NCBI GenBank assembly: GCA_032622095.1
Contig: CP136064.1
Span: forward strand, 214,224,205-214,288,204
Source: Siphonodentalium dalli
Taxonomy: Eukaryota; Mollusca; Scaphopoda; Gadilida; Siphonodentaliidae
Length of the DNA stretch: 64,000 bases
Direction of reading: 5' to 3'
Below the pieces are notes generated by a model. That model ran no database searches, had not been told where the DNA came from, and worked only from the letters and a program-made list of their open reading frames with translations. A program made the position numbers and the translations under genes. Shown here one piece after another: positions 1-64,000 of the stretch; within the stretch, counting starts at the first letter, position 1, and each line of letters starts with the position of its first letter.

Positions 1-720
1 ATGTATTGTCTTTGAGAGTCCAATCCTTGCGAGGCTTGATTTACCCTGTGTGAAAACAATATGTTTTTATGGACACACCAACAATTGCACCGGTTGACTG
101 TACAGCAGGATATATATACGTCAATTGTGAAAACACCCCATACATTTGGGCCTCGCTGCATAAATTAGGTTGAATTACATCCCAGGTATGCTTGATTCAT
201 GATTAACATCGCTACATTTATACAGCTGCTTTACGATGCCGTCTATTTCAGTGTTGGAAAGAATCCATATAAATATAGATTATATTGTATCGATTTATAT
301 AATTGAACCGGTAGCCACAAGTCCCTGACACAAAATTGGCCAGAGCACTATAAGAGTACCTATATTTGAATAAAAGTACTTTTAGTACTATACGATCAAT
401 ATTGTGTCAGGGACCTGTGCATGTATATCTATCAACTTCGAACTGGTATTGAAGGTATTGAAGGCCATGCAGGATATGATAGTAATGTCATCCCCCGGCT
501 GTTAGATGGAGACCAGTGACTCAGCAGCTGATATGGTGCAATTCACAAAGTCCAACATAAGCCGTACGGCAATAACAAAACTGGTTCCAATCCGATAAGT
601 GCGGATTTGTTATCAACGAAATGGAAAGATAACATGATTGGTGAATCTGGTCAAGTTTCTCAATTACTTTGCGGGGGGTCGGTGGTTTCTACCTGCAGTG
701 AATTGATTTACCGTCTGCAT
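1..720. other. Upstream non-coding stretch (probable intron), nothing recognised except one hairpin
   Basis: No convincing exon or coding stretch was seen on either strand. The only structure is the short inverted repeat at 321..414. The first recognised exon (1374) begins in phase 0 in the middle of a prodomain, so earlier exons of the gene must lie further upstream, and this stretch is presumably part of an intron. Confidence 0.5.
321..414. repeat. Short hairpin / mini-MITE
   Basis: The two ends are exact inverted copies, GTCCCTGACACAA on the left and its complement TTGTGTCAGGGAC on the right, about 94 bp apart, with the inner part partly self-complementary around AAAAGTACTTTTAGTACT. This is the form of a very short foldback or MITE. 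No flanking duplication was clear and the superfamily is unknown. Confidence 0.5.
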
Positions 721-723
721 TAA

Positions 724-1215
724 AGGCACGTGAGGCCTTAGTTGTCGAAAATATTCATATTTGTTCCAATCACCGTTAACAGAAAAACATTAAAACGCAT
801 AGTTTCGTTCATATATACGATGACCATCGCGTAAACAGCATGTTATCATAAAGATTTACTATATTTTACCTAAGCAAGAGCCTGATTGTGTTACAGAAGA
901 CAACACAATGCTGCTGGCTAATCACACACAAATGGCATAAACGCTCTTTATTCGTTCCATATCAGGAATTCACCCACAAAGAACGCTCTTTATGTTTACC
1001 ATCATAATATAAACAAACACCAGAAAAGTAACTTTTTATGCTTTTGTTTACATAACAATGGTCAAAAATATGACAATAACATACTGTTTATGCGATATTT
1101 CTTATTTGTATACGGACAAAGTCTGTCTACATTTTGTTGTTCTTTCTGTTTGTGACGGTTTTTGACGGGTGGAAATATTTTCACAGGATACCCACCGCCA
1201 AGGCCAACCGTACCT
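724..1215 (+). mobile_element. TTAA-flanked MITE, family A1, copy 1
   Basis: About 492 bp bounded on both sides by TTAA (720..723 and 1216..1219). It opens with AGGCACGTGAGGCCTTAG and closes with CCAAGGCCAACCGTACCT. The ends form an imperfect inverted repeat of about 23 bp sharing AGG-ACG and GGCCTT. TTAA duplication is the hallmark of piggyBac-type insertion, so this is probably a non-autonomous derivative; no transposase is encoded. The short ORFs inside recur in other copies and are not genes. It ends 158 bp upstream of a host exon. Confidence 0.85.
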
Positions 1216-1373
1216 TTAATCCTCTGGGCGGTCTTTCCTCCCCAATATACAAAATCGTACCGTCCGGTTGTTATCGTCACGGCACGACTCTATACGTGTA
1301 TAAGTTCAGAATATGCTACACAGCGTTCATAACAATATGGTCCATTCTTGATACATTTTCGTTTAATTTTCAG

Positions 1374-1491
1374 TTCGGATCATTTCTCCATCAAGGAGCT
1401 GAATATCACATCGAACCGGACTCAGAAGGTCTGCATGCGATACAGAAGATTATAAACACGGGATCTGTATTTGTTGACAATCATCAAGAAG
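1374..1491 (+). CDS. Metalloprotease exon: end of M12B propeptide
   Basis: Acceptor TTTAATTTTCAG precedes 39 codons plus one base; the donor is AAG/GTTAGC, a weaker consensus than the others. The peptide begins FGSFLHQGAEYHIEPDSE and ends VFVDNHQE. A 'GSF-H-G-EYHIEP' segment is typical of the reprolysin propeptide just before the conserved HVI/HAI region, here LHAIQKI. The exon starts in phase 0 and ends in phase 1, which matches the next exon at 9154. The family assignment rests on the propeptide pattern together with the catalytic exons downstream. Confidence 0.75.
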
Positions 1492-2248
1492 GTTAGCAAT
1501 ATATGCAGCTTTTATAATATCTCCTGGAAAATAAAATGAGAAAATCATCAAATGATGAACAAGTGAACGTCCTTTAAAGTATTAATTTCTTGTCCATTAG
1601 GATACCTGCGAATGAGCTTAATCTTAACATACATTTACACCACATTTGCCTGAGCACACCCATCTCGCCATTAGATGGACATATGCACAATGTCTAAATT
1701 CACAACAATAACGACCTCGCCACGAAAAGGAAAACATACAACATTGTCTGGAGTCCAGAAAACCGGATTCTCGCCAATTGATTCTAGGACATGCATTCAT
1801 GACGAGGACACTATTTCGATATCTGATTCAATTGGGGATCTTACATGTAAAAATATGAGGCACTGGTTGTTAGACTCCTGAACGCAACCTGGTGGTGGGG
1901 ATGCGACCACCGGTTTAAGACCGCTACCTCGTGGTGGAATACACGTGGTAGATCTGTGATATCGTCAAGGAAATCCACGTTAATCCCCATAACATGAAGC
2001 ATAAAATCACCTTCGCGGAAATCTCTTACCTATCATGACATCTGCGTCCTCGTCGCGGTAATAGACTTGTGAATTGTGAACTTGTGAATTGAGAGCATAT
2101 GCTGGCCAGGTATTAGATTCCGGAACAAATACATTAAGTCATTGAAACATTCAGTGCCATTCACTACTTCACCACCAAAACCTGGAAAATGGTCGACCAC
2201 GTAGGGGCAGGGCAACCCATAGATCGCAATATCGCAACACCATCTACT
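1492..2248. other. Intron segment, nothing recognised
   Basis: This lies between the first visible exon and the palindromic element. Short ORFs (a 68-codon one near 1675 and a 60-codon antisense one near 2033) have no recognisable family and no splice-site support. No repeat family shared with the rest of the window was noticed. Confidence 0.4.
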
Positions 2249-2254
2249 GACACC
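2249..2254. repeat. Left 6-bp target-site duplication (GACACC)
   Basis: GACACC directly abuts the left end AGTAGTATATACTG of the palindromic element and is repeated directly after its right end at 8432..8437. Six-base duplications are diagnostic of Polinton/Maverick integrase-type insertion. Confidence 0.8.
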
Positions 2255-3457
2255 AGTAGTATATACTGAGCTGTCTCAGCCCGAAGCGAGGTTCAACCGT
2301 TCAACCAATGTTTACATAACACGTTGCTATGTTGTGTTGTTAAGGGGGTACTTAAATTTAAAGGTAGACAATGGGTTTAAAGGGACAACAATTGAATTTA
2401 AATGGATGCTATTGAAATGTATTTAAAGGGAAAGATAGAAGAATTAATCGGGTCATTGAATTTAATGAGTGTGTTGAATGGGTTGTAATTGATAGAGTAT
2501 ACAAGAATGAATCGGGTCATTGAAACTGTTTCGAACGAGATCGGGTCAGTGATTTATCTAGCGGTAGGTTTAGATATATAAGAATTTGCTTTGTGCGAAC
2601 CCATAGCTGAATTAGATAGGATCTGGCATGGGATAAGAACTTGATGTAATTGATAGAGTATACAATACGGGCATAATTGGAATGATATGTGGAAGCAACC
2701 GATCAGTAAGTATTAGTCAAATGAACGAGTTTTATATATGTGACTATTTGGCAAGATCAGTCTTCATCAGATGCCAGTGGGTACGAAGCGGACGATGGCA
2801 AATGAATACAGCGAAAAGAAAAAACTCGGGATTCTTTTGAACCCCCAACTATCAATTAATATGAGTTATATTCCATAATCCCTCTGTTGATTTAGTTGGT
2901 TAGGACTCCAAGCAGATATTTCGTCCCAGATCGAGCAAGTCGTGGGTTCAAACAGAGTGATAGTAGTCGACAAGTTTGAACATAACCTCTGGGCGCCGCA
3001 TATATCACGTGGTTTCCGCCACCAAGGTAGAGTTTATCCATATAGCAGAAGGTGATCGTATATGATCGAAAACGGGTATAAATATTATATAGTATAGGTT
3101 ACATATTCGGGTAGATGGTTTGACTGCCTAAGCCCTAGACTCCTCAACCTCAGCCACCAGGGGTGAGAGGTCACGTCGCGGTGTGTTATCACTAATGGAA
3201 TAGGATATCGGGGTGATAAACGATCGCGTTAACCCTATTGCGTATCGCCTACAATATGAAAGAAAATAGGGGGCGTGTACTTGGGTGGAGGTTATGCGGA
3301 TATCGCAGATAAGAAGATACCGTTGATATATATTGGTACTATAAAAGGAATATATAACGCTGTTATATTACGAACACACATATTATATGGAACAATGAAG
3401 ACAAATAAACAGTATAGTGTATCAACATTTGCTTTATTCGACACCAAGAATAATAGG

Positions 3458-3463
3458 TTTATT
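3458..3463 (-). promoter_or_regulatory. Polyadenylation signal of the minus-strand ATPase gene
   Basis: AATAAA on the minus strand lies about 8 bases after the stop codon of the 3472..5043 gene. A second AATAAA follows about 25 bases further on. Both are mirrored in the other arm. Signals this close to the stop suit a compact virus-like gene. Confidence 0.5.
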
Positions 3464-3471
3464 GCAGTTAA

Positions 3472-4903
3472 TCATCGATTGTCATCGTCGTCATCTTGCT
3501 CAGAGTCTTGAGAGGAGTCCATCTGATTATCGTTTTTGTCCTCACTTTTATTTCTCATGTACTCCATCAGGAGGGGTTTATATGTCCTCAAAGAAATCCG
3601 AACAGCAGGGAGTATATCATAGCTATCATCTAGCATCTTATACACACGATCCATGATCTTGTTATGAGTTTTCCCACCACTAACTTCAAGTAAATTTCGT
3701 ATAAATGCAGCGTATATGTTTAAGAAACGCCTTTCATACTCGGGACGTATCTTCACTTTCGATTTTTCTTCAGCCTCGTCTTCCGTCAATCCTTTCTTCA
3801 TATAACGTTCAACTAATTCATCTAATTCTGCTTTATTGTCATCTTGGGCCTGTAACCACACCTCTTCGAAATAATCGTTTTCTTTTTCAGTCGGAAGTTT
3901 TAATATTAGTCTGTCCTGGTCCGGAATTAATTCTATTTTATTCGTGTCAGTTTTCTGTTTTTTATTATTCACCCGTGCATTTTCAATTGATTCTCTTTTC
4001 TTCCTATCAGAACACCAATTTTTAATGTGCCTTTGTACATCATGCTGGGTCTCAAATACGACACCACAATCGTCACAGCTTGGCATGATGTTGCCTTCGC
4101 TTTCAGAGTCGTATTCCTGCTGTAACAATAGCCCAGGGTATGTAGTTTCACTGATATTATCTTTCTTTTGATGCGTTATCACATCGACGGGCTCATCAAC
4201 ACTACTGTTATTTGACAATGTGCTTTCTTGTTTTATACTAGTCTTTGTCAGCACATTACTACGAAGTCGCAAATTTTCTGGAGTATTCGTTTTTAAGTCA
4301 ACTACGAGATAACCAAATGGTTGATTGGTAGCTTCATTGAAATGGGACATAAAGTGTTGTGTTTTCTCTGGATACATTTGACGAGCTAGAGTCATTACCT
4401 GCATTTTATCTATAGGGTTGTTGAATAGAATCAAGTAGTGGCAATTTCTCCGTTGGGTAGGGTCCTTGTTATAGTAGAGAGATTGATTAATTGCAACCAC
4501 TGATATACCCAAATGGTGACTGCCTTCCGTGAATAATTCAGTAACCCGCGAATCCTTGGATGCCGTAGACATAAGGTCATCAAGTACAATCAGACATTTT
4601 TTTCCAGAATGAATGAGGGTGTCCAAGTTAGTCGGAAGACCTTGTATAAACTGGACAGATGGCGCGACTGTGTCCTTGATTTCATCGTATAATGGCTGCC
4701 AGTACTTATAGAACCAAATTATTTTCTCGGGTGAAGGCTGTATACTCGCTGAACAATTTTGAAGTATACTTTTAAGCAAGTGTGTTTTGCCGCAAGAAGT
4801 GGGTCCCGAAATCCACGCGGTAAATGGATGCCTGAATTTGAAGTCATCCTGTCGCGCGCCACCACTGCTTTCTCTATAAGGTTGTTGTTGTTGTTGTCGT
4901 TGT

Positions 4904-4937
<34 letters not shown>

Positions 4938-5043
4938 GTAGTTGTTGTTGGTGTTGTTGTCGAGAGTGTTTGAACTTTATATGCCGTTTTAAACTGTCTG
5001 GCCATACATATTCAATTGAACATGTTTCACACTGATGCTTCAT
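3472..5043 (-). CDS. Polinton-like A32-type packaging ATPase with zinc fingers, left copy
   Basis: 523 codons from the ATG at 5043; the open frame continues further upstream through the palindrome centre, but that part is antisense of the other copy. Layout: C2H2 finger (CETC...HIKFKH, residues 5-26), polyglutamine tract with a few Arg (about 29-54), P-loop ATPase with Walker A GPTSCGKT (80-87) and Walker B LIVLDD (151-156), then FTEGSHHLGISVVAINQ and GYLVVDL motifs. A second finger CDDC...HIKNWC (323-344) and a charged helical C-terminus with an acidic tail follow. The family pumps viral genomes into capsids. It differs from the right copy at two residues seen (Thr for Ile in 'STLSNN', Thr for Met in 'TDTNKI'). 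Intact, so possibly functional; expression is unknown. Confidence 0.75.
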
Positions 5044-5087
5044 CCTTGACCGATCTGAGGGCACTGAGTCTTTTCCAGATAAAAGAG

Positions 5088-5100
5088 GGAAGAACAATAT
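5088..5100. other. Centre (spacer) of the giant palindrome
   Basis: GGAAGAACAATAT is the only stretch lacking an inverted partner. Both arms run from it without interruption, so the two gene starts (5043 and 5145) are only 101 bp apart, back to back. The spacer and its flanks must hold any promoter shared by the two genes; no TATA box was recognised. Confidence 0.8.
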
Positions 5101-5144
5101 CTCTTTTATCTGGAAAAGACTGAGTGCCCTCAGATCGGTCAAGG

Positions 5145-5250
5145 ATGAAGCATCAGTGTGAAACATGTTCAATTGAATATGTATGGCCAGACAGTTTAAA
5201 ACGGCATATAAAGTTCAAACACTCTCGACAACAACACCAACAACAACTAC

Positions 5251-5284
<34 letters not shown>

Positions 5285-6716
5285 ACAACGACAACAACAA
5301 CAACAACCTTATAGAGAAAGCAGTGGTGGCGCGCGACAGGATGACTTCAAATTCAGGCATCCATTTACCGCGTGGATTTCGGGACCCACTTCTTGCGGCA
5401 AAACACACTTGCTTAAAAGTATACTTCAAAATTGTTCAGCGAGTATACAGCCTTCACCCGAGAAAATAATTTGGTTCTATAAGTACTGGCAGCCATTATA
5501 CGATGAAATCAAGGACACAGTCGCGCCATCTGTCCAGTTTATACAAGGTCTTCCGACTAACTTGGACACCCTCATTCATTCTGGAAAAAAATGTCTGATT
5601 GTACTTGATGACCTTATGTCTACGGCATCCAAGGATTCGCGGGTTACTGAATTATTCACGGAAGGCAGTCACCATTTGGGTATATCAGTGGTTGCGATTA
5701 ATCAATCTCTCTACTATAACAAGGACCCTACCCAACGGAGAAATTGCCACTACTTGATTCTATTCAACAACCCTATAGATAAAATGCAGGTAATGACTCT
5801 AGCTCGTCAAATGTATCCAGAGAAAACACAACACTTTATGTCCCATTTCAATGAAGCTACCAATCAACCATTTGGTTATCTCGTAGTTGACTTAAAAACG
5901 AATACTCCAGAAAATTTGCGACTTCGTAGTAATGTGCTGACAAAGACTAGTATAAAACAAGAAAGCATATTGTCAAATAACAGTAGTGTTGATGAGCCCG
6001 TCGATGTGATAACGCATCAAAAGAAAGATAATATCAGTGAAACTACATACCCTGGGCTATTGTTACAGCAGGAATACGACTCTGAAAGCGAAGGCAACAT
6101 CATGCCAAGCTGTGACGATTGTGGTGTCGTATTTGAGACCCAGCATGATGTACAAAGGCACATTAAAAATTGGTGTTCTGATAGGAAGAAAAGAGAATCA
6201 ATTGAAAATGCACGGGTGAATAATAAAAAACAGAAAACTGACATGAATAAAATAGAATTAATTCCGGACCAGGACAGACTAATATTAAAACTTCCGACTG
6301 AAAAAGAAAACGATTATTTCGAAGAGGTGTGGTTACAGGCCCAAGATGACAATAAAGCAGAATTAGATGAATTAGTTGAACGTTATATGAAGAAAGGATT
6401 GACGGAAGACGAGGCTGAAGAAAAATCGAAAGTGAAGATACGTCCCGAGTATGAAAGGCGTTTCTTAAACATATACGCTGCATTTATACGAAATTTACTT
6501 GAAGTTAGTGGTGGGAAAACTCATAACAAGATCATGGATCGTGTGTATAAGATGCTAGATGATAGCTATGATATACTCCCTGCTGTTCGGATTTCTTTGA
6601 GGACATATAAACCCCTCCTGATGGAGTACATGAGAAATAAAAGTGAGGACAAAAACGATAATCAGATGGACTCCTCTCAAGACTCTGAGCAAGATGACGA
6701 CGATGACAATCGATGA
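5145..6716 (+). CDS. Polinton-like A32-type packaging ATPase with zinc fingers, right copy
   Basis: 523 codons from the first ATG (5145); an upstream extension would need a GTG start at 5124. Same architecture as the left copy: N-terminal C2H2 finger, CAA-encoded polyGln tract, P-loop GPTSCGKT, Walker B LIVLDD followed by LMS, SHH and Gln sensor-like motifs, a second C-x2-C...H-x4-C finger, and an acidic tail ending in a run of Asp. The C-terminal part (about 371-500) has a conserved feel (GLTEDEAEEKSK, HNKIMDRVYKML) but no domain I can name. The pair is divergent and shares the palindrome centre. No other viral gene is adjacent. Assignment to the A32/FtsK-HerA packaging class is from motifs; Polinton origin is supported by the element's ends. 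Confidence 0.75.
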
Positions 6717-6724
6717 TTAACTGC

Positions 6725-6730
6725 AATAAA
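6725..6730 (+). promoter_or_regulatory. Polyadenylation signal of the plus-strand ATPase gene
   Basis: AATAAA lies 8 bases after the TGA stop, with a second AATAAA at 6750..6755. Both are mirrored in the left arm. Confidence 0.5.
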
Positions 6731-7765
6731 CCTATTATTCTTGGTGTCGAATAAAGCAAATGTTGATACACTATACTGTTTATTTGTCTTCATTGTTCCA
6801 TATAATATTGGTGTTCGTAATATAACAGCGTTATATATTCCTTTTATAGTACCAATATATATCAACGGTATCTTCTTATCTGCGATATCCGCATAACCTC
6901 CACCCAAGTACACGCCCCCTATTTTCTTTCATATTGTAGGCGATACGCAATAGGGTTAACGCGATCGTTTATCACCCCGATATCCTATTCCATTAGTGAT
7001 AACACACCGCGACGTGACCTCTCACCCCTGGTGGCTGAGGTTGAGGAGTCTAGGGCTTAGGCAGTCAAACCATCTACCCGAATATGTAACCTATACTATA
7101 TAATATTTATACCCGTTTTCGATCATATACGATCACCTTCTGCTATATGGATAAACTCTACCTTGGTGGCGGAAACCACGTGATATATGCGGCGCCCAGA
7201 GGTTATGTTCAAACTTGTCGACTACTATCACTCTGTTTGAACCCACGATTTGCTCGATCTGGGACGAAATATCTGCTTGGAGTCCTAACCAACTAAATCA
7301 ACAGAGGGATTATGGAATATAACTCATATTAATTGATAGTTGGGGGTTCAAAAGAATCCCGAGTTTTTTCTTTTCGCTGTATTCATTTGCCATCGTCCGC
7401 TTCGTACCCACTGGCATCTGATGAAGACTGATCTTGCCAAATAGTCACATATATAAAACTCGTTCATTTGACTAATACTTACTGATCGGTTGCTTCCACA
7501 TATCATTCCAATTATGCCCGTATTGTATACTCTATCAATTACATCAAGTTCTTATCCCATGCCAGATCCTATCTAATTCAGCTATGGGTTCGCACAAAGT
7601 AAATTCTTATATATCTAAACCTACCGCTAGATAAATCACTGACCCGATCTCACTCGAAACAGTTTCAATGACCCGATTCATTCTTGTATACTCTATCAAT
7701 TACAACCCATTCAACACACTCATTAAATTCAATGACCCGATTAATTCTTCTATCTTTCCCTTTAA

Positions 7766-8259
7766 AGGCACGTGAGGCCTTAGTTGTCGAAAATATTCAT
7801 ATTTGTTCCAATCACCGTAAACAGATAAACATTAAAACGCCTACAGTTTCGTTCATATATACCATGACCATCGCGTAAACAGCATGTTATCATAAAGATT
7901 TACTATATTTTACCTAAGCAAGAGCCTGATTGTGTTACAGAAGACAACACAATGCTGCTGGCTAATCACACACAAATGGCATAAACGCTCTTTATTCGTT
8001 CCATATCAGGAATTAACCCACAAAGAACGCTCTTTATGTTTACCATCATAATATAAACAAACACCAGAAAAGTAACTTTTTATGCTTTTGTTTACATAAC
8101 AATGGTCAAACATATGACCATAACATACTGTTTATGCGATATTTCTTATTTGCATACGGACAAAGTATGTCTACATTTTGTTGTTCTTTCTGTTTGTGGC
8201 GGTTTTTGACTGGTGGAAATATTTTCACAGGATACCCACCGCCAAGGCCAACCGTACCT
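7766..8259 (+). mobile_element. TTAA-flanked MITE, family A1, copy 2, inside the palindrome
   Basis: 494 bp from AGGCACG to CGTACCT, flanked by TTAA at 7762..7765 and 8260..8263. The mirror position in the left arm has a single TTAA between the same flanks (CTTTCCCT and ATACATTTC, reading the complement), so this is a clean insertion with a documented empty site and exact 4-bp duplication. It inserted after the palindrome formed, or escaped conversion from the other arm. Confidence 0.92.
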
Positions 8260-8431
8260 TTAAATACATTTCAATAGCATCCATTTAAATTCAATTGTTG
8301 TCCCTTTAAACCCATTGTCTACCTTTAAATTTAAATACCCCCTTAACAACACAACATAGCAACGTGTTATGTAAACATTGGTTGAACGGTTGAACCTCGC
8401 TTCGGGCTGAGACAGCTCAGTATATACTACT

Positions 8432-8437
8432 GACACC
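8432..8437. repeat. Right 6-bp target-site duplication (GACACC)
   Basis: Direct copy of 2249..2254 immediately after the terminal ACTACT of the element. Confidence 0.8.
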
Positions 8438-8823
8438 CATCACCTTATCTTGAGTCGAGAACACGACTGCTTCAGTATATTTATAATTGCGAATAATTTT
8501 GTCACAAGCTGTCAATTCACGGAATACTGTAAAACAATTGGTTGTTGCTTAATTAGCCATTAATGTTATTTCTGGATAATTTTAATCTGAGTCGGTCACT
8601 CTTATATAAACCACAGGTGCGCAAAATATTTCCGGACAGCTGTTGTACACGAGTTAAGTTTCCACTGACCGACCAATGAACATTTTGAGAAAAAAGTTTC
8701 TCAAGTTGGTGCGTTTGTTTACATGTGTACATTCAAGACATAACTGTTAATCACAAAGAATTTATCTAATTTTATGGTAATATATTGGGGAAAAACTAGA
8801 CTTTTTTGTTTACCAATACTGGG

Positions 8824-8965
8824 ATTAAATTGTAAGAAATAACTCTTGTTACATTAGAGTTATGAGTTATAACAGAAAAGTTATACGGAGTTATGGAATT
8901 TGTCTTCGAACCGTTCCTATATAACTCCATAACCTAAATCGAAAGAAGAGTTATTTCTTAATTAA
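8824..8965. repeat. Fold-back repeat with AAGAAATAACTCTT ends
   Basis: A left segment with TAAGAAATAACTCTT pairs with AAGAGTTATTTCTTA on the right, and an inner pair GGAGTTATGGA / ATAACTCCATAACC lies between. It has the form of a small foldback element of about 140 bp in the intron before exon 9154. No duplication was identified. Confidence 0.45.
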
Positions 8966-9153
8966 CCGCACCTATTTACACGTACGCACATAATTTGCAA
9001 TTAATTAATTGAGCTGAGGGCACAAATCATTTGTACAGAGAAGTATTATTCTGAATATTTTTGTCTTTGGTCTGATGAAGCAAACTGCTAAATTGTTCAT
9101 TGTATCGGCCTCTATATCGATCATGAATTTACATAATGCAGTTTATATTACAG

Positions 9154-9271
9154 AGGACGGGCATCTTAACTATCATTCCACATCAAATAAGCACCAGCGG
9201 AGAAAACGTCAATCGCAACCTGCAAACACCGTGGAACTATTGCCTGTGTTGGATTATACTATCTATGATTA
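9154..9271 (+). CDS. Metalloprotease exon: furin site and start of catalytic domain
   Basis: Acceptor TTTATATTACAG and donor GATTA/GTAAGT enclose two bases, 38 codons and two bases (phase 1 to 2). The peptide includes EDGHLNYHSTSNKHQRRKRQ, giving a furin-type RRKR cleavage site, and then VELLPVLDYTIYD, the usual first strand of an M12B metalloprotease domain. An alternative acceptor 12 bp upstream (ATGCAG) would add four codons in the same frame. The phase joins the propeptide exon at 1491 exactly. The cleavage site predicts secretion as a zymogen activated in the Golgi. Confidence 0.88.
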
Positions 9272-11427
9272 GTAAGTATATGAGATGTGTATTCAAATGT
9301 ACATCGATCACATTTCGCAAAACACTGACACTGAACCACGATATAAATACCTCATTAACTAAGTTACCCCCGATATTTTCCAAGACATACATGTGTATAT
9401 TCGGAATTAGTAAACCGAATACCATGAAACTTCGAGAAGAACATTTGATATATGTGACCAACATTTCTTATAATGAATGATATGGTGAGTGGCTAAACGC
9501 TTGAATGGACGCCAATTGGATGGGAAGAGTTGATTTTACAAAATCCAAGAATTACAGAATCACTAGGTTTATGTTCGAATGTCAGAATTCTCAGTTAACG
9601 ACTGGTGAACATCTTCTTTGAACATATGCCACCAAAGCGCGCCAAGACTACAAAAGACTGGATAATGACACTAAACGATATGACATTAGTCACCTACTTC
9701 AAGAGGTATTGGTAGTCGCATGTCAGTATTGAATCCCGTATCAACTCATTACGCGCGCTCCGCGGGTATACTGGTATAGAGATTCTTGTTTCGCCTGGGC
9801 CCATGGGTGTTTTATTTATAGAATGGGAATTTTTGGGAGGATTAAAATTCGAACTGCGACCGGAGGCCGAGTCCGGTAAAAGGTGTAGTTGGGAATTTCA
9901 ATTTCGTTTATTGTCGTTCACATTATGTCAATAATGTTGATTTTTGGTTTGTGATAAGCTATGCCAATTACAAATAAAAGAAATGAAAAAGATAATTTGT
10001 AAGTCTTTTAATTAAACTTTTATAGACATTTTTCGTTCTGCAGCCCACTGGAGGGGGGGGGGTTGGTCGGAGACAGCCTAATCGGCCGCCGGTTCGTTAA
10101 TTAGGTGCGGGTTGTTATTTGTTATTTTAACGGAATTCTGAGTTGGTCATTCGCAAGACCATTATATTTTATATTCTATAATTACAATCATGGGTATATA
10201 ATATATGATCTTGAGCGCGTTACCATTTCTGACATTGGTTTTCTTGTTACAATGAGGGCACGGTGCCTCATATAGTCCCGTCGTAGGTTACGCGACATGG
10301 ATTACGAGCATAACCAAGCTGTTCTTCGCATGTGTTTTTAAATGAGTGTGCACCCCTCATAGAGGCCGTGTGACTTTTGAATTAAGCACCCACAAAATGT
10401 GCTCACCCAAGCATGTAAACATTCAGTGGGTGGACATTAGCTGACTTCAACAATCCTAATACACTGAGTATACATGTAAGCTTTATCAGGATTCTTGAGA
10501 TACAGTGTATATGTGTATGTCATGGGGAACTTACTTATGTTCGGGGTGTTTATAGGTAGTGATCGACAAAATTAAACCTGCATGGCAGACTGGCAGTCGT
10601 GACATCTACTTACATTACATGAGGAAATGATAAAAAGTAAGCGATTGTTTTTGTACTTAAAATGGGAAGCTCTAATTCAACAACTCCGGAGCATCCGCCA
10701 CAAAACATAAACGGGAATGCGTTTAATTGCGCACAATTATGTTTTCAGAAACGTTCAAATTTCTTAAGTAATGGATTGTCATATTTCATGCTTATTTGAA
10801 ACAATACCATTGCTACTTACATCGCATAAACTTGCTAAAAGCAGTTATGTTCAATACATTTTGTTTCAAAATTGCCAGAACACAACACACTTATTTCATA
10901 GAAATTAAATGAAGTGATTCTCGTTGACGAAATAATTCTCGTTTGTTTATCGGTGATTTGGTCGGGACAAATGAACGGATGTTTGTTTACATTTTTGCAT
11001 TGTTCAGACGTCGTGATCTACGAAAGGGCACAGCCAGTGTCGTTGCATATTCTTACAATAATAGTTTTAATAGTGGATTCTTAACACGGTTGCTGTGACC
11101 GAGTCGTATATTATCTGTTTGAAGTAGTGAAAGAAGCACATAATGTCTTTAGATATATATTACATGCATGATTATAATATCATAAGTGAATAAATAGGGT
11201 ATACGCTTCTAAACATAAAATGGATTATTTACTATACTGTGTAATTTAATTATCATGGGATACAGAAGCAACCCAAACGGCTTTAGAATAGTAATAATTG
11301 TTTCAGACGGATTTAAATGTTGTCGTTTGTTATAGTCGTTGCCGACATATATATGTCGTCTGCTTCGCTTCGATAACAAACAATTGATCCATTCCTACCT
11401 ATTTTGACCAAACAAAAAATTTATAAT
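9272..11427. other. Intron, mostly unrecognised sequence
   Basis: No coding stretch was recognised. There is a run of G at about 10051..10060. A GC-rich segment around 9745-9900 and 10040-10140 stands out from the AT-rich surroundings and may be an old element. No second copy was noticed in the window. Confidence 0.4.
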
Positions 11428-11496
11428 TTGTTTCCATCAATCCATCTACGTAATTGAAAATTGTTTCCATCAATCCATCTACGTAATTGAAAATCT
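11428..11496. repeat. Two-copy direct repeat, unit about 34 bp
   Basis: TTGTTTCCATCAATCCATCT followed by ACGTAATTGAAAA occurs twice back to back. It is probably a slippage or short-range duplication. Confidence 0.7.
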
Positions 11497-11599
11497 ATAT
11501 ACCGAAATCCGCACCATCATGTTAATTGAAATATCCCCTTGCATCTCTCTTTGACAAGAGGTCGTGTGCCAATTGGGCGCGATTTGGAAATCCTGGGTA

Positions 11600-11950
11600 T
11601 ACTCTAATCAACGTTTATGAGACCCCGGCAACCCAAATCAGGCAATTCTTCAAGGATTGTCCACTTATAAACGGACAATCCTTACCTAAAATGGTCATTA
11701 ATAAATGGACAATCCAACCACGCGTGGCACGCTAGCTTGGGATTGTCCACTAAATGAAGACATGTATAGCTAATCCTGCATGTTAGCTTCATATTTAATA
11801 TGAAGGGCAATAACTCTATAAAGAATGTTAATTTACTAAATAACTGTGATGTGTATGAGAAGAAGTGTTTTTGACGAAATAACGGAGATATTTGAAGAGT
11901 TTTTAAAGAGCGGTTGGTACTTGAAATAAAGAGATGATAGCCTGATTCGT
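11600..11950. repeat. Dispersed fold-back repeat family D, copy 1
   Basis: Contains AGGATTGTCCACTTATAAACGGACAATCC-type inverted motifs, then ACCACGCGTGGCACGC, then TTCATATTTAATATGAAG and 'TTTTTGACGAAATAACGGAG'. The same modules occur at 46190..46720, with the same ACCACGCGTGGCACGC core, so this is a shared mobile repeat. The 106-codon antisense ORF over it is not a gene. Confidence 0.6.
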
Positions 11951-13844
11951 AAATATGCATATGTGCATTTGTCAGTTGCTCATCCGAGGTGTGGTCTCGC
12001 AATCATATCAATCCTCTGCGTGGTATATTGTTATATATGTACTTCATCTATAAAATGGCCTAGCTATGCCATAGCTATCGCACCGACAACAACACACATG
12101 CAGCCAATCAACCACACAGGGATCGCGATGGATCGAAATTTACTTTTTCCAAATATTTTTTCAAATGAAAATTCTTTCAGAAGTTGCCAAATGCTATCAT
12201 TTTCTGCAACAATGAGTATTATATTTCGACAATCACTGTTTGAACGACTTTTGATATCGATAGAAAGAAATTATTAATAATTGTCGGCTCTCTAGTGCGG
12301 GTTTTCGTAAATTAATAAACCAATAACCGAACAATACTGGAAATTGTAGAAGGGTTGCTTCATCAGAAAGGCTCATCGAAGCAAAAGATTGGTTATGAAA
12401 ACACCACCAGCATGCATATACTAGTAATCCCTCCACCGTCGACACTAATGCCATCAGATTAACTGCATTTTGGTTGAGGTTCTAACTTTTCCTACCCTTA
12501 TAAAACACCAATAATAACATTATTGTAAGAGATTCGTGATACGAATGGTATTGATTGACCAATATTTTTCAATTTGCAAACGTCAGCCCGACCATGCATA
12601 CTATTTGACTAGCATGACATAGCTACATCCACGAGAATAAACCCCATGGAGCCAACTAACTAATCATACAGCAAAACCCGAGCAATCGATCAATCATACA
12701 ATCTTATTATCATGCCATAGCTACTACACCGAAAGCGAAATCCGAGGTTTTCAACACCCTGCAATGTATGTCATGTTTAACACCGACTAGTATATGTACA
12801 CCATGTAGTATACATATCATGTCGAGTATTCATTCGTGTTCATCTCAATGATGGATACACACACATGCCATAATAATTGGTCTAGTTATTTGAATTGTTT
12901 GACTGAGGACTCCATTGAGAACATACAAATTGGGACTTTATTACACACAAAGCTTGATCGTTTTCATAGACACCCACACCGTATCGTATACGTCTCACTG
13001 GGCTCACTACTTCTGCGCAACATTGTTGCAAATGAATGCCGATTCATCGAGAACAAGTTGGAACATAAATCGGTCAGGCCAGTAGACAGTGCAAACATAC
13101 TGTCTCGAACCAGTTTGTGAAAGCGGTCGGATCATCGATAAACATCGTGAAATTATTTAACAATTTGACAGCCGTCTGCACATGTCAAACACCCGGAGTT
13201 GTGCACATTAGCGGCAGTTAATGTTGAGTGTATGTAATTAAATATATATATATATATATATACATACATTTGATATGTATCTGACATTCACATATCAAAT
13301 AGGCATACATTGTGTTAACATTATACTTTGAATGAGGCCTGTTGCGATACGGCGTGCATGATAACAGACAACAATGAAACCTAATAAACACATTCAAACT
13401 AGGGTCCCCTGAACATGTCGGTTTTCCCCCATCTAAATAAGTAGACATCTTTATTTATTTGCTATCTAAAAACTAATCCACCCTGTAAATAATGGCCAGT
13501 GTTGGCGCTGTCGATTGAAAAAATTGCCAAATGTCAAAATTAGTTTATTTGGGAAAAGTTTCGGTAAGCGAGTTCACATTCCCATATTAAAGTAGAAACA
13601 ACTTATTTAGAAATTGGTTGCTTAAACAAACAACATTCTATGTCACGGGCGCGCTCCATTCCATTTTCTAGTAGAAGATTAGGTGACGCACGTCGATCGA
13701 CAGGAGTTAAACTGATTGCCTATCAGAGAGGTATGGTCATTCAGTTTGGGTGCCTGTCAGTTGGTGCATACATTATATCAGTGGGTGGTTGGTTTATTAC
13801 TTTATGATTATCCACTTAAGGGACAAGTAATGGTTAGAGCACAA
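11951..13844. other. Intron, nothing recognised apart from a TA run
   Basis: No exon, protein-coding remnant or shared repeat was seen. A (TA)n run sits at about 13238..13262. Short ORFs here lack any family signature. Confidence 0.4.
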
Positions 13845-13907
13845 GAATTGTTCTTTACCAGAATCATTCGAGTCGAAGACGAGATTCATTCTGGTAAAGA
13901 ACAATTC
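13845..13907. repeat. Long-stem hairpin
   Basis: GAATTGTTCTTTACCAGAAT pairs with ATTCTGGTAAAGAACAATTC across a loop of about 23 bases. Related TTTACCA and TGGGATAATC pieces recur to 14270, so it may be the core of a larger degenerate fold-back element at about 13795..14270. Confidence 0.6.
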
Positions 13908-14305
13908 GTGTACTCTGACCGACTTAGAGCACAATTGATCCCACATAATGCAAGCAACAGGAAATGTGCCATTGAGCGTGTTTCGACCACGACGCACAAT
14001 CCGTGCGCTGGCCGCGATTGGACACAATAGCCGGTTAGCCACGTCAAACAACGTGATTATCATGCACTGATCACCGTTGAATGTGAATAGAAATGTTCGA
14101 AACAACAGGGACTGGTCCCGCTTATAGCACCCGTGCGATTTGTCTGTTATGAGTTGCGTGTGCCTCACAATGGGATAATCACTGAACGATTCCTCCGTCA
14201 GCCTTGGGAATTGTTGTGCTTTACCAAAAACCAGGGAACGATTGCAACAATGGGATTGTGCTCTAATGATTATTAAGAATTACCATTGCAGCCGGGATTG
14301 ATTAA

Positions 14306-14665
14306 AGGCCCACTTAATTTTCGAACCCCAGGTCATATATATAAAATATATGCCATAATATACACAATTTGAAAGAGGAAGCTCCAAAACATTGTATTAT
14401 CAACTTATCCGGTGTAAACATGTTGTTGTTTTTTTCAATGGAAGGGGAATAACTTTATATCTTAAAGATAGAGTTATCCCCCTTCCATTACATTTAATTT
14501 GAATTATGTTGCAATCTGGGAGCCATAACCGGGGAAATCTTTCGATGATTTCAGCTGTGATGAATTGTAGTATTTTAGTCATATTTTATGTATAGATTGT
14601 TAATTTAACCGTATATCAAAGCACTATATAAAAAAAAATCGGTGACTCGAAAATTAAGTGGGCCT
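14306..14665 (+). mobile_element. TTAA-flanked MITE, family B, copy 1
   Basis: 360 bp between TTAA at 14302..14305 and 14666..14669. Begins AGGCCCACTTAATTTTCGAA and ends TCGAAAATTAAGTGGGCCT, a near-perfect 20-bp terminal inverted repeat. Inside is a hairpin around AATAACTTTATATCTTAAAG. It encodes no transposase. Same target-site size as family A but different ends. Confidence 0.88.
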
Positions 14666-15167
14666 TTAAGTTTCCCTTCATGAAATTTCTAAAACATCGG
14701 AATTCTTACAAGTGGCCATTATTGAATGTCAACTGTAAGAATAATTTTTCCATAAACCCCTTAATCTCGGCCCGATATAATTTGAAAACGTTTGTGAATA
14801 TTTGGCAAAACATATTTTCAGTTGGCAAAAGTAAATTCTGTGCCAGCGCGGTCATGCAGGTGAGTAATCTTGTTCTTGGATGAGTACCAATTAAACTAAA
14901 AATGGCATTTTTTGTGTTGATCACACGAAGAACGTTACCGTACAAGATCACAGAACTTACATAGGTTAACCGCGTATCAATGACATGATAAGCATTCGAC
15001 TGAACCGATAGTGAACATGGGCGACACATCGTATGCACATTGGTATTAACCCTCCCCGTATTTTCAAACTGATTTTGCATAAATGCGTATACCCTTCCAG
15101 TTCATCGAATACCAATCCTTGCCAGACCCGTGTCTACAAGTTTAGGATTGATATGGACGCTCATTAA

Positions 15168-15677
15168 AGATGGGGCGGCGTTGACGGTGGGTATGCTGTT
15201 AAAATATTCACATCCATCAAAAACCGCCATAAACAGAAATAATAGTAAAATATTGACAGACTTTGTTCTTATACCAATCAGAAATATGGCATAAGCAGTA
15301 TGTTATTGTCAATTTTTTTCCCTTTGTCATGTAAACAAAAGCAAAAAAGGTTACGTTTCCTGGCTATCCGGATATGGTAAACATAAAGAGCGTTATTTGT
15401 TACTGTTTTCCTGATATGGAAATAATAAAGAGCGTTTATATAATTTGTGTGTGATTAACCAATATAATTGCGCTGTGTTATGTAAACAGAAGCTTAACTT
15501 ATGTAACACGAGCAGGCTCTTGTTTACGTACACCACCGTACGTCTTGATGATAATATACTATGTACGCGCTGATTATGTTTGGCATATGAATAAAACTAT
15601 ATATATTTTAATATTCCTTCTGTTGATGGCGATTTGAACAAATATGAATATTTCTGCAACGAACGCCACCCGTGCCT
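15168..15677 (-). mobile_element. TTAA-flanked MITE, family A2 (divergent subfamily), copy 1
   Basis: About 510 bp between TTAA at 15164..15167 and 15678..15681, reverse orientation. Starts AGATGGGGCGGCGTTGACGG and ends GAACGCCACCCGTGCCT. It shares the internal landmarks of family A1 (CATAAACAG, 'AAAAACCGCCATAAACAG', AAAGAGCGTT, 'GGCTCTTG') but is clearly diverged. It pairs with 37161..37677. Confidence 0.8.
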
Positions 15678-17322
15678 TTAATGCAATTGGTAATGGCAAC
15701 TACATGGTTATGAACTTATGATTACAATATTGCGGTTTTAATTCCGAATTTATCATTTGCATATATCGGTGATACTGACCAAAGCCGGCTCATAAAATGG
15801 CGGTCATTAAAGCATGATCCAACTAAATCGTTAACACATTTAATAAACTGATCATAGCATTTATTTGTGCAAAATCTCATAGAAACCGGGCCCATAGCCA
15901 AGGAGATATTGTTCAATTCATCAGAGGAACATGTTTTTGGAGGCGTTTCAAAACCTGATGCAATTGTGCAACAGGTTATCGTTCATATATTTTATCACAC
16001 TGCCCAAACTATGTGCAGCCTATCGGTGCAAGTGGGTATCGACGGATGTCTCGCATGTGATCCATTTCTGCTGGGGAAAGCTAGATTAGGGCCCTGCGAA
16101 TATTCTAGATTCTATTCCATGTTGATATCGCCGATGTCATTCGGGATCGACATCGAATCGGAATCCCGATTCGAATATTCAAATTTCCACATCATTGACA
16201 CATTGTTGCCAATACACGGTGATGGTGAAATACGAATCATGAATCGGTGATACTGGCCAAAGAAGGCTCATTGTTGTGTTTATTATCAGAGTCTTGTTCG
16301 CTTAGGTAACTTCAAAAAGAGATGAACCACATTAGAGATGAACCACATGTCCAAAATAACCTTGCATTTTGTGATCAATCGGTAACTGGTTAATTGTTAG
16401 AGGTCATACGAGATATGAAGTGGTTATTTAATTGTTAGAAGCCATACGAAATATGAAGTGGGTGTATATATATCAAACAAAATGTATCTTTAAAGTAATA
16501 CACCAGTCGTCGGGATAGATTAATTTAAATGAACGAAATAATTCACTTATGTTTCATTGCTCCAATGTATTTCTTAGCCCCAAACAATGTAGTGTAATGT
16601 TGATGACGCATCCTGCCCCATTATACATCTACGCATAACTGTTGGTGCTGCGTATACCGTAATCCATATAAGAAATGACTGGAAGATCGATTGGGGTGAT
16701 TGGATATTAATAAATGTATTAAACACGAACTTTGACTCTGCCGGTCAAAACCAATGGCCCAAATCGATCGTCCAGTAATTCCTTATAATCATATACCAGT
16801 ATATTTTAATAGAACATTAATAACACAATGAACAACTTTTCAACACTACCAAAACAATGTATGTAAGTAACATATTGTTCAAATTCCAACACACTCTCCC
16901 ATTAACAACACGAGCGAGCGCGTGCACGGCTTGAAGTAACTTATGTGGATCGTCGCTTTTTGAGTAGTGCATGGGGGCTGCAGTCATTGCTTGATAAACC
17001 TCGGAAACGTTCGTGTAAATCGTATGGTGATTTGTACTGATTCTTATGGGTGTGTGAATGTAGAGGGTGTGTGGTTATATTGACTTATTCATGGTTGCTG
17101 TATCAACTCCGTTTGAACATATATATATTCATGTTCCGGCCATATTTAAACTATACACAGGGATAATAACTGTTTGTGACAGAGATATCGCCATTTCAGT
17201 TATACATAGCATATTTCTTTTGATCACTCATAATTGCGTACGAACTGCTGTCTGAACAGAACAGTTATTCAACGTGGTAGAGAAAACACCAGTGAGTGTA
17301 CAAAATTCTGTTTTGTTTCCAG
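15678..17322. other. Intron with an unassigned 127-codon ORF and a short direct repeat
   Basis: A motif CGGTGATACTGACCAAAGCC near 15770 recurs as CGGTGATACTGGCCAAAGAA near 16247. Between them is an ORF (15867..16250) with no recognisable domain, probably chance or an element remnant. The rest shows nothing recognisable. Confidence 0.35.
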
Positions 17323-17416
17323 TTGGTTTTCTCGGAGTACTGCCGCGACCGACTCTGGCAAGCGAGAGGAGGCAATGGTATCAATAATGCAGTACTATGT
17401 TACTGTCGTCAACGGG
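17323..17416 (+). CDS. Metalloprotease exon: first helix of catalytic domain
   Basis: Acceptor TTTTGTTTCCAG, donor GGG/GTAAGT; one base plus 31 codons (phase 2 to 0). The first base completes the Tyr codon left open by exon 9154..9271. The peptide WFSRSTAATDSGKREEAMVS then IMQYYVTVVNG matches the 'R...A...I..YY.HVVNG' helix of M12B catalytic domains. The phase leads into exon 26260. Confidence 0.88.
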
Positions 17417-17881
17417 GTAAGTTATTCGGTGTCAGATCCAGGGTAAGATATCTTGAATCGTGTCGCCTCAAGTTGAAATAAGAACGACCTGTTTTGAAAA
17501 TATACAGAAAAAACTTCAATAAGTTTATATAAAATCCCACGATACAGTAATGTTATGACTACGAACATACACGCACGACATAATATATTCCAAACACGAT
17601 GATACCCTACCGAACTACCTTGTAGTTTATGTGCAACCGATCGTCTGTTTTCCGAAGTGACAGTAGTTAACACAATTCTCTCCAAACTGTCCAATCGAAA
17701 TATCACTCGATAATATCACTCAATAGATCGTGAAAATCCCTTCAAGCGAAACATTTGTAATAATGTTATATAAAACCGAAGACTATTTCAAAAACAAATG
17801 AGGTATCAATTTGTTCGGAATATGAATGATAGTAAATCGTGAGTTTTATATCAATCCGCTCTGTATATTGAATGCACGTTG

Positions 17882-18110
17882 ATGATTAGTTCCCTTTGGT
17901 AATATTCAGATAAAACATGTAAGTTCAATAAACAACCATAGATCGTGTGTTGAACTTATTATCTGAACATTTCCCATCAATGAAAAGAAATCATTCTGCA
18001 CTTGTAATATTATTTCGGCTTATATTTCCGAACACCCCGCCAGGTGAACAATACACATTTCCACTGTATCCTTTTATAACTGGTGGGATAATCCATTTAG
18101 TAAAGGTGTT
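17882..18110. repeat. Dispersed repeat family E, copy 1
   Basis: Blocks TCCCTTTGGTAATATTCAGAT, ATTATCTGAACATTTCCC, TTCTGCA and CTGGTGGGATAATCCAT occur in the same order at 29837..30050 (with changes). TATTCAGAT and TTATCTGAACATT also pair as an inverted repeat. Origin unknown. Confidence 0.55.
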
Positions 18111-18483
18111 AAATAACAGCATTTGTTATATTTGTAACATTCGCCATTTTGTTTTCGTTGTAAACATCAACTTGAAGTCACGTGGTTCCTGGTCGTTTAA
18201 GTGGCGTTTAAGTGGCGTATTTGACCATACTAATTGAGTCGAGACTCGCAAGTCGTTTCCTGGTTCGAAATAGTTTAATATTTGACATGAGATGAACAGC
18301 ATGTTCTCGTGAAAATAAGCACATAAGGGGCGTATTTCAATGAACGAAATACGCTCGTATTGGTGTCAATAATAGTAATTCTTTCGGTATTGATAAGAAC
18401 AATATGAACTGAGCCATACATGGACAATTTTAATCCTAAAACATAAGAACTATAAGATCATGTCAGAAATCCTTAACAAATGT

Positions 18484-18556
18484 CCTTGTGGCAGTGGTAT
18501 CTCAGCGGAACGATGTGAGATAACTCTGCCTGGAGTTTGATTCAAACCGTGTTAAA
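18484..18556 (+). repeat. Possible tRNA-derived SINE head
   Basis: TGGCAGTGGTATCTCAGCGG resembles a pol III A box region and GAGTTTGATTCAAACC resembles a B box, about 50 bp apart. No full cloverleaf folds and no second copy was found in the window. It abuts the fold-back element starting at 18570. Confidence 0.3.
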
Positions 18557-18569
18557 ACTTACTACCTAA

Positions 18570-19246
<677 letters not shown>

Positions 19247-19257
19247 TAAGGTCAGGG

Positions 19258-19400
19258 GGCGGAAAATAACTGCAGACACAGGGTGGAAAAAACTGTTTTC
19301 TTCGGTTTGGGTACCCCCCCCCCCCAAACAGCAAAAAATGCAGTTGTTTCCACTGACCATTGACCCCCCCCCCCCCTTTGGTCTAATTTTACACCTGAAC
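19258..19400. repeat. Poly-C-rich dispersed repeat with GGTACCCCC motif
   Basis: Two C runs of more than 10 bases (about 19314..19325 and 19365..19377) with GGTTTGGGTACCCCC. Similar GGTACCC/poly-C segments occur at 20750..20880 and 57010..57210, so these look like copies of one degenerate family. Confidence 0.5.
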
Positions 19401-19417
19401 ATTGTGCGCCGCTTTAA

Positions 19418-19858
19418 AGGTACGGTTGGTCTTGGCGGTGGGTATCCTGTGAATATATTTCCACCCGTCAAAAACCGTCACAAACAGAAAGAACAACAAA
19501 ATGTAGACAGACTTTGTCCGTATTGTTATGTAAACAAAAGCATGAAAAGTTACTTTTCTGGTGTTTGTTTATATTATTATGGTAAACATAAAGAGCGTTC
19601 TTTGTGGGTGAATTCCTGATATGGAACGAATAAAGAGCGTTTATGCCATTTGTGTGTGATTAGCCAGCACTATTGTGCTGTCTTCTGTAACACAATCAGG
19701 CTCTTACTTAGGTAAAATATAGTAAATCTTTATGATAACATGCTGTTTACGCGATGGTCATGGTATATATGAACGAAACTGTATGCGTTTTAATGTTTTT
19801 CTATTTACGGTGATTGGAACAAATATGAATATTTTCGACAACTAAGGCCTCACGTGCC
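19418..19858 (-). mobile_element. TTAA-flanked MITE, family A1, copy 3 (internally deleted)
   Basis: Reverse orientation, AGGTACGGTTGGTCTTGGCG to CTAAGGCCTCACGTGCC. TTAA precedes it (19414..19417); at the far end one T is lost so the junction reads CCTTAAAG. It lacks roughly 50 bp between 'CTTTGTCCGTAT' and 'TGTTATGTAAAC' present in other copies. Confidence 0.82.
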
Positions 19859-19862
19859 TTAA

Positions 19863-20740
19863 AGTTAAGGACATGCTACTGCAGTAAATCTGACAATAGC
19901 AACATAGCTTGGGTAATTTATTCTGATGAGTTTGGCATAAGATTACTAAGTTGATACTTGATAGACCATTCCAACATTGGTCAAGTTTCCTGTTGTTTGC
20001 ATTTTATTATTTCTACGAAGGACAGAGGGCAATGCATCAAAATGCTGCTGGCAACATATTGGTTACTCACATCTATTGAGTGCACATCTATATTGATGGA
20101 TTGTTGATGCCTTTGCACTATGTCCTTCAACTATTCATAATAACATGCGAACAACCAGGAACTTTGGCATTTTAGAGATAATCACACAAGAAGTCACCAA
20201 TTGTTTGAGAATCCTGGAGAATCACTAAGAATGTGGTTTTCTGTAGTTCACAGAATGGTCATTGTCTAGCAGTAGAACGCAGATTTGTACCTCATGATGT
20301 CATGACATGTACAAACATGTATATTGGTGATCGCAACGCTGTGTATGCACTTTAAAAAATGACAACTAGTCATTACCTCGACTTTGAAAAAGATGCAAAT
20401 GAGATGAGTGAGATTCCAGCATATAACTGTTTTCTGAAACCATTGGAGGAGAAATTGTTTAATACATGGGATAGTTCTGCAGTAAACATTTGCCAGATAA
20501 GCGATCGCAGGGTAGAATTCTGCATTCGACTGGTAGACACTGACATAGTCGGCATTATTACGAGGGTTAATGGGGTCAATATCACATGTAAACCAAGACA
20601 GTGGTTATCCAAAATTGTTTTATGTGGATTGTACTACTCATGTATATATGATTTGGATATTAAGGTTAATCCATATTCTATAAAATGAGAGAAAATTGAA
20701 GTTGTGAGTCTAAAAATACATATTTGGAAAAAAATTACAT
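19863..20740. other. Intron with an unassigned 109-codon ORF (20359..20688, +)
   Basis: The ORF reads MTTSHYLDFEKDANEMSEIP at its start and has no domain I recognise. Upstream, from 19980, discontinuous reading frames suggest an old coding remnant, but no family could be named. There is no splice-site support linking it to the metalloprotease gene. Confidence 0.25.
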
Positions 20741-20749
20741 GCAAATTTT

Positions 20750-20880
20750 TTCCGACACCCCCCCCCCCCCTAAATGAATAAGGAAAAAATTTACGGGTAA
20801 ATTTTTGACGCTTAGGTACCCCCCCCCCACCCCCCGGTACGTTGTGTCCCGCAGTTCCACCCCCCCCCCTGGTAAGGTAT
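20750..20880. repeat. Poly-C-rich dispersed repeat, second segment
   Basis: C runs at about 20759..20770, 20820..20828 and 20863..20870 with TTAGGTACCCCCC and GGTACG motifs, like 19258..19400. Confidence 0.5.
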
Positions 20881-21147
20881 GTTGAAAATGAGATAGCTGT
20901 CATCGAGGCATCCCATTATTAAATGGGCCCATGGGTCCAATCCAATTATTTTCTGGTATCGATAACGCATAGATGGTGGTTATATAGTGTCATGTCGGAC
21001 AGAGCACCTTTAACGGTATACAAACGATGGATATTTCTTCGAAATATTCCGACAGTACATTGCACGTTGTCACAAAGCATTCATGTGACTGTTCTAAATT
21101 GGTTGCGTCGCGTGTGGCATCTTGCTAATTATCGACAATGAAAAGAT

Positions 21148-22400
21148 ATTATTACGCCACCTAGTGTGGTGTTTCTAGCATTTGTTTTTTTTATATCGCA
21201 TGGAGTACAGGGCGAATGTATTCTTGGAGATTGCTTGTACCTTACTCAATCGTACCGATATAATCACGTAGATGCCGAAATTGTAAAGTTAACGCCAGCG
21301 GTGTATAATACGTTTATGAAAATATGATAAATCATATCGATAGAGTCAGGACAGGCTCAAATTGTAAACTTAAAGTCACCGGTGTAATAATATCTTGTTG
21401 AAAATATAAATAATCTGATAGCCTGAAAATATTGTATAACCTATTGGGAGCCCATAATAAATGGGAATAACCTATTGGGAGCCCCTGCATGTAGTGAACT
21501 GAATTGTGGGTATTTTATGGAGATTGTTTGTACCTTACTGAATCGTACCGATATAATCACGTAGATGCCGAAGTTGTAAAGTTAACGCCACTGGTGTATA
21601 ATATGTTTATGATAAATCGTATCGATAGAGTGAGGACAGGCTCAAATTGTAAACTTAAAGTCGAAAATATAAATAATCTGATAGCCTGAAAATATTGTAT
21701 AACCTGTTGTGAGCCCCTGGTGTAGTGAACTGAATTATGGGTAATTTTAATTGGAGTGCGCATGTCTGTTTTTTTTGTAGTAACGGCCATCTTTTATTTT
21801 CTGTAATTATGGTAAGAGTTTATGGTTTAATTTATTTATTATTTAAGTTTGTTTCAATTTTTGAATGGTTTTATGTTAACCCGATAATTTGTATTTTGTA
21901 AAGAATAAAATTGTTTGAAGAAAAATGGCGAATTTCCAAATTTCCGGCTTCGGATGCTGTTCTGAGTGTCAGCTCGATAGTGAGATTGAGACTGTGACGG
22001 TGTGAGTGACTGAGAGTCTCAAGTTAGTTTATTACGCCACCATATGTGGTGTTTCTAGTGTGGCTGTTTTTCATATCCAGTGGTAGTCTCCAATTCTGTG
22101 GTCGAGTGGGCGAAGATTTTTTTTTTTGTTCCTTACTCAAATCGTACCGATAGAATCACATAGATGCTGAAATTGTAAAGTTTACGCCACCGGTGTATAA
22201 TATGTTTTTGAAAATATGACTCAATCGTATCGATAGTCAGGACAGGCTGAAATTGTAATCTCAAAGTCACCGGTAATATGTTGTTGAAAATATAAATAAT
22301 CTGATAGCCTGAAAATAATATATAACCCATTGGGAGCCTCCTGGTATAGTGAGGTGAATTATGGGTAAGCCCCCTGGTGTTGTGAGGTGAATTATGGGTA
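21148..22400. repeat. Repeat family F: three related copies
   Basis: The module TTACTCAATCGTACCGATA... with GATGCCGAAATTGTAAAGTT, GGACAGGCTCAAATTGTAA and AATAATCTGATAGCCTGAAA occurs from about 21231, 21521 and 22126. The first and third also share the preceding TTATTACGCCACC...GTGGTGTTTCTAG (21148 and 22029). Copies end near TATTGGGAGCCCCTG with GTAGTGAACTGAATT. They look like tandem or nested copies of one non-coding element of about 290 bp. Confidence 0.65.
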
Positions 22401-22685
22401 ATATTATGCCTGTTCTATTGTGATAACCGCCATCTTTTATCTTTGGAATTATCGGCGTGTTTTATGAAAATGTCACCAAGATTTCTCCACTCGATTCTTT
22501 TAAAATGCACCCTAATCGGTCAAATTCTTTTGATAATTCTATCTAAATACATCTTAGCTACTATTCGGATCTGCTTTCCCGGTCGAAAAAGGTTTAGTTT
22601 GACCAAAACGGCTATTGACAAAAGTTTGTTTATAAAATAGCGTACTCGATAAACCCGTACTGCCGTAGTACGGCCGTAGATGGTT

Positions 22686-23218
22686 ATCGAAAACAAATTC
22701 AATTTCTTCCATCTAAAACATAATTACGCGCTGGACTCTGTCATTTTAAGAATATATAAGTATTACACACAGACACACGAATTCTCAACTCAAAATTTTG
22801 AAAAATGACAGTTTTGTCAACATAAATCGATTTTATTTGCAAATCCCATGTTATTGTTAAATTTTATCATCGAAAAAAATTCATTTCTTCCACCTAAAAC
22901 ATAATTATGTGCTGTATCCTATCATTTTAGGAATATATACGTATCCCACTCAGACACACCAAGTCTCAGCTTAAAATTTTGAAAAATAAGAGATTTATCA
23001 ACATAAATCGATTTCTATGGCAGATCCCATGTTAAATTTTATCATCGAAAAAAATTCATTTCTTCCACCTAAAACATAATTATGTGCTGTATCCTATTAT
23101 TTTAGGAATATATACGTATCCCACTCAGACACACCAAGTCTCAGCTTAAAATTTTGAAAAATAAGATATTTATCAACATAAATCGATTTGTATGGCAGAT
23201 CCCATGTTAAATAAATTT
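22686..23218. repeat. Three-unit tandem array, period about 175 to 183 bp
   Basis: Units begin at ATCGAAAA (22686, 22869, 23044), each with TTTCTTCCACCTAAAACATA, TTTTAGGAATATATACGTAT, CAGACACACCAAGTCTCAGC and ATCAACATAAATCGATTT. The last two units are nearly identical (175 bp apart); the first is more diverged. Confidence 0.85.
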
Positions 23219-23299
23219 TAGGGCCCTTCAAATGTTTTCTGAGCTGTTCCATATTGGCACCAGAGTCCATATTTGACTGGTTCTACATGATAATTGTGC

Positions 23300-24130
23300 A
23301 ACAGTACAGTCGCGTTACTTTATACGTCAACATTGGTCATTATCACTCGACAAATTTATTTCGGTCTATCGTATCAACCCCTATTTCCCCCGCGTAGCCT
23401 GACTAAGTGTCAACATTGGTCTTTATCGCTCCACTAATTTGTATCATTTCATCGGTATGAATTACATATCCAATTATCCACATATAACCAACCCAATCTC
23501 TAATCCCAGTCCAATTTATTTATTTTTTTCATCGCTATAGTCACGTTACGAAATATTTTATTGCGTGATACTTGTACTTATATGTCTATGGTATTACTAT
23601 AGTATACCGTATACGTATATCAATTGCTATTCCTTTCTATATAATTCTGGTGCCATCTATAGAGATAGAGATAATTTCCGACCCCCCCGGGCCCCCCCCC
23701 AATTTTATATCATTGCTGCTTTAGTACAGTCGCGATGCATTACATGGCAACATCGCTCCACTAATTTATGTCAGTTCATCGGTACGAACCCCTTTTTCTC
23801 CGAGTCCATATAACCAAACCAACATCTTATCCCGGCCTAAATTATTATTTTTATTTTCATCGGTATAGTTGTGTTACATACATATTTTTTATCATTTGAT
23901 TCTAATTTGTATTGTACCACTATAGAAGTCCATAAATTACTATTCTGGCACTATATAGAGATGACTAATATTCTGCCACCCCCCCCCCCCTATTTTATAA
24001 CCTTGTTGCAACAGTAGAGATGAGATACATAATATGTCAACATTGGTCGTTATCGCTCTACAGATTTATATCGGTTCAACCCTTAGTTCCCTGTAATGCC
24101 TACCCCTCCCTCAATTTATTTTTTCATTTG
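23300..24130. repeat. Degenerate tandem repeat, units of about 300 to 400 bp
   Basis: Recurring blocks in order: GTACAGTCGCG, GTCAACATTGGTC, TTATCGCTC-AC-AATTTAT, ATCGGTACGAA-CCC, then ATAGTC-CGTTACG and a C run. They occur at about 23308, 23728 and 24008, with a partial block at 23410. Poly-C runs sit at about 23683..23700 and 23982..23991. Confidence 0.55.
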
Positions 24131-24390
24131 TATTATAGTCTCGTTACGTACACATTTTTCTTTTATAACTTTTGCTTCAACGCGCCGAGTTCTAGCTGCT
24201 GCAGACAATACAAAACTGACAACATATTGAAATGTAAGCAGGCTTCAAACTAATATTATCCAATAAAAACTCTGGCTACATCAGAAATTTGTGTATAAGG
24301 TGTACTCGCATTTGTTGCGTTAAAAACCAAAGGTCCCAAGTCAAGGTCCAAATCCCCAACAAACTGATGTGAGGTTTAACTCCATCTACA

Positions 24391-24789
24391 TACAGTAATG
24401 TCCAAAGTAATTGATCACTTAACCACAGCAGAATTATGGGTAATTTTTCAAGATTTTAAATCCTGAAAAATTACCCTTAATTCTGCTGTGGTTAATTGGT
24501 CAATTACTTTAGGCATTACTGTAGCCCATATAAGGATGTGAGGTCTAATGATAACTCCATCCACATACAGTAATGTCCAAAGTAATTGACCACTTAACTA
24601 CAGCAGATTGTGGGTATTTTTTCCGGATTTTAAATCCTGAAAAATTACCCATAATTCTGCTGTGGTTAAGTGGTCAATTACTTTGGGCATTACTGTATCC
24701 CATATAAGGATGTGAGGTCTAATGATAACTCCATCTACATACAGTAATGTCCAAAGTAATTGACCACTTAACCACAGCAGAATTATGGC
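24391..24789. repeat. Tandem array of 174/175-bp units, each containing a hairpin
   Basis: Units start TACAGTAATGTCCAAAGTAA at 24391, 24566 and 24740. Within each of the first two, CAAAGTAATTGACCACTTAA ... CAGAATTATGGGTAATTTTT folds onto an almost exact complement ending ATTACT...CATTACTGTA. The linker is CATATAAGGATGTGAGGTCT then AATGATAACTCCATC. TA plus CAGTAATG ends suggest a Tc1/mariner-type MITE that became a satellite. The third unit is cut after half the stem at 24789. Confidence 0.8.
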
Positions 24790-24799
24790 GTTCAATATG

Positions 24800-26060
24800 G
24801 TCTACCTAATTCTGCTCCAAAAACATGTATATTGAATATATGGATGTTTATTGGGGGGAAACCGATTATTTCAATGATATTTTCATTAACTGGCATCCAA
24901 AAACCGACCTACGGGAGCGCGCTTCGCGCGCGACTGTTTCTTAAGTATATGTGCATATTTAATAAGTCAACAATTGGAAGCACAACAGATAAGATTGGCG
25001 GGGTCCCTTGCGCTTGCGCGATCTGTCCATCAAAACATATTTAGACATCTCAAGACACGTAAGACCCAATAACTTAATATACAGAATAGATACATCTATT
25101 GCCTGAGTGACTAATATTTATATTTGTTACAATGGGGTCAAATAGTTGGGAAGCCAGCACCACAATTCTTTCCCTCCATAGTAATTAAATATTAAAACAA
25201 CTTATAAAGAATTATTTATTTACCTTATATTTGGTATGGAGCGTCCTTGGTTTACTGGAGTTCAGATTGTTAACATCACGTCACCAAGTCAATTACTCGC
25301 GAAGCCACAGCCATAACTATTTCCATCAATAGTAATTCTCAAAACAACTTCTTAAGAACAATTGACCAGGTCAGTCGCGCAATTATTGGAAGAGCCACGG
25401 TCAATCATTTTTTTTTAAACCAAATTTTACATTTAAATTATTCCTTTATTTAACCAAAAAAAATAATTAAATGATAAAATTAACTTTTACTACTTGCTAA
25501 ATTTTATCTTTTAATTATTTTATTTAAATTTTAGACTAAAATTTAAAAATATACAGTCCCAGTATTTACAGTATACTAAGTCCAAGTCTTTATAATCTGT
25601 TGAGTGACCCCACAGTCATTTACTTGCTTTGTTAGTAATAATTTGAAGGATTACTTGTTTAAACGCAATTGTTATCAAAATATTTTATGTATTTTTTATA
25701 ATTTCTATTTATATGTAATACTATAATCTTGGTGGCGTTACCATTTCTGACTATGGTTTTCTTGTGTGCGCTTGCTGTCGTGATTCAAACCGATACAGTG
25801 ACTGAGTACCTAGGCACTCTGCCCATTGAAAGAAGATATCATTCAACTAACGAAAATCACAACCACACTTATTGCACAATTCAGACAAACCAACTTCTTA
25901 ATTGCAACCAATTGTATAAGCATTTAGCTATGAACGATTGTTTCGGCTATGAAAAGCAATGAGTTCGCAATATAGAGTTGCTGCATATACTCATCTATAG
26001 ATTGACGATGTGGGCTCCCAATTGGGAAGTAACATTTGTCAAAATTACTGCATGCTGCAT
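24800..26060. other. Intron, weak repeats only
   Basis: A degenerate direct repeat with AAGCCA-AGC...CTTTCC-TC-ATAGTAATT and AAAACAACTT blocks occurs near 25150 and 25310. A 77-codon ORF at 25729 has a hydrophobic start but no family signature and no splice support. Nothing else recognised. Confidence 0.35.
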
Positions 26061-26063
26061 GCC

Positions 26064-26132
26064 GTATTAGGGCGTTTAAACGCCGTAATTAGGGCATTTA
26101 AACGCCGTAATAGGGCGTTTAAACGCCGTAAT
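26064..26132. repeat. 22-bp tandem repeat of palindromic GGCGTTTAAACGCC
   Basis: GGCGTTTAAACGCC starts at 26071 and 26114, with GGCATTTAAACGCC at 26093, each followed by GTAAT(T)AG. Every unit contains a perfect or near-perfect 14-bp palindrome. Confidence 0.85.
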
Positions 26133-26259
26133 TATTATTTTATTTGTGGCGCTACAGTGCTTCCGTAAGATAAAGCGTGACAGAAAGTTGTTTTTTTATC
26201 TTTCGCACCGCAAAATGTTTCCTCTGGGGTTTTGTTGATGTCTTATTTTTTTCTTCCAG

Positions 26260-26331
26260 ATTGACCTGAGGTATCGCGGAATGGCAACCTTTCCCATTGC
26301 CGTCAAACCTGTCGAGTTTATTGTGGTGACG
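26260..26331 (+). CDS. Metalloprotease exon: catalytic-domain strand (VDLRY-like)
   Basis: Acceptor TTTTTTTCTTCCAG, donor ACG/GTAAGT, 24 codons, phase 0 at both ends. The peptide IDLRYRGMATFPIAVKPVEF then IVVT matches the 'VDLRY' to 'GIVI' edge strand that follows the VVNG helix in M12B domains. It joins exon 17323..17416 in phase and order. Confidence 0.87.
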
Positions 26332-27237
26332 GTAAGTTGGTGTGACATTATGTAACGGGACACGTGACTTCCATCTCCTTATCAATATCGTCATGCACTC
26401 TTCGAACAAATGTGTGCAAATTATACACAATATGTGTAATATTTTATCTTAAACAAATTGTGTAGAAATGACATATGTGCAGGTGGAATTTTCGCAACAT
26501 TGAATATGAGTGAATATGCGAGTATATTATAGTTAGTAGATCAGATATGTTCTATTTGAGACATAAACCTCGTAAAAGCTACCATATTAAAAATATGGCA
26601 GCAGTTTTAAAACTTTGTGCCAGACAATTATGTGCTGTTCAGTTTTGACACAAACAAATGTTCCTGCATTTTTTTTCTGTGGTAGCCTTTTCGAGATTTG
26701 TGTCTCGGATAGAATACATCTCATCTAATAACTATGATACGCTCACATATTCAGCGTTGAGGCATTCCACCGACACATATATGTCATGTGTCATTTAAAT
26801 CAGTTTTGTTTATGATAATATGTAACACATTTTGTATATATAATGTACATACATTTGTTCTAAGACTGTGTGGAGATATGTATGCATTCACATACTATTG
26901 TAATTCATTGTAACGCAAGTCACAATTACACTCCATCATCGTGGAAATATGAATTATATATTTGATTTATAACATAGCATATGGGATTGCTGGATACCGC
27001 GAGTATCAGTTCACTTTACGCGTTGTGTGGCTAGACGGTCTCCATTTGGATTCAACTTTGAATTACCATCCGCACACTAATCATGAACCAGACCGAATTT
27101 CCAATTCCGTAAACGTCATGCAGTTTCTACCAGTGGGTGTTCCAATTGGTACCATCGGTTCAACGGATGGAAATTTCTAAACTAAAATATTACCGAAAGT
27201 AGGACAGTATTCTACTTCTGGCCTAAACCAACAAATA
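26332..27237. other. Intron, nothing recognised
   Basis: No exon, coding remnant or shared repeat was noticed. The 72-codon ORF at 26962 lacks a family signature. Confidence 0.4.
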
Positions 27238-27241
27238 TTAA

Positions 27242-27486
27242 CCCTTCCATGACTGGAGCATCCTGATATTTTGTGGGGAAAAAACAATTTGCAATGTATT
27301 CTCCAATAAATAAGAGATCTCCAATATATAAGAAAATACATTGGCCTAAAAATATTTACCTTGACATTGTAAGCCAGTGCATTATCTTATATATGCGAGG
27401 CTCCCTATGGGAGACTCTTATTTATAAGAGAATGCACTGGCCATGATATTTAATGCTGAACCAGCGCAGCTCCCGTCATGAACGGG
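27242..27486. mobile_element. TTAA-flanked MITE, family C, copy 1
   Basis: 245 bp between TTAA at 27238..27241 and 27487..27490. Ends CCCTTCCATGACTGGAGC and GCTCCCGTCATGAACGGG are inverted repeats; CCC...GGG ends next to TTAA are classic piggyBac-type termini. Inside is a stem around AGTGCATTATCTTATATATG and TATAAGAGAATGCACTGGCC. Confidence 0.78.
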
Positions 27487-27490
27487 TTAA

Positions 27491-27962
27491 ACAAACTATT
27501 TGGAAATCGACCTACATGTATCAGAATAATCAACCTATATTGTTATATTTCCAATGATATTCTGTCAGACAATACAATTCCATTTGTTGAACTATTGTGA
27601 CCAATGTTGTGGGTGAGACACCCCCAACTCCATTCCCCCTGCCGCCATGCCCCTGTGTCCATATATTCCTACATACGAGTGTGACCCACTTTCTGGTACG
27701 CGGGACTCATATCCCGGTATACAAGGTTCCTATCCCGTCTTAATTGCTATTCGGAACTCAAATAATAGTCTGGTGCGTCATTGTGATGGCGCCAAATTGT
27801 GGTATTTGATGGCTAGAATTGTCATTTTTATCCTTTTTCGGGTCTCGTTCTGTTGATCGGGCGCTTGTTTGTCCGTGATATGGTTCACATAAACGCGTCG
27901 CACCCGCGCTAATCACTCTTGACGGAAAATAGAGTAATATGTAACCATCAGGACATTTTCTC
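27491..27962. other. Intron, nothing recognised
   Basis: Between two TTAA elements. No exon or repeat signature seen; a short ORF at 27647 is not supported. Confidence 0.4.
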
Positions 27963-27966
27963 TTAA

Positions 27967-28461
27967 AGGCACGTGAGGCCTTAGTTGTCGAAAATATTCA
28001 TATTTGTTCCAATCACCGTAAATAGAAAAACATTAAAACGCATACAGTTTCGTTCATATATACCATGACCATCGCGTGAACAGCATGTTATCATAAAGAT
28101 TTACTATATTTTACCTAAGCAAGAGCCTGATTGTGTTACAGAAGACAGCACAATGGTGCTGGCTAATCACAGACAAATGGCATAAACGCTCTTTATTCGT
28201 TCCATATCAGGAATTCACCCACAAAGAACGCTCTTTATGTTACCATCATAATATATTAACAAACACCAGAAAAGTAACTTTTTATGCTTTTGTTTACATA
28301 ACAATGGTACAAAATATGACAATAACATACTGTTTATGCGATATTTCTTATTTGTATACGGACAAAGTCCGTCTACATTTTGTTGTTCTTTCTGTTTGTG
28401 GCGGTTTTTGACGGGTGGAAATATTTTCACGTGATACCCACCGCCAAGGCCAATCGTACCT
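27967..28461 (+). mobile_element. TTAA-flanked MITE, family A1, copy 4
   Basis: 495 bp, AGGCACGTGAGGCCTTAG to CCAAGGCCAATCGTACCT, TTAA at 27963..27966 and 28462..28465. Full length and close to the copies at 724, 7766 and 30918. Confidence 0.88.
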
Positions 28462-28465
28462 TTAA

Positions 28466-29164
28466 TCTGGTAGAGTTTTGCAGATTATTATTGATAAATG
28501 TGATGAAAATAGATGGTATGAAGTGTAAAATCTGTCCTTCATCACATATTTTCTTAACTGGTATTCAGTTTTCATCCATCCCCTCTGTTAAAGGTACTCA
28601 ATCCGATTCGATGTTCCCCATATAATCAGATTCCAACACCAACATTTTAAATGCCGCTTCAGCTATCAGAATCGACTAATTGCCCAAAATAATGCTAACC
28701 ACAGTCCACAATAGAATAAAATTGCCCGATACGTATTATTTATAAGCATGTTGTTCGACGAAATTTGGCCTTATTATCAATACAAATCCTCTTGATTCTA
28801 GAGTTATCCATCTTCATCCGCAATTTAGTCCGAGACCGTCGGCTCGCCGGATTTTTACTTGGCCACTAATAAGTCTCGACGGTGAAAAATAATAGATTTC
28901 AAAATCAATATCTAATAACTCGGAGCTTTGATAGGTGAGTTTCTCGATTCGAATCAAATATGTTTACCCCCCCCCCCCCCGAATCCAAATAAATAGTAAC
29001 TAAGGGGCACTTAATCGGATTATGCATCTTTAAATGACTTTCATGTTGACCGCCTCTGTTGTGTGATGGGACACCCTCATATAGGTATACGACCACGCGG
29101 AGAATGTTTGGTTTTGTTATTACACAAGTAATGTAGCTGTTGAATCCATTTTGTCTAACCACAG
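28466..29164. other. Intron, poly-C run only
   Basis: A run of about 12 C lies at 28969..28980. No repeat family or coding signal was recognised before the next exon. Confidence 0.4.
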
Positions 29165-29316
29165 AATCCCGCTGACTCATCGTGGACAATGGACAACAGA
29201 GATCCCGGAACTCCCAGAGACACACTCGACTCCACTGTTGGTCTGACAGCGTTCACAAATTGGGTGAACTCTGGTGTAGTGCTGCCATTACACGATCATG
29301 CTATGCTGTTTACCAA
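29165..29316 (+). CDS. Metalloprotease exon: catalytic domain, 'HDHAMLFT' segment
   Basis: Acceptor TCTAACCACAG, donor ACCAA/GTGAGT, 50 codons plus two bases (phase 0 to 2). It carries NPADSSWTMDN, then FTNWVNSGVVLP and HDHAMLFT, the strongly conserved M12B signature 'HDHA.L(F/L)T' that precedes the GxAxxGxxC loop. Order and phase agree with exons 26260 and 36958. Confidence 0.92.
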
Positions 29317-29375
29317 GTGAGTTTAAGGTTTACATCGCAGATGAAGACGATTGTCAGATATAACTGAAGTATTAA

Positions 29376-29815
29376 AGGCCCACGTAATTTTCGAACCACC
29401 AGATCCTATTATATACAACATATTCCATATTATATAATATTTGAAAGAGAGAGGAAGGTCCAAATCATTGTATTATCAACTGATCCAGTGGAATAAAATG
29501 GGAACATTGTTTTTGTCGAGGTACTGAGGTGTGTTCTGTGATTAATTTTTATCCAGACTGTACTATAAACTCTAGTATTCTCAACGGAAGGGGAATAACT
29601 CTATCTCTTAGTTTGAATTATAATGCATTCTGGGTTAACAAGGGGGAAGTCTTGGGATGAATCTGAGAATCTCTATCACTTGGTGGACACTCCAAGGCCA
29701 CAGCTGTTCCGTATTCTCGTGGAATATATATGTTTTTGGTTCCTCTTCCAAATGGTATATACTATGGTATATGTTGTGTATAATGTAATCTGGTCATTCG
29801 AAAATTAAGTAGCCT
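29376..29815 (+). mobile_element. TTAA-flanked MITE, family B, copy 2 (decayed end)
   Basis: AGGCCCACGTAATTTTCGAA to TCGAAAATTAAGTAGCCT, TTAA on the left (29372..29375) and a mutated TTAG on the right. Shares GGAAGGGGAATAACTCTAT and the TTGTATTATCAACT block with the other family B copies. Confidence 0.78.
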
Positions 29816-29836
29816 TTAGTGGTCTATACTAAAGCA

Positions 29837-30050
29837 TAATTGGTGAGTAGTTATCCCTTTGGCAATGTTCAGATAATAAGTTGAACAAACTACCATATTA
29901 TCTGAACATTTCCCTCAATAAATAGTGCTATACTTCTGCATTTTTAATTATCTGTCTCTGCTTGTATCACCCTAACATCCCCCAAATGAATAATAGACCA
30001 TTCCGATGCACACTTTTTAAGTGACTGGGAGAATCCATAAAAAATGGTTA
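29837..30050. repeat. Dispersed repeat family E, copy 2
   Basis: TATCCCTTTGGCAATGTTCA, ATTATCTGAACATTTCCCTC, ACTTCTGCA and GACTGGGAGAATCCAT in the same order as 17882..18110. Confidence 0.55.
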
Positions 30051-30086
30051 ACATTAAATATAATCTATCTCTTCCCGACCGCATGT

Positions 30087-30813
30087 CCACATGCTGGTCA
30101 TCCTATAATTCCCAGTGCGGGCGTCAGTTAACCGCACATCAGGCTATAACAGTTAGAGTTTTCCATACCAGGGTTAGTCTAATTAGATAAATGTAGTCAA
30201 TTTAGAAGTTATACCAACCTATGGAAGTCGTATATGATAGGCAATGCATAGTTTTGATACTAAAAACCTGAAATCCCCATCCAGTAACTCGAATAAAGAC
30301 ATCTTTCCAAACATATACCGTACATCGATAAAGTAAAACGTAATGCGGGCAGAAATAAACCGATGCGGGCAAAAATCGTGCCCGCTTTGGGGTTTACTCA
30401 GACACCATGGAGTGGCACATGCAATTGCCAATATGTTTCTAACGAAATGCAGAAAATTCCAATGTGAATCTAGATTTAGTTTCTTAAACTATATATAACA
30501 ATGTAACGTTGACAAAGTTGTCCAAATTAATCACCACGCACTCATCTTGGAGCTGAAAACACCAAACATTGAAACATAGAAGCTTATTCTCACAATTCAT
30601 CGACCATTTCGTTACATTATGCAGCTTTATTCGTCGAACTTTTGGCATTTTTGTTTAAGCTGGGCTCATCAAGTACCTCGTAGATCCTGAGTTGTGTCCG
30701 AAGAAAAACATTTAATAACAAAATGCCCGTCAAGACAATCTACCTGTAGTCTGCAGCGGGGTTTACTCAATATTCACCCGTAGCGGGTATTATATATAGG
30801 ATGACCAGTGTGG
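30087..30813. mobile_element. Fold-back element with CTGGTCATCCTATA ends
   Basis: Left CCACATGCTGGTCATCCTATA (as two blocks) and, on the right, TATAGGATGACCAGTGTGG form imperfect inverted ends about 730 bp apart, continuing inward as GTGCGGGCG and CCCGTAGCGGGT. No coding region recognised inside. No target duplication assigned. Confidence 0.5.
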
Positions 30814-30917
30814 TCAAACAACAACATTCCTATGAAACTCCTTTTGCAGACATGGTTAAATTATTATTACCACAAACACACAAGAAAAACATCTCCCGTT
30901 GCACATGTTTTACTTAA

Positions 30918-31412
30918 AGGCACGTGAGGCCTTAGTTGTCAAAAATATTCATATTTGTTCCAATCACCGTAAACAGAAAAACATTAAAACGCATACAGTT
31001 TCGTTCATATATACCATGACCATCGCGTAAACAGCATGTTATCATAAAGATTTACTATATTTTACCTAAGCAAGAGCCTGATTGTGTTACAGAAGACAGC
31101 ACAATGCTGCTGGCTAATCACACACAAATGGCATAAACGCTCTTTATTCGTTCCATGTCAGGAATTCACAAACAAAGAACGCTCTTTATGTTACCATCAT
31201 AATATATTAACAAACACCAGAAAAGTAACTTTTTATGCTTTTGTTTACATAACAATGGTCAAATATATGACAATAACATACTGTTTATGCGATATTTCTT
31301 ATTTGTATACGGACAAAGTCTGTCTACATTGTGTTGTTCTTTCTGTTTGTGGCGGTTTTTGACGGGTGGAAATATTTTCACAGGATACCCACCGCCAAGG
31401 CCAACCGTACCT
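30918..31412 (+). mobile_element. TTAA-flanked MITE, family A1, copy 5
   Basis: 495 bp, TTAA at 30914..30917 and 31413..31416, ends AGGCACG and CGTACCT. It is followed 98 bp later by an inverted copy (31511). Confidence 0.88.
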
Positions 31413-31510
31413 TTAAAAATGTTTCGAAATATATGTTTCCAGTCAAATATGTTAAATGGACAAGACTCGAGCTTCCAAATTGTGTCTCCATAAATTGGAA
31501 GGAGGTTTAA

Positions 31511-32004
31511 AGGTACGGTTGGCCTTGGCGGTGGGTATCATGTGGAAATCTTTCCACCCGTCAAAAACCGCCACAAACAGAAAGAACAACAAAATTTAGG
31601 CAGACTTTGTCCGTATACAAATAAGAAATATCGCATAAACAGTATGTTATTGTCATATTTTTGACCATTGTTATGTAAACAAAAGCATAAAAAGTTACTT
31701 TTCTGATGTTTGTTTATATTATGATGGTAAACATAAAGAGCGTTCTTTGTGGGTGAATTCCTGATATGGAACGAATAAAGAGCGTTTATGCCATTTGTGT
31801 GTGATTAGCCAGCACCATTGTGCTGCCTTCTGTAACACAATCAGGCTCTTGCTTAGGTAAAATATAGTAAATCTTTATGATAACATGCTGTTTACGCGAT
31901 GGTCATGGTATATATGAACGAAACTGTAAGCGTTTTAATGTTTTTCTATTTACGGTGATTGGAACAAATGTGAATATGTTCGACAACTAAGGCCTCACGT
32001 GCCT
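31511..32004 (-). mobile_element. TTAA-flanked MITE, family A1, copy 6
   Basis: 494 bp, reverse orientation, AGGTACGGTTGGCCTTGGCG to CTAAGGCCTCACGTGCCT, TTAA at 31507..31510 and 32005..32008. Together with copy 5 it forms a head-to-head inverted pair with about 98 bp between. Confidence 0.88.
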
Positions 32005-32330
32005 TTAAGATAGGTTTACAAATACACGAAGTATTTATACATACCGGCTTCACATACTCTGTTTGCCTCCGAAAAATATTTGCTATCGTACGCCGGTCAC
32101 CCCCACTTTACGACTGTTTTTAATTTTTCTCACTGGTCGTAGAATGGTAGTTCAAGTATTTGTCGACCTATTGTCGAGAGTGCATGTGTTGTATAATTAT
32201 GACGAGATACCTTGTCAAACACATTGCATGGTTTAAAAACAGTTATTTCCGTATTTTCGGATAGGCATATCAATATATGTGACCCACCATATCAAATCCA
32301 GTCGTAAGTCGGGATTTTTTTTACCCTGTG

Positions 32331-32399
32331 CCAATGCATTCTCTTTTATATGCGAGTCGACCATAGGTCGCCTCGCATATATAAGGGAATGCATTGGCC
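32331..32399. repeat. Hairpin with GCCAATGCATTCTCTT stem (left)
   Basis: GCCAATGCATTCTCTTTTAT and GCGAGTCGACC pair with GGTCGCCTCGC and AAGGGAATGCATTGGC. A near copy occurs at 32616..32685, and related stems lie in family C MITEs (27370..27450 and 63590..63640). Confidence 0.7.
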
Positions 32400-32723
32400 T
32401 TACAATTTTTTACAATTTTAATAATTTTTTCTTGTATTCTTTAACAATTTTATAATTTCACCCATACAGAGCCCCAGACAAACATGAGCAGACGACACTC
32501 TTCTATGTGCTTCTATAGATGTGTGGGGCTCCCTGCAGGGTAATGGATGTTTTTTTATTTTATGTCCTAAACATTTTAGGAAATAATATTTTTTTTAAAT
32601 GATAAAAAATTGTTAGGCCAATGCATTCTCTTATATATGCGAGGCGACCTATCGTCGACTCGCATATATAAGAGAATGCATTGGCACAGGGTAAAAAAAA
32701 TCCCGACTTCCGACTGGATTTAA

Positions 32724-33215
32724 AGATACGGTTGGCCTTGGCGGTGGATATCCTGTGAAAATATCTCCACCCGTCAAAAACCGCCACAAACAGAAAGAAC
32801 ATCAAAATGTAGATACTTTGTCCGTATACAAATAAGAAATATCGCATAAACAGTATGTTATGGTCATATGTTTGACCATTGTTATGTAAACAAAGGCGTA
32901 AAAAGTTACTTTTCTGGTGTTTGTTTATATTATGATGGTAAACATAAAGAGCGTTCCTTGTTGGCGAATACCTGATATGGAACTAATAAAGAGCGTTTAT
33001 GCCATTTGTGTGTGCTTAGCCAGTAGCATTGTGCTGTCTTCTGTAACACAATCAGGCTCTTGCTTAGGTAAAATATAGTAGGTCTTTATGATAATATGCT
33101 GTTTACGCGATGGTCATGGCATATATGAACGGAACTGTATTCGTTTTACTGTTTTTCTGTTTACGGTGTTTGGAACAAATATGAATATTTTCGACAATTA
33201 AGGCCGCACGTGCCT
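32724..33215 (-). mobile_element. TTAA-flanked MITE, family A1, copy 7, nested in a fold-back element
   Basis: 492 bp, reverse, AGATACGGTTGGCCTTGGCG to TTAAGGCCGCACGTGCCT, TTAA at 32720..32723 and 33216..33219. It splits the right arm of the element 32274..33237; the left arm shows the uninterrupted flank (GGATTTGATATGG). Confidence 0.85.
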
Positions 33216-33239
33216 TTAATATGGCGGGTCACATATATA

Positions 33240-34540
33240 GATGCCAATGTGCAATACTTCGAAATAATCCTGAATTAAAGGCTTAGTATGATTTATTCAT
33301 GCCACATTGAGATATCCCTCAACTCAGTTCAAGCTTGACGATAAGTATCGATTGTTATTACTTCTTCTCTTCATTTCTTTGATCTATCACATATCTATTG
33401 AAGTGGTCTCACATCCGTGCATCTATGAGTTCAATAGATCAACGAGTGACGGATAGTAACCCTTTCTGAGAATGTCATTCGTTCCAAAAAGTACAGTCTT
33501 CTGCGATTACTCTGTATTAACATGACCGGGAGTGTGGTCAATGTTATTGTTAACAAATTATCAATTGTTATCGAATGGCCATGTTGTGATACAAATCGAT
33601 ACACAATTTCTAATTTCCACCCCTTTCTTTTGTGCCATATATAATTGCGGTCTACGTACTCATTATATTTAAGAAACATTTGGGTGATCTATATTGCGGC
33701 GATCGCCGAACTTATATATGCTTATATATGTTAATGTTTCTTCAAGTTTGTCAGTCCGGATCGAATTCTACCGAGACTTATGATTTTATTGCTTTATAAT
33801 CGACTTTTAATGACGTCAATATGTATGCTATTGCTCCTCACTGGGTGGGGGTCGCCGCTAACTGCGACACTTTTGTTCTAACTGCTGTTTTTCTGAATCG
33901 TTTTATAATTCAACCGCGTGTTGCATGATTTAACTCGTTTAAATAATAATAAAGATATCGTATTTCCGTGGTTATATTGACTTCGTTCTTTCTGCATCGT
34001 TTATTACTGATCGTATGAAGCCGACGTTCTACCTATTTACTATATGCGTAGTAATATAGTCTCATGTGTATGTGTTCCAGTCTCAACCCAGGAGCCTATA
34101 TGAGTATATAGGAGTAAGGGATTGGATCTGAAATGGGGTGGTGTCCATATCCAGTACCAACTGCGTGATTTTCGCACTGCGCTTTGTTGGTAGCCTAATC
34201 TCAAACGTAATTTCACCGGAAACATTCTGAAAAATCAATCAGTTTTCAATTAAGTAACGATTGTTGTCACTCTTAACACATTTCGCGCATTTTCATCATT
34301 AAAATTTCTAATATTCACTTACTTTAAACATAATTTATTCGTATATAAATATACAACGGGGATCAGGGCACAAGTTATTTCAACTTATAGGTATAGCCCA
34401 TCTCCCGCATACAATTTGACAATACATGACAAGAAGACGATAACAAGCGTTTGTACATGGTGAGAACAAATTTTGAATTTTCATTATGTCGAAAACATAT
34501 TTCAGCGTATGTGTCCATGAATTACCAATTACGACGAGAA
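33240..34540. other. Intron, nothing recognised
   Basis: No repeat shared within the window and no convincing coding frame. Short ORFs at 33431 and 34040 (antisense) have no family signature. Confidence 0.35.
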
Positions 34541-34547
34541 TAAAAAT

Positions 34548-35126
34548 ATGCCTATATCTGTATATGTTGGGACATTTAAGGAAGATGTGAAATATACAAT
34601 TGAAGGCTGTATGGCGAAAACATTTGACTGTGAGGTAAATCTTAATTATATAGTAGATAATTTGGCGACAGGCCCGATGACGACCTTGACGGTTACGCTG
34701 GAAGAGAAGTATGAATATATACAGGGATGGCAAACCATAATTAATTCCTCTGACAAATACCAATTCTATAGAATGATCAAAAACGAATTTGAAGAAGAAA
34801 TTTACCTTCTAAAGCTCCCAACAAACGAAGCATTATCGTTGTTGCGATTCCGCAAGCGAAATCATCGATTGGCAATTGAAACGTCAAGTTGGAAAAACTT
34901 TCCCACCAGTAACACGTGCACGTTATGTGGAAAGTCTATTGGAAGCGAGTACCACACACTACTGATATGTGAGAGTCTCAACGATACCAGGGTTAAATTT
35001 ATTCCGCGATACTATTATACACACCCAAATGACGATAAACTCCGTCATCTCACTTATGAAAAACAATAAATCTCAGGTGCTGCACAATGTCTATCGTTTC
35101 ATAAAATTGATAAATGAAAAAATAAT
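34548..35126 (+). pseudogene. LINE (non-LTR retrotransposon) ORF2 C-terminal remnant
   Basis: From about 34720 the frame reads like the tail of a CR1/L2-type ORF2 protein: YQFYRMIKNEF, FRKRNHRLAIE, then a CCHC-like knuckle CTLCGKSIGSEYHTLLIC and YYYTHPND. A stop follows at 35067, but the -1 frame continues LMKNNKSQVLHNVYRFIKL, so a frameshift near 35050 broke the end. The first 55 or so codons are not recognisable. It is truncated at the 5' end, as is usual for LINE copies, and lacks the reverse transcriptase core. Confidence 0.7.
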
Positions 35127-35129
35127 GAC

Positions 35130-36136
35130 CAGCAGTATAGTATAGATGTATATCGACATTCCTTTATTTGATTAGTCACCAAATGAGACCCATACACCCC
35201 CCCCCCCCCAACCCCACAAATATACTGTGTGCCCAATGTGGGAAATGGACCATCGGACGGTCCGCGTGAGTTTACAGAGATGTACCCGCACCATCGGTGC
35301 AAACCTGCAGGTAGTGGTGAACTCGCATCGCATAAATCGGTGTAAGTAAGGCAGGTAGAATGTTAAAGTGGCATATAGCTGACGTGATTCCTTTTTGAAG
35401 ATTTTATGAGACAATATACACTAGAACTTGAACCGAAGACTATGATTTAATTTTACATAATACCATGTCGTGTCACTTTAATCACTGCCTCGATTGTATA
35501 CGGCTACATTGAAAAAAATGGTCCATGTATACATGTGCATTTAATATTGTGATCTCTCCGGGAACCAAGCTTATAATACAGTAACCATAAAGACATGATT
35601 ATATAATACAATATCCAGAGACAGTATATATACAACAGTCCATGGTGATAAGAGTAATCAAAATAAAGTCGTATACGTTATTGGTTTAAAGATTTATACT
35701 TTTAAAATTCACTCACTCACCAATAACCAAGCGTGTCCATCGGCTGTCAGCACAGACTGCAATCGACGATTACCGAAAACAGAATGACCCGGCCCCGAGA
35801 GATCACACACCGACCGAAATAACCCCGTGAAAATTCGACTAAATCGTGCGTTTATAGCTGTCTGAATCGTCGATGCGATAAGAGCGATAGATTGCCTGCA
35901 TATGCCCCCCCGCCCAGCCTGATGTGATTGTGTGTTTCGGTGAGTGGTGTCATCCCGATAGGCTGCATAATATAGTTATCCGTTATCAAATCACGTAAAC
36001 CTTTGGTGACTGGATGCTCGCTCGGCGAGACCATTCAGTTGTGAAAGGATGATTGACCAGTTAAAGTGACACAATAGACCCGTTCGCCTTATTTGTATCA
36101 CAAAGTACCCGATCGACATATAATCACATACTTATG

Positions 36137-36182
<46 letters not shown>

Positions 36183-36598
36183 CACAACAATATATATTGT
36201 ATTTTTTGGAAGATCTAAATTATAGAACTAAGCATTAAAAATAAGTTTTGTGGAATCTTTTACAGTCTCTCTCAATGTATAATAAGGATAACGTTATGCA
36301 GCCAAATGACGAAAAATCACCATACACCTCGAGATACCTATAACACGTCGGGTATTATGTATATATATTTCATTACATGTAGTTCACTTTATTATTTTTT
36401 CTCAAATACTGTATTTGTATATGGTTTAATGAGAATGAACATATTTGAATTTGAAGAAAAAAAATTTATCGGTGTATATACAAATGGTGGATATGGCGGT
36501 CCGAATTTGGGAGGTGTCAGGCAATGTTTGTGTTTGGTGCATGTTGAGCGATTTGTGGTTGACATTGGGTTGTGGCTATTTAATGTCAGAGCAGCCTG
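35130..36598. other. Intron, poly-C and TA runs only
   Basis: A run of about 13 C lies at 35197..35209 and a (TA)n run at 36141..36177. No other repeat or coding signal was recognised. Confidence 0.4.
36141..36177. repeat. (TA)n microsatellite
   Basis: About 18 uninterrupted TA dinucleotides. Confidence 0.9.
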
Positions 36599-36599
36599 A

Positions 36600-36889
36600 C
36601 AGTCATGAATCGAAGCTTTTTGTCGCACCAATATACTGTTGCACAATTTGGAAAAAACCTTATATTCTCGGGAATTTATAGGTGCCATATCACGAAAAAA
36701 AAACTGATCAATGTCGGTTATAATGAAGTGTTCGCGGATTAACTTATCAAGTTCCATCCGTTCATTTTGATATAACGAGCACATAAAAAGAAATGGTATG
36801 CATCTTCCAATATTCACGATTTGGACCCTCGGATTTCCCATTTTTTTGGCATATAGAGGTGAGATACCTAACCGCGCCGTTACATCCAT
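36600..36889 (-). pseudogene. Possible LINE ORF2 C-terminal remnant (antisense)
   Basis: The antisense frame reads FLFMCSLYQNERMELDKLI and REYKVFSKLCNSIL, which resembles the last segment of LINE ORF2 proteins after the CCHC knuckle ('HFLF.C......R......' then a 'KL..F' helix). The knuckle cysteines are not intact. It lies just upstream of exon 36958, on the opposite strand. The call rests on a short pattern only. Confidence 0.4.
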
Positions 36890-36957
36890 GTATGGCTCTG
36901 ACTCAGGGTGTCATTTCATGCTGAACATAATGCAGTTACTTCATATTTCTCTTGCAG

Positions 36958-36995
36958 GTATGATCTTAAAAAGGGGTCGAGTTTGTTTTATGCAG
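36958..36995 (+). CDS. Metalloprotease micro-exon (38 bp)
   Basis: Acceptor TATTTCTCTTGCAG, donor GCAG/GTAAGA; one base, 12 codons, one base (phase 2 to 1). It completes the Lys codon opened by exon 29165..29316 and reads YDLKKGSSLFYA, the 'T(R/K)YDL' segment that follows HDHAMLFT in M12B proteins. It is short, but both neighbours need exactly these phases. Confidence 0.85.
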
Positions 36996-37160
36996 GTAAG
37001 AGCATTATATGGAAGGTATGTCATATGCCAGCACAAATATGTGAGGTAGTGATACATCGTGTCGAACCAGCTAGGTTTCTGGACACAATGTAAAGCGGGT
37101 CTAAATATTCGGTGGTTGCGGTTGATAACCAGCGACCCCCAGGTATGAACATCTTGTTAA

Positions 37161-37677
37161 AGATACGGGCGGCGTTGGTGGTGGGTATGCTGTTGAAATA
37201 TTCACCTCCGTCAATAACCGCCATAAACAGAAAGAATAGTAAAATATAGACATACCTTGTTCTTATACCAATCAGAAATATGGCATAAACAGTATGTTAT
37301 TGTCAATTTTTTTCCTTTGTTATGTAAACAAAAGCAAAAAACGTTACGTTACCTGGCTTTTGTTTAGATCCGGATATGGTAAACATAAAGAGCGTTGTTT
37401 GTTACTGTTTTCCTGATATGGAAATAATAAAGAGCGTTTATATAATTTGTGTGATTAACCAATAGAATTGCGCTGTGTTATGTAAACAGAAGCACAACTT
37501 CTGTAACATGAGCAGGATCTTGTTTACGTACACCATCGTACGTTTTGGCGACAATGTACTATTTACGCGCTGATTATGTTTGGCATATGAACAAAACTAC
37601 ATATATTTTAATATTCCTTTTGTTGGTGGCAATTTGAACAAATATGAATATTTCTGCAACGAACGCCGCCCATGCCT
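37161..37677 (-). mobile_element. TTAA-flanked MITE, family A2, copy 2
   Basis: 517 bp, reverse, AGATACGGGCGGCGTTGGTG to GAACGCCGCCCATGCCT, TTAA at 37157..37160 and 37678..37681. Close relative of 15168..15677. Confidence 0.82.
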
Positions 37678-38847
37678 TTAACTAAATTGTCTACTCAGCA
37701 CGTTGAGTGAAAATTTGTTGAGCGAATTGTACTCAGCTGTTGAGCAATGAGTACTCCTCAACAATGACAAACCAGGATATCTGTATCGGATTAAATCAAT
37801 GCGTTGATTATAGTCTGGTCGATAAACTAAATTTTAGGGTCAACCTAGAATAAATTTGGACTAAGTTGGTTTCTATTCCATTTTGAAGAGAAATGTATCC
37901 TCTATAACATATCCAAAATCGGCTAAAATCCGCTTTGATCATTTTCTGTAATCCAAGATGGCGTCCATGATGGCAGTTGGTATCGACAAATTCTGAATTT
38001 CGGTGGTATTGGGCGCCAACTAATACCAAATTAGTAATAAAATAAAATACACACAAACAATGCTTAGTCGTAAGCCATATCGGTAGAATGCCTGTCCCAA
38101 TATGACCGCCAAAATGGACAAAATAATATGAAATTTTTAATTTGTGGAAAATTGAATAGCTAGTCATACAAGAACGAACAAGCCCTCGAATTATACGAGG
38201 AAGAATGATTTCAGAGTATACGGGGAGCTTTTAATAATAGATGTAAGATTCTCTCCAATGTATCTCGCGAGAGAGCAAACGAAAGCCAGGTCTCATACAA
38301 CAATTAAATATGGAGTTTGTGGGCGCCAAGAACCAGAAGAATAACGCAGTTTTATCTGTACTGTTTATCTTGAATCGCGTAATATATGTGTAATTAAACA
38401 GTTAAATGTTATCTAATAGGGATGTCTTGACTATGTGACCTTTTCTAGAGGCAGAAATGTATGTAATGAAAACAGTCTCACGAATCATTTATTTTTAAAT
38501 CTACAACGCCAAATATGTCAAAATTCACAACTATAGAACAGTATGAGAGCTATTCATATGGTACTAGGCAAAATATGTAGATCCTATTGTCCGTGTCTTA
38601 AAATAGTAGTCTAAGTTGCCTCCGGTCAATTGATTAAACACGAATATTTCGCTTTTATCACACAAATACATGGTGGTATACCATAAACGCAATTTATCAA
38701 AATACAAAGGAGTACAATAAACTATCTTCAATAAATTCTCAACATAACCAAATTTGCCTACATACTCTGTGGCAGAGACTGTATTTATACCTGGAAATTA
38801 TATGTGCTTAACTGCACTAAGGCCACATATACGCGAAACGTGGTAAC

Positions 38848-40073
38848 CGGACATTTCCCCACCGGACATTTACCCACTTTCAAAAGCGGACAATTTCCCC
38901 ACCCGGACATTTACCCACCGGACATTTCCCCACCCGGACATTTCCCAACCCTGCTAATAAAATGCTTTGTGCTACATCCTTTACCGCAGACATCAAATAA
39001 TGTTTTCAGCCGATGTAATGTTTTGACAAACATGAAAGCGTGTTTTGACAAACATGAAAGAGTGTTTTGACGATAGTTTGGGACAACAACGCAGTTGAAA
39101 CAATATTGTGACAATTATGATCACAGTATGACCACAGCGACGAACTCTCGCATGCAAGGGGTGTGTCACAACTGATGACGAGGTAAGTCCCAATTTCCAT
39201 GATGTTAATTCATTTGCTGATCATTTTCTGAAGAACAAAAATAAAGAGCGTTCATCATTAATTATTCAATAATATGTGTGCACATTTCCATAGAGAGCAT
39301 TTAATTTGATATTTTTCTGAAGAACAGAAATAAAGAGCGTTCATCGTTAATTTCCATTTTATAAAGAGAATTTAATTTGAAGAACAGAAATAAAGATCTC
39401 GATGTACACGTTCATTGGTAAATACTCAAATAATGAATGTATATTATATAGTGAATAATTGTAATATTTTTGTTCTTTAGGTAAACACAGTTATCAGCAG
39501 CACGCAACATTGCCATGACGGCGACCAGACAGATATTGATGCCACGAAAGCCCGTATTGACATCAAACAAGCAGTCGTCTGCAACCGAGGAAAGACTGTC
39601 CAAATAGTGAAAGACAAGTTAACAGAGTATCCACTACCAGTACGTGTGGCAGCTGGCAAAACCGAGACTGTGAAGATGGCCGTCAGAAGGTTAAAACGAG
39701 GGAAAACGCCAGATGAACCCAGCACTATCAAGGACATTCCAGTGTTGCAAGAAGAATATACAACAACCGGTGGTTGTGACAACTTTCCATTTCTCATCTA
39801 CGACAACCACAAAGAGGGCGAGAACAACGACAGACGTTCCATTAGAGTTAAGAAAGATTAAGTGTTTTGTTATGTATCGTTACCATTTGTTGTTATTGCT
39901 GTTCCATGTACATAATTTCGTTCATTGAAATAAATCTGATTTTACCACACACCCATAGTAATAGTAAATACCACACACCCATAGAAACAGTCAAAGGTGG
40001 TGAAAAGTCCGGTGGGGAAATGTCCGCTTTGATATTGAGTAAGTGGGGAAATGTCCGGTGGGTAAATGTCCGT
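38848..40073. mobile_element. Inner inverted-repeat element with GGACATTTCCCCACC repeats
   Basis: Left side has CGGACATTTCCCCACCGGAC, ATTTACCCACTT and AAAGCGGACAATTTCCCC; the right side (39995..40073) has the same series inverted. GGACATTT occurs about five times at the left end alone, so the ends are themselves tandem. It encloses the coding fragment at 39480..39861 and several AAAGAGCGTTCATC direct repeats (39240..39400). Confidence 0.6.
39480..39861 (+). pseudogene. MULE/FLYWCH-type transposase N-terminal fragment
   Basis: An open frame after a consensus acceptor (TTTTTGTTCTTTAG) reads DQTDIDATKARIDIKQ, then AGKTETVKMAVRRLKRGKTP and TTTGGCDNFPFLIYDN. This order (basic linker, 'TTGG...FLIYDN') matches the segment just before the DDE domain in Mutator-like transposase proteins of invertebrates with FLYWCH fingers. 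The frame ends shortly after, in RRSIRVKKD, before any catalytic residue, so it cannot catalyse transposition. Recognition is from the pattern only. It may explain the long inverted repeats around it. Confidence 0.5.
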
Positions 40074-42232
40074 TTAACTCCAAAAACAAGAATATATTGA
40101 TCAACTCTCCAAATTTATACAAAACGCAAGAGTTAATCACGAATAATGCATGATATCTGCACTCAGTCACGATATCTCCAACAGTTTCGAGGAGACAGCG
40201 CGATTTAGTGATGCATGTCATCAAACAACATTGTGATTCCCTATAATATAAATATTAACCCGAACATAAATCATAAACGTACGTTGCAGTGATCGATAAA
40301 TCATTCAGTTAGATCTGTTTTAATTATATGTGTACCTTTAAAGATATATAAGAACATACTTGTAAATTACCAATGTGTATTTACGCTTATAGGTGGTTAT
40401 CCAATATGTTGCTTTCGTCGTAGCATGGATTGGAGTTGCGGCCATTTTGGCAGCCATTTCATCGCCGCGAATGCATTATTTTCTGTCCTTGTCACTCTAT
40501 TCGCCCTCTATACTCTTAATTTCACACAAACTGGTATATATCGGATGGAGGATTAATGCGTTCTGGTGTCGCCGATGAAGGATATTGTAGAAAAACGTAC
40601 TTCACAAGGTCGAAAATGGGCATTTTTTTAAATATCTGTAAAAAAGTTTGCTCAAAGCGGATTTTAGCCGATTTTGGATATGTTGTAGTGGATAATTTAT
40701 ATTCCTCTTCAAATTGGAATAAAAACCAACTTAGTCCAAATTTATTCTAGGTCAAACATTTTATCGACCAGACTATATAGTTCTATAAGAACGATGACTA
40801 AACTTAAACCACTGTGCATCTAACGATAAGCATGCCATGCGTTGCCCGCCATGTTTGGATACATACAACTGAAACGTACAGATGGGAGGAGATGATCAGC
40901 AGATATATCAGATCTCATTAAAGAGTAAAACATTTGAAGATGATGGTCAAGTTTCATTGACACCACAGACAATCCGGAGATGAACCAAATGAATTCATGT
41001 ATACCGCAGTATTTTTTCAAATCTCCCATGATTCTGCTCTTTTGGAATTTGATGAATTGCTTAAAGGCCCACTTAATTTTCGAATTTACATATATAAAAT
41101 ATACACGCCCGATAACCCTATAGGCTGGTGGCTGTGGGTAGGCATATTGCTGTAGTGATATTGTGTGTCGGTTTTCACACGTGTGCTCAGAATTTTAGGA
41201 ATATCATAACATCTGGAATCAACCCGGCGAGAACGCTTATGGCATTAGATAGGACCATGACTGGTGTATTCATACACCATTTGTGATAGCCGTGTGCCTT
41301 TAGATATATTTTTTATTACTTAATTTGTCGAATTTTACAACCGGTTTTTGTCATTTATCAAAGAAACTACCTAATATAAATGGTAGAAATCTCGATATGT
41401 AGGCTTCATGTACACATGTCACTAGATGCACATTCCATTGATACAATGAAACCAAAATCCACAATAAAAGACATATTTTTCGTGGAAAAATATCGATTTT
41501 CCTGAGTGTCATATCACAAATTTATGACAGGCATATTGCCTCCGCAGATAGGCTCATGGCAAAGCACAAACTTGTTATGATAGGCAAGTGGCATTGTTGA
41601 TAGGCACGTTGTAAATATTGACCAAGCTCCAATTTAACACTTTAAAGCCAACAATATGCAACTTCTGGCATATATTATTTTATAAATACACTCTGGAATG
41701 ATTATTCATTCATATAAAATAGACAGAACCACACATATGTGTGCATGACGTGAAAATTAACGGACGAGTTTGTTACGCGGAATGTTACAACGTTACAACG
41801 ATGATTCGCGAGTTGTAACTTGCAGCATAATTTAATTTTCTCACCACGCACACATAATGTGTGGTTGTATTTTATTACACACCCACTAGAACTATTCAAC
41901 ATCGAGATTTAGCGTTTATTGATTCGTTTCTGTCGTAATTTATAGCCATTTTTATCAAACTGATAGGCGACTTTATTAATAAAGTTTGTAGTTCTTGTTC
42001 AAAAGATAAAGTTGACGTAATTTGTGACTCGTGACGTCGACGTTTTCCGTATTGTATACGTGTTGAATACGTTGGTAAAGATATTGTATGGGCTACACAC
42101 TGCTCAATATAAGAAAATTAACACAACGATTCATCTATATCGGGCTCTATTTCTTCTGGTTCCGACATTATTTTAGCTTCTTTCTGAAATAGATAATTGA
42201 GCGGAGCCTGAGTCAGATATAAATACAATTGG

Positions 42233-42655
42233 ACCACTGTAAATGGTTGGCATTTTTTGTCAATACCGTGGGGCAGTTTGGGTACGAAGTAGGTACAAAG
42301 TGTCGGCTCTTTCACTAATGGCCTTCTAACGTCAACCATTTCTGAGATGTGCATTACAGTTTAAACGGAAGTTGCAAAACCCGCCCAAATTTGTGCTATT
42401 ATTTCATAATAAACAGAATAAATACTAATTATTTCTAAGTTTGAATACATTTTATCAGATTTATTGACTAATTTCTGCATTTAGAATCAGAATCTTAGAT
42501 TTAAATGTCAGGAAATCTGAAATCATCCCGCGATGACAACTCGGTGTTTTTTTTTTTAGGTGATCATTTCTCCGATATGATATCGTACTCGGTGAATTTT
42601 AGACGCACCCAAAAACCTGCCCCACGGTATTGACAAAAACATTTACCACTATAAA
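42233..42655. repeat. Inner inverted repeat with GTCAATACCGTGGGGCAG arms
   Basis: CACTGTAAATGGTTGGCATT and TTTTGTCAATACCGTGGGGC on the left match, inverted, CTGCCCCACGGTATTGACAA and AACATTTACCACTA on the right. It is nested in the element above. A 78-codon antisense ORF covers its left arm; no family recognised. Confidence 0.6.
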
Positions 42656-43020
42656 TGCACACGAAATCTCACGGCGAATCCTCCTATATAGAGCCAATGA
42701 GACAACAGCGAACAATCAATTAAGTTAACGCCCCACACACATTTGTATTATTGCTCGGTGCTCCTGTTTATGTATATACGGCATAACTGGGTCATGGTCC
42801 AGGTCCACTATATGTATGCTCTAGCAATACAGGTTCTAGCGTACCCTAATTTTCGCACCAGATATTTCTCTGAGCCCAATGTCTTTACCAATATTGATAC
42901 CACATAAAATTATGTATAACAAGAGATGGACTGTCCGGTGCATACCCCCTCGTGGCATACCGCCTCGTGTGGGCATATCTATAACTTATGAGGGCTATAC
43001 TCAGACAGATGGACCCAAAC

Positions 43021-43545
43021 ACCAGCATTTTCATATAAACAAAGATGAGTAACTATAGAACAATAAAAACAAAACAAACATTTGAATGTGCCATTAAATG
43101 TACTCATAGTGGTGAACATCCATACAAAATTTCATTGAGATCCGAGCATTACTGTTCAAGTTATGACATGAACAGACATCGGATGGACCAAACAACCAAC
43201 ATTTCCAGATAAACAAAGATGAATAACTCTAGAATGCAAAAGCAGAACAGAACAATGGAACCATCTATTGAATGTCCTCATAGTAGTGAACATCCATACC
43301 AAATTTCATTGAGATCCCAGCACAACTGTTGAAGTTACGACATGAACAGACACCAGACGGACCAAAAAGCCAACATTTCCAGATAAACAAAGATGAATAA
43401 CTCCAGAATGGAAAATCCGAACAAAACGATGGAACCCTCTTTTTAATGTCCTCATAGTATTGAACATCCATACCAAATTACATTGAGATCCGAGCACTAC
43501 TGTTCAAGTTATGACATGAACAGACCTCGGACGTACGTACGAACG
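43021..43545. repeat. Three-unit tandem array, exact 174-bp spacing, ending in GGAC repeats
   Basis: Units start at 43021, 43195 and 43369 with CAACATTTCCAGATAAACAA, then AGATGAATAACTC, CATAGTAGTGAACATCCATA and CAAATTTCATTGAGATCC. The last ends in ACGTACGTACGAACGGACGG and further GGAC repeats, then a CCCCCCTTTAAAAAAAGGGGG hairpin. Flanked at the left by GCATACCCCCTCGTGGCATA. A common style of mollusc dispersed repeat. Confidence 0.85.
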
Positions 43546-44993
43546 GACGGACGGACGAACAGACAGGTGCAAAACAGCATACCCCCCTTTAAAAAAAGGG
43601 GGTATAACTATTAGCTACATTTAGCATTGGCGGGACATTGAATTATTGTTAATAGCATCGTATGCTGTTATTTATTTGTGTGCGGTTTATATTCCATAAA
43701 CCGGCGTAGACATGAATCGTTCTGGTCGAAGAGAAAAAAACAAACATATGAACGCCATTCTTTCGCAGAACGCCAAAAATAAAACCGGCTATAAATGGTA
43801 GCTATATTATCTATATGTAGTGGACCATGACCATTCAGCCTGAAAACTGCACAAAGCTGGCATGGCTCATTTTTTTACATTAAAATATACTGAATAGTTT
43901 GGGCTATACTTTCCCCATTTTCAATTAAAATCCCATTTTGCAAGTTTGTCACAGTTAAAACGTTTTACATTACAACTGCCAGTATTTAGTTCTTGGAAAT
44001 AAGTAATGTATGTTTCGTGACTCATGGACGATGTGAATTTACAACACTGTGAATAATATAGTATCATAAAAGCGTTTTTTCTCAGACTAAAACCACTATT
44101 GATCATTGTGCTACATGCGTGTCTGTGTTTGCCATATGTCTATCCTCTCGGTGTTTGGCTATTCAATATGCCTACCACAAAATATTGACCGGACAGTATG
44201 TCAAATAGCTTTTTTTAACTGAAAAATGCATTATTTGAGTTCGCAGTCATGTTCGTCTTGTCACTGAGATACTATACCACATGTATCCACGAAAATAACT
44301 TACAAATCGACATGCTGAGCAAATTTGGGAGTCTGTTTACTTTGAAAGTTTGAAAAAGTCGACAAAATCCGAGATATTTTGTCTTCAAACAACGTATTCT
44401 ACAATGCCAAATTGTTACCAAGAAGTTCAACTTATAAATCAGACATTACTGCATCTGACGTGATAAAAAAATCTGACCTTTTACAGCGTATTTGATCAAT
44501 TATAATCTAAAACATACCTTGGTTGCGACACCCGCCACGCAATATCACCACAGCAATATGCCTACCCACAGCCACCAGCCTATAGGGTTATCGGGCGTGA
44601 TATATGCCATATAATATGCCATTTGGAAGAGGAAGCTTCAAACATTGTATTATCAACTTATCCGGTGTAATAAGCTGTCAACTTTTGTTTTTGTTTTTAT
44701 GTATTGACGTGTTCTATGTGCTTAAGTTTCATCTGGACTGTACTGCGAAGTCTATTATTTTCAATGGAAGGGGAATAACTCTACTTCTTAGTTTGAATCC
44801 TGTTGCATTCCGGTAGCGAAAGGGGGGATTTATTTTTATGATTTAAGCTAATTTTCTTTTACACTATGGGTACATTCTGAGACACATACGTTCCAAATGG
44901 TGATGAATTATAGTATTTAATCATATTTTATGTCACAGATTGTTATTAAAACCGTATATCAAGTCACTAAAAACAAAATAAATGGGCCTTTAA

Positions 44994-45540
44994 TGTTTCC
45001 AATTCGGTCGCTGATTCTGGATATATCCGGTTAAGTTTCAAGAAAATACTCTCACCTAATATTCCCAGCGAAGTCAGCTTACATACATTTCGCACATTAG
45101 TGACGTTCCTTGGATCTATAATTACACCGCCGTTGGGTAATTGTTGAGTACATTTTTAGTCAACGATATTTTCAGTGAATGAAGCTGACTATACATGTAG
45201 CTCGCTTTCTATATATATATATGCCTATCTCCTCTCTGGCCCCCTCTCTCTCCCTAGCTGTGTCTGATGTTTGCAAAACAATATGCTGCCATGATAGAAA
45301 TCCAGTCGTGGCGGAGCTTGTTCCAATCCCGATACGGAAGGATTTGTAATCCACTTACATGGAATGGAACCTTATTTTATTTCTCTTTCTGTGAATGTTT
45401 GTCAGTGGCTTTTAATTGAATTGAATGCTTTTATTCTCAGAATGACGGTTTGTGTTACCCATTTGCGTACCCAACGTCCGATCAAAAGATGTGGCTTTTT
45501 GGGATGTTTTAAGAACAACGAAGTCAAATTCTGGTAAAAA
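44994..45540. other. Intron, nothing recognised
   Basis: No exon, element end or shared repeat was seen. Confidence 0.4.
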
Positions 45541-45544
45541 ATTG

Positions 45545-46140
45545 TATTCCAATTGACGACGACCCTTGTGTTCTCAAAGGTGGTTCACATACCAAATATC
45601 AAGAGATTCTTTTGAAGTTTGATCAAGTGATCAGACACATGTATGTCTGTCAAAATCATTGGACCGCTTTCTCAAATATCAACCACATACCAAATATGAA
45701 GAAATAATGTTGAATATTTCTCAAGCTTTCATTCGGACAACAAAAACGTGATTTCTAAGTGGAAAAAGATGCGTAACTAAAATCAACGGACCATCACCAA
45801 ATTCGAAACTGACACGTGTCTCCTATAAAATGTGAATCACATACCAGATATCACCATATTATGTTGAGCATTGCTCAAGTTATACTGACAACCCAATAAT
45901 TGTGATTTCTAAGTTGAACAGGGGGCATAACTCATCCGGCTGAAAATTCCGTCAACAATCATCAGGCCATGATCAAATCGAATGTCAACTGTGTTCTAAA
46001 TGTGATCTACATACCAATTTTGAAGACATTTTGTTGAATATTGAAGTCATTATCCGGACAAACCAAAACAACTGTGAATTCTAAGTCGACAAAGGGGCAT
46101 AACTAATTCAAAAATCATCGAACCATGAACAAATTCGATT
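45545..46140. repeat. Degenerate tandem repeat with ACATACCAAATAT and GGGGCATAACT modules
   Basis: Recurring order: GTGGTTCACATACCAAATAT, GAAGA-AT--TGTTGAATAT, CTCAAG, then TTCTAAGT-GA-AA-GGGGCATAACT, ATCA--GGACCAT, AAATTCGAA-, ACTGTGTTC. At least four decayed units of about 130 to 160 bp. Similar in style to the 43021 array but not the same sequence. Confidence 0.6.
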
Positions 46141-46189
46141 ATGATCCGGTCAACACGGGTGGACGACGGGCATAAGGATCGACGACATG

Positions 46190-46720
46190 CTGATTATAAC
46201 AGGCAATTCATTAAGGATTGGCTATTTATAAATGAACAATCGGAACCCAAAAAGCCCATTAATATATGGTCAATCGCAACCACGCGTGGCACGCGTGGTC
46301 GATTGTCCATTTATAAAGAACCATTAACGCTAATCATTTAATTTAATTTTTATTAACTAAATAACGGAGATATTTGAAGAAGTGTTTTTGACGAAATAAC
46401 GGAGATATTTGAAGAAGTACTTGTTAAAGAGCGTAACCCCCAATAGAAGAATTTGACTTATATGTCACCAGAGTTGATCTATTGTGGTGTTGCAATTTCT
46501 CATACAAATCGCCGTTATTTAGTAAAGGTACATTCTTTATAGAGTTATTACCCTTCATATTAAATATGAAGCTGACATGCAGGATTATCTATATATGTCG
46601 TGATTTAGTTGTCAATCCCAAGCTCACGAGCCACGTGTTGCAAGATTGACCATTAATTAATGAAAATTTAGGTACGGATTGTCCATTTATTAATGGTCAA
46701 ACTTATGCGCATTAGGTGGA
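46190..46720. repeat. Dispersed fold-back repeat family D, copy 2
   Basis: Shares AGGCAATTC-TTAAGGATTG, ACCACGCGTGGCACGC, GACGAAATAACGGAGATATT (here twice) and TTCATATTAAATATGAAG with 11600..11950. Order differs and extra stems surround 46640..46700. Confidence 0.6.
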
Positions 46721-47880
46721 TTATAATAGTCATCCGAAATGTGTCGGGGGACAATAACTACTCTATTCCCATAAAAGTTCCTCAAACGGAGTGGTCCACA
46801 TCAATTTAACCTGGGCAACGCCGGGTAAACCTGCTATTTATATATATGTGGTGAAAATCGGCCACAAAAATATTGTTTAAGCCACACCATTAGACTCCTC
46901 ATATCATGGATATTATATATACATTTGGTGGAAATCGGCGACAACACATATTCTTATCGATGTTGGTGTCCCTCTCCCTCGCCGCCCCTGACTCGAACGG
47001 CAACACTTTGGCATCTTTATACCACACCATTACATGTAGATTCCCCATATCATGCAGATGATTATTTATCACCATAATTAGCCCCAAAACCCGGACTCAT
47101 TTTTTAGTAAGACATATGTGTATTATCGGAACGCGCAGTGGCAAACGAGCTTAGCGCAATGATATGCCGGTACTTTATTATTATACAAGTATATTCAAAT
47201 TTTGTTGGGACATTTAGTGTTGACTCTGAGATCAACATTGATGACAATGGTGGTTGAAAAAGTTTGTCAACATGAAAAGATACATTTCAAATGGAACTAT
47301 ATTTTTCTTGAAGGTGTCTTTATTCAGGCTATGGTCTTACAATCTCGTCCAAATACGGATACGATAGGCGAGAATCGCATGCGTTTTGATATGTCGATGC
47401 CGTCTGGAGAGTTTGGCGGGACCAGCATCCCGTCTCGATTTGCTCAGTCTACCCTTGATGCTATAAAGTGGTAGCCGCGGGCGCTTATATATAGAGTTGT
47501 TTTTATGAGCCGTCAGGCCCCCGCGGCAGCGGTCGCTGGCGCGACCTGACTGCCTCGATATCAATTTGAAAAAGGGGTGACGTTGCTTAACGCGCCTGCG
47601 GCGCTTCAATAACAGTTTGAACAGTGCCGTCCGCCTCCTAAAAGTGATTTTTCCTATAGTGTTTTTGAAACGTGTCTCTTTGTGGTGTCATTCTTTTGGT
47701 ATGATTTTTTACTAAATAACGGGTATGTTAGAGTTACATTTCTTTGAATTTTACAATCGAAACATATTCGCATGCGATGCTGAGTCACGCGGGACACGGC
47801 AAACTAAATCGCGCGCAAATTGGCTTGCGATTTTTCAGCATCCCACCCCATTTGGCATGCGATAGCGTTTGTACTAGGTG

Positions 47881-47913
47881 CTTTATTAACCGAATTTAGC
47901 GTATTCGGTTAAT
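47881..47913. repeat. Perfect short hairpin
   Basis: TTATTAACCGAAT and ATTCGGTTAATAA are exact complements around TTAGCGT. Confidence 0.7.
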
Positions 47914-48886
47914 AAATTTCGCATAGAAAGTGACTCATTAGAGATCCTCTCTATATATATAAATTTTGGTCCAAATTTTCAACAGTTGGAAATTTCATAC
48001 CTGACACAACATTAGTTGGAAATTTCACACCAACAATAGGTTGAAATGTTCTTGTAGTTTGATTTTCAAACAATTTATTGGGGGGAATTAATTGTTTTTG
48101 GACCAATATTTGCATATTTTCCTATTTTTTGTCAAAATTTTGGACTGAAATGGTCATCAGTTGGAAATTGTCCAACCTCATGGGGGGGGGGTGACAGGTT
48201 GGAAATTTTGTGTCCTGGTCCCTGCCCCGTGGCCAGTCAAAAACTGCTAGTTAATTTAAGAAAACAATATTCTCATACATTTGGTCAACATTGGCATTGG
48301 AATTGTCATCAGTTGTAAATTGTCCAACTCTAAGAATGCTTGACGCTAGTCTAGATGCTAGGATTTTGCGATATTCTTGTTCAGATTACAAAATTTTCTC
48401 ACACCGGCCGTCGGCCGAACAACGATGGTCTGCTCGGTGTGTCGTGGTCTCTTGACCGTAGCCGTGTGCATTTGTATGGAGTTAGACCACTAGATGTTAG
48501 GATTTATGCAATGTTTCAGGTTAAAATATCTGAATGTTCTCATACCGGGAATATTGAACCATGGTTTATGAAGATATAGGATATTAGGCCTAAACACTGA
48601 GGTGCAAGGGAGGGGTGCAAATGGAATTATGCAAAACTGTTCGGTGTGATTCTGACTCAAAGGGGGGGGGGGGTGTGCAGTTGGAATTTCCCAAGGTGGA
48701 CACCCCCAACGGAAACCCTCTAGCCACGTCCCTGATCATAAAGTATCATTAATGGTATCATAACGGCCTCATAACGCGACCGGCATCATAATGTGTCTAT
48801 ATGTAACTTCTGCATGTATCTGTCTGATATTAAAACAGTCAATTTGTATGTCATTTATCGCATATTATTTCTTAACATGTATTCAG

Positions 48887-48975
48887 GATTCACCCCCCAA
48901 AATTAACTCGTATTCAGGATTCACCCCCCCCCCCAAAAATTAACTTGTATTCAGGATTCAGGGGGATGGGGGGGG
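48887..48975. repeat. Short tandem repeat GTATTCAGGATTCACCCCCC
   Basis: The phrase occurs three times within about 90 bp with variable C-run length, the last one followed by GGGGG instead of CCCCC. Confidence 0.7.
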
Positions 48976-49282
48976 TGATACCATCACTCCTGTTAGACCC
49001 TTTTCGAACCCTCTGGGTGGTCCCCTGTTAATTCATATAGAACACATATATCGCAAATATAGATATAGATATGTACTACTCGTTTCTCGTAACTCACCCA
49101 ATCGTATCCGCGTTCCAAATGCAGATATCTATCGAACGCGAACAGCAAGTCACTCACTATGAAATCGAACATCAAAATCAGTGGCGTGTTCGCCGAATTT
49201 ACACCTTTACGTTGAACTTGTACTTCGCAGCCTGCTAATGGGTGAGCCATGGCCGTTATTATCACCGCTTGTGTTATTGCAG

Positions 49283-49388
49283 GTCTCGCTTGGTCTGGAG
49301 AGATGTGTAAGGAAAAGGGTCAGTCAATTGTAGAGGAACAAATCAGTTTTGGGGTCGAAACGGTAGCGGCTCACGAAATGGGACATAA
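49283..49388 (+). CDS. Metalloprotease exon: first half of the zinc-binding site (HEMGH)
   Basis: Acceptor TGTGTTATTGCAG, donor CATAA/GTAGGT; two bases, 34 codons, two bases (phase 1 to 2). It reads GLAWSGEMC, the 'GxAxxGxxC' loop, and ends AAHEMGH with AA of the next codon. The next exon supplies C, giving Asn. The two His and the catalytic Glu of the metzincin site are here; the third His is in exon 52901. This is the clearest proof of the family. Confidence 0.93.
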
Positions 49389-49538
49389 GTAGGTACCTTA
49401 TATATGAACCTCACATGTCTGAAGCACTTGTCGACTCTAACAGTTGTTATCTGACGTCGAAATATGTGTTTGTTTGTTGAGCTACCGTTTAACGTCGTTT
49501 TTGTCGCTCGGTAATACCGCGGCGTATATATATATTTA

Positions 49539-50219
49539 CTAGAAGGTGACCCGACTTCGTCCGGGCTATTCAAAAACCAAATTTCAAGTCGATAGCTCCA
49601 CCCGTTTCCTAGATCTGGTCTGCGCATGCGCGAAGCTGGTGTCGCACGTGCTCGGCGACCCGATAAAATTCGTATCCGGGGCAAGATACATTCACATACC
49701 AAATTTCAAGTCGATAGCTACACCCGTTTGCGAGATATATAGCCCAATGTCATTTGCGGATACCTCGGCCGGTGATGAGTTAACGCGACACAGTCAAATG
49801 CATCGGCAGGGTGAGAGTTAACGTAATCTAACTTTATGACCTCTGACGACGTCATAGAAATTACGCATTGATTTTATCCCGATAAAAGCATCGGACCACT
49901 TGTACCTAATAATTGAGGCAGATAACTAAAACGGATACATACATATTATATATCGTTGGAAAGAGGACACGCCACAGATTCTAACCGTGCAAATTATATG
50001 ACTGGCAATTTATTATTCGCGCTATATCGAATCGATTTGTGAGCACCGAACTGAAATATATTAGCGCAAAAACGGCGTAAAAACAGATTTGACCTCCGCA
50101 CGTGAAAAGTTGACCTCGCACGGACAAATAAATATGCCTATGTTCGTCTCCGGCCGAAAACACATCCAAATACCAAATTTCATCGAAATTGGCTTAGTCG
50201 TTTTCGAGTCCATCGATTT

Positions 50220-50261
<42 letters not shown>

Positions 50262-50292
50262 AACACACAGATCTTTCAAAATATATAATAGA
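49539..50292. mobile_element. RTE/SINE-like dispersed unit, copy 1 of a tandem pair
   Basis: Begins CTAGAAGGTGACCCGACTTC, contains CTGGTCTGCGCATGCGCGAA and ACCAAATTTCAAGTCGATAG, and ends CCAAATTTCATCGAAATTGG, CTTAGTCGTTTTCGAGTCCA, then (CA)n and TTTCAAAATATATAATAGA. The 'CCAAATTTCAT.(A)AAT.GG...GT.GTTTT' tail followed by a microsatellite is typical of RTE-type LINE or SINE 3' ends. The 119- and 168-codon ORFs across it are not genes. Confidence 0.6.
50221..50258. repeat. (CA)n microsatellite, first
   Basis: About 18 CA repeats at the tail of the first unit. Confidence 0.9.
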
Positions 50293-51095
50293 CTAGAAGG
50301 TGACCCGACTTCGTCCGGGCTATTAAAAAACCAAATTTCAAGTCGATTGCTCCACCCGTTTCCTAGATCTGGTCTGCGCATGCGCGAAGCTGGTGTCGCA
50401 CGTGCTCGGCGACCCGATAAAATTCGTATCCGGGGCAAGATACATTCACATACCAAATTTAAAGTCAATATCTCAACCCGTTTCCTAGATCTGGTCTGCG
50501 CATGCGCGAAGCTGGCGTCGCACGTGCTCGGCGACCCGATAAAATTCGTATCCGGGGCAAGATACATTCACATACCAAATATCAAGTCGATAGCTACACC
50601 CGTTTCCGAGATATATAGCCCAATGTCATTTGCGGATACCTCGGCCGGTGATGAGTTAACGCGACACAGTCAAATGCATCGGCAGTGTGAGAGTTAACGT
50701 AATCTAACTTTATGACCTCTGACGACGTCATAGAAATTACGCATTGATTTTATCCCGATAAAAGCATCGGACCACTTGTACCTAATAATTGAGGCAGATA
50801 ACTAAAACGGATACATACATATTATATATCGTTGGAAAGAGGACACGCCACAGATTCTAACCGTGCAAATTATATGACTGGCAATTTATTATTCGCGCTA
50901 TATCGAATCGATTTGTGAGCACCGAACTGAAATATATTAGCGCAAAAACGGCGTAAAAACAGATTTGACCTCCGCACGTGAAAAGTTGACCTCGCACGGA
51001 CAAATAAATATGCCTATGTTCGTCTCCGGCCGAAAACACATCCAAATACCAAATTTCATCGAAATTGGCTTAGTCGTTTTCGACTCCATCGATTT

Positions 51096-51139
<44 letters not shown>

Positions 51140-51176
51140 AACACATACACAGATCTTTCAAAATATATAATAGATT
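50293..51176. mobile_element. RTE/SINE-like dispersed unit, copy 2 of a tandem pair
   Basis: Same unit as 49539..50292, nearly identical over the last 600 bp, but with an extra module of roughly 125 bp: the block from CCTAGATCTGGTCTGCGCAT to TTCACATACCAAAT is present twice. It ends in a second (CA)n run (51099..51134) and TTTCAAAATATATAATAGA. The near identity points to recent tandem duplication. Confidence 0.65.
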
Positions 51177-51563
51177 ACAAGATCATATATATCTTTATTC
51201 CTTTCAATAAACCCATTCTATAAATATTAATCGTTCGTTTAATAAAAGGAAATAGTGCCAGGTGACTTTTGACTCCAGGTTTGTCGTCTGTTGACATTCC
51301 GTACGCTACGTCTCAAAATACTGTGGCTTCCAACATTTTTCCAACAAACTATAACGAATGAATAGTTAAAAAAGTTGTGTCATAAAATATACGCCATTAA
51401 ATATGCCAAAGAGTTTTTAATTATCTGGGACTATTTCTTTACGCGGGCAAACAACGCATAGTTACGTGAAACGTCATCGCATGCCTTATATAAGCCGATA
51501 TTAGTTTCACGTCCCATATCTAGATTTAAGTATGTTTTGTCGATGTTTTGGATCATGTAATAA

Positions 51564-51692
51564 ATAGAGTCTACAACTCGTCCCCTGTTTATAGCGGACT
51601 TTACAAAACTCGTCCAGTAAATTATAGACCTAACTTACTGGACTCGTTTTGTAAATTCCGCTATAAACTGGGACTCATTGTAGATCCTCTAT
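51564..51692. repeat. Long hairpin with ATAGAG...CTCTAT ends
   Basis: ATAGAGTCTACAACTCGTCCC-GTTTATAGCGGA style left arm pairs with CCGCTATAAACTGGGACTCA and TGTAGATCCTCTAT on the right; CTCGTCCAGTAA pairs with TTACTGGACTCG inside. About 129 bp, nearly fully self-complementary. Confidence 0.7.
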
Positions 51693-52900
51693 ATTTGACA
51701 TCACTCGTGATATAAATGAATTAAGCGACTTCAACCTCAGTTGGTATCGAACTACCGGCGATATTAACCTAAAAGGTAGCTCATTCCCTCCGAAATATAT
51801 CAATTATATTTACGATATATACAGGTTCGGTACGAGCTCACAAATACCCACTATGTCTGCAGTCTTCGAGTGTATCTATGGTGTCCATACCAGCGACGGG
51901 GTTAGAGGGATTGTTAGGTGTCGGACTTAAAATTTCCAACTGCTCCCCCTTGAACCAGACCAAATTACAAACTTGGGGAAATTCCATTTGCACCACGCCC
52001 CTCAACTGCTACATCAAACTTTTCAGGTGTTTTAAATTATCAAAGCAACTGCTACATCAAACTTATCAGGTGTTCTAAATTCTCAACTTGACTGGACTTA
52101 TGGCCATCAGTCAGCAAAGTTGCCAAATTTGATACTATAAATGCAGGATGGAAAATAAAACTTTGTGAACAATTTCAACCTAGTTTTGAACTGAAATTTC
52201 CAACAGTTGAAAATTTTGAATAGATCTGGGAGTGAGACACCCAGCCCATGTCTCCACGTCATTGATCCATATGCTGAGACGGACAAGATAAGTCGAAACT
52301 TACATATGAATAAAGTTTTGTGGTGTGAGCAGCAAGATAGAGTCTCAATGATATAAATTCACCGGAATTTGCTCAGAAATAGAGTATGCTCCCTTAGACT
52401 ACTCGTCAACAGTCTCTCGTAGAACTGGCAATATGTTTCCCCCAATAACTTACTCCGTGTTATATTATGTTACACACACGTTTGAAAAGAAGGAATATTT
52501 TTTTATTGGAGTCACATCTGTGAACCCTGGTTGCTCTTGACGATTGCAGATATAAAACGAGACATTTTATATAAGACAAGTTTAACAAACCGTAATGTTC
52601 GTACGAAAACAACTAATCTCTATCTCTTTCGTGTATGAGGAGAGAATTATCACTGGGTTTTATTCCTATAGCCTATGGTCAAGTGAGATTGGTGTGGACG
52701 AACAGTATTACATAGTTTAGGTTGTGCAGGTTACCATGTTTGTGTATTATTGTTATGGTTATGTAAAATTTCCCATTGTCGACTGCATGCATGCATGCAC
52801 ACAGGGAGTGTTTGAAAAAAATAAAACACTAGATGCGCATGAACAATCTATTACTTATTGCTTCATAGACATATAACCATGATCAAACAAACCTTTACAG
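51693..52900. other. Intron, small repeats only
   Basis: A duplicated phrase AACTGCTACATCAAACTT and CAGGTGTT-TAAATT occurs near 52005 and 52047. AATTTCCAAC motifs recur (51930, 52195), like those at 48 kb. No coding signal. Confidence 0.4.
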
Positions 52901-53068
52901 CCTCAACGCACTGCATGACGGCAATGGTAACAACGTATGTCTCGAGAGTGATGGCTATATCATGGCAGCTTCCAGCAGTCCAAAGTCGGATGACAGGCGG
53001 TTCAATGCGTGGAAGTTTTCAACATGTTCTATAAAGACTATAACTGACTACGTCGACTCACTGACCAG
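52901..53068 (+). CDS. Metalloprotease exon: third zinc His and Met-turn
   Basis: Acceptor AAACCTTTACAG, donor ACCAG/GTAAAA; one base, 55 codons, two bases (phase 2 to 2). Joined to the previous exon the active site reads H-E-M-G-H-N-L-N-A-L-H-D, where Asn takes the place of the usual Gly. GYIMAAS supplies the Met-turn, and WKFSTCS is the conserved end of the catalytic domain. HDGNGNN and CLESDGY also fit the family. Confidence 0.93.
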
Positions 53069-53966
53069 GTAAAAAATAATGTATGTTAGCTTTCTGAACC
53101 AGTGTATAACTGAATACATCATATGGCTCATTCATTGATGTTGCTACCCAGAATAAGATGTGTTGCAACGCAGGATAAGGATGTGAAGTTATCAAATAAT
53201 CAAATTGTAAGATAAATGTATACTTAATTAACTTATCATGCTGGATCGCAATTTTTGTTTTGTTGCTGATATCAATGATCCGAGGTCGACGTCATGATGA
53301 GAGCTTTGATAGCGTGTGCTCGTTGATATAGTTGTATTCAATGCTGTAAACTTAGGTTGATATGAACACTAGGACAATATATTGATGATGATTCCCTCCA
53401 CCCTATCTAATGGTAATTTCAGTGCCACCCTGTACAATGTTAGTCACATTTTCTGTAAAACATTCATCATCATCGTATTTAGTTATTATTCAGTTACAGG
53501 ATATCCGTTTCGTAATTATTTAAATATTTATAATTCCCTTCTTATTCCATAAGTCATATTAACATAGCAAAACACTCTATATGATATACATGTGACATAA
53601 CTATACCTACTTGTATTACACGTATAAGACCCACGTCTGTCTTGCACCAGCTGACATGTTGTGCTCGGACCAGTTGTTTAACCCTTTCAGTGCCAAGTCC
53701 GATTTTTGTATCAAACCATATTTCCTTGATAATTTTTTCAAATTTATTGATTATAATAATGTGATACATTGATGGAAATAGCTCTTAAATGATCAAGGAA
53801 AATATATGGGTTGATACAAAAATCGGACTTGGCACTGAAAGGGTTAAGACACGACACTGTTATAATTTTTTCGTATTGAAAACGGGTTGAAATGGTCTGA
53901 ATCATCGTGTTTATATATATTCCGTCGAACATACACTCCATTGATCAGTGAACATTTCTCTTGCAG
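53069..53966. other. Intron containing one MITE
   Basis: Apart from the family C MITE at 53682..53843 nothing was recognised. Confidence 0.4.
53682..53843. mobile_element. TTAA-flanked MITE, family C, copy 2
   Basis: 162 bp between TTAA at 53678..53681 and 53844..53847. Ends CCCTTTCAGTGCCAAGTCCG and CGGACTTGGCACTGAAAGGG are exact complements and the pairing continues for about 40 bp, so half the element is stem. CCC/GGG next to TTAA as in copy 1, although the inner sequence differs, so it may be a sister family. Confidence 0.85.
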
Positions 53967-54102
53967 GTCTGGCATAAACTGTCTGTCGATCATCAACAAT
54001 TTATCGCCTGTCAATGTGTCCGCATATTTACCGTATGGTGAGATTATGGACGCAAACCAGCAATGTCGACTAGCAATCAGCGATGATTCGAAAGTGTGCG
54101 GG
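53967..54102 (+). CDS. Metalloprotease exon: start of Cys-rich region
   Basis: Acceptor TTTCTCTTGCAG, donor GGG/GTGAAT; one base plus 45 codons (phase 2 to 0). It reads SGINCLSIINNLSP, LPYGEIMDANQQCRL and DDSKVC, matching the 'LPGQ.YDA..QCR...G..S..C' segment that follows the catalytic domain in ADAMTS-like proteins. The frame stays open past the donor, but the next exon fits only if splicing occurs here. Confidence 0.88.
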
Positions 54103-54767
54103 GTGAATATGCATAATGAGAAGACATATAATGGACATGGAACGTGCGGTCCTTTTCAAAGAGCCGTCCATTCCCACTATATTCAAATACCATAAGTGAA
54201 TATTTTCGCAAAACAGAAGACAGATTAGGGCACGTTCACACACTGGCAAGTTTACAGGGTATGGTTTTCAGGCATTTTGTCATAGAAAAGGTTATGATGC
54301 CAGAATATGAACGCAACATGCATATAAAATGCATCTGCATCACATCTAGCTACCGGTACGTGATCCAGGGGGGTTCATTCACTTTTTTCCATACAGTAGG
54401 CCGGGGTGGGTGGTTCAGCCGCGAAAAAAGTCACCTTTTTCCAAGTGGTCATTTTCCACTTACAACATTTCTGCAATATAATTGCCTCAAAGTGTTCAGC
54501 ATCATTGTTATGATATTTATTACACGCTTGTTCCTAGAAGTACAGTGTTATTGCTGTTCCATATTTACAAATCCGTATGGAACGTACGTTCCATACGCAT
54601 CTCGTTGACGTAAAATGACGTACATGACGTTCGCCTCAACCATGATACTGGAACTATTTAAATAAAAGAATCATCACACATGACAAACATGCCCTGTATG
54701 AGCCTAAATAAACCTTCTAATCTTGTATTTTTAATGCACGGATTCTAGGACGCGAAGCGTGTAATAA
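54103..54767. other. Intron, nothing recognised
   Basis: A 154-codon open frame at 54144..54608 has no family signature and is judged chance. A short palindrome GGAACGTACGTTCC lies near 54580. Confidence 0.4.
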
Positions 54768-54912
54768 ACACAGAACTACACGATGTGTAAACGGGTTTGT
54801 CGACACGGCATTCGTGCTGTCGCGGAAGGATAGCACTCGAGGCGTTCTATCCTTCCGCGACAGCACTCGTGCCGTATCGACAAACCCATTTACACATCGT
54901 GTCGTTCTGTGT
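54768..54912. repeat. Long hairpin with ACACAGAAC...GTTCTGTGT ends
   Basis: CACGATGTGTAAACGGGTTT, GTCGACACGGCA-TCGTGCTG and TCGCGGAAGGATAG on the left pair with CTATCCTTCCGCGA, CAGCACTCGTGCCGTATCGA and AAACCCATTTACACATCGTG. About 145 bp, nearly all stem. Probably a small foldback element. Confidence 0.75.
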
Positions 54913-55110
54913 ATGTATGACACTTAGGTCAGGGCTTAGGGGGGGAGTAGTTAGTGTGGATATAGGCATAACGCTTCTCAGAAATCCCGGTTACAAACTA
55001 ACACTCAAAATTTCGTCTTTTGCATCAGATCACATTGTCAAGTACCAACGCCACTGGTTCAAGATGAAAATGGACAGTTATGACACCCATGATTAAAGTA
55101 AATACATATA

Positions 55111-55256
55111 GGTTATCACCACCATGTGTGTTTCTGAGATCCGTATTCAAGTCGAGCTGCCTTCTCGGGGCAGTCTATCGACGAGTCGATAGACAGCACA
55201 GAGAAGGCAGCGAGACTTGAATACAGGTCTCGGAAACACACAGGGTGATGATAACC
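55111..55256. repeat. Long hairpin with GGTTATCA...TGATAACC ends
   Basis: GGTTATCACCACCATGTGTG, TTTCTGAGATCCGTATTCAAG and GCTGCCTTCTC pair with their complements on the right (GAGAAGGCAGC, CTTGAATACAGGTCTCGGAA, ACACACAGGGTGATGATAACC). About 146 bp. Similar in form to 54768..54912 but a different sequence. Confidence 0.75.
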
Positions 55257-57009
55257 AATTTATCTTACAATTCGTCCCATAAAAATGCAATAAAACTCAA
55301 TTTAAAACAGGAACTATTTTATTACGCGCTACACACAACATACACAATTCTCAGCACGCGACGTTGTAATAAGTCAAATTCTGAGAAATTCACGTCACTA
55401 TATATTCAATTTCACTTTGGCTGCAATCCGATTCAATGATGAGGCGACGATATTTTCGTTTTAAATGTTCGACATTATTGTCACTTTTAACAGGATAATT
55501 GTATTATTTTATGGTGCAATCTCCTTGGATGATGATAGCGTTGGCGAGAGGCATTGCAGGAGATGACTGACCATTCAGAGTTTTGGTGAATTTTTAACTT
55601 TCCGACACGTCAACAATCGAGTTCTGATTCGCACTAAAATCACCCATTAAAATTCATTTAGAGGAAATGCAATAAATCACGGATTTTTCGTAAGTATTCT
55701 GTTTTATATCCTTAACATGAGATAAAATTAATTTGATTTTTCCTTCTGTAGTTTATCGAATAAAAAATGCGTTCAGTAGCTTTTGATCAAGACCGTATAC
55801 TGAATTACGGGGAATTCCCTACTTCGCTGAAATAGAATTTGTTAAATTAGTCCGTATTCGTGCGCGCTGTAAACAATGTGTAACGTTCGTAACTTTTCGG
55901 ATTCCAACACATTTTTGGATGACATCTTTAGTTTTTTCGGTCAGTCTCCACATTTTGTCCACTTTATTGAAATACGTATTGATTATTTTACGTTTTTAGC
56001 ACACGATTATATTATTTTATGACTTTAATTGGTTATTTAGACGTTTTGTTTTGAAAGCCAGTTGCCGAAACGCACGTGCACTAGCTGTTGCCATCCACGA
56101 TATCATTGTTGCCATCCAGGATACAAGATCGGAAACCGCCTAGGCGTTTTCGCGTGTATTTGAGGAAATATAGCTAAATTGTAAGATAACAATGAATAAA
56201 GCTATTCATTTATATCATTAATGTTTACTCATTAGGGTGGATACACACATTCATGTAATGGCTGTATGTAAAATACATGTATTTTACATGGCCACACCAA
56301 TAATTGACAACATTAGTCACCTGCGCTCAAGAGGTTCATTGTTCAGGCCAGACAAGTGAGTAGTGATAAGCGAAGTAAAACTGTCTGCTGTCAGGACATT
56401 TAAGGCCAATCCAAACCATGTCTTCTCTTACGGATGCGGAAATTAGCCAAGTCTATGTGATATCTGGCATTTTATTAATGCCCAAACAACAGAAGCGACA
56501 CGTCTGAAATATACAGGCTTGATATTGAACAATTTCGACCATGATGCTTGTTTGGCGTGGGGTCGCGAAAGCTTCAAATCGCTAAGGGACTTAGTTGAAT
56601 GCATCGGTCGGAATAAACTGGGAAAAAAGGTACAATATAATATGTTTTAGTTGAAAAGCTCAGAGTTAGCCACACCGCCTGGTAGCTTTCGGGATCTCAT
56701 ATAGCCCCAAGTTGGTGGAAATCCTGATCCACCACTGCTATGAATATCAAGAGAGGATTGGTAATTATTTAAATAGAACGTCCGCCATATGGGTTATCCC
56801 ACGAACAGATATTTTAAGTGGCCTGGCGACTCGGTCTAAGATAGCGGTTTATCTATATTCCGACTTAGTTGGAACTAGAACCAAGTGCGGTCAACAGGAT
56901 AACAATGGGTGCTGCAGGTTTATACGATTCTTATCTGTTCTAAGACTTTATAACTGAAACAAATACCAAGCCTAAATGGTGTGAGACTACAGATTTTTAG
57001 GTAAAACGT
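55257..57009. other. Intron, nothing recognised except a 20-bp palindrome
   Basis: GTAAAATACATGTATTTTAC at about 56269..56288 is a perfect 20-bp palindrome. Two AA-rich stretches between 55560 and 56000 show no coding signal. No shared repeat found. Confidence 0.35.
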
Positions 57010-57212
57010 GGGTGGGTACCCTGCATGAAATTGGAAAAAACATTCCTTCAAATAAGGGGTGATTTGGCTGGATTTGGAGGTAAAAAGGGGGTGGGTACCC
57101 GCATGAAATTTCCTTCAAACAGGGGGGTGGTGGGTACCCAAGAGGCGGAACAAAATTTCAGACTACTGTCGTGGCACTTTTTTCCGACCCCCCCCCCCCC
57201 CCCCCCCCCCTG
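57010..57212. repeat. GGGTACCC / poly-C dispersed repeat with a 23-base C run
   Basis: GGGTGGGTACCCTGCATGAA and GGGGGTGGGTACCCGCATGAA repeat within 100 bp, then TTTTTTCCGAC followed by about 23 C (57188..57210). The same TTCCGAC + poly-C joint occurs at 20750, indicating one repeat family. Confidence 0.6.
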
Positions 57213-58751
57213 CGTGATCAGTAAAATATATGTAGTCCCACCTGTAGCGATGCTGCCGGGATTTGCCCGTAAATTACATTCACTTATCTCGCAAGAATCA
57301 ATCATGAAGGTATTTGAAGGCAAATGCTAGTAGCACCATTACAAGTGAGACTACAGACTACAGACTACTTCTCATCTCGTTCGCTTTGGTAAAGATGCAT
57401 GTTATATGAGAGTGGTTTCTATGACGAAATGCCTGCAAAACATACCGTGCAAACTTCGCAGCGTATGAACGTACCCGGACATGTCAGATGATTAATCACA
57501 TTCAGGGGGTCACGTGAATGCCCGGCCTCCACGAATTATATACATTTTCCATTTTTTTAAAGGGACTCGTGGCCTTCGTATAAAATTTAGCAAAAACTAT
57601 ACTATCACCAACAAGTACATGAAAAAATGGATCGATTTCGATCTTATTTTGATTATTAATAACTCCAGTAAAAAAAATTCGCATATCAAATCCATTGTTA
57701 TTGAAACATTTCTATTCAGTTAAATTATTAGTAAAAGTAGTATTCCCATACCATACCAAAGTTTAATACAATCTTGACGGTAAACGTTGGAAAATGTCTA
57801 ATTATTGAAAAATTATTCTGAGAGTGATATTCAGACTAAAATAATTTGAACTTACAACACGATTAGCGATGTTTGTTGAACATCACGTGAAATTTCGTTA
57901 TTGGAGAACTATCAATGATGAATACAAGAACACTGGTTATCTATTTCTTCATATTCTATTTCTCCATAGTTGTGATTTTTTTACCGACTTTGGATATGTT
58001 TTTGCACATAAACCCACTGTGACTGCCCTGGTCGCTTTAAACATATTTTATTAGCAACTATCTAACTGGGTTGGTGCGCTAGATAATTTTAACTTCTATC
58101 ACAATAACTTCCCTCTCAAACTAACAATTAATACAATTTATGTAGAGAGTTAGGCAGCCGACCTGGATGGAGAATAGAAAAAATAGAATAACATATCAAT
58201 AAAGTATTATTGAAGGTACACCTGTTGTTGTAAGGTACTGTTTAGAGTATTTATTATATAGTAGCTATAGTTATTTCGTTAATTTGTCTCGTGTGGAGCG
58301 GGGTGTTCTCTGCCAAGGCGCCTGGTGGTGTGGTATGGCAGGGATGGTGGGAGTGAGGGTGTTACCAATGTAGTTGGTAGTCGTGGGTAGATAGGAGCTG
58401 CATGCATTGTTTGGATTTCCAAGTAATGTGTGTAGCTGTAGTTTACTCGCGGCTGCCTGCTACTGGGGGTGAAAAAATATTGCTACGCACGCATGTAATC
58501 TGTAAATTCTATGTACATATGTTAATTAATGTTGTCTAAATGTCATTACAAGATTTAGTAGACAATAAACTTGATGGATTGACATGTTAATTGAAGTGTG
58601 CCAAATCGAGTGTGGTTGGATCGCCGGTCAGAGAAGTAAGTGACTGGTGTCTTCCCAACATGTATTGATCTCTTGATAGCTTTAATGTGTCTCCATCATG
58701 AAGTAGGTTAGTCACCTTAGTGTAACTCTGAATTTTATTTAAAATTTGCAG
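57213..58751. other. Intron, nothing recognised
   Basis: No coding remnant or shared repeat was seen; ORFs at 57514 and 57869 have no family signature. Confidence 0.4.
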
Positions 58752-58871
58752 TATGGTTATCGTGATGACCCGGGCACTCTATGCACTACACTGATGTGCA
58801 AACAAGCAGGCATTACTGACCAGTGTACGTCCATGGTACCAGCAGATGGCACGCTGTGTGGAGATCACAAG
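58752..58871 (+). CDS. Metalloprotease exon: Cys-rich region
   Basis: Acceptor AAAATTTGCAG, donor AAG/GTACGA, 40 codons, phase 0 at both ends. It reads YRDDPGTLCTTLMCK, ITDQCTSM and PADGTLCGDHK, matching the 'C..L.C......C....P..DGT.CG..KWC' pattern of ADAMTS-type Cys-rich modules. It leads directly into the RCLGGVC exon. Confidence 0.9.
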
Positions 58872-59049
58872 GTACGAAGCATCTATGAACCACTCACTAT
58901 TTATAAAAACCCGGTATTTCGTTTCCTTTTTTAGACATCGTCGCTCGATAATTATACTGCCCTAAGCACCTTTTTCCAAAAAATCGAGTATTTGGTATCA
59001 TTGGAAACGTCAGGGAATTATGTTTATACTGGGTGCGAATTCTAGACGA

Positions 59050-60060
59050 TTGGGACAAATGCGAAGTGTCTATAGACGCATCTGAACCCAGATCATGAGG
59101 CTCATATTGTTATATATAGATCAGATACACAGTTCATCAAAACAAATACGAAACGTAGTGGCATATTTTGATTCCAACATAACAATGGACACAATGGTGT
59201 CTACTATTCTGAAAACTTGTTATTTCCACTTGAGATATATAAGAAGAATCATATCACATATTTCCAAGAAAGCAATGAAACATGCTGTACTTTCACTCAT
59301 TGTTTCGCGTATCGACAGTTTGAACTCCTACTGGCTACCATAACTCAGGAGAGTGTGGATAAGATTGATTCATAATTATGTACGCTTGACGAATAACAAA
59401 TGTAAATATGATCACATAATCAAATTTTCAAATTCAAGTACACATCTCATGTAATTCAGATTCAGGACTCATACATGTGCAGTAATTGTTTGCAAATATC
59501 TCCGCATGGAGTAACCTTGTTACATCTCATACATGTTCCAAGTGAGATCGGGAGGAATAACCAGGTCCAACACCACCGGACTCAATCTCAATACCATCGG
59601 CGGCAAACCAACTAACAATCACGGCAGTTATGTTTTCATGGAGTGTCATTGTGTCAATCGTGTTATGGAATATACTGCCAGTCAGCATCAGACGCTGTCA
59701 CTTGGTTGGACACTTCAAAAAGTTGTGGTATACATATCTAGTTCGTCAGTGTTTAAGTTGACTAGTTGACATTGTTCGCACTTATTATCCAATCACTAAA
59801 TTCTTATAGATTTTAGATTCACGATTGGTTATATTTTAATTTTGTTCGAAATTTGATTTGGTTTGAGTATTTTAAGTTTTCCTTGTCTGTTTTTGTATTT
59901 TAAACTCACATTATCATTTACCCCCCCCCCCCCTATGTTATTATCTCTTTGTTTAAACTTGGGTTGCTATCGTAAAGCGCATTGAAAATAATTTACTGTC
60001 TAATGCGTTTTTAAATGTAAATATAATAATAATAGTAATAAATATTATAACAGTTATATT
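59050..60060 (+). pseudogene. CR1/L2-type LINE fragment (ORF2 C-terminus and 3' tail)
   Basis: From 59137 the frame reads IRNVVAYFDSNITMD and CYFHLRYIRRI, then SRIDSLNSYWLP, the last reverse-transcriptase motifs of CR1/L2/Jockey ORF2 (usually '.RNIG..FD..L....H' and 'SRLDYCN'). After a stop, LRRVWIRLIHNYVRL and KYDHI follow in another frame. LWNILPVSIRRC and GHFKKLWYTYL occur near 59660, matching the 'LWN.LP..IR....FK..L' tail. It ends GTAAAGCGCATTGAAAATAA then an ATAATAATAG-rich tail, typical of this clade. Several frameshifts: dead copy. Confidence 0.78.
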
Positions 60061-60652
60061 ACTCAGGTATAAACATAAAAATGAGTTTTCGAAACATCAA
60101 AATTTTCAATGGCGTTTTCTCCTTCTACAATGTTTTGGATATATAACAGTATATATAAGACGTCGTGTATGTGCATGTGTTATTTACATATATAATCGTG
60201 AAATGCTTTTTCGATGCTAAAGCAGCGCTTTTACAATTGTATTTTTAGGTGGTTGGTTTGTTTTATGACACATGGGATGCGAGAATTATAAATCATTAAA
60301 GAATTGTCAAAACATATATCAGACGCATCAGTGTTGCAGAGACATATATAACACACTAAAAAAATAGCAAAAGTTATATATTTATATCATATCGAACATC
60401 TATACATTTTTATTTATCGTATCGCTATCGCATTAAAATGGAAATATCGAGGCCGACGATATAATCCAAACGTCCTTGCGTTTGGAGTACCGATATATAT
60501 ATATATATATACCCATATCGTGATAATAAAATGGATAATGTTTATTTTGGGACATATTGTGAATCATTAGTATAAGTAACACTCTGGTCATGCGAGTACA
60601 TGTGTATACTTAATATTCAGTATTCATTCTATTTCATATTTCTGTTTTACAG
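60061..60652. other. Intron, nothing recognised
   Basis: AT-rich; one short TATATATA run near 60493. No coding signal before exon 60653. Confidence 0.4.
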
Positions 60653-60701
60653 AGATGCTTGGGTGGGGTGTGCACACTCTCTGCAGGTGCGCCGTTATTA
60701 G
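60653..60701 (+). CDS. Metalloprotease exon: Cys-rich 'CLGGVC' segment
   Basis: Acceptor TTTCTGTTTTACAG, donor ATTAG/GTGAGA; 16 codons plus one base (phase 0 to 1). Reads RCLGGVCTLSAGAPLL, the 'KWC..G.C' motif completing the preceding exon. Phase matches both neighbours. Confidence 0.87.
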
Positions 60702-61084
60702 GTGAGAACATTTTCTGCTTAGTCTGATCGATAGTTATTATATTATGACCAACGTTGTTCTTCAAAATATCAATAATATCCCCACTCCCAGAAGCTTGAA
60801 CGTGTTGTTACTACTCTGTCAGGGTGTATTACACCCCAGAAATGTGCCATGGCGTCATTTGTTTGCATCGGTATCCTTGCGCGTTACGTTACAGTAAAGG
60901 GTTGGTAAATGTTGTAGCTTCGGGCAAGTGCTAGGCCTAACGATTGTGGATTGGTGTGTAATAAAATGGTGTATAACATACAATAAACATGGCAGTTACA
61001 TGTAACGGTTCTAAGTAGCGTGCGATGTTTCTCCTCTCGGGAAATGCGATGAATATTACACAAGAGCTTAGTGGAAAAAGCCTC

Positions 61085-62540
61085 TGCGTCTCATATTTTC
61101 AATATACTTATATTTAGCAGCGACAGCAATCTGTAGCATTTATTTCTGTTAGGATTTCCCCAGTAATACTTCGTGATATAGGTTTCTCGCAGGTCGTTAA
61201 AGGCCCACATAATTTTCGAACCCCAGATTAGATTATATAAAATATATGCCATATTATATACCATTTGAAGAGGAAGCTCCACAACATTGTATTAACAACT
61301 TATCCGGTGTAATAAACTGTGGACATGTTGTTTTTGTTGAGTTGCCAATGTGTTTTGTCATCTATACTGCGGTAAAATGCAGTATTATGCTCAATGCAGG
61401 GGGATAACTATATATATTAAAGATAGAGTTCTTCCCCTTCCATTGGAAAAGTTTGAATTCTGTTGCATTATGGGAGCCAAAGGGGGGGGGGGGGGGTCAT
61501 TCTATGATTTCAGCAGTTTTCTATTTCTCTGTGGGCATCTTCTGAGACACAGATGTTTCAAATAGTGATGAATTATAGTATTTTAATCATATTTTATGGC
61601 ATAGATTGTTATTACAACCGTACATGTATATCAAGTCACTATGAAAAAATAATCGGCGACTCGAAAATTAAGTGAGCCTTTAAGTTATGTACACAAAATA
61701 ACAAAATGGTATTCATCACACACATTTTCGACACATAACGGGCATTCCGTGTCTGTATATGTACTTTTATTCCATCTGCATTGCTCCACTGGTAGTCTGT
61801 GATTGGCTGTTCTAAATTTCAGTAAATAAGTAGCCAGATGAGTGGGCATATATAGTAAGTATCGTCTCAATCTGACAGAATCCTTTATGTTTCGATAAAA
61901 TATGGCACGGCTTGAGGTAGACATATTTAGATTGCCGAAGAGGCAACTTGCGTGTTGTTTTATGAATTTCGCGTTCATGATTTCATGTCTGTCGTGCTTA
62001 GTGGTGACTGATTCTGCCACGCACTTTCCATATTTACTTCGCGCGGCGTTTCTTTGATAAAATAATTCCATTTGATCTTGTTTTGTAATATGGCATCACT
62101 ATCATTGTGATACCTGAGTAAAAGGAATACTAGTACATTCTTAGCTAGTTTCGATCCTTCGTGTGATACTAGTTTTGACCAATATGATATTACTCTGCAC
62201 TTAATTTCGATCATTACGGGATATCTCCCCAATTCTGTATATATGTAGTTCGGTGTGCTAGACTTCATTGCTATGATAATTTTGCAGAATTTAAGATGAA
62301 TGGTCTCAAAAATTTTAGTTTTCTCGAAACTCCAAACCACAATACAGCATAATCGGCATGATCATAGAATCAAACAATTTAAACATACTATCTAGAGGCA
62401 ACTGCAACTTTCTTGTTCTATTCAACAGGCCATACATGGCTCTCGTGACTGTATTCTGGGTTTGCTTAATCGATTGCCAGATGTCCACAGTATATCTTCA
62501 AGATATGACAAGATGTATAACATTTTTTCATAGCAGTAAC
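61085..62540 (-). pseudogene. LINE ORF2 C-terminal fragment, split by a MITE
   Basis: On the minus strand, from 62540 downward: IKQTQNTVTRAMYGLLNRTR, FDSMIMPIMLY (the 'F...I.PI..Y' motif), IFETIHLKFCK, TPNYIYTELGRYP, LLKFRTANHRLPVE and the knuckle CPLCVENVCDEYHFVILC. After the family B MITE (61201..61679) it resumes with LRETYITKYYWGNPN and ends near 61090. Frameshifts occur near 62350 and 62050. Truncated at the 5' end, about 20 bp from the acceptor of exon 62560. Confidence 0.8.
61201..61679 (+). mobile_element. TTAA-flanked MITE, family B, copy 4, inside a LINE fragment
   Basis: 479 bp, AGGCCCACATAATTTTCGAA to TCGAAAATTAAGTGAGCCT, TTAA at 61197..61200 and 61680..61683. It separates two parts of one antisense LINE frame, so it inserted after the LINE. 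Contains a poly-G run of about 16 (61481..61496). Confidence 0.88.
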
Positions 62541-62559
62541 ATTGTCTTGATATACCCAG

Positions 62560-62685
62560 GTTGTGTGGGAGATTGGTACATGACTTACTGCAATGACGTG
62601 ACGAACGTGGACTGCTACAGCTCAACTGAGTATTCATATTGCTGTGCGACTTGTGATGCATATAAGAATCCGACATATTCCACAG
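62560..62685 (+). CDS. Metalloprotease exon: C-terminal Cys-rich 'CCATC' segment
   Basis: Acceptor TATACCCAG, donor ACAG/GTACGT; two bases, 41 codons, one base (phase 1 to 1). Reads CVGDWYMTYCNDV, DCYSSTEYSYCCATCDAY; the C...C....C......CC..C spacing is what follows the Cys-rich domain in invertebrate ADAMTS-like proteins. Exon continues in phase 1, so at least one more coding exon is expected downstream. None was recognised before 64000. Confidence 0.85.
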
Positions 62686-62853
62686 GTACGTAAACAGGAC
62701 CAGGAACGTACGTCACAAATCTAGCCTCTAACAAACAGCGGTTTTGATTCTAAATATATTTTTAAACGTATATAAATGTTTGTCTGATGGGATAAACTAG
62801 TATACATAGCTGTGGAAATTCACAATTAACATTCACAAATCAGCAATTGTTAA

Positions 62854-63676
62854 CCATTCCATGACTGGATCTTCCTGAAATGTTGTTGAAACCTGACAAT
62901 GAATTACCTTATATACGCGAGTCTCCCAAAAGCAGCCTCGCATTCATAAGAGCATACTGCGATTGGCTTTGATTTCGTTGGCATCAATTTTCGTGGTTTG
63001 TCATCAAAAGGCTTTTTCGTCGGTACATGAATTCGTGGATATCATTTTTATGCATATCGACTGGTTCCACAACAGCAGCTGCATGACACAAATTATTTGT
63101 ATACTATTGAGAAATTAGACCCCAATGTATTCCTGTGCTGAAAGCACATCACGTAATCATTACCATAATAGATACCAGCTTCATTTCAAACTTTGGCCAA
63201 GTAGGTGTTTATTGTCATATGTAGTATGCGCATTTTAAAGAAACCAATCCATTGAGCATTTGATATACAAACTATCATAACCGAGATCAGATGATGTAGC
63301 ATACCAATTTTTAATTATGTGAATGAATGATAGTGTATTGAAAAAGATTACGTTTCATCTCGTGTTCTGAGTTTTTCTGCATACATTTTACGACATGTCG
63401 AAAACAGACGTAATGCCCGATCTGCAATTCCATCTCGTATATTGTATGCGTTTTTTGCTCATTCAATTCAAGAATCAATTATTTCGTTGGTTGCTGATTT
63501 AGTGGTTGAGCAAAACCACGAAATTAACGAATAACAGACCCCTCACGAATTAAAAGGATTTTACAGTACATTGGCCTTCAATGTCTACCTTCGCATTGTA
63601 AGCCAATGCATGTATAAGATAATGTACTGGCACATGCCATTTAATGATGCACCAGCGCAGCTCCGTCGTGAAAGGG
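62854..63676. mobile_element. Probable TTAA element, family C, copy 3, with inserted or expanded middle
   Basis: TTAA at 62850..62853 followed by CCATTCCATGACTGGATC, and CAGCTCCGTCGTGAAAGGG before TTAA at 63677..63680. Both match the ends of 27242..27486, as do inner phrases (TTGTAAGCCAATGCATGTAT, CATTTAATGATGCACCAGCG). The middle 62980..63560 is not in copy 1 and has inverted pieces TTCGTTGG... / ...AACGAA, suggesting a nested insertion. Less certain than the other copies. Confidence 0.45.
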
Positions 63677-63880
63677 TTAAACACTCATATCTATAACTGA
63701 AATTTACAACGAAAATGTGTGTCGATTATGCCCCTACTTTGAACATCAAACATACCTCAACAATTTAATAGATGTTCGTAAAATTCACATACCCCATTTC
63801 ATTGGTATAAGAACAATAACTACTGCAGCAAATATCTAGCTCATCTACTGCATGAGATCCAGCAGCAGCTATCCGAATGC

Positions 63881-63974
63881 CTGAAGCGACAGTTTAGAGA
63901 TTACATTAGTGACGTAGGTTCGTGAACGTCTGAAGCGACAGTATAGAGATTACATTAGTGACGTAGGTTTTTGG
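63881..63974. repeat. Two-unit tandem repeat, 49 bp
   Basis: CTGAAGCGACAGT-TAGAGATTACATTAGTGACGTAGGTT occurs from 63881 and again from 63930. Confidence 0.85.
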
Positions 63975-64000
63975 ACCTGGTAAACGACTAAGGGTAAACG

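What the first reader, a model, noticed from the sequence alone, without database searches (positions are those of the whole stretch)
2249..8437. A palindromic Polinton: two intact packaging-ATPase genes as mirror images, 6-bp TSD, AG...CT ends
Seen: position x pairs with 10188-x from the 13-bp centre to the last base of both ends, and GACACC is duplicated outside. Known: Polinton/Maverick elements start AG, end CT, duplicate 6 bp and encode an A32-like ATPase. Inference: this is a mobile derivative reduced to one terminal segment of a larger virus-like element and doubled tail to tail, perhaps by hairpin-primed replication or an intermediate of linear DNA replication. Keeping an intact gene in both arms is odd for a parasite of parasites; most non-autonomous elements keep no gene. 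It could be a self-propagating ATPase-only element.
Basis: partly seen in the sequence, partly recalled or inferred. Interest (0 to 1): 0.88.

Follow-up and report, generated by a model that had tools for sequence, protein, structure and literature searches.

The report
Mirror-image satellite of virus-like transposons
In this mollusc-like genome a small jumping element made of two mirror-image copies of one end of a virus-like transposon, each with one DNA-packaging gene, has spread as a palindrome to many places, which suggests that it copies itself through a folded hairpin while borrowing enzymes from larger relatives.

Summary
The palindrome is real and mobile. Element 2255-8431 has AG...CT ends, a GACACC duplication, and arms that differ at 11 of 2833 positions. 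Each arm carries an open 523-aa C2H2/A32-IVa2-like ATPase.

I read 37 arm-bearing copies (two duplicate another by their flanks): 30 show the same end inverted against itself, 4 stop 0-57 bp past the palindrome's centre, 3 are otherwise cut or nested; none continued into a parent Polinton in what was read. Of 22 two-ended elements with both ends read, 20 have a 6-bp duplication, all different. Seven, the window included, share one central junction with seven duplications. In 13 of 15 elements on a tree the arms are sisters (the other two are one duplicated insertion). Polintons of 14-16 kb share the termini and carry polymerase at one end, integrase towards the other.

Best reading: a non-autonomous palindromic Polinton satellite, replicated and integrated in trans, its arms re-made through a hairpin. 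Hairpin, helper use and ATPase function are inferred. My paper searches listed no such Polinton.

The parts
2249..2254 (.). left target-site duplication GACACC
8432..8437 (.). right target-site duplication GACACC
2255..5087 (+). left arm of the palindrome (read from terminus inward)
   Evidence: 11 mismatches in 2833 against the right arm
5088..5099 (.). unpaired centre; the shared central junction (25-mer) lies at 5088-5112 on the - strand
5100..8431 (-). right arm of the palindrome, interrupted by the TTAA insertion
2255..2572 (+). terminal inverted repeat portion shared with 14-16 kb Polintons (93-98%); starts AGTAGT
2573..3471 (.). non-coding subterminal region between terminus and ATPase stop (mirror copy 6717-7615)
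3472..5043 (-). ATPase gene, left copy: C2H2 finger, polyQ, A32/IVa2-like P-loop ATPase (Walker A GPTSCGKT), second C2H2 finger
5145..6716 (+). ATPase gene, right copy (523 aa)
7766..8263 (.). 498-bp later insertion of a short repeat between TTAA copies (7762-7765 and 8260-8263), right arm only; exact placement ambiguous by a few identical bases; copies elsewhere in the window

Best explanation
The element is a non-autonomous, satellite-like member of the Polinton/Maverick world whose transposing unit is itself a 5.7-6.3 kb palindrome: two mirror-image copies of one Polinton-type end, each with one packaging-type ATPase gene. Shown: the structure; AG/CT ends with 6-bp duplications at 20 loci; spread of one palindrome (one central junction) to many loci; arms that group together within an element; and Polintons with the same termini that carry a family-B polymerase at one end and an rve integrase towards the other. 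Inferred: full-length Polintons supply polymerase and integrase in trans; protein-primed synthesis from a terminus displaces a strand that folds into a hairpin because it is self-complementary; copying round the hairpin tip, or priming by a snapped-back 3' end, makes a new palindrome with two identical arms; the rve integrase inserts it. Template switching near the tip produces the many unequal-arm variants. The ATPase may favour packaging of the satellite in a helper particle, but its role is not established.
For: (1) 30 of 37 arm-bearing copies read are the same end inverted against itself; 0 of 37 continue into a parent Polinton in what was read. (2) 20 of 22 two-ended elements with both ends read have a 6-bp duplication, 20 different ones; the exceptions are L015, inside a larger palindrome with its own GTGAAT duplication, and L047, with an 8-bp direct repeat. 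(3) The window's junction 25-mer occurs at 11 places (10 exact, one with 2 mismatches), 0 for the reversed control; seven of these, the window included, have both ends read, with gacacc, gagaag, ttcagt, tgtagc, actatg, catgcc, tatgaa. (4) Arms are sisters in 13 of 15 elements on the tree, support 0.87-1.0; the other two, L042 and L043, share flanks and are one duplicated insertion. The outermost 24 bases are the same variant at both ends in 18 of 22 elements although variants differ between elements. (5) Four one-armed copies stop about 0, 35, 44 and 57 bp past the centre (L055, L028, L053, L021), as opened hairpin ends would. (6) L032: a satellite inside another Polinton-type element, the composite folded back at arm positions 2856|1168 with a 7-bp overlap and inserted as a 10,688-bp palindrome with duplication GTGAAT. 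(7) Helpers: 14-16 kb elements with the same ends and matching 6-bp duplications in 5 of 6 pairs (sixth: one end read); rve and Pox_A32 on one side, polymerase frame at the other, and the two kinds of end belong to one element type. (8) ATPase coding sequence is less diverged than non-coding arm in 11 of 11 comparisons.
Against: No hairpin molecule, transcript, particle or transposition was observed. Arm likeness could also come from gene conversion within the chromosome; for the window's right arm the nearest foreign arm (L010) is as close as its own partner, 0.56% each. dN/dS among intact ATPases is only moderately below 1: of 15 distinct pairs of 6 sequences, 13 are 0.32-0.52, one 0.97, one undefined; mosaics such as L044 inflate the coding/non-coding contrast. 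Many inserted copies have truncated ATPases (L013, L016, L024), so the gene is not needed in cis. Shared-junction elements are not one clade on the arm tree. L021 abuts an integrase gene; pieces of that gene lie on both sides, so I read it as an insertion into another Polinton. Beyond the centre only 0.8-0.9 kb was read for L053 and L055, so an insertion could hide a second arm. L050 shows the junction but only about 100 bp of second arm in the 1.1 kb read. Genome searches scored only part of the candidates (40 of 130, 82 of 5759), so a full-length parent may have been missed.
Confidence: 0.68

Rival explanations
1. Defective-genome model: palindromes arise again and again by fold-back of a full-length Polinton during replication and are dead ends; there is no self-sustaining palindromic lineage.
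For: 17 distinct central junctions among the 37 copies read (counting the slightly different L039 and L042/L043 with the window's), most with unequal arms and, by BLAST edges, overlaps of 0-7 bp or fillers up to about 10 bp; L032 is a clear fold-back of a composite molecule; the shared junction is not monophyletic on the arm tree.
Against: One junction at 11 places, seven with different duplications read; several copies share traces of one older centre near arm position 3050; no full-length element with this arm was found among 37 copies.
Confidence: 0.2
2. The palindrome spreads like an ordinary trans-mobilised transposon, and its arms are kept alike by gene conversion in the chromosome, not by hairpin replication.
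For: Arm conversion in chromosomal palindromes is known (recalled). Mosaic arms (L044) show recombination. Four of 22 elements differ between their outermost 24 bases.
Against: Likeness reaches the outermost 24 bases in 18 of 22 elements; one-armed copies stop at the centre; the L032 composite needs copying of an outer arm together with an insert before integration.
Confidence: 0.15
3. Assembly artefact: fold-back reads joined by the assembler.
For: Palindromes are often misassembled (general knowledge).
Against: Elements end exactly at target duplications with different flanks at 20 loci; the window's arms differ by 11 substitutions and a one-arm insertion.
Confidence: 0.01

Closest known systems
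Polinton/Maverick elements
   Same: AGT-repeat ends, 6-bp target duplication, A32-like packaging ATPase; the terminus is shared with 14-16 kb elements carrying polymerase and rve integrase genes
   Different: 5.7-6.3 kb when arms are equal (shorter when unequal), palindromic, one gene type only, no polymerase, integrase, protease or capsid gene
Hairpin and palindromic deletion derivatives of protein-primed linear plasmids (yeast hairpin plasmid, Kikuchi et al. 1985; kalilo deletion derivative, Vierula and Bertrand 1992). Only their titles in reference lists and citing sentences on other points were seen; their structure is recalled
   Same: one terminus doubled head to head or folded, in a replicon of the protein-primed type
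   Different: those are free plasmids in fungi; these are integrated, flanked by target duplications, multi-copy, with an open gene in both arms in several copies
Symmetrical defective adenovirus genomes (recalled, no paper read; the searches listed none)
   Same: two copies of one genome end, replicable because both ends carry an origin
   Different: not integrated and not an inherited lineage
Fold-back elements and MITEs (recalled)
   Same: non-autonomous, long inverted repeats, moved in trans
   Different: here the inverted repeat is the whole element, carries a protein gene, and has Polinton ends and 6-bp duplications

Membership tests
Polinton/Maverick | 6-bp target-site duplication | tested here: met
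   window gacacc; 20 of 22 two-ended elements
Polinton/Maverick | terminal inverted repeats starting with an AGT or AG repeat and ending in its complement | tested here: met
   AGTAGT...ACTACT; the motif is described for vertebrate Mavericks in passages of PMC8097293
Polinton/Maverick | A32/FtsK-like packaging ATPase | tested here: met
   Pfam Pox_A32 and Adeno_IVa2 above cut-off; bivalve homologues, some in gene models fused to integrase parts
[quoted passage not shown]
   apart from the ATPase and its antisense no frame of 80 aa or more lies in the element; the capped PF03175 list has no match at this locus
Polinton/Maverick | rve integrase | tested here: not met
   tblastn with four fused ATPase-integrase mollusc models matches only the ATPase part in the element
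Polinton/Maverick | capsid genes and protease | tested here: not met
   no frame left to hold them
non-autonomous Polinton derivative | shares termini with an autonomous Polinton of the same genome | tested here: met
   318 bp at 93-98% with 14-16 kb elements; polymerase end and integrase end belong to one element type. That any single copy is complete and active was not tested
non-autonomous Polinton derivative | mobilised in trans by that Polinton | not testable with these tools
   inferred from shared termini and 6-bp duplications
hairpin/palindromic derivatives of protein-primed replicons | two identical ends of one parent | tested here: met
   two like ends; the parent itself was not found
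hairpin/palindromic derivatives of protein-primed replicons | free hairpin molecule | not testable with these tools
   only indirect: one-armed copies ending at the centre

The most novel reading that the evidence does not exclude
A palindromic satellite virus of Polintons: a heritable lineage that replicates by a hairpin cycle through the helper's polymerase, and keeps its own DNA-binding packaging ATPase to divert helper capsids to its genome, much as some phage satellites redirect packaging (that parallel is recalled).
Probability: 0.3. Interest if true: 0.93.

Novelty: new variant of a known kind. Interest (0 to 1): 0.82.

Why it matters
To my knowledge (recalled) replication of animal Polintons as free linear DNA is inferred from their genes, and the abstract of PMC8097293, seen in a search listing, says that particles of Mavericks have not been observed. 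A palindrome that spreads as a palindrome, with like arms in each copy, leaves a genomic record of the replication intermediate and predicts a specific free molecule: a hairpin with one terminus. It also adds a satellite level to the Polinton world in an animal and makes the question 'do animal Polintons still replicate extrachromosomally?' directly testable. Arm divergence could date insertions as LTR divergence does, if arms start identical.

Tried and rejected
Viral contigs (IMG/VR): ATPase, ATPase alignment and a terminal 17-mer gave no relative. GTDB contigs gave one, L001, which looks like a mussel contig inside a symbiont MAG. Rfam and tRNA scans of the window: nothing. PDB sequences: only weak matches, mostly to zinc fingers. 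Considered and dropped: (a) the arm as the end of the 14-kb Polintons, because the inside differs, the ATPase there points the other way and is 32% identical over 193 aa; (b) an ATPase-integrase end, as in Mya gene models, with the integrase deleted, because no integrase remnant exists, although this remains possible for the distant past; (c) L047's inverted flanks as a second composite, because an 8-bp direct repeat explains them.

Papers: searches (words Polinton, Maverick, palindrom-, inverted duplication, foldback, hairpin, bivalve, non-autonomous, adenovirus defective genomes, linear plasmids) listed no report of palindromic Polintons that I could recognise. I saw titles and starts of abstracts, and some lists were capped (30 of 41, 20 of 26, 10 of 71, 12 of 13, 8 of 10). 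Most subscription papers are not in that library, and Repbase was not searched. I read passages only.

Sampling. Whole-genome search answered four times. The copies read were chosen from capped lists: all 7 short end-pairs besides the window's and all 11 single ends, all close mirror pairs (the wider pair at C1:229.93M was not read), 7 of its single high-identity hits and 2 older lineages (88-89%). Rows left out of the 37: L020, L025 and the 14-16 kb ends (terminus only), L001, L033, L034. L027 duplicates L016 and L043 duplicates L042; they count among the 37 but not among the 22 two-ended elements or the 20 duplications.
Full report
Observation. The element at 2255-8431 begins AGTAGT and ends ACTACT, between two copies of GACACC. 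The arms differ at 11 of 2833 positions. The palindrome therefore existed before that insertion. Both ATPase frames are open and differ at three codons. With so few differences, open frames by themselves say only that the insertion is recent.

The gene. Pfam gives Adeno_IVa2 and Pox_A32 above cut-off, and C2H2 fingers near the start and in the middle of the protein. 264 homologues were found among 7988 scored candidates, 120 listed; most of those with names come from bivalves (Mizuhopecten, Pecten, Solemya, Pinctada, Mytilus, Mya, Ruditapes). Some Mya and Mytilus gene models fuse the same ATPase to integrase and chromodomain parts, and a mussel contig in a symbiont MAG has frames that I read by eye as family-B polymerase, pointing away from the ATPase. 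So the gene type belongs to bivalve Polintons. The Walker A stretch GPTSCGKT and an LDD Walker B are conserved in the alignment of 22 (motif names recalled). The host is probably a mollusc; this is inferred from these homologues and not tested otherwise.

Other copies. The terminus (176 bp) gave 40 scored of 130 candidates in the 2.23-Gb genome; the ATPase gave 82 scored of 5759. I read 37 arm-bearing copies; two of them (L027, L043) duplicate others by their flanks. With positions counted from the terminus inward (ATPase stop about 1218, start about 2789), 30 copies have the form 1-X|Y-1, the same end twice in opposite orientation: equal or nearly equal arms in the window, L010, L011 and L039-L046, and unequal arms in others, for example L012 (2001|2808), L013 (2507|1154), L024 (1240|33), L029 (3056|2685), L031 (247|2657), L048 (3043|2865), L054 (3030|2053), L061 (2891|2068). 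For L049-L055, L061 and L062 only 1.1-1.3 kb upstream of the gene was read, and in L050 only about 100 bp of second arm was seen. Four copies (L021, L028, L053, L055) stop 0-57 bp past the centre. L022 and L026 are cut inside the arm, and L052 runs into another terminus. None continued into a parent Polinton in what was read; L021 abuts an integrase gene, but pieces of that gene lie on both sides of it, as for an insertion. That is 17 junctions, if the slightly different L039 and L042/L043 are counted with the window's.

Mobility. Of 22 two-ended elements with both ends read (duplicates removed), 20 have a 6-bp duplication: gacacc, gagaag, gttggg, catatt, accgcc, gatgac, gacagg, tatata, gataac, attgta, aataca, tacagt, atcatc, ttcagt, tgtagc, aatgca, actatg, catgcc, tatgaa, actaaa. 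tatata is low-complexity and weak on its own; accgcc needs a right end one ACT shorter. L015 lies inside a larger palindrome; L047 has an 8-bp direct repeat.

One palindrome, many places. The window's central junction joins CAGATAAAAGAG to AGATATTGTTC with a shared AGA, compared with the uninterrupted sequence in L028, L021 and L011; the window has lost about 15 more bases beside it than L010. The 25-mer across it occurs at 11 places, 10 exact and one with two mismatches, and at none for the reversed pattern. Seven of these, the window included, have both ends read, with seven different duplications. The palindrome has moved as a unit. Traces of an older centre near position 3050 (CCATCAT or GATTATT stems) remain in L028, L029, L053 and L055, so the palindromic state seems older than the window's junction. 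The arm tree does not show the shared-junction elements as one clade, and L044 has shared-junction insides with L011/L023-like ends, so recombination between elements, or repeated use of the same junction, has to be admitted.

Arms. In the tree of 30 arms from 15 elements, the two arms of one element are sisters in 13 elements, support 0.87-1.0; the other two elements are one duplicated insertion. Arm-arm divergence is 0-1%; the nearest arm of another element is at 0.5-5% (L042/L043 aside). For the window's right arm the two are equal, 0.56%, and the grouping rests on the tree (0.955). The outermost 24 bases are identical at both ends in 18 of 22 elements although variants differ between elements; the exceptions are L013, L016, L023 and L039. 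If the palindrome were copied as a fixed structure without exchange, left and right arms of same-junction copies would form two clades. They do not. A hairpin cycle predicts this; gene conversion in place could also give it.

Fold-back on a larger molecule. L032 (C4:173051529-173062216, 10,688 bp) has ends AGAAGAATAGG...CT, duplication GTGAAT, and arms of 4.5 kb at 99.6%. The arms hold a different ATPase, about 43% identical to P0004, open over 545 aa in the left arm and over 431 aa in the right; at the centre is a satellite folded at 2856|1168 with a 7-bp overlap. The simplest account: a satellite sat inside a second Polinton-type element, the composite was copied as free DNA, snapped back, and integrated. 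So palindromic derivatives occur in a second Polinton-type family; one case was seen.

Helpers. Elements of 14-16 kb share about 318 bp of terminus at 93-98% plus short subterminal patches. Of six such pairs of ends, five were read at both ends and have matching duplications (acgatc in two tandem copies, tccgaa, cataaa, tataag); the sixth was read at one end. On one side lie NADAR, PC4, a Pox_A32-type ATPase 32% identical to the window's, and rve; at the other a large frame with polymerase-like NSGYG and DTDS motifs (recalled), whose homologues carry PF03175, and a sub-threshold adenovirus-protease match. The frame itself did not match PF03175 and is split into two frames in L020. That the two kinds of end belong to one element type follows from end comparison: in the C3:248.4M element the left end L020 matches L025 and L037, and the right end L035 matches L017 at 98% over 2.2 kb. 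PF03175 finds many other open polymerase frames in the genome; only 69 of 1596 candidates were scored and none listed falls in the terminus-sharing elements. That these Polintons move the satellite is inferred.

Selection on the ATPase. Coding sequence is less diverged than non-coding arm in 11 of 11 comparisons (for example L011 3.1% against 15.1%, L023 2.4% against 11.1%, but L028 1.4% against 2.1%; the polyQ stretch was left out). dN/dS, by a simple counting method, for the 15 pairs of 6 distinct intact sequences: 13 at 0.32-0.52, one 0.97, one undefined. 29 of 82 listed matches are full-length without stops (counted). Constraint is likely somewhere in the history, but copies with truncated ATPase also moved, so the gene is not needed in cis and may act in trans or be inherited from a parent.

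Verdict. A real, multi-copy, palindromic Polinton satellite. It works like hairpin or palindromic derivatives of protein-primed replicons; it is not an autonomous Polinton. The mechanism is well supported in outline and unproven in its steps.

Noticed in passing
window 720-1219, 7762-8263, 19413-19863, 27963-28465, 30914-31425, 31506-32008, 32715-33219; 73% relatives 15177-15681 and 37157-37681: A family of about 500-bp repeats with AAAGGYACG-type ends, several flanked by TTAA; one copy interrupts the right arm.
   Followed up: partly
window 2244-2254 and 8427-8437: CTACTGACACC is repeated on both sides: the target beside the duplication happens to match the element's last five bases; chance or target preference.
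   Followed up: no
window 24390-24788, 53678-53847, 54768-54912, 55108-55259: Other short inverted repeats, MITE-like.
   Followed up: no
window 49568-51181: A 738-bp near-tandem duplication at 97%.
   Followed up: no
window 34521-35069 and 61685-62095: Two frames that look by eye like LINE C-terminal ends.
   Followed up: no
L018 657-2192: Polintons sharing the terminus carry NADAR and PC4 domain genes near one end.
   Followed up: partly
L014 300-2416: The first part of an element, including its flank and target duplication, is repeated in tandem.
   Followed up: no
L006/L007 and L003/L004 (C8:96.99-97.02M): Two 14-kb Polintons lie in tandem with the same flank and duplication acgatc, as from a duplication of the whole stretch.
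   Followed up: no
L024 2376-5255: A 960-aa open frame beside a 1.28-kb minimal derivative, not identified.
   Followed up: no
L001; protein P0025: Host-type Polinton DNA inside MAGs labelled as bacterial symbionts; probably host contamination.
   Followed up: no
L028 3228-5437: A 2.2-kb TTAA-flanked insertion with ends like the window's 498-bp repeat; possibly a longer relative.
   Followed up: no
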